From: Eunapius fragilis
Lineage: Eukaryota; Porifera; Demospongiae; Spongillida; Spongillidae
Reading direction: 5' to 3'
Assembly (NCBI GenBank): GCA_963681505.1
Contig: OY811987.1
Location: forward strand, 1,757,066-1,821,065
Length of the DNA stretch: 64,000 nt
In this document: positions 1 through 64,000 of the stretch, piece by piece
How positions within the stretch are numbered: the stretch's first letter is position 1
How the letters are laid out: every line of letters starts with the position of its first letter
The notes under the pieces: model-generated
Told to the model about the DNA's origin: nothing
What the model saw: the letters and a program-made list of their open reading frames with translations, nothing else
Databases searched by the model: none
Position numbers and translations under genes: made by a program

Positions 1-100
1 ATCGAACTATACACAATGCTATAAAATAATTTAAAAAGATAATGCTTGTATATGATCATTTTTGTCTTGTTATTAAAAACTGGTTAGATAGCTGAAATTA

Positions 101-292
101 AAGTGGGCTAGGCGGCCCACTTTAAAGCCGGCTGAATGGACAGTTTTAAAGCCGGCTATGTGGCCCGCTTTAAAACCGGCTGGCCCGGTTTAAAGCGGGC
201 CGGCCCGGTTAATGCAGACCAGCTTGCCGGCTTTAAAGCGGGCCGGCCCGGTTAAAGCAGGCTAGCTAGCCGGCTTTAAAGCGGGCCGGCCA
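101..292. repeat. GC-rich palindromic repeat cluster
   Basis: Short units built on GCCGGCTTTAAAGCGGGCC recur about six times with small changes and in both orientations, so the tract can fold into several hairpins. TTTAAA sits at the middle of most units. No coding potential or known element end was recognised. Confidence 0.7.
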
Positions 293-1059
293 ATATTCAA
301 ATCGGGCCGTAACATATATAGTATTGCTGCTATCGCATATATCAATGGGGTAAAGTTTTAAATGCTACCTCTCCCTAACCTGTTTACTTGAGATGGCTCA
401 GTATGAAAATGGATTTCTTTTGGAGGATATTAATACCCGAAAATTGCTCTGAAGTAGTCTCTGCGAGTAGATGATTTTGACTTACTTCGTCTAAGTGTAG
501 ATGGTCCGTCGATTTAATTTTAAGGTGTGGTGACTGTGGTCTCATTATTAGTAATTCCATGTGAACATGAATCGCGTGAATAATGGTTTTTCCATTTGTA
601 ATTGTGAACGTCTTGGACCGAAAACTCCAAAGGTCGGACGCTCTGGGAGATATACATGCCGTTAATTTGAATTCATATTCATAACGTGGGATCGTGGCAG
701 CGAAAAGGGACCTAGCCCATATTTTTTCAAGTTTTCCAATTATTTCACACTCTAGAGACACCTATGTCCCCAACAACTTCTTTCTACCGCATTGGAAATT
801 AGATGGAGTTACGGGTACATTTTAATTGCACGCGTCAAACTTCGATGCTCTTTCCTGGAAAATTTTAATATTATAAATATGCTCTAGGTCCATTTCGCTG
901 CCACGACCCACGTCATCAATAAACCCATGAAATGCTTTCACGCTATCCAGCATTATGGGACTATTGTCAATTCACATTTCTGGAAATGAAACTCATCATT
1001 ATACTATTTCACACACATATAGCTTGGACACAACGACACACAAATAATTTTTTCTTTTC
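293..1059. other. Unassigned AT-rich stretch left of copy A
   Basis: I recognise no gene or element here. A 125-codon open frame lies on the minus strand at 384-761, but its first codon is GTG, its composition is unremarkable, and it matches no family I know. It may be chance or a remnant. Confidence 0.4.
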
Positions 1060-1076
1060 AAAACATCATGTCTGGC

Positions 1077-4000
1077 TTAGTTTTCTAATGAAGTAACCTT
1101 CAGATCAATTACTAGGTTTGAACCCAACTCTGGGCCTATGGCTACAGTAAGTTCCTCAAATCTTCTCTCCATTAGCTCTCTCTGAATCTTGTCTACACCA
1201 AACCTTGAGAACACCTCACCAAGGTACATGTATGTGGCATAGTTCAAACAGACCACCATCTTGCTAACATCAGGCCTGTGCCCTGTCAGTTGCTGGTACT
1301 TTGCTCTGTCATTCTCAAATGCTGAACATGGCACATCAGGTGACACTTTCTTGTCCTTGTCTGTTATCTCCACAGCTATGGGTGAAGTGGCATTACTAGA
1401 TGGAAGGCCATTTTGATCATGTGTGTGTTCCCTGTGGTACTTCTCTGTAACCTCTTTCACAGCCTCCAAGGATGGAAGCCACTCTGGTGTTATACAGGCA
1501 CAATAATATTCCTCTGGAGGATAGTTGGCCTTGTAGGCAAGCTTCTTATCATTCCCACCCCATCCCTGGAGGTAGTAATACTTCATCTCTGGATTCTTCT
1601 TGCTCAGCTCTCGAACAAACTCTATCTCTTTGAGAGCAGAATAAACTCCAAGTGAGTACTTGGACACTTCTTTCTCCAGACTGTACCATATGTACACGCT
1701 GACAATGCCCTTTGGGACTATATCAATCAGACTAACAGCCACAAGCTTTCCATCCAATCGATACAACTGGTGAAAACTTCCGTACTCAATCCCATCCACT
1801 GTCTGATTCCTAATTGGGCTATCGACAGCATGCTCTCGATAATTATAATCCGAAGCCCGATGCTTATCAAGGCGTCCCACGTTGTAACTATTGTACAGCT
1901 CATGGGATTCTTGGGAGTACTGTGCTGGCACTGTCTCCACAGTTAGACGGCCAACTGGCATCCTTCTCATGACCTTAGCGAAGCTCTTGTGTGAATGATA
2001 GTCAAAATCCCTCACCAGAACCCTGGTCTCCCACATAGAACACCTGACATCATGACACTGAGTGGTCCGGTACAGCTTGACTCCGCCTCTCCTAAACCAT
2101 CCGTAGTCGATTAGTTGTTGATACTGCTCGAGGGTAAGTCCGTGGGGACGTACAATCAGGTTGTCATACTGACTCTCGTTGACATGGCAGCCGCACGAGA
2201 TGGCCTGGGTACCGTCAATGTGCCCTATACGCAGTAGGGGTTTGTGCATGCTCAGTCCAAGAGAAGTCAGCTGTTGTATGCAGGTCTGGTCCAGCACAGG
2301 TGCAAGAGGAATGCACTGGCCCAGACCACTAGGTGCTGGGTCAGAGCTGACCTTTGGGGGCCAGCAATATTGTGTATCAAGAGCCAAACAACCAGGTATG
2401 GGTTCCCCCTGGGATGTTATGCAGTTGAGGAAAAGCCGTTCTACGAGCGTGGTAGCAACGGCACTCAGACGTGTGTTATTCTTGGCTCTGACGATCACAT
2501 TGATATCTACAGCCTTACGGATAACTGGGATCATGTGGTCCAGCTGGATCAACTGTAAGAAGAACACGAGGGCTGCGTTCATCAGGACGTAATCCATCCT
2601 GTTTATCATGCAGAAACTCATTCACCGTGTGCACAATACTAAAAACATCCTCAAAAGCACACTTGATGTCAGAAGGCAGCCACATTAGAATGGCCAGTAA
2701 ACCAAGCGCACGTGAGACCAAGTCGGAAATCCTGTGGTGAACTACCAAGACGCTCATGAGTGCTTGGGTACAACCCGATGCTACAAGTGTTTTCTTAACA
2801 GTGTCATCCTGTGACAAAACCATCAGCATGAAACAGCATGCAGTCATGACTTTGGTGTTATCTGTCATTGGATTATTCTTCACCAGATCTAAACAGATAT
2901 GGTGGTAGTTCTTCTCTATCAGGTATGCCTGTACCTTGCGTACATAGCCCACCCTGTAAAGTTCCAAGCAGGTTTCCTTATCCAGTATGATGTCGAACAG
3001 TGTGACGCATAGATTGTGGACCACCTGAGGCGAATGGACTGTCTTGTGCAGATTTGCAGTTCTCAGGTGATCAGCAATGAAGTCACAGAGGCCACATTTC
3101 ATGACAACAGTCATGTCCACCTTGGCATCCTTGTACAACTGCACGAGAATAGTGAGCAGAAAGGTGGCATTGCTGAGCAGGATCTCATCCACCGTATTGA
3201 CCATCCGAGGCAGTGCCTTCGTCAGTGACCCGTGGAACGCACAGGGGTGAAGTGTCTCGGCCACGCCCTTGGCATTGTCTTTGGGGGGCAGGTAGCTCAG
3301 CCACATGTTTATCGCCGCCTCTGCACAGCTGGGCAAAGTAAAATCACGCTCAATAAATTTTATAAGAGAAGAAAGGAATTCACGGCTGTACAGGTTTGTG
3401 TTGGAGCCGCCTTTCAGAACAAGTGTGAGAGTCTCATACACTGATTTCAACCGTACTTCATTGGAGTAGACCACTTCATGAGACAGTGCCTCTGCGAAGA
3501 AGGCAGAACTGTCACACGTGTAAAACTCTTTCTTAGCAAGACGTTCCGCCACTGTATATGACAAGGAAATGATTTTCCATATTGCTATGCAGGTGGGATC
3601 AACACAAACATCCAGATTTAGCCTTGCACAATCTAAAAACATGTCAATGATACTGAAACCGGCTGTTACAGACTTAGAGGGGGCTATAGGTATCATCATC
3701 AACAGCAAACTGAAAGTGCATTCCATTGTGCTGCTCCAGGAACCTGACCTGACGAATGGGATGAGGGCACCTACAAGGCCGGGATAATTGACACATCTCC
3801 TTGTGACGTCTGTGTTGGCTCCGCAAGCATCCCTCAAAAAGGAAATGACTAAATCTGAGAGGGAGGAGCTGCCACACCCCAGTGCTGAAACAGCTGCACC
3901 CATGATGTCATCAGATACTCGGGCCTGCTTGCCCATACGCCGGCTGTGGACGGCCAACAGCCTCCACATGTGAATCTGCACAGCTATGGACGTCGAGGTA

Positions 4001-4590
4001 GGCTGCATGCAGGCAATGGCGACCAAGGAGTTAGCCAAGGTCTCGTTCCAGGCGGTGGTGATGGATGCTGTGCTGGTCTCTGCAATGGTCACCATGCATG
4101 CCAGCAGGGCCTCTAGTTGGACCAGGTCCATTTGAGCGTACTGCTCAAGAAGTTGATAAAGCTGACACTCAATGCCCATCTGCTCAAGCTCTTTCAGCTG
4201 GTTCCTGTCCAGCACTGCCAAGATGGCTCTCAGAAATGTGTTGCAGCTGCTGAACACCATGGTGTCATTCTTATTCTTCTCTAAATCAAGGGCCACCTTA
4301 ATCAAAGGTGATATTACATTGATGCCCACTGCCATAGGTACTCCATGGTCACCCCACAGGGACGCAGCAAAGACAAGTGCCTTGTGACAAAGGATGGGGC
4401 TTTTGGTGACCACTGTACTCAAGGCTTCTCTTTGGAGGGTGGTGAATGTTTCAGTGTTGTCTGGAGTGATAAGGAAGGGCTTGCAGAGTGGCATGGCATC
4501 AAAGACCAGGGTGAAAACACTTTCATCTCCAGGATATGTTTTCAGAAGTTTCGGCATAGCATCAAGAAGCCTGAGAGTTTCATAAGGCAA
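1077..4590 (-). pseudogene. Armadillo-like repeat / ATE1 arginyltransferase gene, copy A, frameshifted
   Basis: This is the sister of the intact frame at 40,387-43,980. The N-terminal 691 codons (2,515-4,590) carry the helical-repeat region. The C-terminal 514 codons (1,077-2,621) carry the arginyl-tRNA-protein transferase region, with GWFRRGG, YGSFHQLYRLDGK and SLGVYSALKEIEFVREL all visible. The two parts lie in different frames because of a small frameshift near 2,590. Relative to copy B it also lacks 87 bp (29 codons) near 2,945 and has small differences near 2,475. The last codons end TSLEN before TAA at 1,077. The open frame has no ATG at its left end. A good splice acceptor (CTCTCAG then GCTTC) lies about 20 nt inside, so an upstream exon is likely. 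This copy probably makes no full-length protein unless the frameshift is a sequencing error. Confidence 0.8.
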
Positions 4591-5252
4591 GTGGGAGGAT
4601 ACGAAGAAAGAGTGGGTGGAGGGTACAGGGAGGAAGAGGAAAATGAAGGAAGGAGGAAGGGTGGGAAGGTTAGCGGATGGGAGGAGAGGGGAAGGAGAGG
4701 TGGGGGAGTTGACAGGTTAGGGATTGAGAGGGAAGGGGAGGAGGGTGGAATGTTAAATCATGGGAATTAGGCCACTCCAAACTGGTCTTTAGTTTCCTGT
4801 CCACCCGCAATCTAAATAGCCCACGCCTAAAACTTATATTATTGCTATATAAGGCCATGCGTTTGTGTTATTAAATGTCAACTTTAGTTATTCATCTGCT
4901 TATTAAAACCATGTGCCATTTTGCAATTGTCAGCCAATTGCCAATTGAGAATGAAAAAGAAAGAAACTTAACTCTGTTGGTTGTATTTGTATTTTATCCT
5001 ATATCCACGGTTACGGTTATTATAATCCTTTTGTAGAGACGGTTATATAATTTGGCGAATTTCAACTGTCTCCGTATAAAGAAAGGATTACCCGCTACAA
5101 CAAAATATGGTTCCAAACCTTTGCACTTGTCGATTGTCATATAATCCGCCATGGTTATGGTCCTGTAAGAAACTGACCAGCAGCTCGCGGTCCTCATCCT
5201 GCTGTACGTATGGAAGCGCAGGGACGGGTAAATATGGCGACCGCAAGGTATA
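4591..5252 (-). other. Upstream region of the ATE1-fusion gene, possible first exon
   Basis: Reading on the minus strand, about 150 bp just upstream of the open frame are almost purely pyrimidine, like a long 3' splice-site tract. A candidate short first exon starts at ATG 5,152 (MADYMTIDKCKGLEPYF) and runs into a GTAATC donor-like sequence. The same exon is preserved in copy B at 44,542. Its phase does not join cleanly to the acceptor I chose, so the gene start stays unresolved. Confidence 0.35.
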
Positions 5253-5548
5253 CAAGTAAATAAAAACATTCTCTAACGAGAAAGTTGGTGGGCATATAGG
5301 ATTGACAATGTTGGTGTAAAAAGCACGGAAACAAGTGTGACAGAAATGTTACTGGAAAATTGAAATAGGCCTATATTTAGCCCAGTCACATTTAGGCAGC
5401 GCACGCCTGAGAAAATGGGCTAAATATAGGCCTATTTCAATTTTCCAGTAACATTTCTGTCACACTTGTTTCCGTGCTTTTTACACCAACATTGTCAATC
5501 CTATATGCCCACCAACTTTCTCGTTAGAGAATGTTTTTATTTACTTGT
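5253..5548. repeat. Terminal hairpin of X1
   Basis: Two arms of about 130 bp, nearly perfect inverse complements, flank a loop of about 30 nt. Each arm starts ACAAGTAAATAAAAACATTC. Related hairpins lie at 34,693-34,977 and, cut short, at 52,711-52,931. In all three cases the hairpin follows the Pro/Ala-rich gene of an X unit, and in X1 and the copy-B X3 the shared flank AAAAAAAAC.TATGAA precedes it. It is therefore part of the X element rather than an independent foldback element. Confidence 0.85.
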
Positions 5549-5653
5549 TTCATAAGTTTTTTTTTCTTTTTTTTTCTCTGTGTCAAAGAACGTATAAACT
5601 TTTACAATAAGACTTTAATAATTAAATTAATAAATTATAGAACACATAGTTAA

Positions 5654-6130
5654 TTAATAATGATAAGTATAATTGTTTTTAATATAATTAATTATAGTTC
5701 CACGTCCTCGGCCTCTTCTCCCTCCTCTTCCTCTTCTCCCCCCCCCCCCCCCCCCCCGTCTTGGATATGGCCATGCGGGTGGCGGGGGCAGGAAAAAAGG
5801 CGGGGGCAGCATTGGGGGGAGCAGTGGCGGGGGCAGCGCTACTGCTGGTAGCGCTGGCGGGGGCAGCGCTGCTGCTGGTAGCGCTGGCGGGGGCAGCGGT
5901 GCTGCTGGTAGCGCTGGCGGGGGCAGCGGTGCTGCTGGTAGCGCTGGCGGGGGCAGCGGTGCTGCTGGTAGCGCTGGCGGGGGTCCTTTCTTCAACATCA
6001 GATAACTAATATACAATAATGTACAGACACAGATGCAGGAACAAATACCTTTTGTACAAACATTGACCTTTACGTGTACAAGGAAACTGGGAAGCCTTAC
6101 TGTACATCTGATAATACGGTATGCAGGCAT
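5654..6130 (-). CDS. Pro/Ala-rich repeat protein of X1
   Basis: The frame has about five tandem 30-bp units reading LPPPALPAAP-like peptides, then a tail rich in Arg and Gly (RRGRGGRRGRGRG). This layout, a proline-rich repeat followed by an RGG-like basic tail, is shared with the third gene of X3 (51,633-52,460), which supports it as a real X-encoded protein despite low complexity. The N-terminal 50 residues before the repeat resemble no known domain, and the acidic start seen in X3 is missing, so this copy is rearranged. Function unknown; a nucleic-acid-binding role is only suggested by the Arg/Gly tail. Confidence 0.45.
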   Translation of the reverse strand: MPAYRIIRCTVRLPSFLVHVKVNVCTKGICSCICVCTLLYISYLMLKKGPPPALPAAPLPPPALPAAPLPPPALPAAPLPPPALPAAALPPPALPAVALPPPLLPPMLPPPFFLPPPPAWPYPRRGGGGGGRRGRGGRRGRGRGTIINYIKNNYTYHY

Positions 6131-6182
6131 ACAAGAAATGTGTTAATGAGCCACGTGCAAAGCAGCCCTTAGATTTTAAATG

Positions 6183-6710
6183 CTACATACAGCATGCTAT
6201 AACATACCTTTGGGTGGTAGTGGTAGTTCTACGACCCTTCCAATACCGACTCCTTCTAGCTGCCTTAATGGTAGCTGAATTGCCCCTGTATATCCGCCTT
6301 TTAGCAGCATGGTTCTCCTCGACGCCCTCTTGATATCGCTGCCTTTTAGCAGCACGGTTCTCCTCGACGCCCTCTTGATATCGCTGCCTTTTAGCAGCAC
6401 GGTTCTCCTCGACGCCCTCTTGATATCGCTGCCTTTTAGCAGCACGGTTCTCCTCGACGCCCTCTTGATATCGCTGCCTTTTAGCAGCACGGTTCGCCTC
6501 GACGCCCTCTTGATATCGCTGCCTTTTAGCAGTACGCTTAGATACAGCATTTGCGTTGTAGGTGTCGCGTACAGAGGCCTTCTTCTTTTCAGGGTCGGCC
6601 TTGTAGCGCGCTCGGGCTTTAGCCTTGTTCTCTTGTGATAAAATATCTTCTCGTTTTTGGAGGTATTCCGCTCGTTGCTTAGATCTCTTCTTTTGATTAC
6701 GCGAAGGCAT
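6183..6710 (-). CDS. Basic 15-residue-repeat protein of X1
   Basis: The start is the ATG at 6,710 (MPSRNQKKRSKQRAEYLQ). After KADPEKKKASVRD comes a run of five 15-residue repeats (AKRQRYQEGVEENRA, 45 bp each) and a basic tail ending TTTTTQR. At 6,208 the sequence AAAG/GTATGT forms a splice donor that is conserved in the X2, X3 and X4 copies, so the reading frame beyond it is probably intron. The protein is highly charged and probably helical. From memory, similar repeat blocks head Helitron-type proteins in sponges, which fits the element ends. No catalytic domain is present. The exact function is unknown. Confidence 0.6.
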   Translation of the reverse strand: MPSRNQKKRSKQRAEYLQKREDILSQENKAKARARYKADPEKKKASVRDTYNANAVSKRTAKRQRYQEGVEANRAAKRQRYQEGVEENRAAKRQRYQEGVEENRAAKRQRYQEGVEENRAAKRQRYQEGVEENHAAKRRIYRGNSATIKAARRSRYWKGRRTTTTTQRYVIACCM

Positions 6711-7021
6711 TTTTAGAAAAACAACTTCACTAGCCAAAGTAAGGTAACGACTAAACTGCGATAGGAACACCAAATAAATTTAGTGCCTGTTGGAGTATTT
6801 ATACTCCCTAAAATTATACATTTTATTAAGAACTTGCTAGAACTTGCTAGATGGCCATAGAACTTGCAACAAAATAGGGTATTTCTCGCTGTAGTTTCTT
6901 TCTAGATGTGATATGTGTCCAAATGACATGCTAGGATAACGTGCCGGTAAATTCTGAAGAGATTGGTACTATTGTCGTTCTTTAAAACCGTTCGTAGCTC
7001 GAGTTATACCTTCCTAAGGAA

Positions 7022-7090
7022 TAGTCTCGTACCCAGACGTATAAATGGACGTTTTATACGTCTGGCGAAAATAGGTAGAATTTCGTGGCA
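7022..7090 (+). repeat. Left terminal inverted repeat of the DUF6589/RecQ element
   Basis: It pairs with 12,145-12,209. The repeat contains its own small palindrome, CAGACGTATA..TATACGTCTG, so each end can form a hairpin. The 9-bp target duplication lies immediately outside at 7,013-7,021. Confidence 0.85.
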
Positions 7091-7211
7091 CATTGGAATG
7101 TAATTAACAGCACAAGTCACGCGCCAAACGGTAATTAACAGCACACGTCACGCGCCAAAAATGCGACACGCAATTAAATAATCATTAGCGACTGCTATAA
7201 ACCACGACCAC

Positions 7212-10200
7212 ATGGCTTGCCTTATGTGCGGCGAAACTGTGGTCAAAAAGAACAGGAGATCTATAAGCAACAGGAATCGTGCTGTGTTTGAACAGCTATT
7301 TACGCTGGCCGTAACTCTTTTCCCGCCATCATCTGTTCAAATACTTTTAAGTCACAACAGTTTCCTGTGTCCACCATGTTATAGACTACCCGAAAGGCTG
7401 ACTGCTTTGACTAATGAAGGTACTGAACTAAAAAACTGCATCCTACAGCGTCTAGAGCGCGCAGGAGGTAGCCTTGGCTTCATAGCAGATAAAGGGGAAC
7501 GAGATCCTGGTGCAACACCTGCAAGGAAAAGGTCAGGTAAAGAAACCACTGCTGAACCTAGCAGAAAGAGAGCCCTGGATTTTGGAGAATGCAGCCCTTC
7601 AAAGAAATCTCCGTCAGTGGTGGTGAGTTGTTTTATACCATAAATAAAATTTTAAGACACATGTATATTTCAGATAACGGTCCAAACAGAACACAAACAA
7701 CGACGGTGTAAGATTGTTAAGAAGGATTCAGGCCTGAAGACTCTCACACGAAGCATTGCTCGTGGCAATAAACGTTCAATTGCCAGGGAAGTTATGAAAG
7801 ATCCAGAACTTAAACAGTTGGTAATAGGGAGTCTAGCTAAGTATGTGCATAAGGAAATGAAGGCCGTTTGCTTAAAGAAAAATGGGTCAATTTTGCGTTC
7901 CAATGAACATCTCAATTGTTTTTCATGGAGTGATATATTATCTGATGTTGAAGTGCATGCACCCACTTTGGTGCAACTTTTGAAATGTATTAGTGAGGTT
8001 AAGCATTATGTGAGATCCTCTGATGTAAGTTTAGCAAAGAAAAATAAATCTAATGATTTCACTGCGGGGCTGTGTTTATCAATTCTGCTGAGGCATAGAA
8101 GTATGCATATGAATTTGGTGCAGAAAGCCATTTCACTTATTCTAAATGCTGGTCATGCCTCTGAGCAGGTAATATTTTGTATTTTACATTTTATATGAAC
8201 ACATTTGGTCTCCCTTAATTTAGACATATCGACGGCTTCAAAAAATGAGGTTATGTATATCTCGGAGGTCCACTACTGCTTTGCTAGACACTATAGGGTG
8301 CAATCACGACTTGGAGGTTAAGAAGTGGCAAGAAAAGATCAGTGAATATATCAAACCTATTGTAAGCAGGCATGCATGTCAAAGGTTTATTTATGTTTTG
8401 GTGTTTCACAGCACATTGAAACTGAATATGTCACAGCACCATACTCTGAAGATATGTCACCCAGTAGTGAAAATATTGTAAGTATGCACATTGATTCATG
8501 CATGTCAAAGTTATATTATGTTTTGGTGTTTCACAGCACATTGAAACTGAAAATGTCACAGCACCACATTCTGAAGATATGTCACCCAGAAGCCCTTCTT
8601 TCTCAAGTGTTTCAGATCTTTCATCAGATATGGTCAGAATATTCGGTCAAGATAAAGATACAGATGCAGACACATCGGCTACTGAATCGCTTTGCAGCGA
8701 ATCAGTTTCAAGTGCAACAGATTTACAGTCAGAAATGGACAGGTTAGGAAGAGATAAACCTCGAGGTTTCACAACATTCAAGATAATAGGTGACAATCTT
8801 GACAAGAATGTCAAACCACGGGACATGAGAAGTGATTTTCAAACTCGTTCTCTTCATTACTTTCATGCTTGTGCAGTTGAAGATCGCATAGATCTTTCAG
8901 GTTTTAGTGGTGACGTTACAATTCCAGATATACAGTCAATACAGCTGTGTAACTTACTGCCTAGTGATTCTGATAGAGCAGCAATGAAGAATAATTTTGG
9001 TATCCATATAGCAAGAGTTCTGGTAAAATATGTAACATTTTTTCAGAAACTAGGGCAAAAGAATGACCTAAGACATATAAAGCACAAGTTCTGGAAGGAA
9101 ATGTCACAAAAGTCAAAAGTGGTTAGTTTATACTCCACGAGTTGTCTATGATTCATGATTTCTTTGTTAGATACCTTTGGGCATATCCCTAAAAGGAGAA
9201 CAAAACTATGAAGATATGAAGGAGGTTCTTAATAATCTACATCAATATGTTCCAACAGTTTCAACTGAAGAACAGATAACAGCATGTGTTCAGGGTAAAA
9301 CTATATCCAAGGTTGTTTACATTGACAAGTTTGATCCAATTCTGCTAGGTAAAAAAAAAAAAAAATTATTGTGGTTTTTTTTAAATTGTTGCAACTCTTT
9401 GTATAGGCGGTGATCAGATGACAGCAGCAAGAACTAGAGGGTGCAAACAAGTAATGAGTATTGCTGACAGGGGTAAAGAACGATTAGAAGGTTTGATCCC
9501 AGTTGTTGAGGATTGGCATGCGAAAATGTGCTTGTTAGAGGTATAAGCATGCACAGGTGCAATCATTTACTATATTAACATAAATCTTTGTTATAGGTAA
9601 TATGGAAACATCTATATAAGTGTGCTTCCTCAAAAGATGGAGGAACGCTGTATCAGTTGAGAAACATTATCAAACGCAGAAATGTTACCAGTTCTCCTTC
9701 AAAATGTATGGATGCTTGTGAAGACTTTTTTGTTACTGTTGTTGAGGCACATATAGTGTGTGCTGCTCTACATTTGTTTGGTATGAAAAATCGAGATGAT
9801 ACTCCTTCAATACCACTGTTCCCTGAAGGCTGCTTACAGTTTCACAGAAGTCAGCGAAACTCTCTTTTGTTGACTGCAGCACAAAATATTGTAGAAAACT
9901 TTGTGGACATTGCTTATGGCTTGCAAAATGACTCAAGTCATTCCAGTAATGACCATGTGAAAGAGTATGCTTGTGATGTTTTAAATCTTGGCCTCATGTT
10001 GATGGAGTTTAATGACTCCATTAGAGAGGGTGATGGTGAACGAATTATTCGCTGCTGGAGATACTTATTGCCTTTGTTTAAGGTATCTGGCAGGAAGAAT
10101 TACTGCATAGAAGCCTTTACACTTCTTGCTCAATATTCATATCTGCTGTCACCCAGGAATGCCATGCAACTAATGTGGAACAGAACTGTAAATGTCCATG

Positions 10201-10598
10201 GAAAACCAGGAAAAAATATATCCTGTGATCTTCATCTAGAACATTTGAATCGAGAGGCTAAGAACTGCATTGCTGGACTTGGAGCAAATATTACAGAAGA
10301 GGCAGTTGAACGCATAGGAAAGAGCATAGGACCTAGTATCACTGTCTTAAGAAACTTTGATTCGGTTACTGGAATTAAAAAGGCATCAACCAGCCATTCA
10401 AAACATTCGAGTTTGAAAGACGTCGACATATTGGTACAACAGCTTCATGAAACTAGTACAGTCTTTAACTCTGTTCCTGGGCGTAAACACAGAAGTTTTG
10501 AGAAGTACAAAGCCAATATGCAATGCATTACAGTACCTGAACTTAGTGAATGGATGAGTAAGCAATGGGACAAAATTATGGCATCTCTTCCTCTGTAA
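7212..10598 (+). CDS. DUF6589-domain protein, probable transposase, 8 exons
   Basis: Exons read from GT-AG borders and frame are 7,212-7,622, 7,674-8,168, 8,224-8,361, 8,412-8,477, 8,537-9,121, 9,171-9,348, 9,407-9,540 and 9,597-10,598. They sum to 3,009 nt, giving about 1,002 residues with no break; introns are about 50-60 bp. Exon 1 starts with a Cys pair (MACLMCGE) and has a later CPPC, a possible zinc-binding module. The DUF6589 region covers roughly the last 450 residues, with GGDQMTAARTRG, LEGLIPVVEDWHAKM and GTLYQLRNIIKRRNV visible. Acidic residues in GDQ and EDWH are candidate catalytic positions, but I cannot assign them. Exons 4 and 5 begin with a duplicated peptide. The gene lies between the inverted repeats and faces the helicase gene, so it is most likely the transposase. 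Confidence 0.85.
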
Positions 10599-10645
10599 TG
10601 TACATGCATTGACCATTCCCTATATATCACAGTATAGTAATGAAA

Positions 10646-12017
10646 TTAACATTTTTGACATTTACATTTCTTTTCACACACATCACAGCACAAACATGTA
10701 TTTAACAAGTTACTAATATCTGTAGATGTATCTTCAAAAAAGTGTTCAATAATTGCTTGCCTTCTACACTGCTGCTCATTTAAGACAAAAACCTTCATGC
10801 TGTCTTGAAGGTATTTAAATGCCTTTTTATTAGGGACATAGAGAACAGCCTCTGAATGCAAACCATCTCTGCCAGCACGCCCAGTTTCTTGTGTATACGC
10901 TTCCAGATCAGATGGTGGACCCCAGTGGATTATTTTGCGAACATTTGGACAGTTGATTCCCATCCCAAATGCCACTGTTGCTACAACAACGCGAAGAATT
11001 CCATCAACAGCACAAAAAGAGTGTAAAATGTTCTTCTTAATGTCAGGAGGTGTACAAGCTGTGAACATGTCCACAAGCCGGAATATTGAAAGATCTCTGG
11101 TACCTACAGGTTCTGTTATTTCTGAGCGAAGCTTGGATCTGAAATATAAATACACAGAAGAGCAGTCGTCGTATGAACGGCAGTAAATTATCACTCTTCC
11201 CATTTGCACTCTTTCTGTTCGAACAGCTTCTACCAATGAAGAGAATGCTTCTTCAAAGCATATTGGTTGTCTGATAACTGTGTATTTTATGTTGGGTCTG
11301 TCAGGGATATCCACAACATAAACAGGGTTGTCCATCCCAAGAGTACGGCATATGATTTTTCGAGTTTTCGTAGTTGCTGTGGCTGTAAGAGCCATAACAT
11401 TAACCTTTTGTGGAAGAACACTTCTCAATGTACCCAACTGAGAGAAAGCTACTCTGAAGGTTTCACCCCTATATGGCAAAGAGGAACGCAGGTACCATAA
11501 ATAATGAGTTAAGTGCATTAATTGGAACTGACCATGTCTTCACACAATGAGCTTCATCTACAACAAGGCCGACGAGATGTTCTTGGTATACTGAGCTGGA
11601 TAGAATGTCATCCCAGCGCTCGTCGCATAGTATCATCTCGGGGCTAACAAAAACTAACTGATACTCGCCCCTGTAAAGCTTAGCTTCCATATCATTAGGA
11701 GAACCCTCCTGTAATGCTTCGCCTGCGTACACAGCAGCAATACCCCTTTCCATCACACTCTTAACTTGATCCTGCATCAGCGAGATCAAAGGGCTTACCA
11801 CCAGGACGATCCCGTGTAGAGATGACAGTTGATTGAACATCTCGGGAAGGATTGCGAAGCACAAAGACTTCCCACTGCCAGTTGGTAAGCAGACAAAAAC
11901 GTCCCGGCCTTGCACAAAGCTAGTGATGGCAGTCTTCTGATGAGGGCGAAGCGCTGGGTATCCCAACTTTAATACAGCGTTTGACAAGGCGGTTTCTATA
12001 GCAGCGTCAGAATGCAT
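10646..12017 (-). CDS. RecQ-type DNA helicase carried by the transposon, 2 exons
   Basis: The start is the ATG at 12,017; a longer frame to 12,041 begins with TTG. Exon 1 is 12,017-11,533, the intron is 64 bp, and exon 2 is 11,468-10,646, giving about 435 residues unbroken. Visible motifs in order are the Walker A LPTGSGKS, DEAH in VVDEAHC, ALTATATT, ATVAFGMGINCPNVR and QETGRAGRDG (motif VI). The protein ends in a Cys-rich tail (CLCCDVCEKKCKCQKC), a probable zinc-binding element, and lacks the HRDC domain of longer RecQ proteins. It is an ATP-dependent 3'-5' helicase by family. It is encoded in the same inverted-repeat element as the DUF6589 gene, convergently, and so probably assists transposition or repair of the donor site. 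Confidence 0.9.
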
Positions 12018-12144
12018 ACCAGAAGGCAAGCTAATATCCAAATGGCATGTAATTATGACACCATTTGTTTACCTTATCACATGACTGTGGGTGTGTCACA
12101 TGACTGCCCGCATCTGATTGGTAGCGACAGAATTCTGTCGCTAA

Positions 12145-12209
12145 TGCCACGAAATTCTACCTATTTTCGCCAGACGTATAGTTTTTATATACGTCTGGGT
12201 ACGAGACTA
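12145..12209 (-). repeat. Right terminal inverted repeat of the DUF6589/RecQ element
   Basis: It is the inverse complement of the left end with few changes, ends GAGACTA, and is followed by the second CCTAAGGAA at 12,210-12,218. A (GAC)n run follows directly in the X1 host sequence. Confidence 0.85.
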
Positions 12210-12479
12210 CCTAAGGAAGACGACGACGACGACGACGACGACGACGAACAATTTTTTTGGGAATGGGCACGAGAAGCAGGTTCTTTGTTTGTCTGGAAGC
12301 GCATAGTTTAATGACATGAAACTAGCATGAAAACGTAGATCTTGGTGTTGTCGTTCGATTGCTGCAATGAGATAAGTGATCCGTTTCTCCGTTGTCCCTC
12401 CCGACGCGATTTAAAATTTTTAATGACATTCATCATTCCTCAATCAATCCTATATTGAACCTGCTGACGCAGGTTCAGA

Positions 12480-13334
12480 TGAATCTCTCACTTGAGGTTT
12501 CGACGAAAAAGGCCCACTCGGTGCATCGAGCTGCATTTATCCAGAACCTACAATTTGAAGAAGGAAGACGGTTAGCACGCAAGACGCTAGTACACATCAT
12601 TAGGCGGTGAACGAGAGCGGTAGTGAGGGCCCTATATGCCACGCCCTTCGTGCACTTACCCCAAACAGTCGTTTCTGAGCGATTGCCTTGTACGGTAATT
12701 GCGATATGAATTGGTAAATATTTTTATGGTTGGTCACCACGCAACTACACTATCGTTGCATTAATGCTGAAGCGTAGCACGTGGTTATGAATTTCACTAA
12801 CCAGTATTACTGAACGATCATTGGAGGGTACGGTTTGACTGACCCAGGCTATAATGACGTAAGCATTAGTGTCCAGCAAAATCACCCTTCTGGATAGTTT
12901 TTCAAGTTTTCAAATTTTTGGATTTTCAGTGAACTCCAAAGAGTTTCTATCAAATGGTCCTTACGCATCCAAAATTGGGCTATCCGTCATAAAGTTATAA
13001 GGTACTGAATTTATAATTAGCCATACATTTCAATGCGAGCGTTACTTTTCTTTTGCTTGTCCTGTAAAATTTGATATCATAGGGGTGATTTTGCTGGGCA
13101 CTGTTCCATATCATGATAGCAAGTCGATAATTATGGTCGGATTTTGCATGACCTTCTTACCAAGTGAATCTGGACAGTGGACGGTGTAGCGTAAGGTCTG
13201 GAAATTGTTGACCAACATGTATCTTTTTGCATGCCTAGACCACATTGCAGCGTAATTGATTGTACACATAATTTCCGAGTTCATGTTAAATCGCCGTTCC
13301 ATATATCATCTACGCGTAGACGATTCAGTGTATA
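12480..13334. other. Spacer between X1 and X2, shared by both copies
   Basis: It is almost identical to 44,642-45,514, except that copy B has an extra 20 bp or so near 45,281-45,300. It holds one short inverted-repeat element (12,869-13,101). The small open frames on both strands are not convincing. This is probably the ancestral intergenic DNA into which X1 and X2 inserted. Confidence 0.6.
12869..13101. mobile_element. 233-bp MITE
   Basis: The ends GTGTCCAGCAAAATCACCC and, inverted, GTGCCCAGCAAAATCACCCC face each other. The interior is AT-rich and non-coding. The same element sits at the matching place in copy B (45,032-45,264), so it is older than the duplication. No clear target duplication was seen. 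Confidence 0.65.
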
Positions 13335-13740
13335 TCCTGAACCTGCGGCAGCAGGTTCATTATAGGATTGATTGAGGGTTGATGAATGTCATTAATCTAG
13401 CGTATGGAGGGACAATGGAGAAACGGATCGCTTATCTCTTTATCGCGATGGAATGAGAGCACAACGATCTACAGTTCTACGTTGGTTCCGTGTCATTAAA
13501 CGGTGTGGTTATAGAGAAACAAACAATTTCCTGTTTCTCGTGCCCATTCCTAAAATAATCCTTGGTTGTCGTCTTCTTCTTCTTAGGAAGGTGTAATTCG
13601 AGCTACGAACGGTTTTGAAGAACAGTAATAGTACCAATCGCTTCGAAATTTACCGGCACGTTATCCTTACATGTTATATAGACACATATATATCAAGTTC
13701 TAATTAATAACGATATATAATAGATTTTTATTAATAATTG

Positions 13741-14182
13741 TAGCGGGATTGTCAGCTGGGGCAGCCGCCTTGTCCACTGAAGATCGAAAGCATACTGACA
13801 ATGACCCCAAATGCAATGCTTTGGGCTGGTGTTGTGTATCTCTGCATGGTCACGGAGTCCTATGGTGCTTGGGGAAAGGAAGTCGTGGGCTCGTTTAAGA
13901 TGCTTGCCTCCCGTCTTGCCATCATATCGGGCAAACCAAAGTCAGTTGTGCTGTATGAACTGTATAACAAGCTCAACTTGCATCTGGTGAGGGCAAATGC
14001 GACAGCAATCCTTTCCAGGTGGCTCCCATATAAAGTTTATTGAACTGTAGCATGATTTATTAATAATTCATGCATGCTGTTTCTCCTCCAATAATAATAA
14101 TAATCCCTGTACGTGCATTTATTCCCATTCGTGTATTCCTCTATATCTTATTCTTGTTACTATTATTTTAAATAATTTTAGG
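13741..14182 (+). mobile_element. 5'-truncated LINE fragment inside X2
   Basis: The piece matches the C-terminal end of the endonuclease-type LINEs seen at 31,049 and 54,940: AGAAALSTEDRKHTDNDPKC, then, after a frame change, ESYGAWGKEV and LHLVRANATAILSR. An AT-rich tail with TAA runs follows. It is absent from the same place in X3, where the flanks TTAATAAT and GGC(A/T)GTATAAATACTC are nearly adjacent. It is a dead 3' fragment and is shared with copy B (45,921-46,362). Confidence 0.75.
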
Positions 14183-14261
14183 CAGTATAAATACTCTAAC
14201 CTGCACTATTATTGGTGCAGTTTAGTTGTTACTTTGGCAAGTGAAGTTGTTTTTCTAAAAA

Positions 14262-15827
14262 TGCAAAAGAAGAGATCTAAGCAACTAGCGGAATACTTCC
14301 AAAAGCAAGACGAGAACAAAGCTAAAGCCCGAGCGCTCTACAAGACCAATCCCGAAAAAAAGAAGGCCTCTGTACGCACAGCTACAAGGGCGATCGCGAA
14401 AAGAAAAAGGCCTCTGTACGCGACAGCTACAAGGCCGATCCCGATAAGAAGAAGGCCTCTGTACGCGACAGCTACAAGGACGATATTGAATCTAAGCGAT
14501 CTGCTAAAAGGTGGCGATATGAAGAGGACCTCGAGAAGAACCGTGCTGCTCGGTATGTAGAGAACCACGAGGAGAACGGTGCTGCTAAAAGACGCCGATA
14601 TGAAGAGGACCTTGAGGAGAACCGTGCAGCTAAAAGGCGGCGATATGGAGAGGACCTCGAGGGAAACAGCGCTGCTTAAAGGCGAGGACAATTCAGCTGC
14701 CATTAAGGTGATAGGGTACCCTCCTGGAATTTGAAAAAAAATCATACAAGCTTGTAGCCTGAGAGCATCTTAGAGGACCGTATCATTTTGACAGTTATTA
14801 GATGAGCAGTAAAAATGGTACAAATATTCCAAGAACAAAACTTTATAATTGGTTTGTTGAAAACTGCAGTGCTTAAAAATCACCAAATTTGGAGGATAAA
14901 TATGAAATAATATCTTCTTTCGTTTGGTGCATTCGTTTCGAAACGGAGCAGTAGATTTGTGCCAAAGCTTATACTAACCATCGTTTCAGGGTGAACTAAT
15001 TAGGCTACTCATGGATTACTCATGCTGGGCATTCCAGAACAGCTACTTTATCGTGATTACACGTTCTTCATTACTTAATTGTCCTTTTGGTGCATCGATA
15101 ACGTTACTACCCTTTTCCACAAATGTACAGCAATTTTTTACAAAGTTACGCATCCCTGGACGCCATATTTGTACCTTGAAATTGAAATGTTATTAATAGA
15201 TAGATTTTCGGTTTTCGGCTATTTAGAAAAAAGTAACTTATTTTGAAAACAAGGACAAGATATTTTCCTACACGTACGCTCTTCTTGGTGCTTAGCTCCT
15301 ATCGTAATAATATGCTCAGCACTTGATCATAAGGTCTGTTGTCCTGAATGTGCAGGAAAAAGAGTTTTTACCGTTCGTATTTCAAGGTGCTCGTAAAACA
15401 AGCGGTGCTAGTGTTTCTGCGCGTTATTGAAATGCTATCAAGGTGGCATATCTTAAACAATAAGGTGGATTCTCTCCGAATTATATACGGTACTTGAACA
15501 GAACTACCAATTGTTGATGACGTATTTTAATAATTCAGACCCCAAAATACATGGCGGACTCAAACTGCGCATGCGTGCGCGAATTACAAGATGGCGGATG
15601 CCAAAGTTTAAGGCATTGCGCTCGGTTAAATACGTTACTTATCCAAATGATATCAAGGTGGCATATCTTAAACAATAAGGTGGATCTTACCAACTTTTTT
15701 TCCAAAAAAACCACGTTATGGGTACTACTACCTTAAAGCATCTGAAAGGAGTCGGTATTGGAATGACCCCGCTGTCCGATTGGCTAAATGTGCTGCCGAG
15801 AGGACGCGGTACCGCAGGGGTCAGAGA
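14262..15827 (+). pseudogene. Basic-repeat gene of X2, broken
   Basis: The gene starts at ATG 14,262 (MQKKRSKQLAEYFQ), having lost the PSRNQ residues of the other copies. The KADPEKKKASVRD block and about three 15-residue repeats follow, but with several frame changes (for example after KKASVR) and a stop in the last repeat. The 1,026-bp TTAA element at 14,707 splits it, and the tail resumes at 15,737 (ASERSRYWNDPAVR in one frame). A hAT element at 15,828 splits it again before the conserved splice donor near 16,607. It is non-functional. Confidence 0.75.
14707..15732. mobile_element. 1,026-bp non-autonomous TTAA-site element
   Basis: TTAA flanks both sides (14,703-14,706 and 15,733-15,736), and copy B keeps the empty site CCATTAAAGC at 47,921-47,930. 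Ends GGTGATAGGGTACCC and GGTAGTAGTACCCAT are only partly inverse. A 30-bp stretch (AAGGTGGCATATCTTAAACA...) occurs twice inside, near 15,438 and 15,656. It has no coding capacity. TTAA duplication fits piggyBac or Kolobok type enzymes; which one cannot be told. Confidence 0.8.
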
Positions 15828-16579
15828 CAGCCCCATGCAATGAGAGGGGGGGGGCAAAATCCCTGGGCCCGGGCCTTTAGAGCCACGCCCTTTATTAGTT
15901 ACTAGGCACGCCCCTCAGGCCTGGTCGATAATGAATGGCTTAGTTGCTAATTAGTTTCGAGGCTCAGACCGTTGTAACCAATCAGCGTCATGGTTTACAC
16001 TTTCTATTTAACGAGTGGCAAGAATGAGCTACCATCACAAATCAGGCGCCTAGAAAAGAAAGGAAAAGGCAATGCGTGCCGAAGGGGTCAGAGGGCAGAA
16101 TGCGCTAAAACAAAATGGGTTTGATGTAAGTGATAGCGTTTAAAAAGATTTAATGAGAATTATGAGATTGATGAGATTCGTGATAATCAGGGTCCGGTTA
16201 CAGTTGTAGCTGATGCAGAACGATCTTTTGGTGTTATAAAAAGAATTAAGAACTATCTCCGATGAACTATGTGCCAGATGTGGTTGACTTCTTTAGGAAC
16301 ATTGACTGTCGAGTCAGAGTTGGCGAAGCAACTAGATTTTAATGAAATAATAGAAACAAAAAAGCGCACAAGGCTGCTGTCGGCACTCCCTTCAATTGAT
16401 GATTTGTACGTACTGTATGTTTCTGTTCTTTTTTAAAATTTGCTTTGTACATAAAACAAATGGCAAACAACACATCATGAATATATACAGTATTGTACAC
16501 TAATGTATTATTAATTCAATAGGCTAGGGACCCGAGAAAAAACTTTGCCCCGGGCCCGGGCTGGCTCTTGGCGGCCCTG
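15828..16579. mobile_element. hAT-type element remnant, 752 bp, copy A
   Basis: Ends are CAGCCCC and GGCCCTG, with an 8-bp duplication GTCAGAGA/GTCAAAGA outside (15,820-15,827 and 16,580-16,587). The X3 sequence at 24,370 is the unfilled site. Around 16,195-16,400 a plus-strand frame reads VTVVADAERSFGVIKRIKNY, a hAT C-terminal dimerisation motif, with a stop soon after; the rest of the transposase is missing. The matching copy at 48,019-48,796 is longer mainly because of a G-run. Confidence 0.8.
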
Positions 16580-16669
16580 GTCAAAGAACTACCACTACCA
16601 CCCAAAGGTATGTTATGGCATGTTGTAGGCTATTAACATTAAAAAGTTGTGTATGCAACATTTGTACAG

Positions 16670-16741
16670 CATAGTCGGGCGGCCCTACTACCGCGTTTGG
16701 TTGGGCTTGTCACCCTAGGTAGTAGGGCCCGCCCGACTATG
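16670..16741. repeat. 72-bp palindromic hairpin after the X2 gene
   Basis: The arms start CATAGTCGGGCGGCCCTACTA and close as TAGTAGGGCCCGCCCGACTATG. Longer versions lie at the same place in X3 (24,462-24,548; 50,790-50,876), and a copy lies in the copy-B X2 (48,887-48,957). X1 lacks it. It is probably a tiny inserted foldback sequence. Confidence 0.7.
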
Positions 16742-16860
16742 TACTGCACGGATCTGCACAAAACCATTCACTTCACATGTAAAGCATGCATGGTGACTCA
16801 ACTGTGTGTACAGTATAGTGTCTCAGTTTTGTTTTAAACCGATGTATAAAAAGGTTTCCT

Positions 16861-17327
16861 TATCTGAAGGCTTCCTTATCTGAAGCCTTGTCTAGCCATG
16901 TACTATGTATGTTGCAACTGTACACAGCTTGGAAGAAGGGGCATTCAACTCCTTTTATCGCACAATACTTATTAAACATTCGAATGGCAAATGTATTCGT
17001 GACTTTCAGATATTTTTCTCTAATCATTTTTCGAATGTGAACATTCAAAACCATTTGAATGCTTGGAGAGGAGTATCATCTCTGGTAATGTGTAACTTTG
17101 CAAGATCAAATCGCGAGATACCTCTGAGTTTTGTTCAGATGTGTATTTGTGCGTGATTTACTGACACGCAGGTCAAAAACTTGGGCTATGTACGTATTCG
17201 ATGGTTCGACCTATATCTCTGGTTCGATCCCATGCTCACGCTATAAATATACATATAGTCAGTTAACCCAGAGATACGTACCTCTTCACGCTTAAGCACG
17301 TGCATGGGCGATTAGCGTGTCTATATG

Positions 17328-17367
<40 letters not shown>

Positions 17368-17413
17368 CAACACGATAATCAGACCCAGAGTACGGGTATA
17401 CATAAGAGCTTAA
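16861..17413. other. Unassigned stretch ending in a poly-C tract
   Basis: I see no convincing gene. Open frames of 64 and 83 codons overlap on opposite strands and do not look real. A pure C run occupies 17,334-17,363 (30 bases); in copy B the same place holds 8 C, one A and 59 C. Confidence 0.5.
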
Positions 17414-18058
17414 AGGAGGAGACGCCACGTAAATAGTGGCGCAGGCCGCGCTCAAACTCCCGTATAAAAGGCGCTTGGATCCAACCGGAAATCACGTGAG
17501 CTCAACATCCTCAAAATGGCGTAGTTTTGTAAGTTGTTAGGATTCTCACCCAGACTTGCTGGCTACATCGTTTTTACGTTGTTAAGACGGGCAGATCAAG
17601 TACTTCTTAGTACTCTATCGCGCGCGTTTATTTGTTCTCGAAACAGACAGGTCCAGCAACGTATTCAACACGCTGATAGTAGCGTTCCGCTTGCAACCAG
17701 GTGCAAGTAGTTGCTTCGCTGCCTCAAATCTACTCAGAAACGTTTCCTTTTCCTCTTGAGAGGAAAAGGACCCTTGCAGATGCAGTCTAAACCTAGAGTA
17801 CGTATCTTCTGATGAAGAGGTCGCCATTATACGAACATGTGATCCAGTTTGTTAACTTAGTGTTACGAACTTCAAAAATGGTATTTTTTGCATGAAATGG
17901 CATTCAAAACATGCATGCGTGCTTGAACTTGTACGCTGTAACTGTTGTTGCCAAGCCTCTAGCTCTATGTATATGAAGCCACCATTTTTAATCGAAAACA
18001 TCCGCACGGCCGGTTGAAATTTTTGGATCCAAGCTCCTTTTATACGGCAACTCCTGCT
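17414..18058. mobile_element. 645-bp TTAA-site element with long inverted ends
   Basis: TTAA lies on both sides (17,410-17,413 and 18,059-18,062), and copy B has the empty site at 49,656-49,659. The ends AGGAGGAG...GTATAAAAGG.GCTTGG and their inverse are similar over about 60 bp. A 70-codon frame on the minus strand (17,615-17,827, MATSSSEDTYSRFRL) is the only coding signal. It is unrecognised and might be a surviving N-terminal piece of the parent element's protein. The element is different from that at 14,707. Confidence 0.8.
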
Positions 18059-18088
18059 TTAAGCGAGTCGACTGTGGGGCGACCGCTG

Positions 18089-18531
18089 TTAATGGACTCT
18101 TCGAGCTCATGCACGCGACCCCGACCCCATTAACCCGCGCGTACTGTGACCTTTCCCTAGCAAGGGTTTGGCAGGGTGCTGGGCCCCACCCCCTGGCTCG
18201 CGCGCCGATCGACCCCGATAGGTCGTCCCCCTTTTCCGCGCTACACCCGGTGCGGGAAATGCTTGGGGGAGCCAGGAGGAACCTACTGGAATGCCCAGCA
18301 CATGATCACGGCCGAAAGGCCGGAGAGTTCTATGCCGATAACAAACCATCTTGCTAGGTTTACAAGAAACATCACAATAAAGGAAAATAAAATAAAATAA
18401 AATTACTGAAGCTGTAAGGACCCCACGGCGTGCTTGTGTAACTCGGTTCACGACTGCATTGGGTTGCGCATGCGCAGACATACTAACCACGTCGGTCCAT
18501 TAACCGCAGTTAACCTACGGCTAACTTTCAT
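18089..18531 (-). repeat. Short deleted copy of the DIRS-like element
   Basis: Its first 211 bp equal 18,532-18,742 and its last 143 bp equal 23,205-23,347, so it is the longer neighbour with the middle removed, joined to it head to tail. Confidence 0.85.
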
Positions 18532-20859
18532 TTAATGGACTCTTCGAGCTCATGCACGCGACCCCGACCCCATTAACCCGCGCGTACTGTGACCTTTCCC
18601 TAGCAAGGGTTTGGCAGGGTGCTGGGCCCCACCCCCTGGCTCGCGCGCCGATCGACCCCGATAGGTCGTCCCCCTTTTCCGCGCTACACCCGGTGCGGGA
18701 AATGCTTGGGGGAGCCAGGAGGAACCTACTGGAATGCCCAGAGGGGTGGCTCTCAGCCACACCCTCCCCCAAGCCATCAACCTTCCTGGACCCAAGGATA
18801 TAACTTCGCATTACATAATAGAAACGCAATTCCATATCGTCCCTGGCTATCAGCAAAGACATCCTGCGACTCCTTGAAGCACATCTCGGGGGGGGGGGGG
18901 GGGGGGTACGCACATGCACTGTTGTAAGCGGCACTCTGCCAACGTCTCAGCGTCTAGATCAATGAATCCTAGCTGTATGCCACAAACCACTGCTGTCGTC
19001 ACTGCGCCAACTATGAAACTGTGGCCAGAATACAATCTTGCATCCAATCCCGCCCTTACCAATGCTGACCGAACTGCTGCGACAAACCGAGCGCGGGTTA
19101 AAACCACCTGTCGCGAACCTGCAATAACGGTGATGATGATCGGCCCTCACCGCAGCTAGCAGCTCAAAACTCGCCTCAAGAGCGCCCACCCAGACCAGAC
19201 GACCATACATGCATGCTGCAGCTTGCCCACCAGGGACTGCAGCTCCTTCCGCCAGCACGATCACAGTCTCCACACCGCTACTCTTTGCCACCCATTCAAT
19301 CGCATCCACTATACTGCCGTAAATATCTTAGGTGTCGAGCTAAGGCCAAAGGGCCAAGACGGTGTTCACAAACAGCCCCCCATCCACATCATCCCCAGCA
19401 GCCATCTATCCTCCAAACGTACTGGAAACAGGCGATACACGCTACGAACGTCGACCTTGGCCAGTACAGTGCCTCGTCCCCTCTCTGCTACCACCATTGC
19501 CACCGTGTCCACTGAGACATAATCCATCGAACACACCACTGGATCGATCCCATGGTCAACGCTTCTCCCAAGCGGGCCAGACAGGTCAACAATCAAGCAA
19601 ACACCACCAGACGATTTGGGAACAAGGCCTATAGGACTGCAGGGTAGTGGGCCTACCACCCTACCCAAACAGCACTCCTCGTCCAGATACCTCGATACGA
19701 GCGCCGCGTGCCGGCTCGTTGAGGTCATGTTAGCTCTGGCCCTGCCGCGCGACCACCTTGCAAGGCCAAATCCAATGCGAAGGCCATCCCGCAATCCGTT
19801 GACCATATACCGCGCAATCGTCGGGTCTCCATGCAGCGCCAGCCTTCTGACCTAAAGATGCCAGTCCAGCGGAGTGTTAACCTGGCGTAGTGACGGTGGC
19901 GCTCTCCATGCCTGTAGTTGCCACTGACCATCCAAAACCAACAGATCAGACGTATACCGGCACATCCACTGGACCCCCCATGCCTAACGAGAGAAACGCT
20001 ATGCATCACTGATTAACAATCTACCAAACAAATTAAGTACTCAACAGCCAGCAAATAGGTATAAATATATATAGGTACATACATATGCGCACGTCCCTGC
20101 GACCAATTATCGCACCATGCAAACTATAAAACCCCATCGATTATTCTTCACTGCCAATCACGTCACGACCTTCCCCGGGGAAGCTTATCGTTCTCCCGGC
20201 ATAGGACGAGGGCGGCCACATGACACCTCCGGATGCGACCAGCCCCACGAGGAACACTCGTGCTGAAACCTACAATGCGGATAGGTACACGACCCTGCGT
20301 TGACCGACTGACAAAGTGCGTCCCCCCCCCCCGGCCTGCCGCCCAACCCGAGGAACCAGCTGATGACATAGCTGCCACTACCGACCTCACCACACGACAC
20401 ATCCTGATCGTCCTATGTGAGCGGGCAATAGGACGCTAAGTGGGCCACTGACGCACACACATCGCAATGTGCAATGGCTGCCGTCTTCCCAGTAGAACAC
20501 AAAGAGTAGAGAGATGCAATGACCCCAGACCAACGACGATTCCCAGAGGCCGCTGCCTGCTTTCGGAACGTCGCATCATAGAGCACCATGCCTTCGGAAC
20601 GTCGCATCATAGAGCACCATGCCAGGCCACTGAAATCGCGACAGGCCTTGAGGACCCCTCTCATATAACCCAGAAGTTCCACTACTTCCACGGGGAACCT
20701 TCGTGACATCGCACTCGTATACGACGTGAAGCATTGCAGCCATAATCGACATTGTTTGCGTCACCGGCCAAGTGCCCACGCATCGTCCCTCCTCCTATTC
20801 CATTGCTCTGGGAGCAATTCCGCCATCTCCACATATGCTATATTGCACAACTATGAATA

Positions 20860-21780
20860 TATAATTAGACTAACAAAAAGGGGGGGCACGGGCCCCCGGT
20901 GCCCCCCCCCCCCCCCCCCCCCCGATCCGCCTCTGCTCACTGCCACTCAGGGTAGCCAAGGCCGCCACCAAATAATTTAACGTCTTACAAATGGCGGCTA
21001 GTACCAAAAGTTATATTTCACGCAAGGACCATCCACTTGCTTAAAACTTGATGTAAATATGTGTGTTAAATACTGCTACTTCTAATGGCTATGTTGTATG
21101 CTCTTTAACATGCCTATCGTACGAAACTGTTTGGAAAATGGCTATGTAAACAAATACGACTGTAGGCGGGGATGAAGCCATACCAATTTTTAATAAGCTA
21201 ATTGGCTACAATCACCCTATGCTCTTACACTTTAAATTGACCAGATGCCAGAAATTCTTTGCTTGGTGTTGTCACAACAAACGTTAACAAGGATCAAAAT
21301 GGCCGATGGCTTGCACGAAATTACGATACATCTATACCCTATGCAGTTATTGAAACATCCAGTCGCAGTGAATAACTAGACCCTAGAGGAGCTTGCCTAG
21401 CTGAATAAATTTACCTGAGAGCTGCGTTTTTTGAATCTCCGATATTCCCATACAAAGTACAGTGGTTATTAAAATATAACCACCCGCCAAATTCGTATTG
21501 CTGGGCGGCTGCACACTCTTTTCATTAGTCCATTGCGCATTTGTTTCTATTTCGTGTACGTTTTGCTCTAGATCACTGTAACGTAGTAAATGTAAGATTA
21601 TGATACAGAAATAATGTCCTTGCACTAAATGAAGACCGAAACATAATGAATCACATAATGTCATAATGAGGTAAGTACGAACATGAATGTAGACAACATA
21701 TTAACATGATTTTTCTCCTGAGGCAGCCCTAACCACCCTGAGCAGATCTTTTCGGCTAGTTTCCCTGGCACTGGCTGCCA
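20860..21780. other. Unassigned interior of the DIRS-like block
   Basis: The stretch begins with a G/C hairpin (GGGGGGCACGGGCCCCCGG) followed by a C-run near 20,904-20,923, then AT-rich sequence with no recognisable protein. It may be a further nested insertion, but I found no ends. Confidence 0.35.
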
Positions 21781-21849
21781 CCCCTCCTATACATAAATGC
21801 CCTCGATGGCGCCTGTACCCACGCGTCCAGCTCATCACCCGCCCTACTC

Positions 21850-22790
21850 TGGTCACCGGGGGGGGCACATCCCCATAAATGATGTGCCCATGGCTGGGTC
21901 ACGAGGCCGCGCGCCTCCGATGAATGATGAGCCCACCGACATGGGTGGGTCTCGAGGCCGCGTGCCTCCGATGACTAGTGTGACCGCGTAATGAGGCTGC
22001 ATGCCTCTGTCACATGATGTGTCCACGTCTGGATCACGAGGCCGCGTGCCTCCGATGGATGCTCTCGTACCCGCATTTGGGTCTCCAAGGCCGCGAGCCT
22101 CCGAGAAATGATGTGCTCGAGTACGGGTCACGAGGCCGCGTGCCTCCGATGGACGAAGCGTGTCAAGCCCATCACCCTCCTACTCTGGTCCCCGGGGGGG
22201 GGCCACATTCCCATAAATGATGTGCCCATGGCTGGGTCACGAGGCCGCGCGCCTCCGATGAATGATGAGCCCACCGACATTAGTGGGTCTCGAGGCCGCG
22301 TGCCTCCGATGACTGGTGTGACCGCGTGATGAGGCTGCGTGCCTCTGTCACATGATGTGTCCACGTCTGGATCACGAGGCCGCATGCCTCCGATGGATGC
22401 TTTCGTACCCGCATTTGGGTCTCCAAGGCCGCGAGCCTCCGAGAAATGATGTGCCCGAGTACGGGTCACGAGGCCGCGTGCCTCCGATGGACGAAGCGTG
22501 TCCAGCCCATCACCCTCCTACTCTGGTCCCCGGGGGGGGGGGGGGCCACATTCCCATAAATGATGTGCCCATGGCTGGGTTACGAGGCCGCGTGCCTCCA
22601 ATGACTGGTGTGACCGCGTAATGAGGCCGCGTGCCTCTGTCACATGATGTGTCCACGTCTGGATCACGAGGCCGCGTGCCTCCGATGGATGCTTTTGTAC
22701 CCGTCTCCAAGGCCGCGAGCCTCCGAGAAAAATGATGTGCCCGGGTACGGGTCACGAGGCCGCGTGCCTCCGATGGACGATGAATTCAAA
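21850..22790 (-). repeat. Tandem 337-bp repeats with inner CGAGGCCGCGTGCCTCCGATG units
   Basis: Nearly three copies of a roughly 337-bp unit start at about 21,856, 22,192 and 22,529, each beginning at a G-run. Inside each, blocks of about 50 bp share GGTCACGAGGCCGCGTGCCT. On the minus strand, the same sense as the DIRS-like block, all inner blocks read IGGTRPRDP-like peptides in open frames of 80-113 codons. It may be a degenerate repeat region of that element's first protein or a minisatellite that happens to be open. Confidence 0.7.
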
Positions 22791-23823
22791 CGCATCACAC
22801 CAGCCCCCTCCAGAGCGCCTGGGAGCGGCACCCTGCCCACTGCTACACGCCCACACACAATGGACAGTCAGGCAGCACGCATACCATAACACGAGCTCCA
22901 TCTAATTAGGTCCCACAAGACCACCCACGCAATGACAATTCGCACGCCTAACCACTCAACAACGCACCTGCGGATCTTACTGGGGCTCCCCTTCAGAACG
23001 TTGTCTCTGAACCGTCGGCGCCCCCGCCGACCGCTGCCCAGCCTCCACTAGCCTTGTCTACGCAAGTATCGCTGCTCCCAGCTCGGTAACAGATGCCTCG
23101 AGGCGCGTCAACCGACCATCGCCACTGACCTCAACAACTTGCCCATCCTGTTCCGCCTGACCATCCTCGTCCATTTCCGCCAGTTCCACCGCCAGAACAC
23201 TCATAAAATAAAATAAAATTACTGAAGCTGTAAGGACCCCACGGCGTGCTTGTGTAACTCGGTTCACGACTGCATTGGGTTGCGCATGCGCAGACATACT
23301 AACCACGTCGGTCCATTAACCGCAGTTAACCTACGGCTAACTTTCATAATACAGTACACGTTGAAGCCCCTCCCGTCCCCTCCCCCTAATGAAAGGTAAT
23401 CTGAACCTGCGGCAACAGGTTCAATACAGGATTGATTGAGGGTTGATGAATGTCATTAATAAAACTTCACTAGCGTCTGGAGGGACAACGGAGAAACGGA
23501 TCGCTTACCTCTTTATCGCGATGGAATGAGAGCACAACGATCTACAGTTCTACGTTGGTTCCGTGTCATAAAATGGTGTCGTTATAGAGAAACAAACAAT
23601 TTCCTGTTTCTCGTGCCCAGTCCTAAAATAATTCTTGGTGGTCGTCGTCTTCTTCTTCTTAGGAAGTTATAGCTCGAGCTACGAACGGTTCTGAAGAACG
23701 GCAATAGTACCAATCGCTTCGAAATTTATCGGCACGTTATCCATACATGTCATATAGTCACATATATATCAAGTTCTATTTAATAATGATGTATAATAGA
23801 TTTTTTAAAATAATTATAGGCTG

Positions 23824-23830
23824 TATAAAT
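23824..23830 (+). promoter_or_regulatory. TATA box of X gene 1
   Basis: TATAAAT lies 80 bp before the ATG at 23,904 and is conserved in X2 and copy-B X3 (TATAAATACTCTAACCTGCAC). Confidence 0.6.
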
Positions 23831-23903
23831 ACTCTAACCTGCACTAAATTTATTGGTGTTCCTATCGCTTGTTACTTTGGCTAGTGAAGTTGTTTTTCTA
23901 AAA

Positions 23904-24400
23904 ATGCCTTCGCGTAATCAAAAGAAGAGATCTAAGCAACGAGCGGAATACCTCCAAAAGCAAGACGAGAACAAAGCTAAAGCCCGAGCGCTCTACAAGG
24001 CCGATCCCGAAAAGAAGAAGGCCTCTGTACGCGACAGCTACAAGGCCGATCCCGAAAAGAAGAAGGCCTCTGTACGCGACAGCTACAAGGCAGATATTGA
24101 ATCTAAGCGATCTGCTAAAAGGTGGCGATATGAAGATGACCTCGAGGAGAACCGTGCTGCTAAAAGGCGGCGATATGAAGAGGGCCTTGAGGAGAACCGT
24201 GCTGCTAAAAGGCGGCGATATGAAGAGGACTTCGAGGGAAACCGCGCTGCTAAAAGGCAGAAATACGAGGACAATTCAGCTGCCATTAAAGCATCTGAAA
24301 GGAGTCGGTATTGGAATGACCCCGCTGTCCGATTGGCTAAATGTGCTGCCGAGAGGACGCGGTACCGCAGGGGTCACAGAACTACCACTACCACCCAAAG
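23904..24400 (+). CDS. Basic 15-residue-repeat protein of X3 (first exon)
   Basis: The frame starts MPSRNQKKRSKQRAEYLQK. Two KADPEKKKASVRDSY blocks follow, then about four 15-residue repeats (AKRRRYEEDLEENRA type), then KASERSRYWNDPAVRL and a basic end TTTTTQR. A strong donor, CAAAG/GTATGT, lies at 24,400/24,401 and is shared by all X copies, so this is probably exon 1. It is the best preserved copy in the window: the copy-B version has an early stop. It has no enzyme domain and is highly charged. From memory, such blocks stand before DUF6570 and Helitron Rep/helicase regions in sponge proteins, so this may be the surviving front part of such a protein. Confidence 0.65.
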
Positions 24401-24461
24401 GTATGTTATGTCATGTTGTATTAACATTAAAAAGCTGTGCATGCATCATTTGTACGTACAG

Positions 24462-24548
24462 CATAGTCGGGCGGCCCTACTACCGCGTTTGGTCGGGCTT
24501 GCACCCTACTACCTGACCAAACGCGGTGATAGGGCCCGCCCGACTATG
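24462..24548. repeat. 87-bp hairpin after X3 gene 1
   Basis: The arms CATAGTCGGGCGGCCCTACT and their inverse include the inner pair CGCGTTTGGTC / GACCAAACGCG. The position is the same in copy B (50,790-50,876). Confidence 0.7.
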
Positions 24549-24586
24549 TACAGCACGGATCTGCATGTCATTGTTTTAATCTGATG

Positions 24587-24596
24587 TATAAAAAGG
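24587..24596 (+). promoter_or_regulatory. TATA box before X gene 2
   Basis: TATAAAAAGG lies 38 bp before ATG 24,625. In copy B the same place reads GTAAAAAAAGG, so the box is lost there. Confidence 0.45.
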
Positions 24597-24624
24597 CTTC
24601 CTTAAAAACGCCCTTTGTCTAGCC

Positions 24625-25020
24625 ATGTACTGTATGAATATAATTGCAGTTGCAATGGCTGAGAATGAAAATAACTGCAACCATATCCTTCTCCCATATA
24701 GCTACTCCTTGTATGAACCCAAATCTCATGCACTAATGGAGTATAATGGTGGTCTTGAAAAAGCTATTCTTAGGGATAGTGAGCTTCTAAGTGATGCCTT
24801 TTGTAAGTCTCAATCATTGCTAGCTCAAAAGGTTGTTACTAGATCTGCCCGTGCAGCAGTAAGTAAGATTGGGGCAGACGCATTGGTTTCTAAAGCACTA
24901 AGTGTACGAAGGGCAAAAGCTGGGTCATTGCTAAAAACTATCTTCCCACACTATCCATCTTTACTGCTTGTAGGCTACATGTGCATGTTTACTGCATGTA
25001 GGCTACACCTCCATGTTTAG
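24625..25020 (+). CDS. X3 gene 2: small protein resembling the region after the basic repeats in Helitron-type proteins
   Basis: The 131-residue frame starts MYCMNIIAVAMAEN; the second in-frame Met (MAENENNCNH) is an equally good start. The core reads YSLYEPKSHALMEYNGGLEK ... QKVVTRSARAAVSKIGADAL, followed by SVRRAKAGSLLKTI. From memory this pattern follows the basic repeats in sponge Helitron-associated proteins, upstream of DUF6570. Here it is a separate frame about 225 bp after the gene 1 splice donor, so it is either exon 2 of gene 1 or its own gene behind the TATA box at 24,587. I could not find an acceptor that keeps phase. Copy B (50,953-51,357) is open and has three extra codons. Function unknown. 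Confidence 0.55.
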   Translation: MYCMNIIAVAMAENENNCNHILLPYSYSLYEPKSHALMEYNGGLEKAILRDSELLSDAFCKSQSLLAQKVVTRSARAAVSKIGADALVSKALSVRRAKAGSLLKTIFPHYPSLLLVGYMCMFTACRLHLHV

Positions 25021-25132
25021 ATTGGAGCATTTTCAAATTTGACCAATAAAATTTTAGCACATGCGGTTAATATGATGGAATTGGACCAATAGAATTATAG
25101 CACAGTCTGCACACGTGTTAAGGCTTTGCAGG

Positions 25133-25140
25133 TATAAAAG
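25133..25140 (+). promoter_or_regulatory. TATA box of X gene 3
   Basis: TATAAAAG lies about 160 bp before the ATG at 25,296 and is conserved in copy B. The leader between holds no ATG in good context. Confidence 0.55.
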
Positions 25141-25358
25141 TCAGTCATGCACCCGCTGAATTATAGTGCACTTTGAAAAAAGAGGTAGGAGTTTAATAAT
25201 ATACTCTATGTGGATTCACGTGTAAACTTGCTTGAAAAAAGAATTAGGTAAAAAAATTTAAAATCATACTCTCTGTCTCTGTCACGTACATGTAGATGGC
25301 AGCTGAAGACCTAACTGTTTTTTTTAATCAAGAGGGGTCGGAGGAGGAAGAGGATGAC

Positions 25359-25733
25359 TGTCAGGGAAGCCAGTTACAGCTGGAACCCAGAGGTCATCTG
25401 AAGAGTCACATGTTGATGAGTCACGTCTATCACGTCAGGGTGATAACGAGAGGTGCCGGCATGCCTATGCGGGCATAGGCATGCATGAGCACAACATGTG
25501 ATCGCGGCGCGGGACCAGACCAGTTTAGAACCGGTTTACCATAGATCCCCTATAAAACCCCCTTTCAGTGTTCGTGACTCAGTTGTTGAGAGAGTTGAGT
25601 GGAGTTGAGTATTAGAGTTGTACTAGAGTTGAACAGAGTTGTGTTGAGTTGCGTTTTGATACTGGTCCTGATGATCATACACACCCGGTGATTCTGTGCG
25701 TCGGTACGCTAGCGCGGTGAACGGTCATCGACA
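25359..25733 (+). repeat. Left LTR of the Gypsy element
   Basis: It is 375 bp, TGT...ACA, with a TATA-like CCTATAAAACC inside. A primer-binding-like stretch (TGGTGGCAGCGACGGGAT) follows two bases after its end. Confidence 0.9.
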
Positions 25734-28700
25734 TTTGGTGGCAGCGACGGGATCTTGGACCGTTAGACAGTTTTCTAACTTTAACGCGGAGCGACGGTGT
25801 ATGACAACCCGTTCCGGTAGATAATTCCGAGCAGGCGAAATGGCGGAGCAGGCTTTGCAGGACATGCTGCAAAAATTGATCGAGGATCGGCAGAAACGGG
25901 AAGAGGAGATCGAACACGAAAGAATCAGACGAGAGGAAGAACGCGTACAACGCGAGAAGGAGATAGCAGAGGAGAGGGCGAGGCGAGAGGAAGAACGCGT
26001 GCAACGCGAGAGAGAGGTGGCAGAAGAAAGGATGCGACGAGAAAGGGACGCGCGCGAGAAGGTAGAGGAAATGAGAGCGCAGATGGATAGATTAATGAAG
26101 ATCGTTGAAGAACAGAAGTCCGCGTCAGCATCAAAGGGGACCACAGAATTGAATGTAAAGCTGGTCGCCCTGACTGAACGTGACGATATCGAGTCATATC
26201 TGGTGACCTTTGAACGAATTATGACAGCGCACAAGGTGGACAAAGGACGTTGGCCTCACTACCTTGCGCCCCAGCTGACCGGAAAAGCTCAACTGGCCTT
26301 TGCGGCGCTGCCTGTGTCAGACTCGGCGGACTACGACGCGATAAAGGCGGCGATCCTCGTACGGTACGACATTAACGAGGACGCGTTCAAGAATCGTTTC
26401 AGATCATCGAAACGAAAGGATGGTGAAACAAATCGAGAGTTTGCAGTGAGGATGATGGACTCATTGACCAAGTGGCTCAAGGAGTACAAGACGGTCGACC
26501 AGGTCCATCAGGTAGTGGGGATAGAACAACTTCTGAGCTCGCTCCCAGTGGAGAAGAGATTGTGGCTAGTGGAGCGCAAACCGAAGACGTGTCTTCAGGC
26601 AGGCGAGTGGCTAGATGAGTACGAGCAGGCAAGGAGGCAAGACGTCAGACCTCTCAAACAGAGAGAGAATCCGGTTCCAGCTAAGGAGCCCGGTGATGCG
26701 TATGGGAACAAGGATGCAGTTCCGAAGAATTCTCAACCGGAGCAAAGGAACCCGCAGCGCCACCTACCTAGATGCTACAATTGTCACAAGGTGGGTCATG
26801 TGGCGAGCAATTGCCCGAAGAATGCCGCGACGTTTTACGGAGGGAGAGCGACGAAACAGTCCGAAGTGAAGAGGGGACACTCGTCGCCGCACAAGCTGGG
26901 CTATGTGGAGGGAACAGAAGTGAGGGACATCGTTCTGGATACGGGGGCAGCCAGGACATTAGTGCGAGACAATCTAGTGCCTAGGAATAAGTATCTTGAT
27001 AAATTCGTGTCAGTGCAATGCGTGCATGGTGACCATGTCTCTTACCCTCTAGCCAAAGTGAAAGTGGTGATCGACGGAAGGAGCTACTTTGTGGAGGCAG
27101 CCGTGGTGAAGAAACTACCTGCGTCCGTGCTACTGGGAAGAGACGTGCCTGAACTGGTGCAGATTGGTGGAGCAACAGAGGAGGTGCTGGCAGCTGTGAC
27201 AAGAGCTCAGGCCAAACGGAGGTCGAAGGAGGAAGAGAGTGCATCCAAAAAGGAGAAAGGATCTGGTGTTACGTGTAGAGATTTGTCACCAGCTCGTGTC
27301 ACAAAGGTTAACGAGGAAGAGAAGCGGTCTCCCGGACCGGCTGAGATAGAGAAAAATGCTGACCCTCAACAGGAGGATACCAAGGTCTCGAATGGAGTAA
27401 AGGAGATTGCCTCTGGAGATAGTAACCTTGGAGTTGATGGGAATGAGCTAAGGAAGTTGCAACGGGAGGATGAGACACTGAGAAGTGTATGGGACTCCGC
27501 GAAGCAACCGTCAAAAGGTGGAAACTACTGGTTTTATGAAGAGGATGGCCTTCTTTACCGTCATTGGCAACCCCGAGAGGAAGGAGAGGAGTTCAGTGTC
27601 GAGCAGCTAATTGTTCCCAAGCAATACCGAGAGACAGTTCTGAGGATAGCTCACGAGATACCACTTGCTGGGCATATGGGTAAGAAAAAGACGGTTGACC
27701 GAATCATGCAGAGATTCTATTGGCCGACGTTGTATCGGGATGTAGCTGAATGGTGCAGGACTTGTGAGAAGTGCCAGAAACATTCTCCAATCAGGAACTT
27801 GCGAGCACCCTTAGTTCCACTGCCGGTAATCGAGGAACCATTTACCAGGATTGCGATGGATGTTGTCGGTCCTCTACCGCGAAGTAGCTCTGGGCACAAG
27901 TACATACTGGTTGTGTGCGATTACGCTACTCGATACCCTGAGGCCATACCCATGAAGGCAGTCGATGCAGAACATGTTGCTGAGGAACTTGTGACCATGT
28001 TCTCACGTGTGGGTGTGCCGAGTGAAATTCTCACTGATCAAGGAACAAACTTCATGTCGAAGCTACTGAGTGAACTCTACCGGCTTTTGCACGTACGGCG
28101 GATAAGGACCAGTCCGTACCACCCCCAGACGACTTAGTCGAAAGGTTCAACGGAACCTTAAAATCTATGCTTCGCAAGACAGCAGTAGAAGGGAAGGATT
28201 GGGACAAGCTGCTCCCATATCTGCTGTTCGCATACCGTGAAGTTCCTCAGGCATCTACAGGATTCTCGCCGTTCGAGTTGATGTATGGCCGACACGTGAG
28301 AGGGCCTCTTGACATACTGAGAGAAACGTGGAAGGCTAGCAAACGTAGTGATGACAGTGTAGTATCATACGTCTTGACGGTGCAGCAGAAACTTGCAAAG
28401 ATGTCAGAGCTTGTGAGCGAAAACTGTAAGGAAGCACAGATAGAGCAAAAGAGATGGTACGATCGCAATGCGCGGAAAAGAGAGTTTGCGGAGGGAGACC
28501 AGGTGTTGGTCCTACTACCCACGATAACCAACAAGCTGATGGCAAAATGGCAAGGACCTTACCTCATCAAGGCGAAAGTCACCCCGGTGACGTATGAGAT
28601 TGATATGAGTGACAGGAAGAAGCGGCAACGTATCTTCCATGTCAACATGTTGAAGGGGTGGAATACTCCGACAACGATGTGTCTGGCAGCCGAGGAGACC

Positions 28701-30180
28701 GAAGAAGGGGAAGAAATCCCGTTGTGGAAGGAAGACAGTGGAGAGCCGAAGATCAACGAACGCCTAACTCCTAAGCAAAGGGGACAGCTAGATGTGTTGA
28801 GGGCTGAATTTAAAGATGTGATGAGTGATCTCCCTGGAAAGACTGAGCTGGTGGAACACAGGATAGAGACTGGAGAAGCGAAACCAGTCAGACTACCACC
28901 TTATCGTCTGCCTCACGCTTATCGGGACATCGTGAAGAAGGAACTGGAGGAAATGGAGAAGTATGGCATCATCGAAAAATCCACGAGTGATTGGTCCTCT
29001 CCGATAGTACTCGCGAAGAAGAAAGACGGAACACTGCGCTTCTGCATCGACTTTCGCAGGTTGAACAGTGTCTCCAAGGCGGACGCTTATCCAATGCCTC
29101 GCGTTGACGATCTGCTGGATCAAGTTGGACAAGCGCGGTTCATCAGTACCTTAGACCTCACCAAGGGGTACTGGCAGGTCCCGATGGAGAAGACAGCTCG
29201 ATCAAAGACCGCCTTCAGGACTCCATTTGGACTCTACCAGTTTCGTAGAATGCCCTTTGGATTGCAGGGAGCTCCATCAACGTTTCAAAGGATGATGGAC
29301 AGTTTGCTGGTGGGAACGCAGGACTATGCAGCTGCCTACCTTGACGATTTAATCATTTTCAGCCACAGTTGGCAGGAACATCTGTCACATCTTAGGAGAA
29401 TACTGCAGAAACTGAGGGAGGCGGGCTTGACAGTCAAGCAGAAGAAGTGTCAGCTCGCCATGTCGCACTGCTCATACCTTGGTCATGTTGTGGGGGAGGG
29501 GCTCGTGCGGCCTGAACTCTCGAAGGTCGATGCTGTGAAACAGTTCCAGGTTCCCACCACGAAATCCGCTGTTAGAACGTTCCTCGGATTAACAGGATAT
29601 TACAGGAAGTTTATCCCTGGGTATGCAGAACTCGCAGCCCCATTGACAGATCTGACAAGGAAGAACGCCCCGAACATAGTGAGGTGGACTGAAAGATGTG
29701 ATGGCGCTTTCAACCGACTGAAGGAATGTCTCTGTAGTGAGCCGATTTTGAGATGCCCCGATTTCTCTCTGCCGTTCGTACTTCAAACTGATGCCTCCGG
29801 ACGGGCGATTGGTGCCGTGTTGAGCCAGGTGGTGGGAGACGGTGAGGAGCATCCAGTCGCGTACTACAGCAGAAAGCTACTCCCTCGCGAAGAAAAATAC
29901 TCGACGGTAGAAAAGGAGTGCCTAGCAATCATCCAGGGTATCCAGACATTTCGTGTGTACCTCCTGGGCCGTCCGTTCACCATACAGACAGACCATCGGT
30001 CCCTAGAATGGTTGGATCGCCTCAAGGAGAACAACAGTAGGCTGACCCGTTGGAGCCTGGCGCTTCAACCCTACCAGTACTCTGTCCAGTACCGGACTGG
30101 TCAGAAGAACGGAAATGCCGATGCTCTCTCCCGGTACATGGTCGAGGCGACAAGTGTGTCGCAGGAGGAGGTGGAAGGAG

Positions 30181-30555
30181 TGTCAGGGAAGCCAGTTACA
30201 GCTGGAACCCAGAGGTCATCTGAAGAGTCACATGTTGATGAGTCACGTCTATCACGTCAGGGTGATAACGAGAGGTGCCGGCATGCCTATGCGGGCATAG
30301 GCATGCATGAGCACAACATGTGATCGCGGCGCGGGACCAGACCAGTTTAGAACCGGTTTACCATAGATCCCCTATAAAACCCCCTTTCAGTGTTCGTGAC
30401 TCAGTTGTTGAGAGAGTTGAGTGGAGTTGAGTATTAGAGTTGTACTAGAGTTGAACAGAGTTGTGTTGAGTTGCGTTGTGATACTGGTCCTGATGATCAT
30501 ACACACCCGGTGATTCTGTGCGTCGGTACGCTAGCGCGGTGAACGGTCATCGACA
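30181..30555 (+). repeat. Right LTR of the Gypsy element
   Basis: It has the same length as the left LTR and is nearly identical to it. The polypurine-like GAGGAGGTGGAAGGAG lies just before. Confidence 0.9.
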
Positions 30556-30961
30556 ATGACATACATCCTCCGACTCCTCTCCCCTTCACCCCGCCACTCC
30601 TACCACCACCAGCAGCACTGCCCCCACCCACTACCAGCAGCGCTACCCCCGCCGGCACCACCAGCGCTGCCCCCGCCGGCACCACCAGCGCTGCCCCCGC
30701 TGGCACCACCAGCGCTGCCCCCGCCGGCACCACCAGCGCTGCCCCCGCAGGCACCACCAGCGCTGCCCCCACCGGCACCACCAGCGCTGCCCCCGCCGGC
30801 ACCACCGCCGCCTGTGCTCCCTCCCTGGCCTGCATGGCCACTGCCACCCTGGCAGAACGCAGCATGGCGGGGAGGCCGAGGAGGAGGACGTCCCCGCAGG
30901 AGACGAGGGCGCGGGCGAGGACAACTATACTACAAATTCATATAATTATAATTATTATTAT

Positions 30962-33900
30962 TAAAGTTATTTTTTTAAATTATGCCATATATATAATTGC
31001 CATACATAATAATAATTTAATACATACACCTATATGTACATAAAGTCTTTACGAAAGTGAAGACGACCTAGCCAGTAATGCCCTAGCGTTGGCCCTGACC
31101 AGGACAATACTTATTCTTCCATAAAGCCCAGACACCGCAGAAGACTTGGAACAGCCTGTTCGAGTGGCAATCCGCGTGGCGAGTCTGTCAAGACATCTAC
31201 CAGCTTCTTCTCCCCAACAACCACAAGTCTCCACTGATAAGGGGATACAAACCCAGCCCAGACGACTGCATTTTTCGTCGTTGGCGACATGTTTGCGAAT
31301 TTCAGCAGCCGACGCAGCAGACCCAGCCATCACACTCGCTTCATTCAAAGTAGAAGGATTTAGCGCTGATGTAATGGTGAAATCCAATGCGGCAGGCTTG
31401 CCAAACTCCCAATTAGGCAGCAAGATATCTGCGGGGCGTGTGCGGCTTCCCTCAACACCCAAGCCACTACCTGCCTCTATTTGACCTGCAATACAGGCCA
31501 GCTTACATGATTCCCAGAAGGTGTCACGCAGAGAGTTGTGCCTGAAGATTGAATTGCCTCCACTTTTACAAGTAAGGGCATGGTGACCCAGGGGGTCTAG
31601 GGCGTGTGATGGACAGAATGAACAACTGGAGCCGTTTTGAGAGGTGTCTAATCCGAGCCACCATTTTAGAGCCACCTGAAATTCAGGAGGATCGAGGTGT
31701 AAGTTCTTGTGGGGAGTTGGCATAACTGAAAGCCAAGCTGAGGCATGGGGAGAGGACACCGAGAGGAGCCGGGCACAGTTAGCCGGTGAAGAAGTATGGT
31801 CAAAGAGAATCTTGAACTGTTGGTTTTCGATCATGGATGACAGTTGCCTTTGGTGGGGAGGAGCATCGATTATGTCCAGTAAACCAATACCCTCCATACC
31901 CTCAACGGCGCCATTAAACTCAATAAGGGACTGCTCCAAGTGGGGGTTCTCTCCAAAAGCAATACTAAAATGACCCATGGAAGCAATGAAACAAGCACTT
32001 GAATGAAGTCTGAGACTGCGAAGACCCAGGCCTCCCCTACTAGGACTCAACTGAGCTTGCATCCAAGCATCATCGGAGACGTCTACGCTTGTGCACTCTG
32101 TAAAACATCGACGGATGTCCCGGTCAAAAATGCCTAGCCCTTCAGCAACCAAGGATGGTGGTGTAGATCTTGCCAAATGGACCATTTTACAGAAGCTACC
32201 ACAGAAGCGAAGCAACAGATAAGCAACCTGTGGGTCTTTGGATCCAACTTGCTGCAGCCTAGAGAGCAGAACATTTGCCTTGGCGCGCTGATTTGCAACA
32301 AATTTAGCACAAAACAAGATATCCCCAATGGGAGCTCCCAGTATCTCCATGTTAGGTGTATTGGACCGCTTCATACCCGGTGGGAAGGAATACATGTTTC
32401 CCTTGGAAAAAACCTCGCATTTAGAAACATTAAGGAAAAGGCCTAATTGAGGACCCAGCTCACTGAGTATGGTGATCACCCTGGCAACAGCCTTCTCTGA
32501 ACCTGCTACAGCCCCATCATCCATATACCATTTGTGGTACAAAAGGTGTGATGACACTTCATCGGTAGCTATAGTGCCTACCAGTTTCTGTAAGACTAGG
32601 CAAAAGAATAAAGGCCCCAGAGGATCCCCTTGTTGGACACCCGTTTCAGATGATAAGGTTCCCATAGAGTGAAAAAGCGTGGGATGCTGTCCGTAGCACC
32701 AAGCTGCCCACGGCATTAGCTCGGGAAAGTGCAAGAGGCATTCATCAAGTAATACCTGGCGTGAGACCATGTTGAATGCATTCTGGAAATCAATTTTAAG
32801 TACAACGAAATCTCCATCGTTCCAGTGACTTTCGATGCAGTCCCTAAGGCCGTGGACGATTAACTCAGACCCTCCTGGGCAAGCCACTCCCACTTGATGT
32901 CCCTCAAAAAACTCAGTAGCCTTTGCTTTTGTTATCCTACAAAGGCATTTGCTTGTCAGCCGCCTTAGTACTTCCCCGACTGCGATTGGCCGAACATCTA
33001 GAGGGCTATCAGGCTTGTTTTTCACCAGTGCAATAAGACTACCACCCGCCAAGAATTTGGCAACACCTACTGGGGCTCGTCCGGAGGCCAGAAGATTCAC
33101 TAACTCTCGAAGTGAAGCACCTATAGCTGTTGGAAGGGGAACTTCTGAAGCGTCTAGCAGGTGTTGTATTCGTAGACCTGAGGGGCCACAAGCAGACGCT
33201 TTAGGGAAGGATCTCAGAACTGACTGGATGTCAAAATCAAGTGGAATGATGTTGGTTTCTGTTGCCTCTGACACTGGGAGAACTGGGGCTGGACCATGAG
33301 GGTGCTTGTCTAGCAGTAACTGAAACGTGTGCTCATTGTCTGCAGCGATGCCTGATGAAGTTAAAACCTTGCACGCTTTCCCCAACTAACCTTCCTTAGC
33401 AAGTGCTATAGCTGAGTTGAGCACGTCAAACTGCTTTGAGGATTTGGACTTATTAGCTGCACTGAAATTAGCTGTGTGTCTCCAAAGAGCCTGAAACTCC
33501 CCCTTGAGCCATAGCTTGCACAGGGAGATGATGGAACTGTTTTTGTGGTGACGACCTTTCCTTTTTGAAGGCAATAGGACGCACTTTGGAAGCATAAAAA
33601 GTTTTAGCCAAGCCTCTTCGGTGTTTTTGTTTATCACTTCTTTTAGCACTGCTGAGAGAGTCCTAGCAAAGATGGGTCTTGCTTTGGCTGGTATGTGGCG
33701 GATAGTAGCGCGCTTCAGTTTAAAAACGTCATCAAAGGTAAAAGTAAACGCTCCGCTGTTACTGTTTAAGGAACTAGGCCCTGAACTACCAGGTGGGTTG
33801 TCTGGACTAAATTCCACATCTCTGTTAGTGCACTTTTGGAGATGCGAATTGGAATGTGACTTGGCCACTAGCTGGGAACACTGTTTGCATTTATACAACC

Positions 33901-34690
33901 CATTCTCTTCAAGCCAGCCTGTTGGTACTGAGCCTGCAAATATACCCTTTGCGTGAGCATTCATGTGGTTCCGCCACATCGAAGGGGCAATGTGTTCCCT
34001 GCACCCCTCAACTATGCAGGTCCTTCTCCCTCGGGTGTTATGACCCGATGAGGATGGAGTTGTGCCAAGCAGCACTTCTTCGTAGGGAACCCCTGTTGTT
34101 GGTGTAGATGGTGGATGTGCATGCGAGAATATGGGAGTGTGCAAAGGTGAAGAAATAGTGGATGAGGCGGGGCTCTGGGAAGAGCGCGCCGGTTCTGGTC
34201 CGGTTTCAAACCCTTGCGGAGTGATGGACTGAACTGGGTGCTGAGTTGAAGAATGCGGAAGCTCTGGGGAATCCATTACATATGATACCTGTGGGACCGA
34301 AACGTGGCTTGATGAGCATGAAGTAGAATGTGTCGGTGGATCCTGACGAATGGGAGTTATTAGTGTGGCAGGATCTGAGGCCGGCCGAAGATTGTCGAGA
34401 CTGACAGGTACTCGTGAGGAATAAGGTTCCATATCTGATTCTTGCGCCAGAACCAATGAGCTAGAGCTTGTGCATATGGGTGAATAGGGAACCTGAGATG
34501 ACTCCGAATGCTCGGTGCACGCTGGACACGCTGGAGCCTGACTTTTTCCACAGCAGCTGCTTTGTGTGGAAACGTGAGACATTCGGCAGCTGCTAATGCA
34601 AGTGTTGCATCGATTCCTTCTAGCCGTGACTAATACTGAGTTGCAAGTGGTGCAAATTGTAAAGCCCGCCTGGTGGATCATATCTTCTGA
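30962..34690 (-). mobile_element. LINE with restriction-like endonuclease, near full length, antisense in X3
   Basis: The 3' end (minus strand) lies near 30,962 with an AT-rich TAA-type tail, and the 5' side abuts the X3 hairpin at 34,693. The coding frame runs 34,696 to 31,049. The reverse-transcriptase type and the C-terminal CCHC plus PD..D nuclease place it with the R2/NeSL/Utopia-like LINEs that carry a restriction-like endonuclease rather than an APE enzyme. Two other LINE pieces of the same group lie at 54,940 and 52,520. Confidence 0.85.
31049..34681 (-). pseudogene. LINE polyprotein: zinc fingers, reverse transcriptase, restriction-like endonuclease; one in-frame stop
   Basis: The first ATG in the open frame is at 34,681 (MIHQAGFTICTTC); the open stretch to 34,696 starts with TTG. 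The N-terminal 436 codons hold a CxxC/CxxC motif, a Pro/Ser-rich linker, and two fingers (CIVEGCREH...HMNAH; CKQCSQLV...HLQKC) that likely bind the target DNA. A single TAG at 33,386-33,384 (KEG*LGKAC) interrupts an otherwise continuous frame; the related LINE at 54,940 reads REGLYGKAC there. The next 778 codons hold the reverse transcriptase (CGPSGLRIQHLL, GVQQGDPLGPLFF, active site YMDDG), a CCHC knuckle (CSFCPSHALDPLGHHALTC) and the nuclease (RHNSLRD, RPADILL, ALDFTITS). About 1,214 residues in all. Confidence 0.85.
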
Positions 34691-34692
34691 TA

Positions 34693-34977
34693 ACAAGTAA
34701 TAAAAACATTCTCTACACGAGAAGGTTGGTGGTATATAGGAATCAAAGGTGATGGTGGTGTAAAAAGCAAGGGAACAAGGCTTCTGATTGAAAACGAAAA
34801 ATGAAATAGACCTATATTAGCAGCATGTTGTCATATTTAAATGTGCGTGCTAATATAGGTCTATTTCATTTTTCCTTTTCAATCAGAAGCCTTGTTCCCT
34901 TGCTTTTTACACCACCATCACCTTTGATTCCTATATACCACCAACCTTCTCGTGTAGAGAATGTTTTTATTACTTGT
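34693..34977. repeat. Terminal hairpin of X3, copy A
   Basis: Arms of about 130 bp begin ACAAGTAATAAAAACATTC and are nearly perfect inverse complements around a loop of about 20 nt. The outer end ATTACTTG is followed by host T. Confidence 0.85.
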
Positions 34978-35420
34978 TTCCTAAATTTTTCTGGTGGATT
35001 TGGTATTGTATTTAGTTCTTGAAACGCATAGAATCAGGTAGCATCTTGCGCGATGATGACAGGTTTATATTAGAATCTGCAATTCTGTTGAGGTGTGTAC
35101 CAAATATTACACTAGTCCCCAGACTATCTCCATTGAGGAGCAAAGGATTGATAAAGGTTAAAAGCGAAGCCATATAATACAAAGAATAAATGCACTCTAA
35201 GTAAACTGATCTCACGCTACATTCAGATAAACCATGCACCACAATTACATGACCAAACTGACGCAAGCAACTTTGGCGTTATACACACATTTCAAACAGC
35301 GCATATTACTGTAAAACGGAGAGACGCAGTATCTCTACCGCTGTAACTAAACTATTCCTTCCATTTTAGCGATATACCATATGCATGCTTATAATTTATC
35401 GATCCAACATTTATCGATGC
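34978..35420. other. Unassigned AT-rich stretch
   Basis: No gene recognised. An 84-codon minus-strand frame near 35,012-35,266 has no features I can name. It could be the far end of the decayed X4 unit. Confidence 0.4.
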
Positions 35421-36074
35421 CGTATAAACGTACCTTTGGGTGTTCGTTTTGTTCTTCCTTTCGGTACCGCGCTTGACATACGCACGTTTGGCAGATCTGG
35501 CAGCATCTGGATCTTTTCACTTTTAGATGCTCGAGTGGAATCAGAATTGTCCTCATGAGATTATATGGTAAAACCATCGAATTTGATAACGCTGGTTATA
35601 TTATACTGGTGCGTCATGAACATAGTGATAGCTGATGTAATGTGCTATTTGTAGATCAACACCAAATAAGGTACTACTAGCTTCAGCCAATTGCCCGATC
35701 GGTTAGGCGTCTAACAGATACCTGAAGATAACATGCGGACACATCCTGAAGCGATTGGTACACATGGCGTGCTTTACAAACGTTCCTGTCGTGAGCTATG
35801 CTATCCCGAAGGAAGAAGAAGACGACGACGGAGGAGAAATTTTAGGTGGGACTGGGTACGGACGATGGGGACGAGTATTTTTGTTCTCTAAAAGTACACC
35901 GTCTTATGACATATGTATAACGCAGAACTGTTCTCCTTTTTGATATTGCTCGATTGCCACTAAAAGCGAAGTGACCCGACTCTTGGCTGTCCCGCTAGAC
36001 GCGAGTGACGTTTTTTTAATGACATTCATGATACTGCAGGATTCCTATATGGAACCTACTCGCGTAGGTTCCGA
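35421..36074 (-). mobile_element. X4: decayed Helitron-like unit
   Basis: On the minus strand it starts TCGGAACCTACGCG after an A (36,074) with the same kind of 5' palindrome (GAACCTAC..GTAGGTTC) and the conserved ATGAATGTCATT block. At 35,425-35,545 it keeps a frameshifted trace of the basic-repeat gene up to the shared donor CCCAAAGGTACG. It is much more diverged than X1-X3. The 3' end was not found. Confidence 0.6.
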
Positions 36075-36162
36075 TACGCATGTACAAGTGCTCCGGGTCT
36101 AGCCGGGCAGAAGCCCCCCCCCCAATAATTATTCATACAACGTCTGCTTTTCACAATCCACG

Positions 36163-36381
36163 GTGCCCCAGCGACACAAACTCCTAGCAGAGAGGAAAAG
36201 CTGCCCGACATGTCCAGGACGGGATATGCACCCTGTGAATAGGAGAGCAGTGAATAAAGAGCAAATGGGATGGGGATGCCCAAGAAAAGGTTGTAGGCAG
36301 GAAGTAGCTCTGCGTTCAGAGACACACACACTAACCCTACAACATACATCTTATCACGCACATGGGATAAGGGTGGGGTAG
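36163..36381 (+). pseudogene. Short zinc-ribbon-like fragment, possibly ISXO2/Merlin-type transposase start
   Basis: The frame contains CPTCPGRDMHP then WGCPRKGCRQEVALRS, a CxxC...CxxxxC ribbon followed by an R-rich end, as at the front of ISXO2-like (Merlin) transposases. Only this piece is visible, and it could equally belong to the retroelement that follows. Low confidence. Confidence 0.3.
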
Positions 36382-36809
36382 CTAGAAAAGAACCGAGGAG
36401 GTTAAGGCTGGGCAGGAGGAGATGTCCCGAAAGCTAGCAAGGAGCGGCCAGAAGCAGAGCTACGCTTTCAAGAGGAAGGCCACCGAAATCCAGCACCGGT
36501 TTCAATGAAGACGTATAGTCGTAGAGGACAAGCTGGATGAGGCAGAGGCGGCCGTCGCCAAAGCGGAGCCCACAGCGGAAGGGCGTGCGAAGAAGGCGTT
36601 GACTGAAGGTAGGCAGCTAATCGCCCACAGGCAGAAGCTGCTAAAACTGGCCGACCGGTCCGAATATGGATGGTCAGTTGTTGAAGAATATGAGGAGGAC
36701 GGTTTGGCGGATGATTCCGAAGACGAGAAAAGAATTGAAAAAGCAGAGCGGGCAGCAGAGAGGAGGGCGCAGGCCAAAAGGAGAAAGGAGGCGGTGGTGG
36801 ACGGAAGGG

Positions 36810-36853
36810 AGAGGGCGCCGCATGGAAGGGATCCCTTCCATGCGGCGCCCTCT
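36810..36853. repeat. 44-bp perfect palindrome
   Basis: AGAGGGCGCCGCATGGAAGG and its inverse meet at GGGATCCC with no loop and no mismatch over 22 bp per arm. Confidence 0.9.
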
Positions 36854-36907
36854 TCCTTCCTACCTGGGCCGAGGTAGCTCCTGCTGCGCTGTCTCGAGGC
36901 AGAGCAA

Positions 36908-37030
36908 CAGGAGCTACCTCGGCCCAGACCAGAGGAAAGGCCATACAACAGGAGCTACCTCGGCCCAGACCAGAGGAAAGGCCATACAACAGGAGCTACC
37001 TCGGCCCAGACCAGAGGAAAGGCCGTACAA
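36908..37030 (+). repeat. Three 41-bp tandem repeats
   Basis: Units start CAGGAGCTACCTCGGCCCAG at 36,908, 36,949 and 36,990. Because 41 is not a multiple of three, one open frame passes through the repeat in three different phases. Confidence 0.85.
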
Positions 37031-38250
37031 GCCAACGTTTGCACCCGGTATTTGTTTTCAGTGTGGGGGGATGGGGCATCTGAGGAGGGATTGCCCTAAA
37101 CGAGTGCCGTTACCAGCAGAATATCCTATGTTATAATAAGAACACGTGGCTGGGTGTTGACAGTGGGAATGTGACACCATGCAGTAGAGGGGCTGATTGA
37201 AGGTGTGAGATGTTGGGAGTTGCAGGCAGAAGATAGTGGTATGTCAGAAGTAGAGGTGTGTACTGTGAAGGGAAGGTTGGATAAATGTGGTTCGCATATT
37301 AACAGTGGGCAGTGGTAAGGGTTGTTTGCAAGATGTAGCCTTACAGACATTTGCACTTTGTATGAGCCATGCAATACACATAGAGCCTGAATGGATCCCA
37401 AGGGAGCAGAACGAGATAGCAGACTATATCAGCCGTATACATGTAGTGCATGGACTGCGATGATTGGTTGTTAACCCGGCAGTGTTGCCTGGGTAAATGA
37501 GCTATGGGGTCCCCATACTGTAGACAGATTTGCAAGCCACTACAATATGCAGTTGCCTAGATTTAACTCACGTTTATGTGCCCGGGAGGGGAGGCAGTGG
37601 ATGCTTTCACAGTGAATTGGAGAGGTGAAAACAACTGGTGGTGCCCCCCACCTGTGCTTATCCCTAGGTTGTTGAGGCATGCTGAGTGGTGTAGGGTATC
37701 GGGGACCCTGGTGGTGCCATATTGGAAGAGTGCACCTTACTGGCCGCTCCTCTGTCCAAGAGGGGAGGGTTTGGCAACATTTGTGGTAGACTACCTGCCG
37801 TTGCCTATGGAGGTAGAGACATTTTGCTGTGGCCGATCAGGGGCAGTGCTGTTTAATGGAAAGGCACCAAATTCAGCAGTGTTCGCATTGCGTTTAGACT
37901 TCAGTGGTGATCAGAGGTGTTAAGACCCGTTCTGGGGCACCATGTTAGCATTACAGTTAATGCTACTCTGTCTGGCAGTCTGGGGCCTGTGTGCAGGGCC
38001 AGCGAAGACAGGACTAGATAAACAAGGGCACTTGGTGTGTGTGTGTGTGCAGATATGTACAGCCTTGCGGTCAGGGGTCAGTTTTGACCAGCGGTGACAA
38101 TGAATGGGCCTGGAGGGCTTGTAATCAACAGCAGGTTGATGGGCACAGCCTGGGCTATGTGGTTAGGGCAGACATGCACTTAGCGGTTGTTAATTCTCAA
38201 TTTTTTGGCTTAGCTGACTCTTTCCCTCCCCCCCCCCCCCCCATATAGAC

Positions 38251-39249
38251 GTGTTTTCTGCAGGTGATTGGCCATTGCTTCGAGACCTGCAGAAGCCAGA
38301 GCTACAACAACTTGCAGCGGGGTTGCCAGATGTTGTGCTAAGTGGTAGGGCCGACAGCACTACTAAGAAATACGTTGGTGCTTTTCAGAGGTGGAAGGTA
38401 TGGGCGGAGTCAATGGAAATAGTACCAAGTTTCCCCGTAAAGGGTATGCATCTGGCATTGTATATGCAGCATCTTAGTACGTCCAAGCATTCTAGGTCAG
38501 CAGTAGAGGAGGTGGTGCATGCGTTGGCATGGGTGCATAAGATGGCAGGGATAGAGTCGCCTGCAGAGTCACGATTAGTCCAGTCTGTGCTAGAGGGTTT
38601 GAGGCGAATAATAAGTAAGCCTAAGGTTTGGAAGGAGCCAGTGTCCTCAGAACTGTTGCAAGCCATGGTAGAGGCAGCTGGGTCGGCTCCTTCCCTCTCT
38701 GATGTTAGGCTGCTTGCTGTGTGTTTGGTAGCATTTGCTGGTTTTCAGCGGTGTGATGAGTTGATAAAGCTAGGATGTAAGGATATGTCCTTCAATGAGC
38801 AAGGCATGGTTATTAATATTGTATCCAGTAAAACAGACCAGTACAGGGAGGGGGCATCCCTTGTTATTGCACGTACTGGCACACCCACATGCCCTGTGAC
38901 TATGATGCAGAAATATTTCAGCATGGCAGGTTTGTCTCACACATCAGACATGTTGTTTAGGGCTATTGTATCTACTAAGAGTGGCGATTGCTAAAGAAGA
39001 GGGGGCAGTTTTAGTTACAGTCGTTTGAGGGAGTTGTTGTTGGCCAAGATTGAGCAATTGGGCATGGACCCCAAGTTGTTTGGCATGCATAGCTTGCGAG
39101 TGGGTGGAGCTACAGCTGGAGCTACTGCCGGGGTGCCAGATAGATTGTTCAAGCGCCATGGGCGTTGGAGGTCAGAGTCATCTAGGGATAGCTACGTAAA
39201 GGACTCTGTGGAGCGGAGGCTCTCTGTTTCCAAAAGCCTGGGTGTGTAG
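38251..39249 (+). pseudogene. Tyrosine recombinase region of the DIRS/Ngaro-type fossil
   Basis: An N-terminal core-binding region (DSTTKKYVGAFQRWKVW) is followed by a catalytic part in which FQRCDELIKL, HSLRVGGATAG and KRHGRW match the R, H-x-x-R and H/W positions of the family. It is broken, as is the whole element. Confidence 0.75.
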
Positions 39250-39296
39250 GGATGTGTTTGGATGTGTGTGTGTTACCTCTATGTTGTGTGTGTGTT

Positions 39297-39377
39297 GAAG
39301 CTTGCTGCGTGCACAGGTGACACTGCACAAAGTTTGTTGTCACATCATGGATGGCGGAATGTTTAAGGAGGGAGATA
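39297..39377 (+). repeat. Direct repeat, first copy, at the 3' side of the recombinase fossil
   Basis: GAAGCTTGCTGCGTGCACAG through GGAGGGAGAT recurs at 39,942-40,022 with few changes; a (TG)n run precedes both. Confidence 0.75.
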
Positions 39378-39902
39378 CACGTTTCTGTCGGTTGAACAAA
39401 GTGAATTAGACAGAAACTAAGCTCCCTCCAGTAATTGGAGTAGCCACGTGGTGGTGGGGGGGAGGGGGGGGGTACAAATGGATATGAAGGTGTTTTAAAT
39501 ATATCACTCTAAACGTCGTGCACTTGAGGAAGTTCCGTTGCTTTTTATTTTGATCAGTGGTTGGTGCGGTGTTTTTGTGTTGTTCCTCTCATTGCTTAGA
39601 GCAATTGCAGGTTGTCCTTTGGTGTTTTCTAGTGGTCCAAGAAGCTATGCTGAAGGCTGGAACTGGACAAGAGTGTTCTGTTTTGTACATGTATGTGCAT
39701 GCTGAGCAGTGCTTAGTTAGCAGGTTATTTTCCCCCCAAAAAGTTGATTTTCCCCTGGTAGAGGGTTTGCCACAGGGGTTTTTTTCCTGGTGTATGTGTA
39801 GGCGCACCTCTTCCGAATTAGGTGTTAGTTTGCCCCCTGCTCAGTTATGTGTCCACGTTGTCTGTGGTTGTGGTGTCAGAATCTTGTGTGTTGTACTCCA
39901 TG

Positions 39903-39939
<37 letters not shown>

Positions 39940-39941
39940 AT

Positions 39942-40022
39942 GAAGCTTGCTATGTGCACAGGTGACGCTGCACAAAGTTTGTTGTCACATCGTGGGATGG
40001 CGGAATGTTTAAGGAGGGAGAT
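39942..40022 (+). repeat. Direct repeat, second copy, at the 3' side of the recombinase fossil
   Basis: It is the partner of 39,297-39,377. A (TG)n microsatellite of about 30 bp lies just before it. Confidence 0.75.
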
Positions 40023-40254
40023 ATCATTGAACAACGCAGAGCCATTGACTTTTTAGGCGCATGCACACATATGTGATAGGCTGCGATAAGACCCAGCAGA
40101 TCTTGCGGACCGTTTTGGTAGATCGATACAAGTACCCAGTTGAGGGTAGACCATCAAAATAAAAAACTGTTACCCCCACCCCCAAATGACAAATAAAAAC
40201 TCATTATTACACACTGCATTGACACTGAATAACACTATAAATAAAATAAAAACA

Positions 40255-40332
40255 TCACGTTTCTAATGAAGTAACCTTCAGATCAATTACTAGGTTTGAA
40301 CCCAGCTCTGTACCTATGGCTACAGTAAGTTT
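40255..40332 (-). other. Second, downstream copy of the ATE1-fusion gene 3' end
   Basis: It repeats the last 25 or so codons of the gene (AIGTELGSNLVIDLKVTSLE then TGA), in the form found at the end of copy A. The main frame of copy B ends at 40,387 with a different tail (SQLVIDLRCF). The two ends lie about 55 bp apart, as a tandem duplication or as alternative terminal exons. Confidence 0.7.
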
Positions 40333-40386
40333 GCAGTAGAACTTATAAAAACACACACCAACTCACACAAACACACAGAAGTGTGT

Positions 40387-43300
40387 TTAAAAACATCTCA
40401 AGTCAATAACAAGCTGGGAGCCCAGCTCTGGGCCTATGGCTACAATAAGTTCCTCAAACCTTCTCTCTACAAGCTCTCTCTGAATCTTGTCTACACCAAA
40501 CCTTGAGAACACCTCACCAAGGTACATGTATGTGGCATAGTTCAAACAGACCACCATCTTGCTAACATCAGGCCTGTGCCCTGTCAGTTGCTGGTACTTT
40601 GCTCTGTCATTCTCAAATGCTGAACATGGCACATCAGGTGACACGTTTTTGGCCTTGTCTGTAGTCTCCATAGCTATGGGTGTGGTGGCTTTACTAGATG
40701 GAAGGCCATTTTTATCATGTGTGTGTTCCCTGAGGTACTTCTCTGTAGCCTTTTTCACAGCCTCCAAGGATGGAAGCCACTCTGGTGTTATACAGGCACA
40801 GTAGAATGATTCAGGAGGGTAGTTGACCTTGTACGCAAGCTTCTTGTTATTTTCATTCCATCCCTGGAGGTAGTAATACTTCATCTCTGGATTCTTCTTG
40901 CTCAGTTCTCGAACAAACTCTATCTCTTTGAGAGCAGAATAAACTCCAAGTGAGTACTTGGATACTTCCTTCTCCAGACTGTACCACATGTACACGCTGA
41001 CAATGCCCTTTGGAACTATATCAATCAGACTAACAGCTACAAGCCTTCCATCCAATCGATACAATTGGTGAAAACTTCCATACTCAATCCCATCTACTGT
41101 CTGATTACCAATTGGACTATAAACAGCATGCTCTTGATAATGATAATCCGAAGCCGGATGCTTATCATGGCGTCCCACATTGTAACTATTGTACAGCTCA
41201 TGGGATTCTTGGGAGTACTGTGCTGGCACTGTCTCCACAGTTAGACGGCCAACTGGCATCCTTCTCATGACCTTAGCGAAGCTCTTGTGTGAATGATAGT
41301 CAAAATCCCTCACCAGAACCCTGGTCTCCCACAGAGAACACCTGACATCATGACACTGAGTGGTCCGGTACAGCTTGACTCCACCTCTCCTAAACCACCC
41401 GTAGTCGATGAGCTGTTGATACTGCTCGAGGGTAAGTCCATGGGGACGTACTATCAGGTTGTCATACTGACTCTCGTTGACATGGCAGCCGCACGAGATG
41501 GCCTGGGTACCGTCAATCTGCCCTATACGCAGTAGGGGTTTGTGCATGCTCAGTCCAAGAGAAGTCAGCTGTTGTATGCAGGTCTGGTCCAGCACAGGTG
41601 CAAGAGGAATGCACTGGCCCAGACCACTAGGTGCTGGGTCAGAGCTGACCTTTGGGGGCCAGCAATATTGTGTATCAAGAGCCAAACAACCAGGTATGGG
41701 TTCCCCCTGGGATGTTATGCAGTTGAGGAAAAGCCGTTCTACGAGCATGGTGGCAATGGCACTCAGACCTTGCACATGTGTGTTATTCTTGGCTCTGACG
41801 ATCACATTGATATCTACAGCCTTACGGATAACTGGGATCATGTGGTCCAGCTGGATCAACTGTAAGAACACGAGGGCTGCATTCATCAGGACGTAACCAT
41901 CCTGTTTATCATGCAGAAACTCTTTCACCGTGCGCACAATACTAAAAACATCCTCAACAGCACACTTGATGTCAGAAGGCAGCCCCATTAGATTGGCCAG
42001 TAAACCAAGCGCACGTGAGACCAAGTAGGAAATGCTGTGGTGAACTACCAAGACGCTCATGAGTGCTTGGGTACAACCCGATGCTACAAGTGTTTTCTTA
42101 ACAGTGTCATCCTGTGACAAAACCATCAGCATGAAACAGCATGCAGTCATGACGTTGGTGTCTTCTGTCATTGGATTATTCTTCACCAGATCTAAACAGA
42201 TATGGTGGTAGTTCTTCTCTATCAGGTATGCCTGTACCTTGCGTACATAGCATGCAATATTGGAGAGGGCAGTGACAATGCACCTGAGGATCAAAAGAGA
42301 GTCGACCCTTCTGATTTGTACAAGCTTCTCAACGTAGCCCACCCTGTAAAGTTCCAAGCAGGTTTCCTTATCCAGTATGATGTCGAACAGTGTAGCGCAT
42401 AGATTGGTGACCACGTGAGGCGAATTGACTGTCTTCTGCAGATTTGCAGTTCTCAGGTGATCAGCAATGAAGTCACAGAGGCCACATTTCACGACAACAG
42501 TCATGTCCACCTTGGTGTCCTTGTACAACTGCACGAGACGAGCGAGCAGACAGGTGGTATTGGTGAGCAGGATCTCATCCACCGTATTGACCATCCGAGG
42601 CAGTGCCTTCGTCAGTGACCCGTGGAATGCACAGGCGTGAAGTGTCTCGGCCACGCCCTTGGCATTGTCTTTGGGGGGCAGGTAGCTGAGCCACATGTTT
42701 ATCACCGCCTCTGCACAGCTGGGCAAAGTAAAATCACGCTCAAAAAATTTTATAAGAGAAGAAAGGAATTCACGGCTGTACAGGTTTGTGTTGGAGCCGC
42801 CTTTCAGAACAAGTGTGAGAGTCTCATACACTGATTTCAACCGTACTTCATTGGAGTAGACCACTTCATGAGACAGTGCCTCTGCGAAGAAGGCAGAACT
42901 GTCACACGTGTAAAACTCTTTCATAGCAAGACGTTCCGCCACTGTATATGACAAGGAAATGATTTCACATATTGCTTTGCAGGTGGGATCAACACAAACA
43001 TCCAGATTTAGCCTTGCACAATCTAAAAACATGCCAATGATACTGAAACCGGCTGTTACAGACTTAGAGGGGGCTATAGGTATCATCATGAACAGCAAAC
43101 TGAAAGTGCATTCCATTGTGCTGCTCCAGGAACCTGACCTGACGAATGGGATGAGGGCACCTACAAGGCCGGGATAATTGACACATCTCCATGTGACGTC
43201 TGTGTTGGCTCTGCAAGCATCCCTCAAAAAGGAAATGACTAAATCTGAGAGGGAGGAGCTGCCACACCCCAGTGCTGAAACAGCTGCACCCATGATGTCA

Positions 43301-43980
43301 TCAGATACTCGGGCCTGCTTGCCCATACGCCGGCTGTGGACGGCCAACAGCCTCCACATGTGAATCTGCACAGCTATGGACGTCGAGGTAGGCTGCATGC
43401 AGGCAATGGTGGCCAAGGAGTTAGCCAAGGTCTCGTTCCAGGCGGTGGTGATGGATGCTGTGCTGGTCTCTGCAATGGTCACCATGCATGCCAGCAGGGC
43501 CTCTAGTTGGACCAGGTCCATTTGAGCGTACTGCTCAAGAAGTTGATAAAGCTGACACTCGATGCCCATCTGCTCAAGCTCTTTCAGCTGGTTCCTGTCT
43601 AGCACTGCCAAGATGGCTCTCAGAAATGTGTTGCAGCTGCTGAACACTATGTTGTCATTTTTATTCTTCTCTAAATCAAGGGCCACCTTAATCAAAGGTG
43701 ATAGTACGTTGATGCCCACTGCCATAGGTACTCCAAGGTCACCCCACAGGAACGCAGCAAAGACAAGTGCCTTGTGACAAAGGATGGGGCTTTTGGTGAC
43801 CACTGTACTCAAGGCTTCTCTTTGGAGGGTGGTGAATGTTTCAGTGTTGTCTGGAGTGATAAGGAAGGGCTTGCAGAGTGGCATGGCATCAAAGACCAGG
43901 GTGAAAACACTTTCATCTCCAGGATATGTTTTCAGAAGTTTCGGCATAGCATCAAGAAGCCTGAGAGTTTCATAAGGCAA
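40387..43980 (-). CDS. Armadillo-like repeat protein fused to an ATE1 arginyl-tRNA-protein transferase domain, copy B
   Basis: The frame is open for 1,197 codons without introns. Its first codon is TTG; the first in-frame ATG is codon 12 (MPKLLKTYPGDE), and an acceptor CTCTCAG/G just before it suggests an upstream exon. Residues 1-770 are Leu/Ala-rich helical repeats resembling ARM/HEAT. From about 825 the ATE1 N-terminal region begins (SCGCHVNES, then YQQLIDYGWFRRGG), followed by the catalytic C-terminal domain at about 935-1,075 (YGSFHQLYRLDGRLVAVSL, SLGVYSALKEI, MKYYYLQGW). The typical ATE1 tail ends IGPELGSQLVIDL. ATE1 transfers Arg from Arg-tRNA to acidic protein N-termini in the N-degron pathway. 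The usual CxxC and CC metal-site cysteines appear as CGC and CHDVRC. The repeats may recruit substrates; that is inference. Confidence 0.85.
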   Translation of the reverse strand: MPYETLRLLDAMPKLLKTYPGDESVFTLVFDAMPLCKPFLITPDNTETFTTLQREALSTVVTKSPILCHKALVFAAFLWGDLGVPMAVGINVLSPLIKVALDLEKNKNDNIVFSSCNTFLRAILAVLDRNQLKELEQMGIECQLYQLLEQYAQMDLVQLEALLACMVTIAETSTASITTAWNETLANSLATIACMQPTSTSIAVQIHMWRLLAVHSRRMGKQARVSDDIMGAAVSALGCGSSSLSDLVISFLRDACRANTDVTWRCVNYPGLVGALIPFVRSGSWSSTMECTFSLLFMMIPIAPSKSVTAGFSIIGMFLDCARLNLDVCVDPTCKAICEIISLSYTVAERLAMKEFYTCDSSAFFAEALSHEVVYSNEVRLKSVYETLTLVLKGGSNTNLYSREFLSSLIKFFERDFTLPSCAEAVINMWLSYLPPKDNAKGVAETLHACAFHGSLTKALPRMVNTVDEILLTNTTCLLARLVQLYKDTKVDMTVVVKCGLCDFIADHLRTANLQKTVNSPHVVTNLCATLFDIILDKETCLELYRVGYVEKLVQIRRVDSLLILRCIVTALSNIACYVRKVQAYLIEKNYHHICLDLVKNNPMTEDTNVMTACCFMLMVLSQDDTVKKTLVASGCTQALMSVLVVHHSISYLVSRALGLLANLMGLPSDIKCAVEDVFSIVRTVKEFLHDKQDGYVLMNAALVFLQLIQLDHMIPVIRKAVDINVIVRAKNNTHVQGLSAIATMLVERLFLNCITSQGEPIPGCLALDTQYCWPPKVSSDPAPSGLGQCIPLAPVLDQTCIQQLTSLGLSMHKPLLRIGQIDGTQAISCGCHVNESQYDNLIVRPHGLTLEQYQQLIDYGWFRRGGVKLYRTTQCHDVRCSLWETRVLVRDFDYHSHKSFAKVMRRMPVGRLTVETVPAQYSQESHELYNSYNVGRHDKHPASDYHYQEHAVYSPIGNQTVDGIEYGSFHQLYRLDGRLVAVSLIDIVPKGIVSVYMWYSLEKEVSKYSLGVYSALKEIEFVRELSKKNPEMKYYYLQGWNENNKKLAYKVNYPPESFYCACITPEWLPSLEAVKKATEKYLREHTHDKNGLPSSKATTPIAMETTDKAKNVSPDVPCSAFENDRAKYQQLTGHRPDVSKMVVCLNYATYMYLGEVFSRFGVDKIQRELVERRFEELIVAIGPELGSQLVIDLRCF

Positions 43981-44641
43981 GTGGGAGGATAAGAAGAAAG
44001 AGTGGGTGGAGGGTACAGGGAGGAAGAGGAAAATGAAGGAAGGAGGAAGGGTGGGAAGGTTAGCGGATGGGAGGAGAGGGGAAGGAGAGGTGGGGGAGTT
44101 GACAGGTTAGGGATTGAGAGGGAAGGGGAGGAGGGTGGAATGTTAAATCATGGGAATTAGGCCACTCCAAACTGGTCTTTAGTTTCCTGTCCACTCGCAA
44201 TCTAAATAGCCCACGCCTAAAACTTATATTATTGCTATATAAGGCCATGCGTTTGTGTTATTAAATGTCAACTTTAGTTATTCATCTGCTTATTAAAACC
44301 ATGTGCCATTTTGCAATTGTCAGCCAATTGCCAATTGAGAATGAAAGAGAACGAAACTTAACTCTGTTGGTTGTATTTGTATTTTATCCTATATCCACGG
44401 TTACGGTTATTATAATCCTTTTGTAGAGACGGTTATATAATTTGGCGAATTTCAACTGTCTCCGTATAAAGAAAGGATTACCCGCTACAACAAAATATGG
44501 TTCCAAACCTTTGCACTTGTCGATTGTCATATAATCCGCCATGGTTATGGTCCTGTAAGAAACTGACCAGCAGCTCGCGGTCCTCATCCTGCTGTAATTA
44601 TGGAAGCGCAGGGACGGGTAAATATGGCGACCGCAAGGTAT
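43981..44641 (-). other. Upstream region of the ATE1-fusion gene, copy B
   Basis: It is almost identical to 4,591-5,252, including the long pyrimidine tract and the candidate first exon at ATG 44,542. It ends exactly at the X1 empty site. Confidence 0.5.
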
Positions 44642-45514
44642 ATGAATCTCTCACTTGAGGTTTCGACGAAAAAGGCCCACTCGGTGCATCGAGCTGCATT
44701 TATCCAGAACCTACAATTTGAAGAAGGAAGACGGTTAGCACGCAAGACGCTAGTACACATCATTAGGCGGTGAACGAGAGCGGTAGTGAGGGCCCTATAT
44801 GCCACGCCCTTCGTGCACTTACCCCAAACAGTCGTTTCTGAGCGATTGCCTTGTACGGTAATTGCGATATGAATTGGTAAATATTTTTATGGTTGGTCAC
44901 CACGCAACTACACTATCGTTGCATTAATGCTGAAGCGTAGCACGTGGTTATGAATTTCACTAACCAGTATTACTGAACGATCATTGGAGGGTACGGTTTG
45001 ACTGACCCAGGCTATAATGACGTAAGCATTAGTGTCCAGCAAAATCACCCTTCTGGATAGTTTTTCAAGTTTTCAAATTTTTGGATTTTCAGTGAACTCC
45101 AAAGAGTTTCTATCAAATGGTCCTTACGCATCCAAAATTGGGCTATCCGTCATAAGGTTATAAGGTACTGAATTTATAATTAGCCATACATTTCAATGCG
45201 AGCGTTACTTTTCTATTGCTTGTCCTGTAAAATTTGATATCATAGGGGTGATTTTGCTGGGCACTGTTCCATATCATGATATGTATAATGGCTGGGCAGC
45301 AAGTCGATAATTATGGTCGGATTTTGCATGACCTTCTTACCAAATGAATCTGGACAGTGGACGGTGTAGCGTAAGGTCTGGAAATTGTTGACCAACATGT
45401 ATCTTTTTGCATGCCTAGACCACATTGCAGCGTAATTGATTGTACACATAATTTCCGAGTTCATGTTAAATCGCCGTCCCATATATCATCTACGCGTAGA
45501 CGATTCAGTGTATA
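44642..45514. other. Spacer, copy B, with the 233-bp MITE at 45,032-45,264
   Basis: It matches 12,480-13,334. Here the ATE1 upstream region and the spacer are directly joined, showing the state before X1 inserted in copy A. Confidence 0.7.
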
Positions 45515-46526
45515 TCCTGAACCTGCGGCAGCAGGTTCAATATAGGATTGATTGAGGGTTGATGAATGTCATTAATCTAGCGTATGGAGGGACAATGGAG
45601 AAACGGATCGCTTATCTCTTTATCGCGATGGAATGAGAGCACAACGATCTACAGTTCTACGTTGGTTCCGTGTCATTAAACGGTGTGGTTATAGAGAAAC
45701 AAACAATTTCCTGTTTCTCGTGCCCATTCCTAAAATAATTCTTGGTTGTCGTCTTCTTCTTCTTAGGAAGGTGTAATTCGAGCTACGAAGGGTTTTGAAG
45801 AACAGTAACAGTACCAATCGCTTCAAAATTTACCGGCACGTTATCCTTACATGTTATATAGACACATATATATCAAGTTCTAATTAATAACGATATATAA
45901 TAGATTTTTATTAATAATTGTAGCGGGATTGTCAGCTGGGGCAGCCGCCTTGTCCACTGAAGATCGAAAGCATACTGAAAATGACCCCAAATGCAATGCT
46001 TTGGGCTGGTGTTGTGTATCTCTGCATGGTCACGGAGTCCTATGGTGCTTGGGGAAAGGAAGTCGTGGGCTCGTTTAAGATGCTTGCCTCCCGTCTTGCC
46101 ATCATATCGGGCAAACCAAAGTCAGTTGTGCTGTCTGAACTGTATAACAAGCTCAACTTGCATCTGGTGAGGGCAAATGCGACAGCAATCCTTTCCAGGT
46201 GGCTCCCATATAAAGTTTATTGAACTGTAGCATGATTTATTAATAATTCATGCATGTTGTTTCTCCTCCAATAATAATAATAATCCCTGTACGTGCATTT
46301 ATTCCCATTCGTGTATTCCTCTATATCTTATTCTTATTACTATTATTTTAAATAATTTTAGGCAGTATAAATACTCTAACCTGCACTATTATTGGTGCAG
46401 TTTAGTTGTTACTTTGGCAAGTGAAGTTGTTTTTCTAAAAATGCAAAAGAAGAGATCTAAGCAACTAGCGGAATACTTCCAAAAGCAAGACGAGAACAAA
46501 GCTAAAGCCCGAGCGCTCTACAAGAC

Positions 46527-47090
46527 TAGTCTCGTCCCCAGACCCTACACTTCACGTGTTAGGGTCTGGGATTTCGAGTCGCTAGCACTTGTACCATCTG
46601 GAATGTAAACAAACAATTATCGCTTGACCACATCCGATAATTATCTAGCTTATTAAAGCTATGGCGACGGTATGGACCCCGTATCAGTCAAAGGCGACAC
46701 GCAAATCACAATTGAAGACCTTGTCTTTCCACGAAGGTGGTCGTAAACGTACGGTAACAGAATATAACATAGAGTTTTACCGTATCCTGTTGGCAAAAAA
46801 AAACAAAACAATCACGGCCATATACAAAGCTACATATAGCCTCCTTCGGCTTGTCCTTCAATGTCTCCACTTTCAGTTCTGTCATCGCGAAACGCATAGC
46901 TTGTTCGACCGTATCCATACTTACACGTAGTGTGTGGGTCTGGGTCGAGCAATGTTTATGTACATACGTCATAACACGAATTCCAGCGTTCGGTACACTT
47001 CCGCCCCATACGAAATACCAGACCTATACGAGCGTGTTTATACATTATGCGATAAACACATTGCGTCATATTGGTCTGGGGCCGAGACTA
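46527..47090 (-). mobile_element. 564-bp deletion derivative of the DUF6589/RecQ family
   Basis: It starts TAGTCTCGTCCCCAGACC and ends GGTCTGGGGCCGAGACTA, with the 9-bp duplication CTACAAGAC on each side (46,518-46,526 and 47,091-47,099). Copy A has the empty site at 14,338-14,346. As in the 5.19-kb element, a small palindrome (CAGACCCTACAC...GTTAGGGTCTG) follows the left end. A minus-strand frame reading MDTVEQAMRFAMTELKV ... SFVYGRDCFVF near the right end matches the start of RecQ-type helicases but with a ruined ATP-binding loop. It is thus an internally deleted copy of a helicase-bearing relative. Confidence 0.85.
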
Positions 47091-47195
47091 CTACAAGACC
47101 AATCCCGAAAAAAAGAAGGCCTCTGTATACGCACAGCTACAAGGCCGATCGCGAAAAGAAGAAGGCCTCTGTACGCGACAGCTACAAGGCCGAAA

Positions 47196-47654
47196 CAGTG
47201 GCGTATCCAGGATTTCAGTGAGGGGGGTGCTTAAGGTCAGGCCCGATATGAGAAGGCGGGGGGGGGGGGGGGGGGGGTTGGTGTCGGTTTTTGGCCCGAT
47301 ACGAAAAGCGGGGGGGAGGGGGGGGGGTGCTGTCGGCTTCTGGCCTGATACGAAAAGTGGGGGGGGGGGGGGGGGGGGTGCGGGGGTATGATCGCGTATC
47401 GGGGGGCCCGGGATATAGTGCAATAGTACAGTTCATGCGGGTATCAATAAGCAACGCAAGTTATTATAAAATGCGGCCCGTATGGAAGGATCTATGGCCG
47501 AGGGGGGTGCTCAAACACCCGGAGCCCCCTCCCCTGGATACACCCTTGAGATGCAAGTAACTAAGCGCATGAATTAATGATATTTAATAATTTCATACTC
47601 GAGACGGAGGGGGGTGCCCGAGCCCCCTGAGCCCCCCCCCTAAATACGCCACTG
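47196..47654. mobile_element. 459-bp G-rich hAT-like element
   Basis: Ends CAGTGGCGTA and TACGCCACTG are perfect inverses. Flanks GCCGAAA and GCCGATC are an imperfect duplication of the copy A site AAGGCCGATCCC. The interior has three related modules of about 65 bp (GATACGAAAAG followed by 15-20 G), giving several long G-runs. No coding capacity. Confidence 0.75.
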
Positions 47655-48018
47655 GCCGATCCCGATAAGAAGAAGGCCTCTGTACGCGACAGCTACAAGG
47701 ACGATATTGAATCTAAGCGATCTGCTAAAAGGTGGCGATATGAAGAGGACCTCGAGAAGAACTGTGCTGCTCGGTATGTAGAGAACCACGAGGAGAACGG
47801 TGCTGCTAAAAGACGCCGATATGAAGAGGACCTTGAGGAGAACCGTGCAGCTAAAAGGCGGCGATATGGAGAGGACCTCGAGGGAAACAGCGCTGCTTAA
47901 AGGCGAGGACAATTCAGCTGCCATTAAAGCATCTGAAAGGAGTCGGTATTGGAATGACCCCGCTGTCCGATTGGCTAAATGTGCTGCCGAGAGGACGCGG
48001 TACCGCAGGGGTCAGAGA

Positions 48019-48030
48019 CAGCCCCAATGA

Positions 48031-48063
<33 letters not shown>

Positions 48064-48796
48064 AAATCCCTGGGCCCGGGCCTTTAGAGCCACGCCCTTT
48101 ATTAGTTACTAGGCACGCCCCTCAGGCCTGGTCGATAATGAATGGCTTAGTTGCTAATTAGTTTCGAGGCTCAGACCGTTGTAACCAATCAGCGTCATGG
48201 TTTACACTTTCTATTTAACGAGCGGCAAGAATGAGCTACCATCACAAATCAGGCGCCTAGAAAAGAAAGAAAAAGGCAATGCGTGCCGAAGGGGTCAGAG
48301 GGCAGAATACGCTAAAACAAAATGGGTTTGATGTAAGTGATAGCGTTTAAAAAGATTCAATGAGAATTATGAGATTGATGAGATTCGTGATAATCAGGGT
48401 CCGGTTACAGTTGTAGCTGATGCAGAACGATCTTTTGGTGTTATAAAAAGAATTAAGAACTATCTCCGATGAACTATGTGCCAGATGTGGTTGACTTCTT
48501 TAGGAACATTGACTGTCGAGTCAGAGTTGGCGAAGCAACTAGATTTTAATGAAATAATAGAAACCTTCGCAAACAAAAAAGCGCACAAGGCTGCTGTCGG
48601 CACTCCCTTCAATTGATGATTTGTACGTACTGTATGTTTATGTTCTTTTTTAAAATTTGCTTTGTACATAAAACAAATGGCAAACAACACATCATGAATA
48701 TATACAGTATTGTACACTAATGTATTATTAATTCAATAGGCTAGGGACCCGAGAAAAAACTTTGCCCCGGGCCCGGGCTGGCTCTTGGCGGCCCTG
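48019..48796. mobile_element. hAT-type element remnant, copy B
   Basis: It is the counterpart of 15,828-16,579 with the same 8-bp duplication (48,011-48,018 GTCAGAGA; 48,797-48,804 GTCAAAGA). The G-run after the left end is 29 bases (48,033-48,061), against 9 in copy A. The hAT dimerisation motif near 48,400-48,600 is kept. Confidence 0.8.
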
Positions 48797-49100
48797 GTCA
48801 AAGAACTACCACTACCACCCAAAGGTATGTTATGGCATGTTGTAGGCTATTAACATTAAAAAGTTGTGCGTGCAACATTTGTACAGCATAGTCGGGCGGC
48901 CCTACTACCGCGTTTGGTTGGGCTTGTTACCCTAGGTAGTAGGGCCGCCCGACTATGTACTGCACGGATCTGCACAAAACCATTCACTTCACATGTAAAG
49001 CATGCATGGTGACTCAACTGTGTGTACAGTAGTGTCTTTTGTTTTAAACCGATGTATAAAAAGGTTTCCTTATCTGAAGGCTTCCTTATCTGAAGCCTTG

Positions 49101-49549
49101 TCTAGCCATGTACTATGTATGTTGCAACTGTACACAGCTTGGAAGAAGGGGCATTCAACTCCTTTTATCGCACAATACTTATTAAACATTCGAATGGCAA
49201 ATGTATTCGTGACTTTCAGATATTTTTCTCTAATCATTTTTCGAATGTGAACATTCAAAACCATTTGAATGCTTGGAGAGGAGTATCATCTCTGGTAATG
49301 TGTAACTTTGCAAGATCAAATCGCGAGATACCTCTGAGTTTTGTTCAGATGTGTATTTGTGCGTGATTTACTGACACGCAGGTCAAAAACTTGGGCTATG
49401 TACGTATTCGATGGTTCGACCTATCTCTGGTTCGATCCCATGCTCACGCTATAAATATACATATAGTCAGTTAACCCAGAGATACGTACCTCTTCACGCT
49501 TAAGCACGTGCATGGGCGATTAGCGTGTCTATATAAATCCTCCCCCCCC

Positions 49550-49613
<64 letters not shown>

Positions 49614-49727
49614 CAACACGATAATCAGACCCAGAGTACGGGTATACATAAGAGCTTAAGCGAGTCGACTGTGGGGCAACCGCTGAATACAGTACACGTT
49701 GAAGCCCCTCCCCCTAATGAAAGGTAA
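49101..49727. other. Unassigned stretch with a long poly-C tract
   Basis: It matches 16,861-17,413 and 18,059-18,088 plus 23,348-23,399. The C tract is 49,542-49,609, with one A at 49,550. No gene is seen. The TTAA at 49,656-49,659 and the junction near 49,684 are the empty sites of two copy A insertions. Confidence 0.6.
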
Positions 49728-50231
49728 TCTGAACCTGCGGCAACAGGTTCAATACAGGATTGATTGAGGGTTGATGAATGTCATTAATAAAACTTCACTA
49801 GCGTCTGGAGGGACAACGGAGAAACGGATCGCTTACCTCTTTATCGCGATGGAATGAGAGCACAACGATCTACAGTTCTACGTTGGTTCCGTGTCATAAA
49901 ATGGTGTCGTTATAGAGAAACAAACAATTTCCTGTTTCTCGTGCCCAGTCCTAAAATAATTCTTGGTCGTCGTCGTCTTCTTCTTCTTAGGAAGTTATAG
50001 CTCGAGCTACGAACGGTTCTGAAGAACGGCAATAGTACCAATCGCTTCGAAATTTATCGGCACGTTATCCATACATGTCATATAGTCACATATATATCAA
50101 GTTCTATTTAATAATGATGTATAATAGATTTTTTAAAATAATTATAGGCTGTATAAATACTCTAACCTGCACTAAATTTATTGGTGTTCCTATCGCTTGT
50201 TACTTTGGCTAGTGAAGTTGTTTTTCTAAAA

Positions 50232-50728
50232 ATGCCTTCGCGTAATCAAAAGAAGAGATCTAAGCAACGAGCGGAATACCTCCAAAAGCAAGACGAGAAC
50301 AAAGCTAAAGCCCGAGCGCTCTACAAGGCCGATCCCGAAAAGAAGAAGGCCTCTGTACGCGACAGCTACAAGGTCGATCCCGAAAAGAAGTAGGCCTTTG
50401 TACACGACAGCTACAAGGCAGATATTGAATCTAAGCGATCTGCTAAAAGGTGGCGATATGAAGATGACCTCGAGGAGAACCGTGCTGCTAAAAGGCGGCG
50501 ATATGAAGAGGGCCTTGAGGAGAACCGTGCTGCTAAAAGGCGGCGATATGAAGAGGACCTCGAGGGAAACCGCGCTGCTAAAAGGCAGAAATACGAGGAC
50601 AATTCAGCTGCCATTAAAGCATCTGAAAGGAGTCGGTATTGGAATGACCCCGCTGTCCGATTGGCTAAATGTGCTGCCGAGAGGACGCGGTACCGCAGGG
50701 GTCACAGAACTACCACTACCACCCAAAG
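50232..50728 (+). pseudogene. Basic-repeat gene of X3, copy B, with an early stop
   Basis: It is the same gene as 23,904-24,400, but AAGTAG replaces AAGAAG at about codon 54, ending the frame after KVDPEKK. The remaining repeats and the splice donor are intact. Confidence 0.8.
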
Positions 50729-50952
50729 GTATGTTATGTCATGTTGTATTAACATTAAAAAGCTGTGCATGCATCATTTGTACGTACAGCATAGTCGGGC
50801 GGCCCTACTACCGCGTTTGGTCGGGCTTGCACCCTACTACCTGACCAAACGCGGTGATAGGGCTCGCCCGACTATGTACAGCACGGATCTGCATGTCATT
50901 GTTTTAATCTGATGTAAAAAAAGGCTTCCTTAAAAACGCCCTTTGTCTAGCC

Positions 50953-51357
50953 ATGTACTGTATGAATATAATTGCAGTTGCAATGGCTGAGAATGAAAAT
51001 AACTGTAACCATATCCTTCTCCCATATAGCCACTCCTTGTATGAACCCAAATCTCATGCACTAATGGAGTATAATGGTGGTCTTGAAAAAGCTATTCTTA
51101 GGGATAGTGAGCTTCTAAGTGAAGTAAATGATGCCTTTTGTAAGTCTCATCCATTGCTAGCTCAAAAGGTTGTTACTAGATCTGCCCGTGCAGCAGTAAG
51201 TAAGATTGGGGCAGAGGCATTGGTTTCTAAAGCACTAAGTGTACGTAGAGCAAAAGCAGGGTCATTGCTAAAAACTATCTTCCCACACTATCCATCTTTA
51301 CTGCTTGTAGGCTACATGTGCATGTTTACTGCATGTAGGCTACACCTCCATGTTTAG
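50953..51357 (+). CDS. X3 gene 2, copy B
   Basis: It is a 134-residue frame matching 24,625-25,020 with an extra EVN after LLS and a few substitutions. The core ends VRRAKAGSLLKTIFPHYP. The upstream TATA box is mutated here. Confidence 0.5.
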   Translation: MYCMNIIAVAMAENENNCNHILLPYSHSLYEPKSHALMEYNGGLEKAILRDSELLSEVNDAFCKSHPLLAQKVVTRSARAAVSKIGAEALVSKALSVRRAKAGSLLKTIFPHYPSLLLVGYMCMFTACRLHLHV

Positions 51358-51632
51358 ATTGGAGCATTTTCAAATTTGACCAATAAAATTTTAGCACATG
51401 CGGTTAATATGATGGAATTGGACCAATAGAATTATAGCACAGTCTGCACACGTGTTAAGGCTTTGCAGGTATAAAAGTCAGTCATGCACCCGCTGAATTA
51501 TAGTGCACTTTGAAAAAAGAGGTAAGAGTTTAATAATATACTCTATGTGGATTCACGTGTAAACTTGCTTGAAAAAAGAATTAGGTAAAAAAATTTAGAA
51601 TCATACTCTCTGTCTCTGTCACGTACATGTAG

Positions 51633-52460
51633 ATGGCAGCTGAAGACCTAACTGTTTTTTTTAATCAAGAGGGGTCGGAGGAGGAAGAGGATGACATACA
51701 TCCTCCGACTCCTCTCCCCTTCACCCCGCCACCTCCAGAAGCCCCGCCACTCCTACCACCACCAGCAGCACTGCCCCCACCACCACTACCAGCAGCGCTA
51801 CCCCCGCCGGCACCACCAGCGCTGCCCCCGCCGGCACCACCAGCGCTGCCCCCGCTGGCACCACCAGTGCTGCCCCCACCGGCACCACCAGCGCTGCCCC
51901 CGCTGGCACCACCAGCGCTGCCCCCGCAGGCACCACCAGCGCTGCCCCCACCGGCACCACCAGCGCTGCCCCCGCCGGCACCACCAGCGCTGCCCCCGCC
52001 GGCACCACCAGCGCTACCCCCACCGGCACCACCAGTGCTGCCCCCGCTGGCACCACCAGCGCTGCCCCCACCGGCACCACCAGTGCTGCCCCCACCGGCA
52101 CCACCAGCGCTGCCCCCACCGGCACCACCAGCGCTGCCCCCACCGGCACCACCAGCGCTGCCCCCGCAGGCACCACAAGCGCTGCCCCCACCGGCACCAC
52201 CAGCGCTGCCCCCGCCGGCACCACCAGCGCTGCCCCCGCCCGCACCACCAGCGCTACCCCCGCCGGCACCACCAGCGCTGCCCCCGCTACCACCGCCGCC
52301 TGTGCTCCCTCCCTGGCCTGCATGGCCACTGCCACCCTGGCAGAACGCAGCATGGCGGGGAGGCCGAGGAGGAGGACGTCCCCGCAGGAGACGAGGGCGC
52401 GGGCGAGGACAACTAATAATTAATGCTACAAATTCATATAATTATAATTATTATTATTAA
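51633..52460 (+). CDS. Pro/Ala-rich repeat protein of X3, copy B (intact)
   Basis: The 275-residue frame begins with an acidic head (MAAEDLTVFFNQEGSEEEED), then HPPTPLPFTPPPPEAPPLLP. More than twenty 24-bp units encoding PPAPPALP-type octapeptides follow, then PPWPAWPLPPWQNAAWRGGR and a basic RG-rich stretch (GGGRPRRRRGRGRGQ). An acidic head, proline stalk and RGG-like tail form a clear three-part design found also in X1. No transmembrane segment or signal peptide is seen. Function unknown; binding of RNA or single-stranded DNA by the tail is a guess. The start is the ATG 170 bp after the TATA box. Long antisense open frames here are by-products of the repeat. Confidence 0.65.
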   Translation: MAAEDLTVFFNQEGSEEEEDDIHPPTPLPFTPPPPEAPPLLPPPAALPPPPLPAALPPPAPPALPPPAPPALPPLAPPVLPPPAPPALPPLAPPALPPQAPPALPPPAPPALPPPAPPALPPPAPPALPPPAPPVLPPLAPPALPPPAPPVLPPPAPPALPPPAPPALPPPAPPALPPQAPQALPPPAPPALPPPAPPALPPPAPPALPPPAPPALPPLPPPPVLPPWPAWPLPPWQNAAWRGGRGGGRPRRRRGRGRGQLIINATNSYNYNYYY

Positions 52461-52519
52461 AGTTATTTATTGAAAATGATACTACATATACAATATTTAC
52501 AGTTTTAAGCTACGCAATT

Positions 52520-52690
52520 TTACTAAACAAAAACAATACACTGGAACGGAGAAGGTGAGGAGACTAACATCCTGTTGCCATTGAACGGGACAGCAGAGCT
52601 CTGGCATTCGCTCTAACTAGGACCAGGTTTAACCTGCCATAGAGAGCCGAAGTGACCTGGGACTTGCAACAATTTGATCTAATTGCCTAC
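52520..52690 (-). mobile_element. 3' fragment of an endonuclease-type LINE in X3, copy B
   Basis: On the minus strand the last codons read SALYGRLNLVLVRANARALL then SRSMATGC and a stop. It differs in sequence from the LINE at the matching place in copy A (ALLARSSSLS), so the two X3 copies carry different LINE copies next to the same X3 junction. Confidence 0.75.
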
Positions 52691-52710
52691 GGTGAAAAAA
52701 AACCTATGAA

Positions 52711-52931
52711 ACAAGTAAATAAAAACATTCTCTAACGAGAGAGTTGTTGGTAAATAGGATTGACCAATGGTGGTGTAAAAAGCACGGAAACAAGAGTGAC
52801 AGAAATTTTACTCGAAAATTGAAATTGGCCTATATTTAGCACGCTCACAAAATAACAGCGCATGCCTGAGTAATGTGCTAAATATAGGCCGATTTCAATT
52901 TTCGAGTAAAATTTCTGTCACTCTTGTTTCC
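52711..52931. repeat. Terminal hairpin of X3, copy B, truncated
   Basis: The full left arm starts ACAAGTAAATAAAAACATTC. The right arm pairs with it from the loop outward but stops at 52,931 (TCTTGTTTCC), losing the outer part. Confidence 0.85.
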
Positions 52932-53035
52932 TATGGCGGGTTATCGCTGCCAATATTATTTGACCCACTTTCTTTTTTTTTTTGGGGGGGGGGGGTTACC
53001 GCTCACGTGAATTTCGTGCCAAAATGTTTTTTTTT

Positions 53036-53066
<31 letters not shown>

Positions 53067-54525
53067 TTATAGAGGATACCTTAGAGAGATTATTATTACG
53101 CGGGTATACGACCGTCTACTCCCTGAACAGAACGAGGCATACCCAACCTGTGCCTGTTCGGAGCGGAGAAGCCGCGCGGGCACGATCGTCTACCGTACTG
53201 ACAAGATGTTTTGGCGGCGACTATTTGGCGGAAGGCTCCGCCAACTGTGCCGCCATCAACTTAATATTTAATTTTTTCCGCCAACATGTTATCAGCGGAT
53301 CCACGGCGTCGCGGAAGGGGGCGGGGGAGGGACATTACGCACGTAATTGTATAAATATCCCTAGACCTATGGTTCTTAATCTTGCCATGCTAAATGATTA
53401 CCGTACATGTACATGTACTTCTTATACAATGCACAGACATACGGCGCCTGTAGTGTTCATACTGGTACTACTACATACCCGTAGCGGGTCGGCCATACGA
53501 AAAATTTCCTTTCTCCCCGCTATACACTGATACTGTTCATGCATTTCATGGAAGGCACTGAGCTTTATCCTACCCCCGGTACTCTCTCTGCTGAGGATCC
53601 TCCCCCGAATCCCCCAGGTAGCCCGCTTTCGAAGTATGATCAACAGCTACGCTAACATTAATCATTTCATTTCCGCCAATTATAAATCGCCATAAATTTA
53701 ATGATTCTGAGACTTCCGCCAATTACAAATCGCCATTTAGTTAAAATAAATAGTTTTGGCTCCGCCAAATAGTTCTCTCCGCCATTATGTCTTGGCAGTA
53801 CGGTACTCCCACATTCACGCTGAAGCTGCCCATTCAAGGCGTGGACAAGCCGCGGGTGTATCGAGAGAAGTTGCACACACCTCTTGCCTACTCCGTATAT
53901 ATGTTGCTTCTCTATGCATTGCGTTGGGTACGCATTGTGGCACTTAAAGAAAAGACGGCACAGGAGTTCAAGAAGGCAAGCTCTCTAAGGCTAAACAAAT
54001 GGGTACCCCTCCTTAACCTTGTGCCATAATGCAGGCCAGTTTGTTTGGGACCCCAGGTGTTTTGAGATGGAGTGCACAAAGGATGTCAAAGATCATTCTG
54101 GCATGCACACAACACACATAGCCCATTTTTTGACTTGTGCCAAATTGCAACTAGCTATATTCTAGCTATCTTGTCAGTTACAATTAAAAGCCTTTGTCTC
54201 CTGAACGAATGGCTTCAGCAGCTTGTGTCTAGTAGTTATTTGTGGCTCTAGAGGGAAGTGGAGAAGATGGACCAGGGCTTCCTTAATTGTCAGACTAAAA
54301 TGTTTGCCTTGTATTTGGTAGTTTATGTATGTGTATGTGTGTGCTATGTTGTTGTTACAGTATGTATTGATGTCAGTCTTCAAAGCTGAAATAAAAAAAA
54401 CAGGATAACACAATCACAGAGTTGATTGTTACAAATGCATGTAAAGGGTGAGAGGGGAAAAAAATCACATTATAAAGTTTGATGTGTAAAATACACTAAT
54501 AAATGAGTCTGTTTACAAATAACGG
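52932..54525. other. Unassigned stretch with T/G runs and CCGCCAA repeats
   Basis: Two T-run plus G-run pairs lie at 52,971-52,994 and 53,024-53,066. Around 53,190-53,790 the motif TCCGCCAA recurs, including two copies of CCGCCAATTA(T/C)AAATCGCC at about 53,672 and 53,715. Several frames of 60-180 codons exist but none matches a family I know; the one at 53,787-54,029 (MSWQYGTPTFTLKLP) has a plausible start only. Confidence 0.45.
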
Positions 54526-54770
54526 TTAGAAAGGGATAAAGCAATAGCTGACCCCAAAGCCCCCATGACTAAGTAAACCTTCATCCATGTAGCGCTCAAA
54601 TTCTTTGTAATCGGCATGTTTAGCTGGTAGTCGTAGCTGCATTACACAGGTTGGTGCTGTAGGATACATACTGACTTCGTCAAATGTTAGAGAAGGTTGT
54701 AGTGGTAGTCCAAGTGGAGGAATGCATTCAAAACCCGTGAAAAAAGATAAAATGGTGGATAGTGTCACTC
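54526..54770 (-). pseudogene. Last exon of a HECT-type ubiquitin ligase gene
   Basis: The acceptor TTTATTACAG lies at 54,771 and the stop at 54,526. The peptide reads FFTGFECIPPLGLPLQPSLT ... YPTAPTCVMQLRLPA ... GGFGVSYCF, the C-lobe of a HECT domain with its catalytic Cys in TAPTC. HECT ligases pass ubiquitin from an E2 through this Cys to a substrate. Upstream exons lie at 58,161 and 58,360 beyond an antisense LINE. As an upstream exon has a frame break, the gene is probably dead or mis-sequenced. Such HECT genes are multicopy in sponges and cnidarians, from memory. Confidence 0.7.
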
Positions 54771-54939
54771 CTGTAATAAAAATAAATGACAAGTGACCGC
54801 AAATTGTGAGGGAGAAAACATGCACCCTAACATCTTGCACCCCCATAATCAAATCAGATTATTCATGGTTGAAAATACGTGTAATGCTCACACATATAAT
54901 TATTGTTAATTAATCACAATGTATAATTAAATTACCTCT

Positions 54940-57400
54940 GTGGTTTATGGTTGAAAGGTCAATACGGAACACTTTGGCAGCGTGCTGTTGGTCAGACTAC
55001 TTCAAGACCTTCTCATTCAAGGCACAATGATACTGACAGAAGGATCCACACCTCAGTTGCTCTAGCCAGAGAAGGACTATATGGAAAGGCCTGTCAAGTC
55101 CTAACTTCATCGGGTCTAGCACCTCACAATAATGACACCTGGGAACTCCTGCAGTCTAAACATACCAAGGGCCCTCCTCCAACTCCACCCACTGCTAGTA
55201 GTTCATGGACAGCTATTCTTCCAAAGGATTTCAATGTAGGGGCCATTCTGCGGTCTTTCCCAAAGACTACTGCATGTGGACCTTCAGGCCTTCGAATTCA
55301 ACATCTCATAGATGCAGCGGAGATACATTTGCAGGTTCCCATATGCTCTACTCCTAGGGATATCATCAACCTACCAGCTTCTGGTGAAGTCCCAGTGGTT
55401 GTCTCTAAACATTTAGCTGGAGGTAGTCTCATTGCGCTGTTGAAAAGTGAAGATGATTTGCCACTTGATATTCGCCCCATTGCAGTAGGTGAAGCTTTAC
55501 GTCGCCTGGTGGGAAAATGTGTTTGTGCAGTTGAAAAGTCCAAAGCCAGTGACTTCTTTGCCCCCTACCAGTTTGGAGTGGCTTGTGCAGCAGGAGCAGA
55601 AAAGGTTATCCATAGTCTCAGGTCTTGCATGGATGATCACTGGACATATGAGAATTTCACAGTGCTGAAAATAGACATGCGTAATGCATACAATCTTGTG
55701 TCTCATCAGGCCCTCTTGGATGAGTGCAGCATTCAATTCCCAGAGTTGCTCCCATGGGCATCATGGTGCTATGGCCAACACCCAGTATTGCAGCATGTAT
55801 TGGGTACTATAAGCTCAGAGGTGGGTGTCCAGCAAGGAGACCCTTTAAGTCCAATGTACTTCTGCCTAGTACTACACAAGATTGTGTCTGCTATTGTATC
55901 AGATGAAAATTGCTCCAGTTTGCTGTTTCATGCATGGTACCAAGATGATGGTGTGGTTGCTGGTCCTAAGCATGCAGTTTCACGTGCACTTACCATCATC
56001 CAAGAGCTTGGCCCTCCATTGGGGTCTGTTTATTAATGCAGCAAAATGTAAACTCTTCAGTATTAGTGATCTCAGCATGTTCCCACCAGAAATGAAGAGA
56101 TCCAATGTACCTCATTTGGAGATCCTGGGAGCTCCTATTGGGGATGCAATTCTTTGTGCCAAAATTGTATCTCAGAAGTGTGCTACAGCCTCCAAATTAC
56201 TTTCCCAACTGGAAGAGGTTGGTTCTGTGGACCCCCAAGTTGCTCTGCTTCTGTTACGACAATGTGGCGGATTTTGTAAGCTTGTGCACCTGGCAAGATC
56301 TACACCCCTTTCTCTCATTGCCGAAGGACTGGAGGACTTCGATAATGATGTTCGTCACTGCTTTGCTCTATCTACAGCTGTAGACACCACAAACAGTGCT
56401 TGGAAACAGGCACAACTCAGCCTTAGCAGAGGTGGTTTAGGGCTTCGCCGGCTTTCAGAACATTCATCTGCCTGTTATATAGCATCTCTAAGCATGGCTG
56501 GCATGTGCTCTGAGACCAATCAGCACCTGTTGAATGCCATCGATAAGTTTAATGAACATGTTTCTAATGAGGATACAGTTACATTGGAAACTATCAGGGA
56601 GACATCATGCCGCCAAAAGATGCTTTCGAACAAATTGGAAGACAAAATCATCATTGCCTGACAGAGCTCGCCTTTTATCAGTTTCATCTCCCCATGCTGC
56701 AGCATGGCTTTCCACAGCTCCTTCTCCTGGTCTCAATCTGCAGTTGGAGCCTTCTGAGTTCCAAGCAGCCTTACAATGGTGGCTTGGTGTTAGCATCTCA
56801 GGCTCTCAGGGCGTCACATGTTCTCACTGTCCAGCTCATTCTTTGGACCCTTTAGGCCACCATGCTTTGACATGCAAGCATGGGGGCGATGTGAACATTC
56901 GTCACAACAGGCTTCGGGATGTATTTGCAGAGTCATGTAGGAGAGCCTGCATAAGTGCTCAGGTGGAGGTTGGGTACGGCTTTACATCTGAGGAGTGCCA
57001 CACACGACCAGCTGATGTCCTGGCAGCAAACTGGATGATGGGAAAGCCTGCTGCATTTGACTTTACTGTCACATCACCGCTAACCTCAAGTAATTTACCT
57101 GAAGCGAGTGTGACAGCAGGGTCTGCAGCCTTGGCAGCAGAGGAAAGAAAGCATAAGGCCAATGACTCCAAATGTGCAGAACTGGGTTGGGTATGCATCC
57201 CAATAGCTGTGGAGACCTATGGGTGTTGGGGCACTGAAGCAAAGTGGGCAATATCGCAGCTAGCCTCTCGCTTGGCCACACGTCAGAACTGCCCAAAGTC
57301 TGCATCTGTCACAGCCCTATATCAGAGGTTGAGCATGACCCTTGTTAGGGCAAATGTGAGGGCTCTGCTGTCAAGGGCCATCTCAGACACAGGCTACTGA
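54940..57400 (+). mobile_element. LINE with restriction-like endonuclease, 5'-truncated, in an intron of the HECT gene
   Basis: The coding part starts WLKGQYGTLWQRAV, equivalent to a point just before the reverse transcriptase of the LINE at 31,049, so the zinc-finger part is gone. The frame changes twice, near 56,030 (before LFINAAKCKLF) and near 56,655 (before ARLLSVSSPHAAAW). The reverse transcriptase keeps GVQQGDPLSP and YQDDG; the nuclease keeps CSHCPAHSLDPLGHHALTC, RHNRLRD, RPADVLA and FDFTVTS. It ends LLSRAISDTGY at 57,400. It is closely related to but distinct from the other LINE copies. Confidence 0.85.
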
Positions 57401-58160
57401 TATATTATTTAGTCTAGGTGGTAGGTAATTTAACGTTATGTGCTTGTTTATCTGTATTGTACAAGATTTTGACTTGAATGTCACATGTATAATTAAATTT
57501 TCTCAAATGAAACAACCTCCTGTAGCAGGCATCATCAAAGCTAATTGCAGTTCATCTGCTCCCATAATACAGGGTGATTCAAAGTTGTGCAAAATTATAT
57601 AACTCCATAACTCAACATTGAAATAACTGAGCAGTAACTTTTAATAAATAACTATGTTAATCACTGGCATGATTTTGGTTTCAATAGCATAATTTTTCAA
57701 TGCTCAGTTTTGGAGTTATACCATTTTGCGTGACTTTCCAATCACCCTGGCTGTATACCTAGGGACACATAACAAATTACTATGTTTTAATATACAGTTG
57801 GTAACCAATTATAAGATCAAAAAGAGATATCATTGACTGGAAATACATTAATTCCTCATTACTGAAGTAGGAGCAAGCACTCATCACTCTTGGGCAAAGC
57901 AAACATTGAGGTTCATAACTTTCAACACTGATAATGACACTTTTTTGTCTCATCATCAGGTGGTCTAATAATCTGACGCCCACTGTAGGCCATATTTTGC
58001 CAATCAGAACATTTGATTTCTACAATAAAGTAGCATTAAACATCTGCCTAAAAAAGCAATCATTTATTTATATACTCACACTTGCTGTTTATCTCATCAG
58101 TAACATCTGAAAATACACAAGCACAAGTAAACTATACACAATCAAATATGCAATGCATAC
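57401..58160. other. Intron-like stretch of the HECT gene with a MITE
   Basis: Apart from the MITE at 57,570 I see only a possible 27-nt minus-strand exon (58,080-58,106, VTDEINSK) between AG and GTGAGT. Joining it straight to the last exon would give a stop, so either another exon is missing or it is not used. Confidence 0.4.
57570..57749. mobile_element. 180-bp MITE with CAGGGTGATT ends
   Basis: The ends CAGGGTGATT and AATCACCCTG are inverse and the similarity extends about 40 bp inward (TATAACTCCA). TA precedes the left end, as in mariner-type elements; the right TA is displaced. Confidence 0.7.
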
Positions 58161-58271
58161 CTGCACATCTTTGCATGCACTGTTTAAACATGATATATGT
58201 GGCTTCCTCTTTCAACCGATTGTCAGAACCTCTTTCTGAATAGGTTACTTTGAACATCATACAGATATCAT
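58161..58271 (-). pseudogene. HECT gene exon (region before the C-lobe)
   Basis: It is bounded by TTTTTTTAG and GCAG/GTATGC. The peptide reads DICMMFKVTYSERGSDNRLK, and the phase joins exactly to the exon ending at 58,360 to give KKLTADDICMMFKV, the pattern LTA...F.V.YSE.GS of this HECT family. Confidence 0.65.
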
Positions 58272-58359
58272 CTAAAAAAAATACAAGTTAACACTTTCAA
58301 CCACATTGAAAATATAAGACCATGCACCATGCATAACACATGTCGTTGCACCAACTAAC

Positions 58360-58553
58360 CAGCTGTTAACTTCTTTGTATTTAAAACAAAGAACACTTTC
58401 ATGAGCTCTGGAAATGTGCATTCAAGACAGCAAGGGTTTCAAGGCCATTCATCAACTGGTCTAGCACTAGTAGGCTATGATAATGAAAGAGATTATGCCC
58501 CTCCATGAACTCTTGGGTGGCTTGGATGCTGGTATCCCTCATAGGACAAAAAT
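58360..58553 (-). pseudogene. HECT gene exon with a 1-base frame break and a transposon at its acceptor
   Basis: The exon runs from the AG at 58,554 to the donor GTTAGT at 58,359. It reads LLVLDQLMNGLETLAVLNAH in one frame, then PELMKVFFVLNTKKLTA in the next; a missing base near TTCCAGAG explains the change. The pogo element at 58,557 is inserted in the acceptor itself. Confidence 0.6.
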
Positions 58554-58712
58554 CTACAGTTGGCTCCAGTTAAGTGTACATCGCTTAAGCGCACGATCCA
58601 CCTAACTGCACGACAGGTCTTCGGTCCCATGTTTAGCCCAGCCAAGAGATAGGCAAATGACATCGGTTAAGCGCACCAGCGATAAGCGCACGATCCGCTT
58701 ATGTGCACGCAC

Positions 58713-60583
58713 CAGGCGCTGATCCAGGATTATAGGAGGGGGGTGGCTAGAGGGTAGAGGCCAGCAATCCTCCAACAAGGGGGTCTGGGGCTCCGCCCCA
58801 AACGCTAACGCTTTTTTACTTCATCAAGCTCAAAACGTTACAAAAAACTACTGTAAAAAAATGAAATTTTATCACAAACTAAACGTTATAACTTGCATGT
58901 ACTGCGGGGGATTAATCGTCGAAAACCCAGTGAATCATTATCTCGCCCAAAACGCTATGACCATCTATGAATGAATATGAATAACACCATCTATGAATGA
59001 ACGGGGTGATGAATGAATATGACATGTAAATTATTTGTAAATTGTACATCCATGATTTTTTACATGTTCTAGCTGGAGTTGTATAATATTGATATAAGAA
59101 ATTGTCGAGGACAGGCATATGATACCACTGCTTCCATGAGTTCTAATGACGCTGGAGTACAAGCAATCATCGGAGAAAGGGCACCTGATGCAGAATTTCA
59201 AGGATGCTGTTTACACAGTTTAAAATGGTCATATGCCATTCAACACAAATTCAAGCTGTTCGAAACATGATGGACAGTTGCCAACAAGCATTCCTTTTCT
59301 TTCACAATTCACCGAAGAGACATCGTTTCTTTGAACATGTAATCAGCTGCTTGTGTCCATCCGGCTCAAGAACTAAAATTAATGGGTTGTGCAAAACTAG
59401 GTGGGTAGAGAGGCATAACACATTCACAACAATTCTTGTGCTTTACCCATATCTTTTGAAAACACGGTAACATATGTGATATCCATGTGAGAATGATGCA
59501 TTATACGAATGAAAAAAATGGAACTGGGATTTGGACCAAGATAAACATTTACCAGCTTTGAACATGTTGTGTCTTTCTTTCTGGCAAAAGAGCTTCTTGA
59601 ACCTATATGCCCAATTGCTGAATGCTTTTAAGGAAGACTGCAGGAAGTGTACTATGGTTTCAAGAAGATAACTGAAATTATGAAGCATTATAACATTTTG
59701 AGTTCAAAGTGGAAACATCTGTTACCTGAAGAAGGCTCTATTGAGAGTGAGCTTGCCAGATGGAAAGTTCATTGTAATGGTATTTTTGGAGAAAGAATTA
59801 TTACGGAACTACTTTGCCAGGATGCTGATCCAATCTTCTTTCCCAATGTACGGGAGCTACTTTGTATCTTGGTGGTACTTCCTATTGGCAATGCAGAAAC
59901 TGAGAGGTCATTATCCTGCCTATGACTGACACATTCATGGCTTTGTTCCACTATGACTAATGAAAGGCTAGAAAACTTAGGAGCATTAGGTATTCATGGA
60001 TTATATTTTCCACTATCTGCTGACCAAGTATGCCAATCATTTACACAAATGTACCATAGAAAGTTGTGTAGTGAATCATGCAGTGTTGTATCAATTAATC
60101 ACAACTTTTATATTATGTTTATGTGTAAATGATTGACATATTTGGTAACATAGTATTATCATGCAGTTTAAAGATGTGCACTGGCAACTACAGTAAAAGC
60201 ATGTCACTAGAAATCGTGAATAGGGCACTTGATTTTGAGAAATTGAGTGCCCTATTCACGATTTCTAGTGACATGCACCAATCCGTTTGTAGAGTATACA
60301 TTGATTTTACTTTTGTGCTATGTACTAGTCACAATTATTATGCATATAAAATGATCACACTTGTATCAAAATAAACATCTGGTCACACAAAAAAACAAAG
60401 CGTCATCATCTTTTTTTCATCCCTTAATTGAAGCTGATGAACAGAAATGCTATGCTATAGCCCTAAAACAGAAATTGCTGATAGTTCTCAATCAGTATTA
60501 TAGTATTCTTAAATAATTATTTGAGGAAGGAGAGGGGGGGGGGGGGGGGGGGTGGCTATCCACCCTCTCTGGATCAGCCCCTG
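58713..60583 (+). mobile_element. hAT element nested in the pogo element, decayed
   Basis: Ends CAGGCGCTGATCCAG and, inverted, CAGGGGCTGATCCAG are visible, with CGCAC on both outer sides. Transposase traces lie on the plus strand: DIRNCRGQAYDTTASMSSND near 59,095, CKTRWVERHNTF near 59,395, and the dimerisation end (GNAETERSLSCL, then TNERLENLGALGIHG) at 59,885-60,010. Frame changes and stops separate them. It resembles the hAT group related to the 52-kDa repressor/THAP0-type proteins. Confidence 0.75.
60200..60275. repeat. Perfect 30-bp inverted repeat in the hAT 3' part
   Basis: Arms 60,200-60,229 (CATGTCACTAGAAATCGTGA...) and 60,246-60,275 are exact inverse complements with a 16-nt loop. 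Confidence 0.9.
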
Positions 60584-61259
60584 CGCACTCATTTGGTGCA
60601 TGTGACTAATGCATATTGAGCTCGGATATTTACACGCTAATTTGGCTACAGTTAATTAAAGTTTCGTGAGAATATGGCACGTACGACCAGATGCCGACAT
60701 CTGTGCCGACGTGTAGGGACTGGCAGCAGACGCTGACGAGTCTGATGCAGAGGATACCGCCGGGCAGGCTGACGCTAATGGCTGCCCCCCGCCACCACCA
60801 TGCCAGTGACGTTTGCTGACGCTCTTCAAAGCCTGCGGATGATTCGTGCTTACCTGGAGGTTGGCGGCTGCGATGACTATGGAGTGCTTTACGGACTAAC
60901 AGAACAGTTGCACGCACTAAATCGTAAAAAAAGCAAAAGACAATTAAGGACTACTTTTCGTTGCATTAAACAGAACATTATGCGTTATGTGCTTGGACTA
61001 TATTATTCTGTCATGCTTGCATGCGGTATTACAGAACGTGTTTTGCTGATTGAGATTCAGTGTGTAGTTCTTGTAGCGTCAGTTTTTAGCGTCGGGTATG
61101 GTGGGGGTGCACTAGATAACCACGTGGCTGGATCAATACGGATAAGCGCACACTCTGTTTAAGTGCAAGTTGTATATAGTCTGGACCGGAGGCAGTGAAC
61201 TTAACCGGATTCAACTGTAATGAGAGCCAAAAGGTGTTGGGGATTTTTTTAGTTCCATC

Positions 61260-61712
61260 ATGAGGCGGCTAAACTATGAATGTGAATGTAGAGCTGGTAC
61301 GGTAGTGACCCTCAGGATGTCAGCCCCCTACATACAGTACAGCAAGGCTCACGCCGTAATCACAAACAGTGCCTTCAGCTCTGTGAAGACTGTGATTGCA
61401 GCATGGTACCTATTTTATAGGCAGAGCATAGACAAGACAGCACACAAATGGTATATGGAAGCACACGAATTCCAAAAGCGTGGTACTCAGTGCCATTGTG
61501 CAGGTCACATAACTTATGGAGTAGGATGGCTTGATGGAAAAAGAAAAGACCTGATGGCTACTTGTGATACAACACTCTCAGGCAATCCTGCACAACACAT
61601 ACATCAAGAGGTGCTTGTGTCTCCTACAGCAGGGTCAGCAATCGTCAATGCATATGGACTACTTCTTGCTGCAAGATTGTGGCTACTTTCTTTCACAACT
61701 TCCAACTTGTAG
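61260..61712 (+). pseudogene. Possible piggyBac-type transposase fragment
   Basis: The 150-codon frame starts MRRLNYECECRAGTVV. The parts HAVITNSAFSSVKTVIAAW and KRKDLMATCDTTLSGNP resemble DDE_Tnp_1_7 (piggyBac-like) proteins at the second Asp region and the later strand. No TTAA-bounded ends were found, so it is likely a fragment. A weak match; other identities are possible. Confidence 0.35.
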
Positions 61713-63355
61713 ACGTTCATAACCATATGGAATTCTAACGTTAGAGCATGCATGCAGCACTAGCTTATAATTACCAATCAATGCACTGGTGGTTCAGTAT
61801 TTGCTATATCTATAGTCCCATTACTGGGTGTGATTGCCTAGGGCAACATGGTCTTGCCTCCAAGTGAAAATCTAGTTCAAACCCTCTCCCAAGTGATACT
61901 CTGATGAACTGAAAAGTAGAAGTAGAACAGTCTAAAAGCTCACTGATTGGTTTTTCCCCTTCAAATATATGTACTTCAGAGTCAGTGATTGTAATTTTTG
62001 GACATCACATGTTTCTCGAGACACTGTCCATTCTATATACCACCCATGCCAATTAAATCATTATGTGACCAAATACAAAAAGTACAGGCAATTGCCTCGC
62101 TGACATGTACATAATGCCATCAGCTACTGAGCAAAATTTTAATTCAACAAAGTAGCCACTTGAGCATGTATACACGGCATGTACATCTGTGTATTTCATC
62201 CGTATATACATGCAGTATACACTGGGGTGTATTATCCGACTATATACAGTCATTATACAATATGATGTATATTGAGCGTTATACTAGGCGTACTCAATCT
62301 GATTAAGCTTTGTATATGACACTGCACAGCTGTTTAGCTATGTAACCCAAGTTAAAGCTCAGTATTGTTGTACCAGTGATTCAGTGTACCAGCCCAGTGT
62401 ACATGGCTAATATGTAACAGCTAAACTTCAAACTTCATGTTTGTGTCGACATGGAACCAGTTGATGTTTTGTGTAGTAAATATGTGACCCAAGTTAAAAC
62501 ACAGTCAATATTGTTATGCCAGTGATTCTGTGTACCTAACAGTACCTCCCACTGTGTGTCACTTTGGCTGATATGATGCTTTATCTAATTTGATGTGTAT
62601 TTGTGCGTTGCGTGTTCTCACTGTCTCTCTCATAAGTTAATACTATACACTACTCAGTTTACGTACATATTAATATACTCATGCATGGAGGAAATGCGTT
62701 ATTCAGCGTGCATGAAGTTAATTGTTTTCGTTTCCAACAGAGATGACGGCGAACTGATGAGAGATTCACGATGCATGGAGACTCGAATTTTCCAAGATGG
62801 TAGGCCTAATTGTTTTGTTGCCATACACTTTAGGTGATGAAGTTTCGGCCTTCAAAACATCTTACCTGGAGATCTTTCACTTCTACATTCTCACAACTGA
62901 CACCAGTACATCATGCACATACGATGTTTTATAATGTATCCATCCATATATTGGCAACTGCAAATATGAAACAGCTAGGCTGGAGTAAAACTGTATACTC
63001 CCTAAAAATATATACCATCCACAGGTAAGTGCATATAACAAGATGTGCATGCTGTGAAAGATTCATCTCTGTTGCATTATAGCGTGCTGCTTTATTATCG
63101 TAAAGAGGCAATATTGGATGTTGCCAGCAGGACAGCTATGTGCATAGACAGGAATATAACTAGCAGAAGGCCTAGATGGAGATCACATGCACAAGATGAA
63201 TGGAAGAGCTGCATGTGGAAAGTGGCCAAAAATAAATAAATCATGGACCTCAGGTTGTAGTTTGGAGGGATGGTCGACGCAGAGAATTTAGAGTAACCCT
63301 GACATGTGGACTTATATATTGTACAATGTCATATGTATCAGTATTATATTTAATA
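61713..63355. other. Unassigned AT-rich stretch with a local duplication
   Basis: I see no gene. A roughly 70-bp segment at about 62,340-62,405 (ACCCAAGTTAAAGC, CCAGTGATTCAGTGTACC) recurs diverged at about 62,487-62,550. Open frames are short and lack family features. Confidence 0.5.
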
Positions 63356-63530
63356 CAACTGCTGCAGGTTCAATATACATGTAGGATTGATTGAGAATTG
63401 ATGAATGTCATTAAAAAACCCCTTCACTTGCGTCTGGAGAAATGGTTACCTCTTTGTGGTGATGGAATGAGAGCACAACCATAGACAGTATAGGAGAGGG
63501 ATTGGAAACGGCGCACGTGAGCTATACATT
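63356..63530 (+). mobile_element. X5: 5' end fragment of the X family
   Basis: The inner half of the terminal palindrome (CTGCTGCAGGTTCAATATA) is followed by GGATTGATTGAGAATTGATG and further X leader sequence (TTCACTTGCGTCTGGAG, GGAATGAGAGCACAACC). The match fades after about 63,500. No gene is kept. Confidence 0.65.
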
Positions 63531-64000
63531 TGTACGGAGACTTGAGCGTGCACTCCGTGAAGTTGCCAATTGGTTGTTAATTGGACTGTAAGAACCTCTC
63601 CCCCTTTTCAACTGAGATATACGTTGAAACTAAGAACAGTACCTGGTAGATCTTGGTAAGTGCATTCCAAAAAGCTAACTTTTACGTTAATAGAGCTAAT
63701 GAAAATCGTACCGCAGTTTTTTCGATCGGCGACGACACACGCAAATTGAGACTTACGGGTGCAGCGATTTAGAAGTCAGAAGAAGAGGGTAATTACTATA
63801 CAGTAGTACAGTGTGATAGAGCTAACATAAATACGTGCCACAGGATAGTTTTGGAGATAATATTTTCATTAATAGACGGGAAAAATGGCAAAAACCTGAT
63901 TTTGACCTCCTCGTATACTTACGGGTGTAGTGGCTACACGCTTACTGTAGTCTATGAACTGACTAGTGCACGCTATAGTCCGATCATTTATACATGCCAC
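63531..64000. other. Unassigned end of window
   Basis: I see no gene, repeat or element end in this stretch. Confidence 0.5.

What the first reader, a model, noticed from the sequence alone, without database searches (positions are those of the whole stretch)
7022..12209. Intact two-gene transposon: DUF6589 protein plus RecQ helicase between inverted ends with a 9-bp duplication
Seen: 65-69 bp inverted ends, CCTAAGGAA on both sides, eight exons and two exons that each stay in frame to the end, and convergent stops 47 bp apart. Known: DUF6589 and RecQ domains. Inferred: DUF6589 is the transposase and RecQ a helper. Carriage of a RecQ helicase with a 9-bp duplication does not fit the textbook description of Academ (3-4 bp), so this may be an undescribed group. 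It is the best candidate for an active system in the window.
Basis: partly seen in the sequence, partly recalled or inferred. Interest (0 to 1): 0.85.

Follow-up and report, generated by a model that had tools for sequence, protein, structure and literature searches.

The report
AcademH-type transposon with RecQ helicase
This is a complete-looking jumping gene that carries its own presumed transposase and a RecQ DNA helicase, and it fits a kind of transposon (AcademH) that has already been described, so it is a good specimen but not a new class.

Summary
Window 7022-12209 is a 5,188-bp element with 69/65-nt inverted ends and the 9-bp duplication CCTAAGGAA. It holds an 8-exon DUF6589 gene (1,002 aa, +) and a 2-exon RecQ gene (435 aa, -), with convergent stops 47 bp apart.

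A second element was found. At 46527-47090 a 564-bp relative with matching outer ends holds a decayed RecQ start and its own 9-bp duplication (CTACAAGAC). Its empty site lies at 14338-14346 in a 98%-identical duplicate segment. So 2 of 2 elements show 9 bp and RecQ sequence.

The "undescribed group" reading fails. A 2023 paper says AcademH makes 9 or 10 bp duplications and encodes a helicase, against 3 or 4 bp and a nuclease for AcademX. A 2013 paper mentions RecQ helicase in Academ.

Untested: a sequence match of this transposase to Academ (no Repbase here). Inconclusive: a nuclease fold (models of mean pLDDT 41 and 37).

Possibly fresh: all four ends fold a hairpin from nt 11-12, although stem letters differ.

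The parts
7013..7021 (.). left target-site duplication CCTAAGGAA
   Evidence: one near-copy in diverged paralogous empty sites
7022..7090 (+). left terminal inverted repeat, 69 nt; holds a hairpin CCAGACGTATAAA..TTTATACGTCTGG
7100..7159 (+). two tandem copies of a 29-nt subterminal repeat (97% alike)
7212..10598 (+). DUF6589 gene, presumed transposase, 8 exons, 1,002 aa: exons 7212-7622, 7674-8168, 8224-8361, 8412-8477, 8537-9121, 9171-9348, 9407-9540, 9597-10598
   Evidence: GT..AG introns and open frame; Pfam PF20231 2.4e-53
10646..12017 (-). RecQ helicase gene, 2 exons, 435 aa: exon 1 12017-11533, intron 11532-11469, exon 2 11468-10646
   Evidence: TIGR00614 9.2e-83, above its cut-off; best solved relatives are RecQ and WRN
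12122..12143 (.). 22-nt perfect palindrome just inside the right end
12145..12209 (-). right terminal inverted repeat, 65 nt; holds a hairpin CCAGACGTATA..TATACGTCTGG
12210..12218 (.). right target-site duplication CCTAAGGAA
46518..46526 (.). left target-site duplication CTACAAGAC of the second element
46527..47090 (.). second, short element (564 bp) with matching outer ends, read as an internal deletion derivative
46689..46912 (-). decayed 5' part of a RecQ gene (two pieces, 43% and 47% identical to the first element's RecQ), in two frames
47091..47099 (.). right target-site duplication CTACAAGAC of the second element
14338..14346 (.). empty site of the second element in the duplicate segment, one copy of CTACAAGAC

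Best explanation
The element is most likely a member of the AcademH lineage of Academ DNA transposons. The DUF6589 protein is most likely a DDE-type transposase: it binds both ends, cuts the element out and joins it to target DNA at positions 9 bp apart; gap filling then makes the 9-bp duplication. The RecQ protein is an element-encoded helper, most likely unwinding DNA at the excised ends or at the donor gap during repair. Shown here: the ends, the duplication length in two elements, the empty sites, the gene structure, the RecQ identity, and RecQ sequence inside the ends of both elements. Taken from print: AcademH's duplication length and helicase. Inferred: that DUF6589 is the transposase, the cut-and-paste route, and the role of RecQ.
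For: Nine-bp duplications at 2 of 2 elements in the window. An empty site for the second element in a 98.3%-identical duplicate segment, identical at every base from 14250 through the junction up to a 2-nt gap further on. Two diverged empty-site paralogs for the first element. A full RecQ gene in the first element, and a RecQ 5' remnant in the second that likewise starts within about 200 bp of an end and reads inward. No nuclease family in the Pfam matches of the two proteins at E up to 0.1. The printed statement that AcademH makes 9 or 10 bp duplications and encodes a helicase, and that RecQ helicase occurs in Academ.
Against: The defining AcademH paper (Kojima 2020) is not held, so the definition rests on a short passage in a later paper. 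No Academ protein could be compared with this one, so the link between DUF6589 and the Academ transposase was not tested. A text search for DUF6589 gave 0 papers; PF20231 gave one unrelated paper. Both structure models were unusable. No relative was found in viral contigs, genome contigs or phages, collections of viral and prokaryotic sequence in which one was hardly expected, and the first and third of these searches reach close relatives only.
Confidence: 0.85

Rival explanations
1. A KolobokH-like element: Kolobok transposons of fungi also carry a RecQ helicase, so the RecQ could mark Kolobok instead of Academ.
For: [quoted passage not shown]
Against: Kolobok makes TTAA 4-bp duplications and has 5'-RR..YY-3' termini. 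Here the duplications are 9 bp without TTAA and all four ends begin 5'-TAGTCTCG.
Confidence: 0.03
2. An undescribed transposon group that acquired RecQ independently.
For: DUF6589 could not be tied to any Academ sequence here.
Against: The combination of a helicase with a 9-10 bp duplication is already stated for AcademH.
Confidence: 0.07
3. Same element, different route (a rival on mechanism, not on identity): RecQ drives a replicative or single-strand-release mode of movement instead of helping repair after excision.
For: All four ends fold hairpins, and a helicase is encoded. Helitrons are a precedent for a transposon with a helicase and single-stranded transposition (PMC12730594 passage).
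Against: Paired inverted ends and a 9-bp duplication at both elements are the usual marks of paired strand transfer by a DDE-type enzyme (general knowledge). No HUH or rolling-circle family appears in the Pfam matches of either protein.
Confidence: 0.05

Closest known systems
AcademH (Academ superfamily; Kojima 2020, known here only through passages and reference lists of other papers)
   Same: encodes a helicase; 9 or 10 bp duplication stated, 9 bp found in 2 of 2 elements here
   Different: no difference found, but the transposase match itself was not tested
AcademX
   Same: same superfamily as AcademH by print
   Different: 3 or 4 bp duplication and a nuclease in place of the helicase; neither is seen here
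KolobokH
   Same: DNA transposon with a RecQ helicase
   Different: TTAA duplication and 5'-RR termini
Cellular RecQ helicases (bacterial RecQ, WRN, BLM, RECQ1, RECQ5)
   Same: helicase core with TGSGKS, DEAH and QETGRAGRDG motifs (which motifs matter is recalled); WRN chains align over residues 16-429 of 435
   Different: short protein of core plus a partial zinc-binding region (RecQ_Zn_bind 24.0 bits, just below its cut-off of 25); no further C-terminal RecQ family matched at E up to 0.1

Membership tests
AcademH | target-site duplication of 9 or 10 bp | tested here: met
   9 bp at 2 of 2 elements, empty sites; definition from PMC10045372
AcademH | encodes a helicase inside the ends | tested here: met
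   RecQ gene 12017-10646; RecQ remnant in the second element
AcademH | no AcademX-type nuclease | tested here: met
   Pfam scan of both proteins at E up to 0.1: DUF6589 alone; DEAD, Helicase_C, ResIII, RecQ_Zn_bind and a weak HD_assoc_2 (0.021)
AcademH | transposase related by sequence to Academ transposases | not testable with these tools
   no Repbase or Academ profile held; DUF6589 is of unknown function in Pfam
AcademH | RNase H-like DDE catalytic core | tested here: inconclusive
   two exon-level models with mean pLDDT 41 and 37; phmmer against solved structures, only hit E 0.43
Kolobok (KolobokH) | TTAA duplication | tested here: not met
   CCTAAGGAA and CTACAAGAC
Kolobok (KolobokH) | 5'-RR..YY-3' termini | tested here: not met
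   5'-TAGTCTCG at all four ends
RecQ family helicase | score above curated family cut-off | tested here: met
   TIGR00614 278.6 against 219.8; the two equivalog models for bacterial RecQ stay far below their own cut-offs
RecQ family helicase | zinc-binding domain | tested here: inconclusive
   RecQ_Zn_bind profile positions 29-66 of 66, 24.0 bits, cut-off 25; cysteine cluster at residues 420-432

The most novel reading that the evidence does not exclude
The ends of these helicase-bearing transposons are hairpins by design. Each tip reads TAGTCTCG, then at nt 11-12 a palindrome opens with (C)CCAGAC and closes with GTCTGG. Pairing is kept while stem letters change between the two elements, and between the two ends of the second one (imperfectly at its right end). 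The element's RecQ would act on these end structures, or the palindrome would be a paired binding site for the transposase, which would tie the RecQ cargo to the form of the ends and perhaps to the long duplication.
Probability: 0.12. Interest if true: 0.5.

Novelty: new member of a known kind. Interest (0 to 1): 0.22.

Why it matters
It supplies an intact two-gene copy plus a short derivative with a near-identical empty site. That is useful material for testing why one Academ lineage carries a helicase and makes 9-bp duplications. It also places a Pfam family of unknown function (DUF6589) inside a defined mobile element with insertion sites known to the base. The kind of element itself is already in print.

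Tried and rejected
Relatives by protein: none in viral contigs (transposase: 3 pattern matches, none confirmed; helicase: none), phages (exon 8) or genome contigs (DUF6589 core: 17 pattern matches, none confirmed). The exact 22-nt end of the first element was absent from viral contigs; the second element's ends were not searched there. No genome is held for this window, so other genomic copies could not be tabulated and the host was not identified; introns imply a eukaryote. Within the window, tblastn at E up to 1e-3 found no second DUF6589 region.

Solved structures: no credible match for the DUF6589 core (only hit E 0.43).

Structure models: only contiguous exon translations were submitted (exon 8; the 3' part of exon 5), each without an alignment. 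Both models are unusable, so no fold search was run.

Kolobok was considered because of its RecQ and rejected on duplication and termini. The tandem repeat with 125-nt spacing inside the DUF6589 gene is an exon-intron duplication and not a transposon end.

Subterminal motif TAGCGAC: chosen after looking. The window holds 4 copies (chance expectation 4.04), 4 of 4 inside the two elements. Because it was chosen after the fact it is a hint only.

Hairpins: the folded stretches (69, 65, 54 and 78 nt) were bounded after looking. The longest perfect inverted repeat in the first 89 nt was matched by 1, 2, 1 and 68 of 2000 single-base shuffles. The last figure, for the right end of the second element, belongs to a different, inner repeat, so the evidence at that end is weaker. 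One search kept dinucleotides.

Papers: Kojima 2020 was never seen (not held). Seen as passages: PMC10799480, PMC10045372 (its Discussion in full), PMC9587614, PMC8290104, PMC12210899, PMC10294476, PMC3627910, PMC12730594. Other papers were seen only in search listings.

Full report
What is there. The element runs from 7022 to 12209. Its ends pair over 22 and 36 perfect nucleotides around an unequal centre, so the left end is 69 nt and the right 65. CCTAAGGAA flanks it on both sides. On the plus strand, eight exons separated by seven GT..AG introns of 49-59 nt give a 1,002-aa protein. It matches Pfam DUF6589 at 2.4e-53 over positions 12-410 of a 410-position profile; exon 8 alone gave 5.5e-31, so splicing joins the domain as expected. 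On the minus strand, two exons around a 64-nt intron give a 435-aa RecQ helicase. The stops are 47 bases apart. The two other forward frames of the spliced sequences hold 69 and 97 stops (first gene) and 23 and 29 (second); the coding frames hold none before the end.

A second element. A search of the window for the outer 18 nt with up to 3 mismatches found four places: the two ends of the first element, and 46527-46544 and 47073-47090 (0.01 expected by chance). These last two bound a 564-bp element flanked by CTACAAGAC on both sides. Its own two outer 18-mers agree with one mismatch. Inside, on the minus strand, lies the 5' part of a RecQ gene in two frames, in pieces 43% and 47% identical to the first element's RecQ. 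As in the first element, it starts within about 200 bp of an end and reads inward. A tblastn search found no DUF6589 sequence there. I read it as an internal deletion derivative of a related family with the same layout.

Insertion sites. The window holds two copies of a segment, for example 12479-14354 and 44642-46534 at 98.3% identity. Copy 1 lacks the second element. From 14250 through the junction, up to a 2-nt gap further on, the two are identical, and copy 1 has one copy of CTACAAGAC at 14338-14346. That establishes the 9-bp duplication and places the insertion after the copies separated, unless an exact excision occurred. The first element sits in a repeat that occurs elsewhere in the window; the related but diverged sites at about 45.75 and 49.99 kb have one near-copy of the target sequence. 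The larger block 5252-12478, which includes the first element, is missing at 44642 in the other copy. The two copies may be paralogs or two haplotypes placed in tandem; this cannot be told here.

What it is. [quoted passage not shown] PMC3627910 lists 'RecQ Helicase in Academ' among proteins reported by Kapitonov et al.. Both features are met here. Kolobok elements with RecQ are excluded by duplication and termini. The remaining gap is the transposase: no Academ sequence is held, DUF6589 is a family of unknown function, and a full-text search for that word gave 0 papers.

How it probably works. A DDE-type transposase joins both ends to staggered target positions 9 bp apart. The RecQ helper probably acts on excised ends or on the donor gap. 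Repair that stops halfway would give deletions like the second element. These steps are inferred. The two fold attempts used stretches of single exons without alignments and gave mean pLDDT 41 and 37; they say nothing either way.

A detail that may be fresh. Folded as single DNA strands, all four ends form a hairpin whose stem begins at nt 11 or 12 from the tip, with z-scores of -4.84, -4.50, -6.65 and -3.59 and no dinucleotide shuffle of 200 as stable in each case. The first bases of the stem (CCAGAC..GTCTGG) are shared. The rest of the stem differs between the elements and between the ends of the second one, yet still pairs, with mismatches and bulges at the right end of the second. There are only four ends, two of them copies of one sequence; the stretches were bounded after looking; and a plainer count of perfect inverted repeats is strong at three ends (1, 2 and 1 of 2000 shuffles) and not at the fourth, where the longest repeat is another one (68 of 2000). 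The feature may be known from the AcademH paper, which I could not read. Paired binding sites for the transposase are the plainest reading.

Verdict. The interpretation as a transposon with presumed transposase and helper is reasonable; the suggestion that it is undescribed is not borne out. It is a new member of a known kind, and it may already be listed in Repbase, which I could not check.

Noticed in passing
1105-5252 and 12479-14354, against 40403-44642 and 44642-46534: A segment of several kb is present twice at about 95-98% identity and carries a gene with an arginine-tRNA-protein transferase C-terminal domain. It may be a segmental duplication or two haplotypes assembled in tandem.
   Followed up: partly
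5252-12478: This 7.2-kb block is absent at 44642 in the other copy, with no clear target duplication. It ends beside a hairpin-like sequence at 12456-12477 (TGAACCTGC..GCAGGTTCA) and includes the first element.
   Followed up: partly
6183-6779 (-), 23838-24584 (+), about 50230-50844 (+), also near 14.3 and 47.7 kb: A repeated family with ORFs of short repeats (such as KADPEKKKASVRDSYKAD and NRAAKRRRYEEG); the one member scanned, 23838-24581, has no Pfam match. Both Academ-type elements lie in members of this family.
   Followed up: partly
5252-5548: A 300-bp near-perfect palindrome (94.7% to its own reverse complement), related to sequence at 34684-34990 and 52695-52931.
   Followed up: no
25337-30555: A retrotransposon with 98%-identical 398-bp direct ends, in which the integrase domains lie upstream of reverse transcriptase and RNase H; I recall that this order is unusual for the Ty3 type.
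   Followed up: no
8362-8592: A tandem duplication with 125-nt spacing inside the DUF6589 gene appears to have created an extra exon with its intron (exon 4); both copies keep the frame and the acceptor site.
   Followed up: partly
7186, 12122, 12137, 46578: The 7-mer TAGCGAC occurs 4 times in the window, 4 of 4 inside the two elements near their ends; chosen after looking.
   Followed up: partly
about 47190-47655: In copy 2 a further insertion of about 466 bp with G-rich and C-rich runs follows the second element and is absent from copy 1.
   Followed up: no
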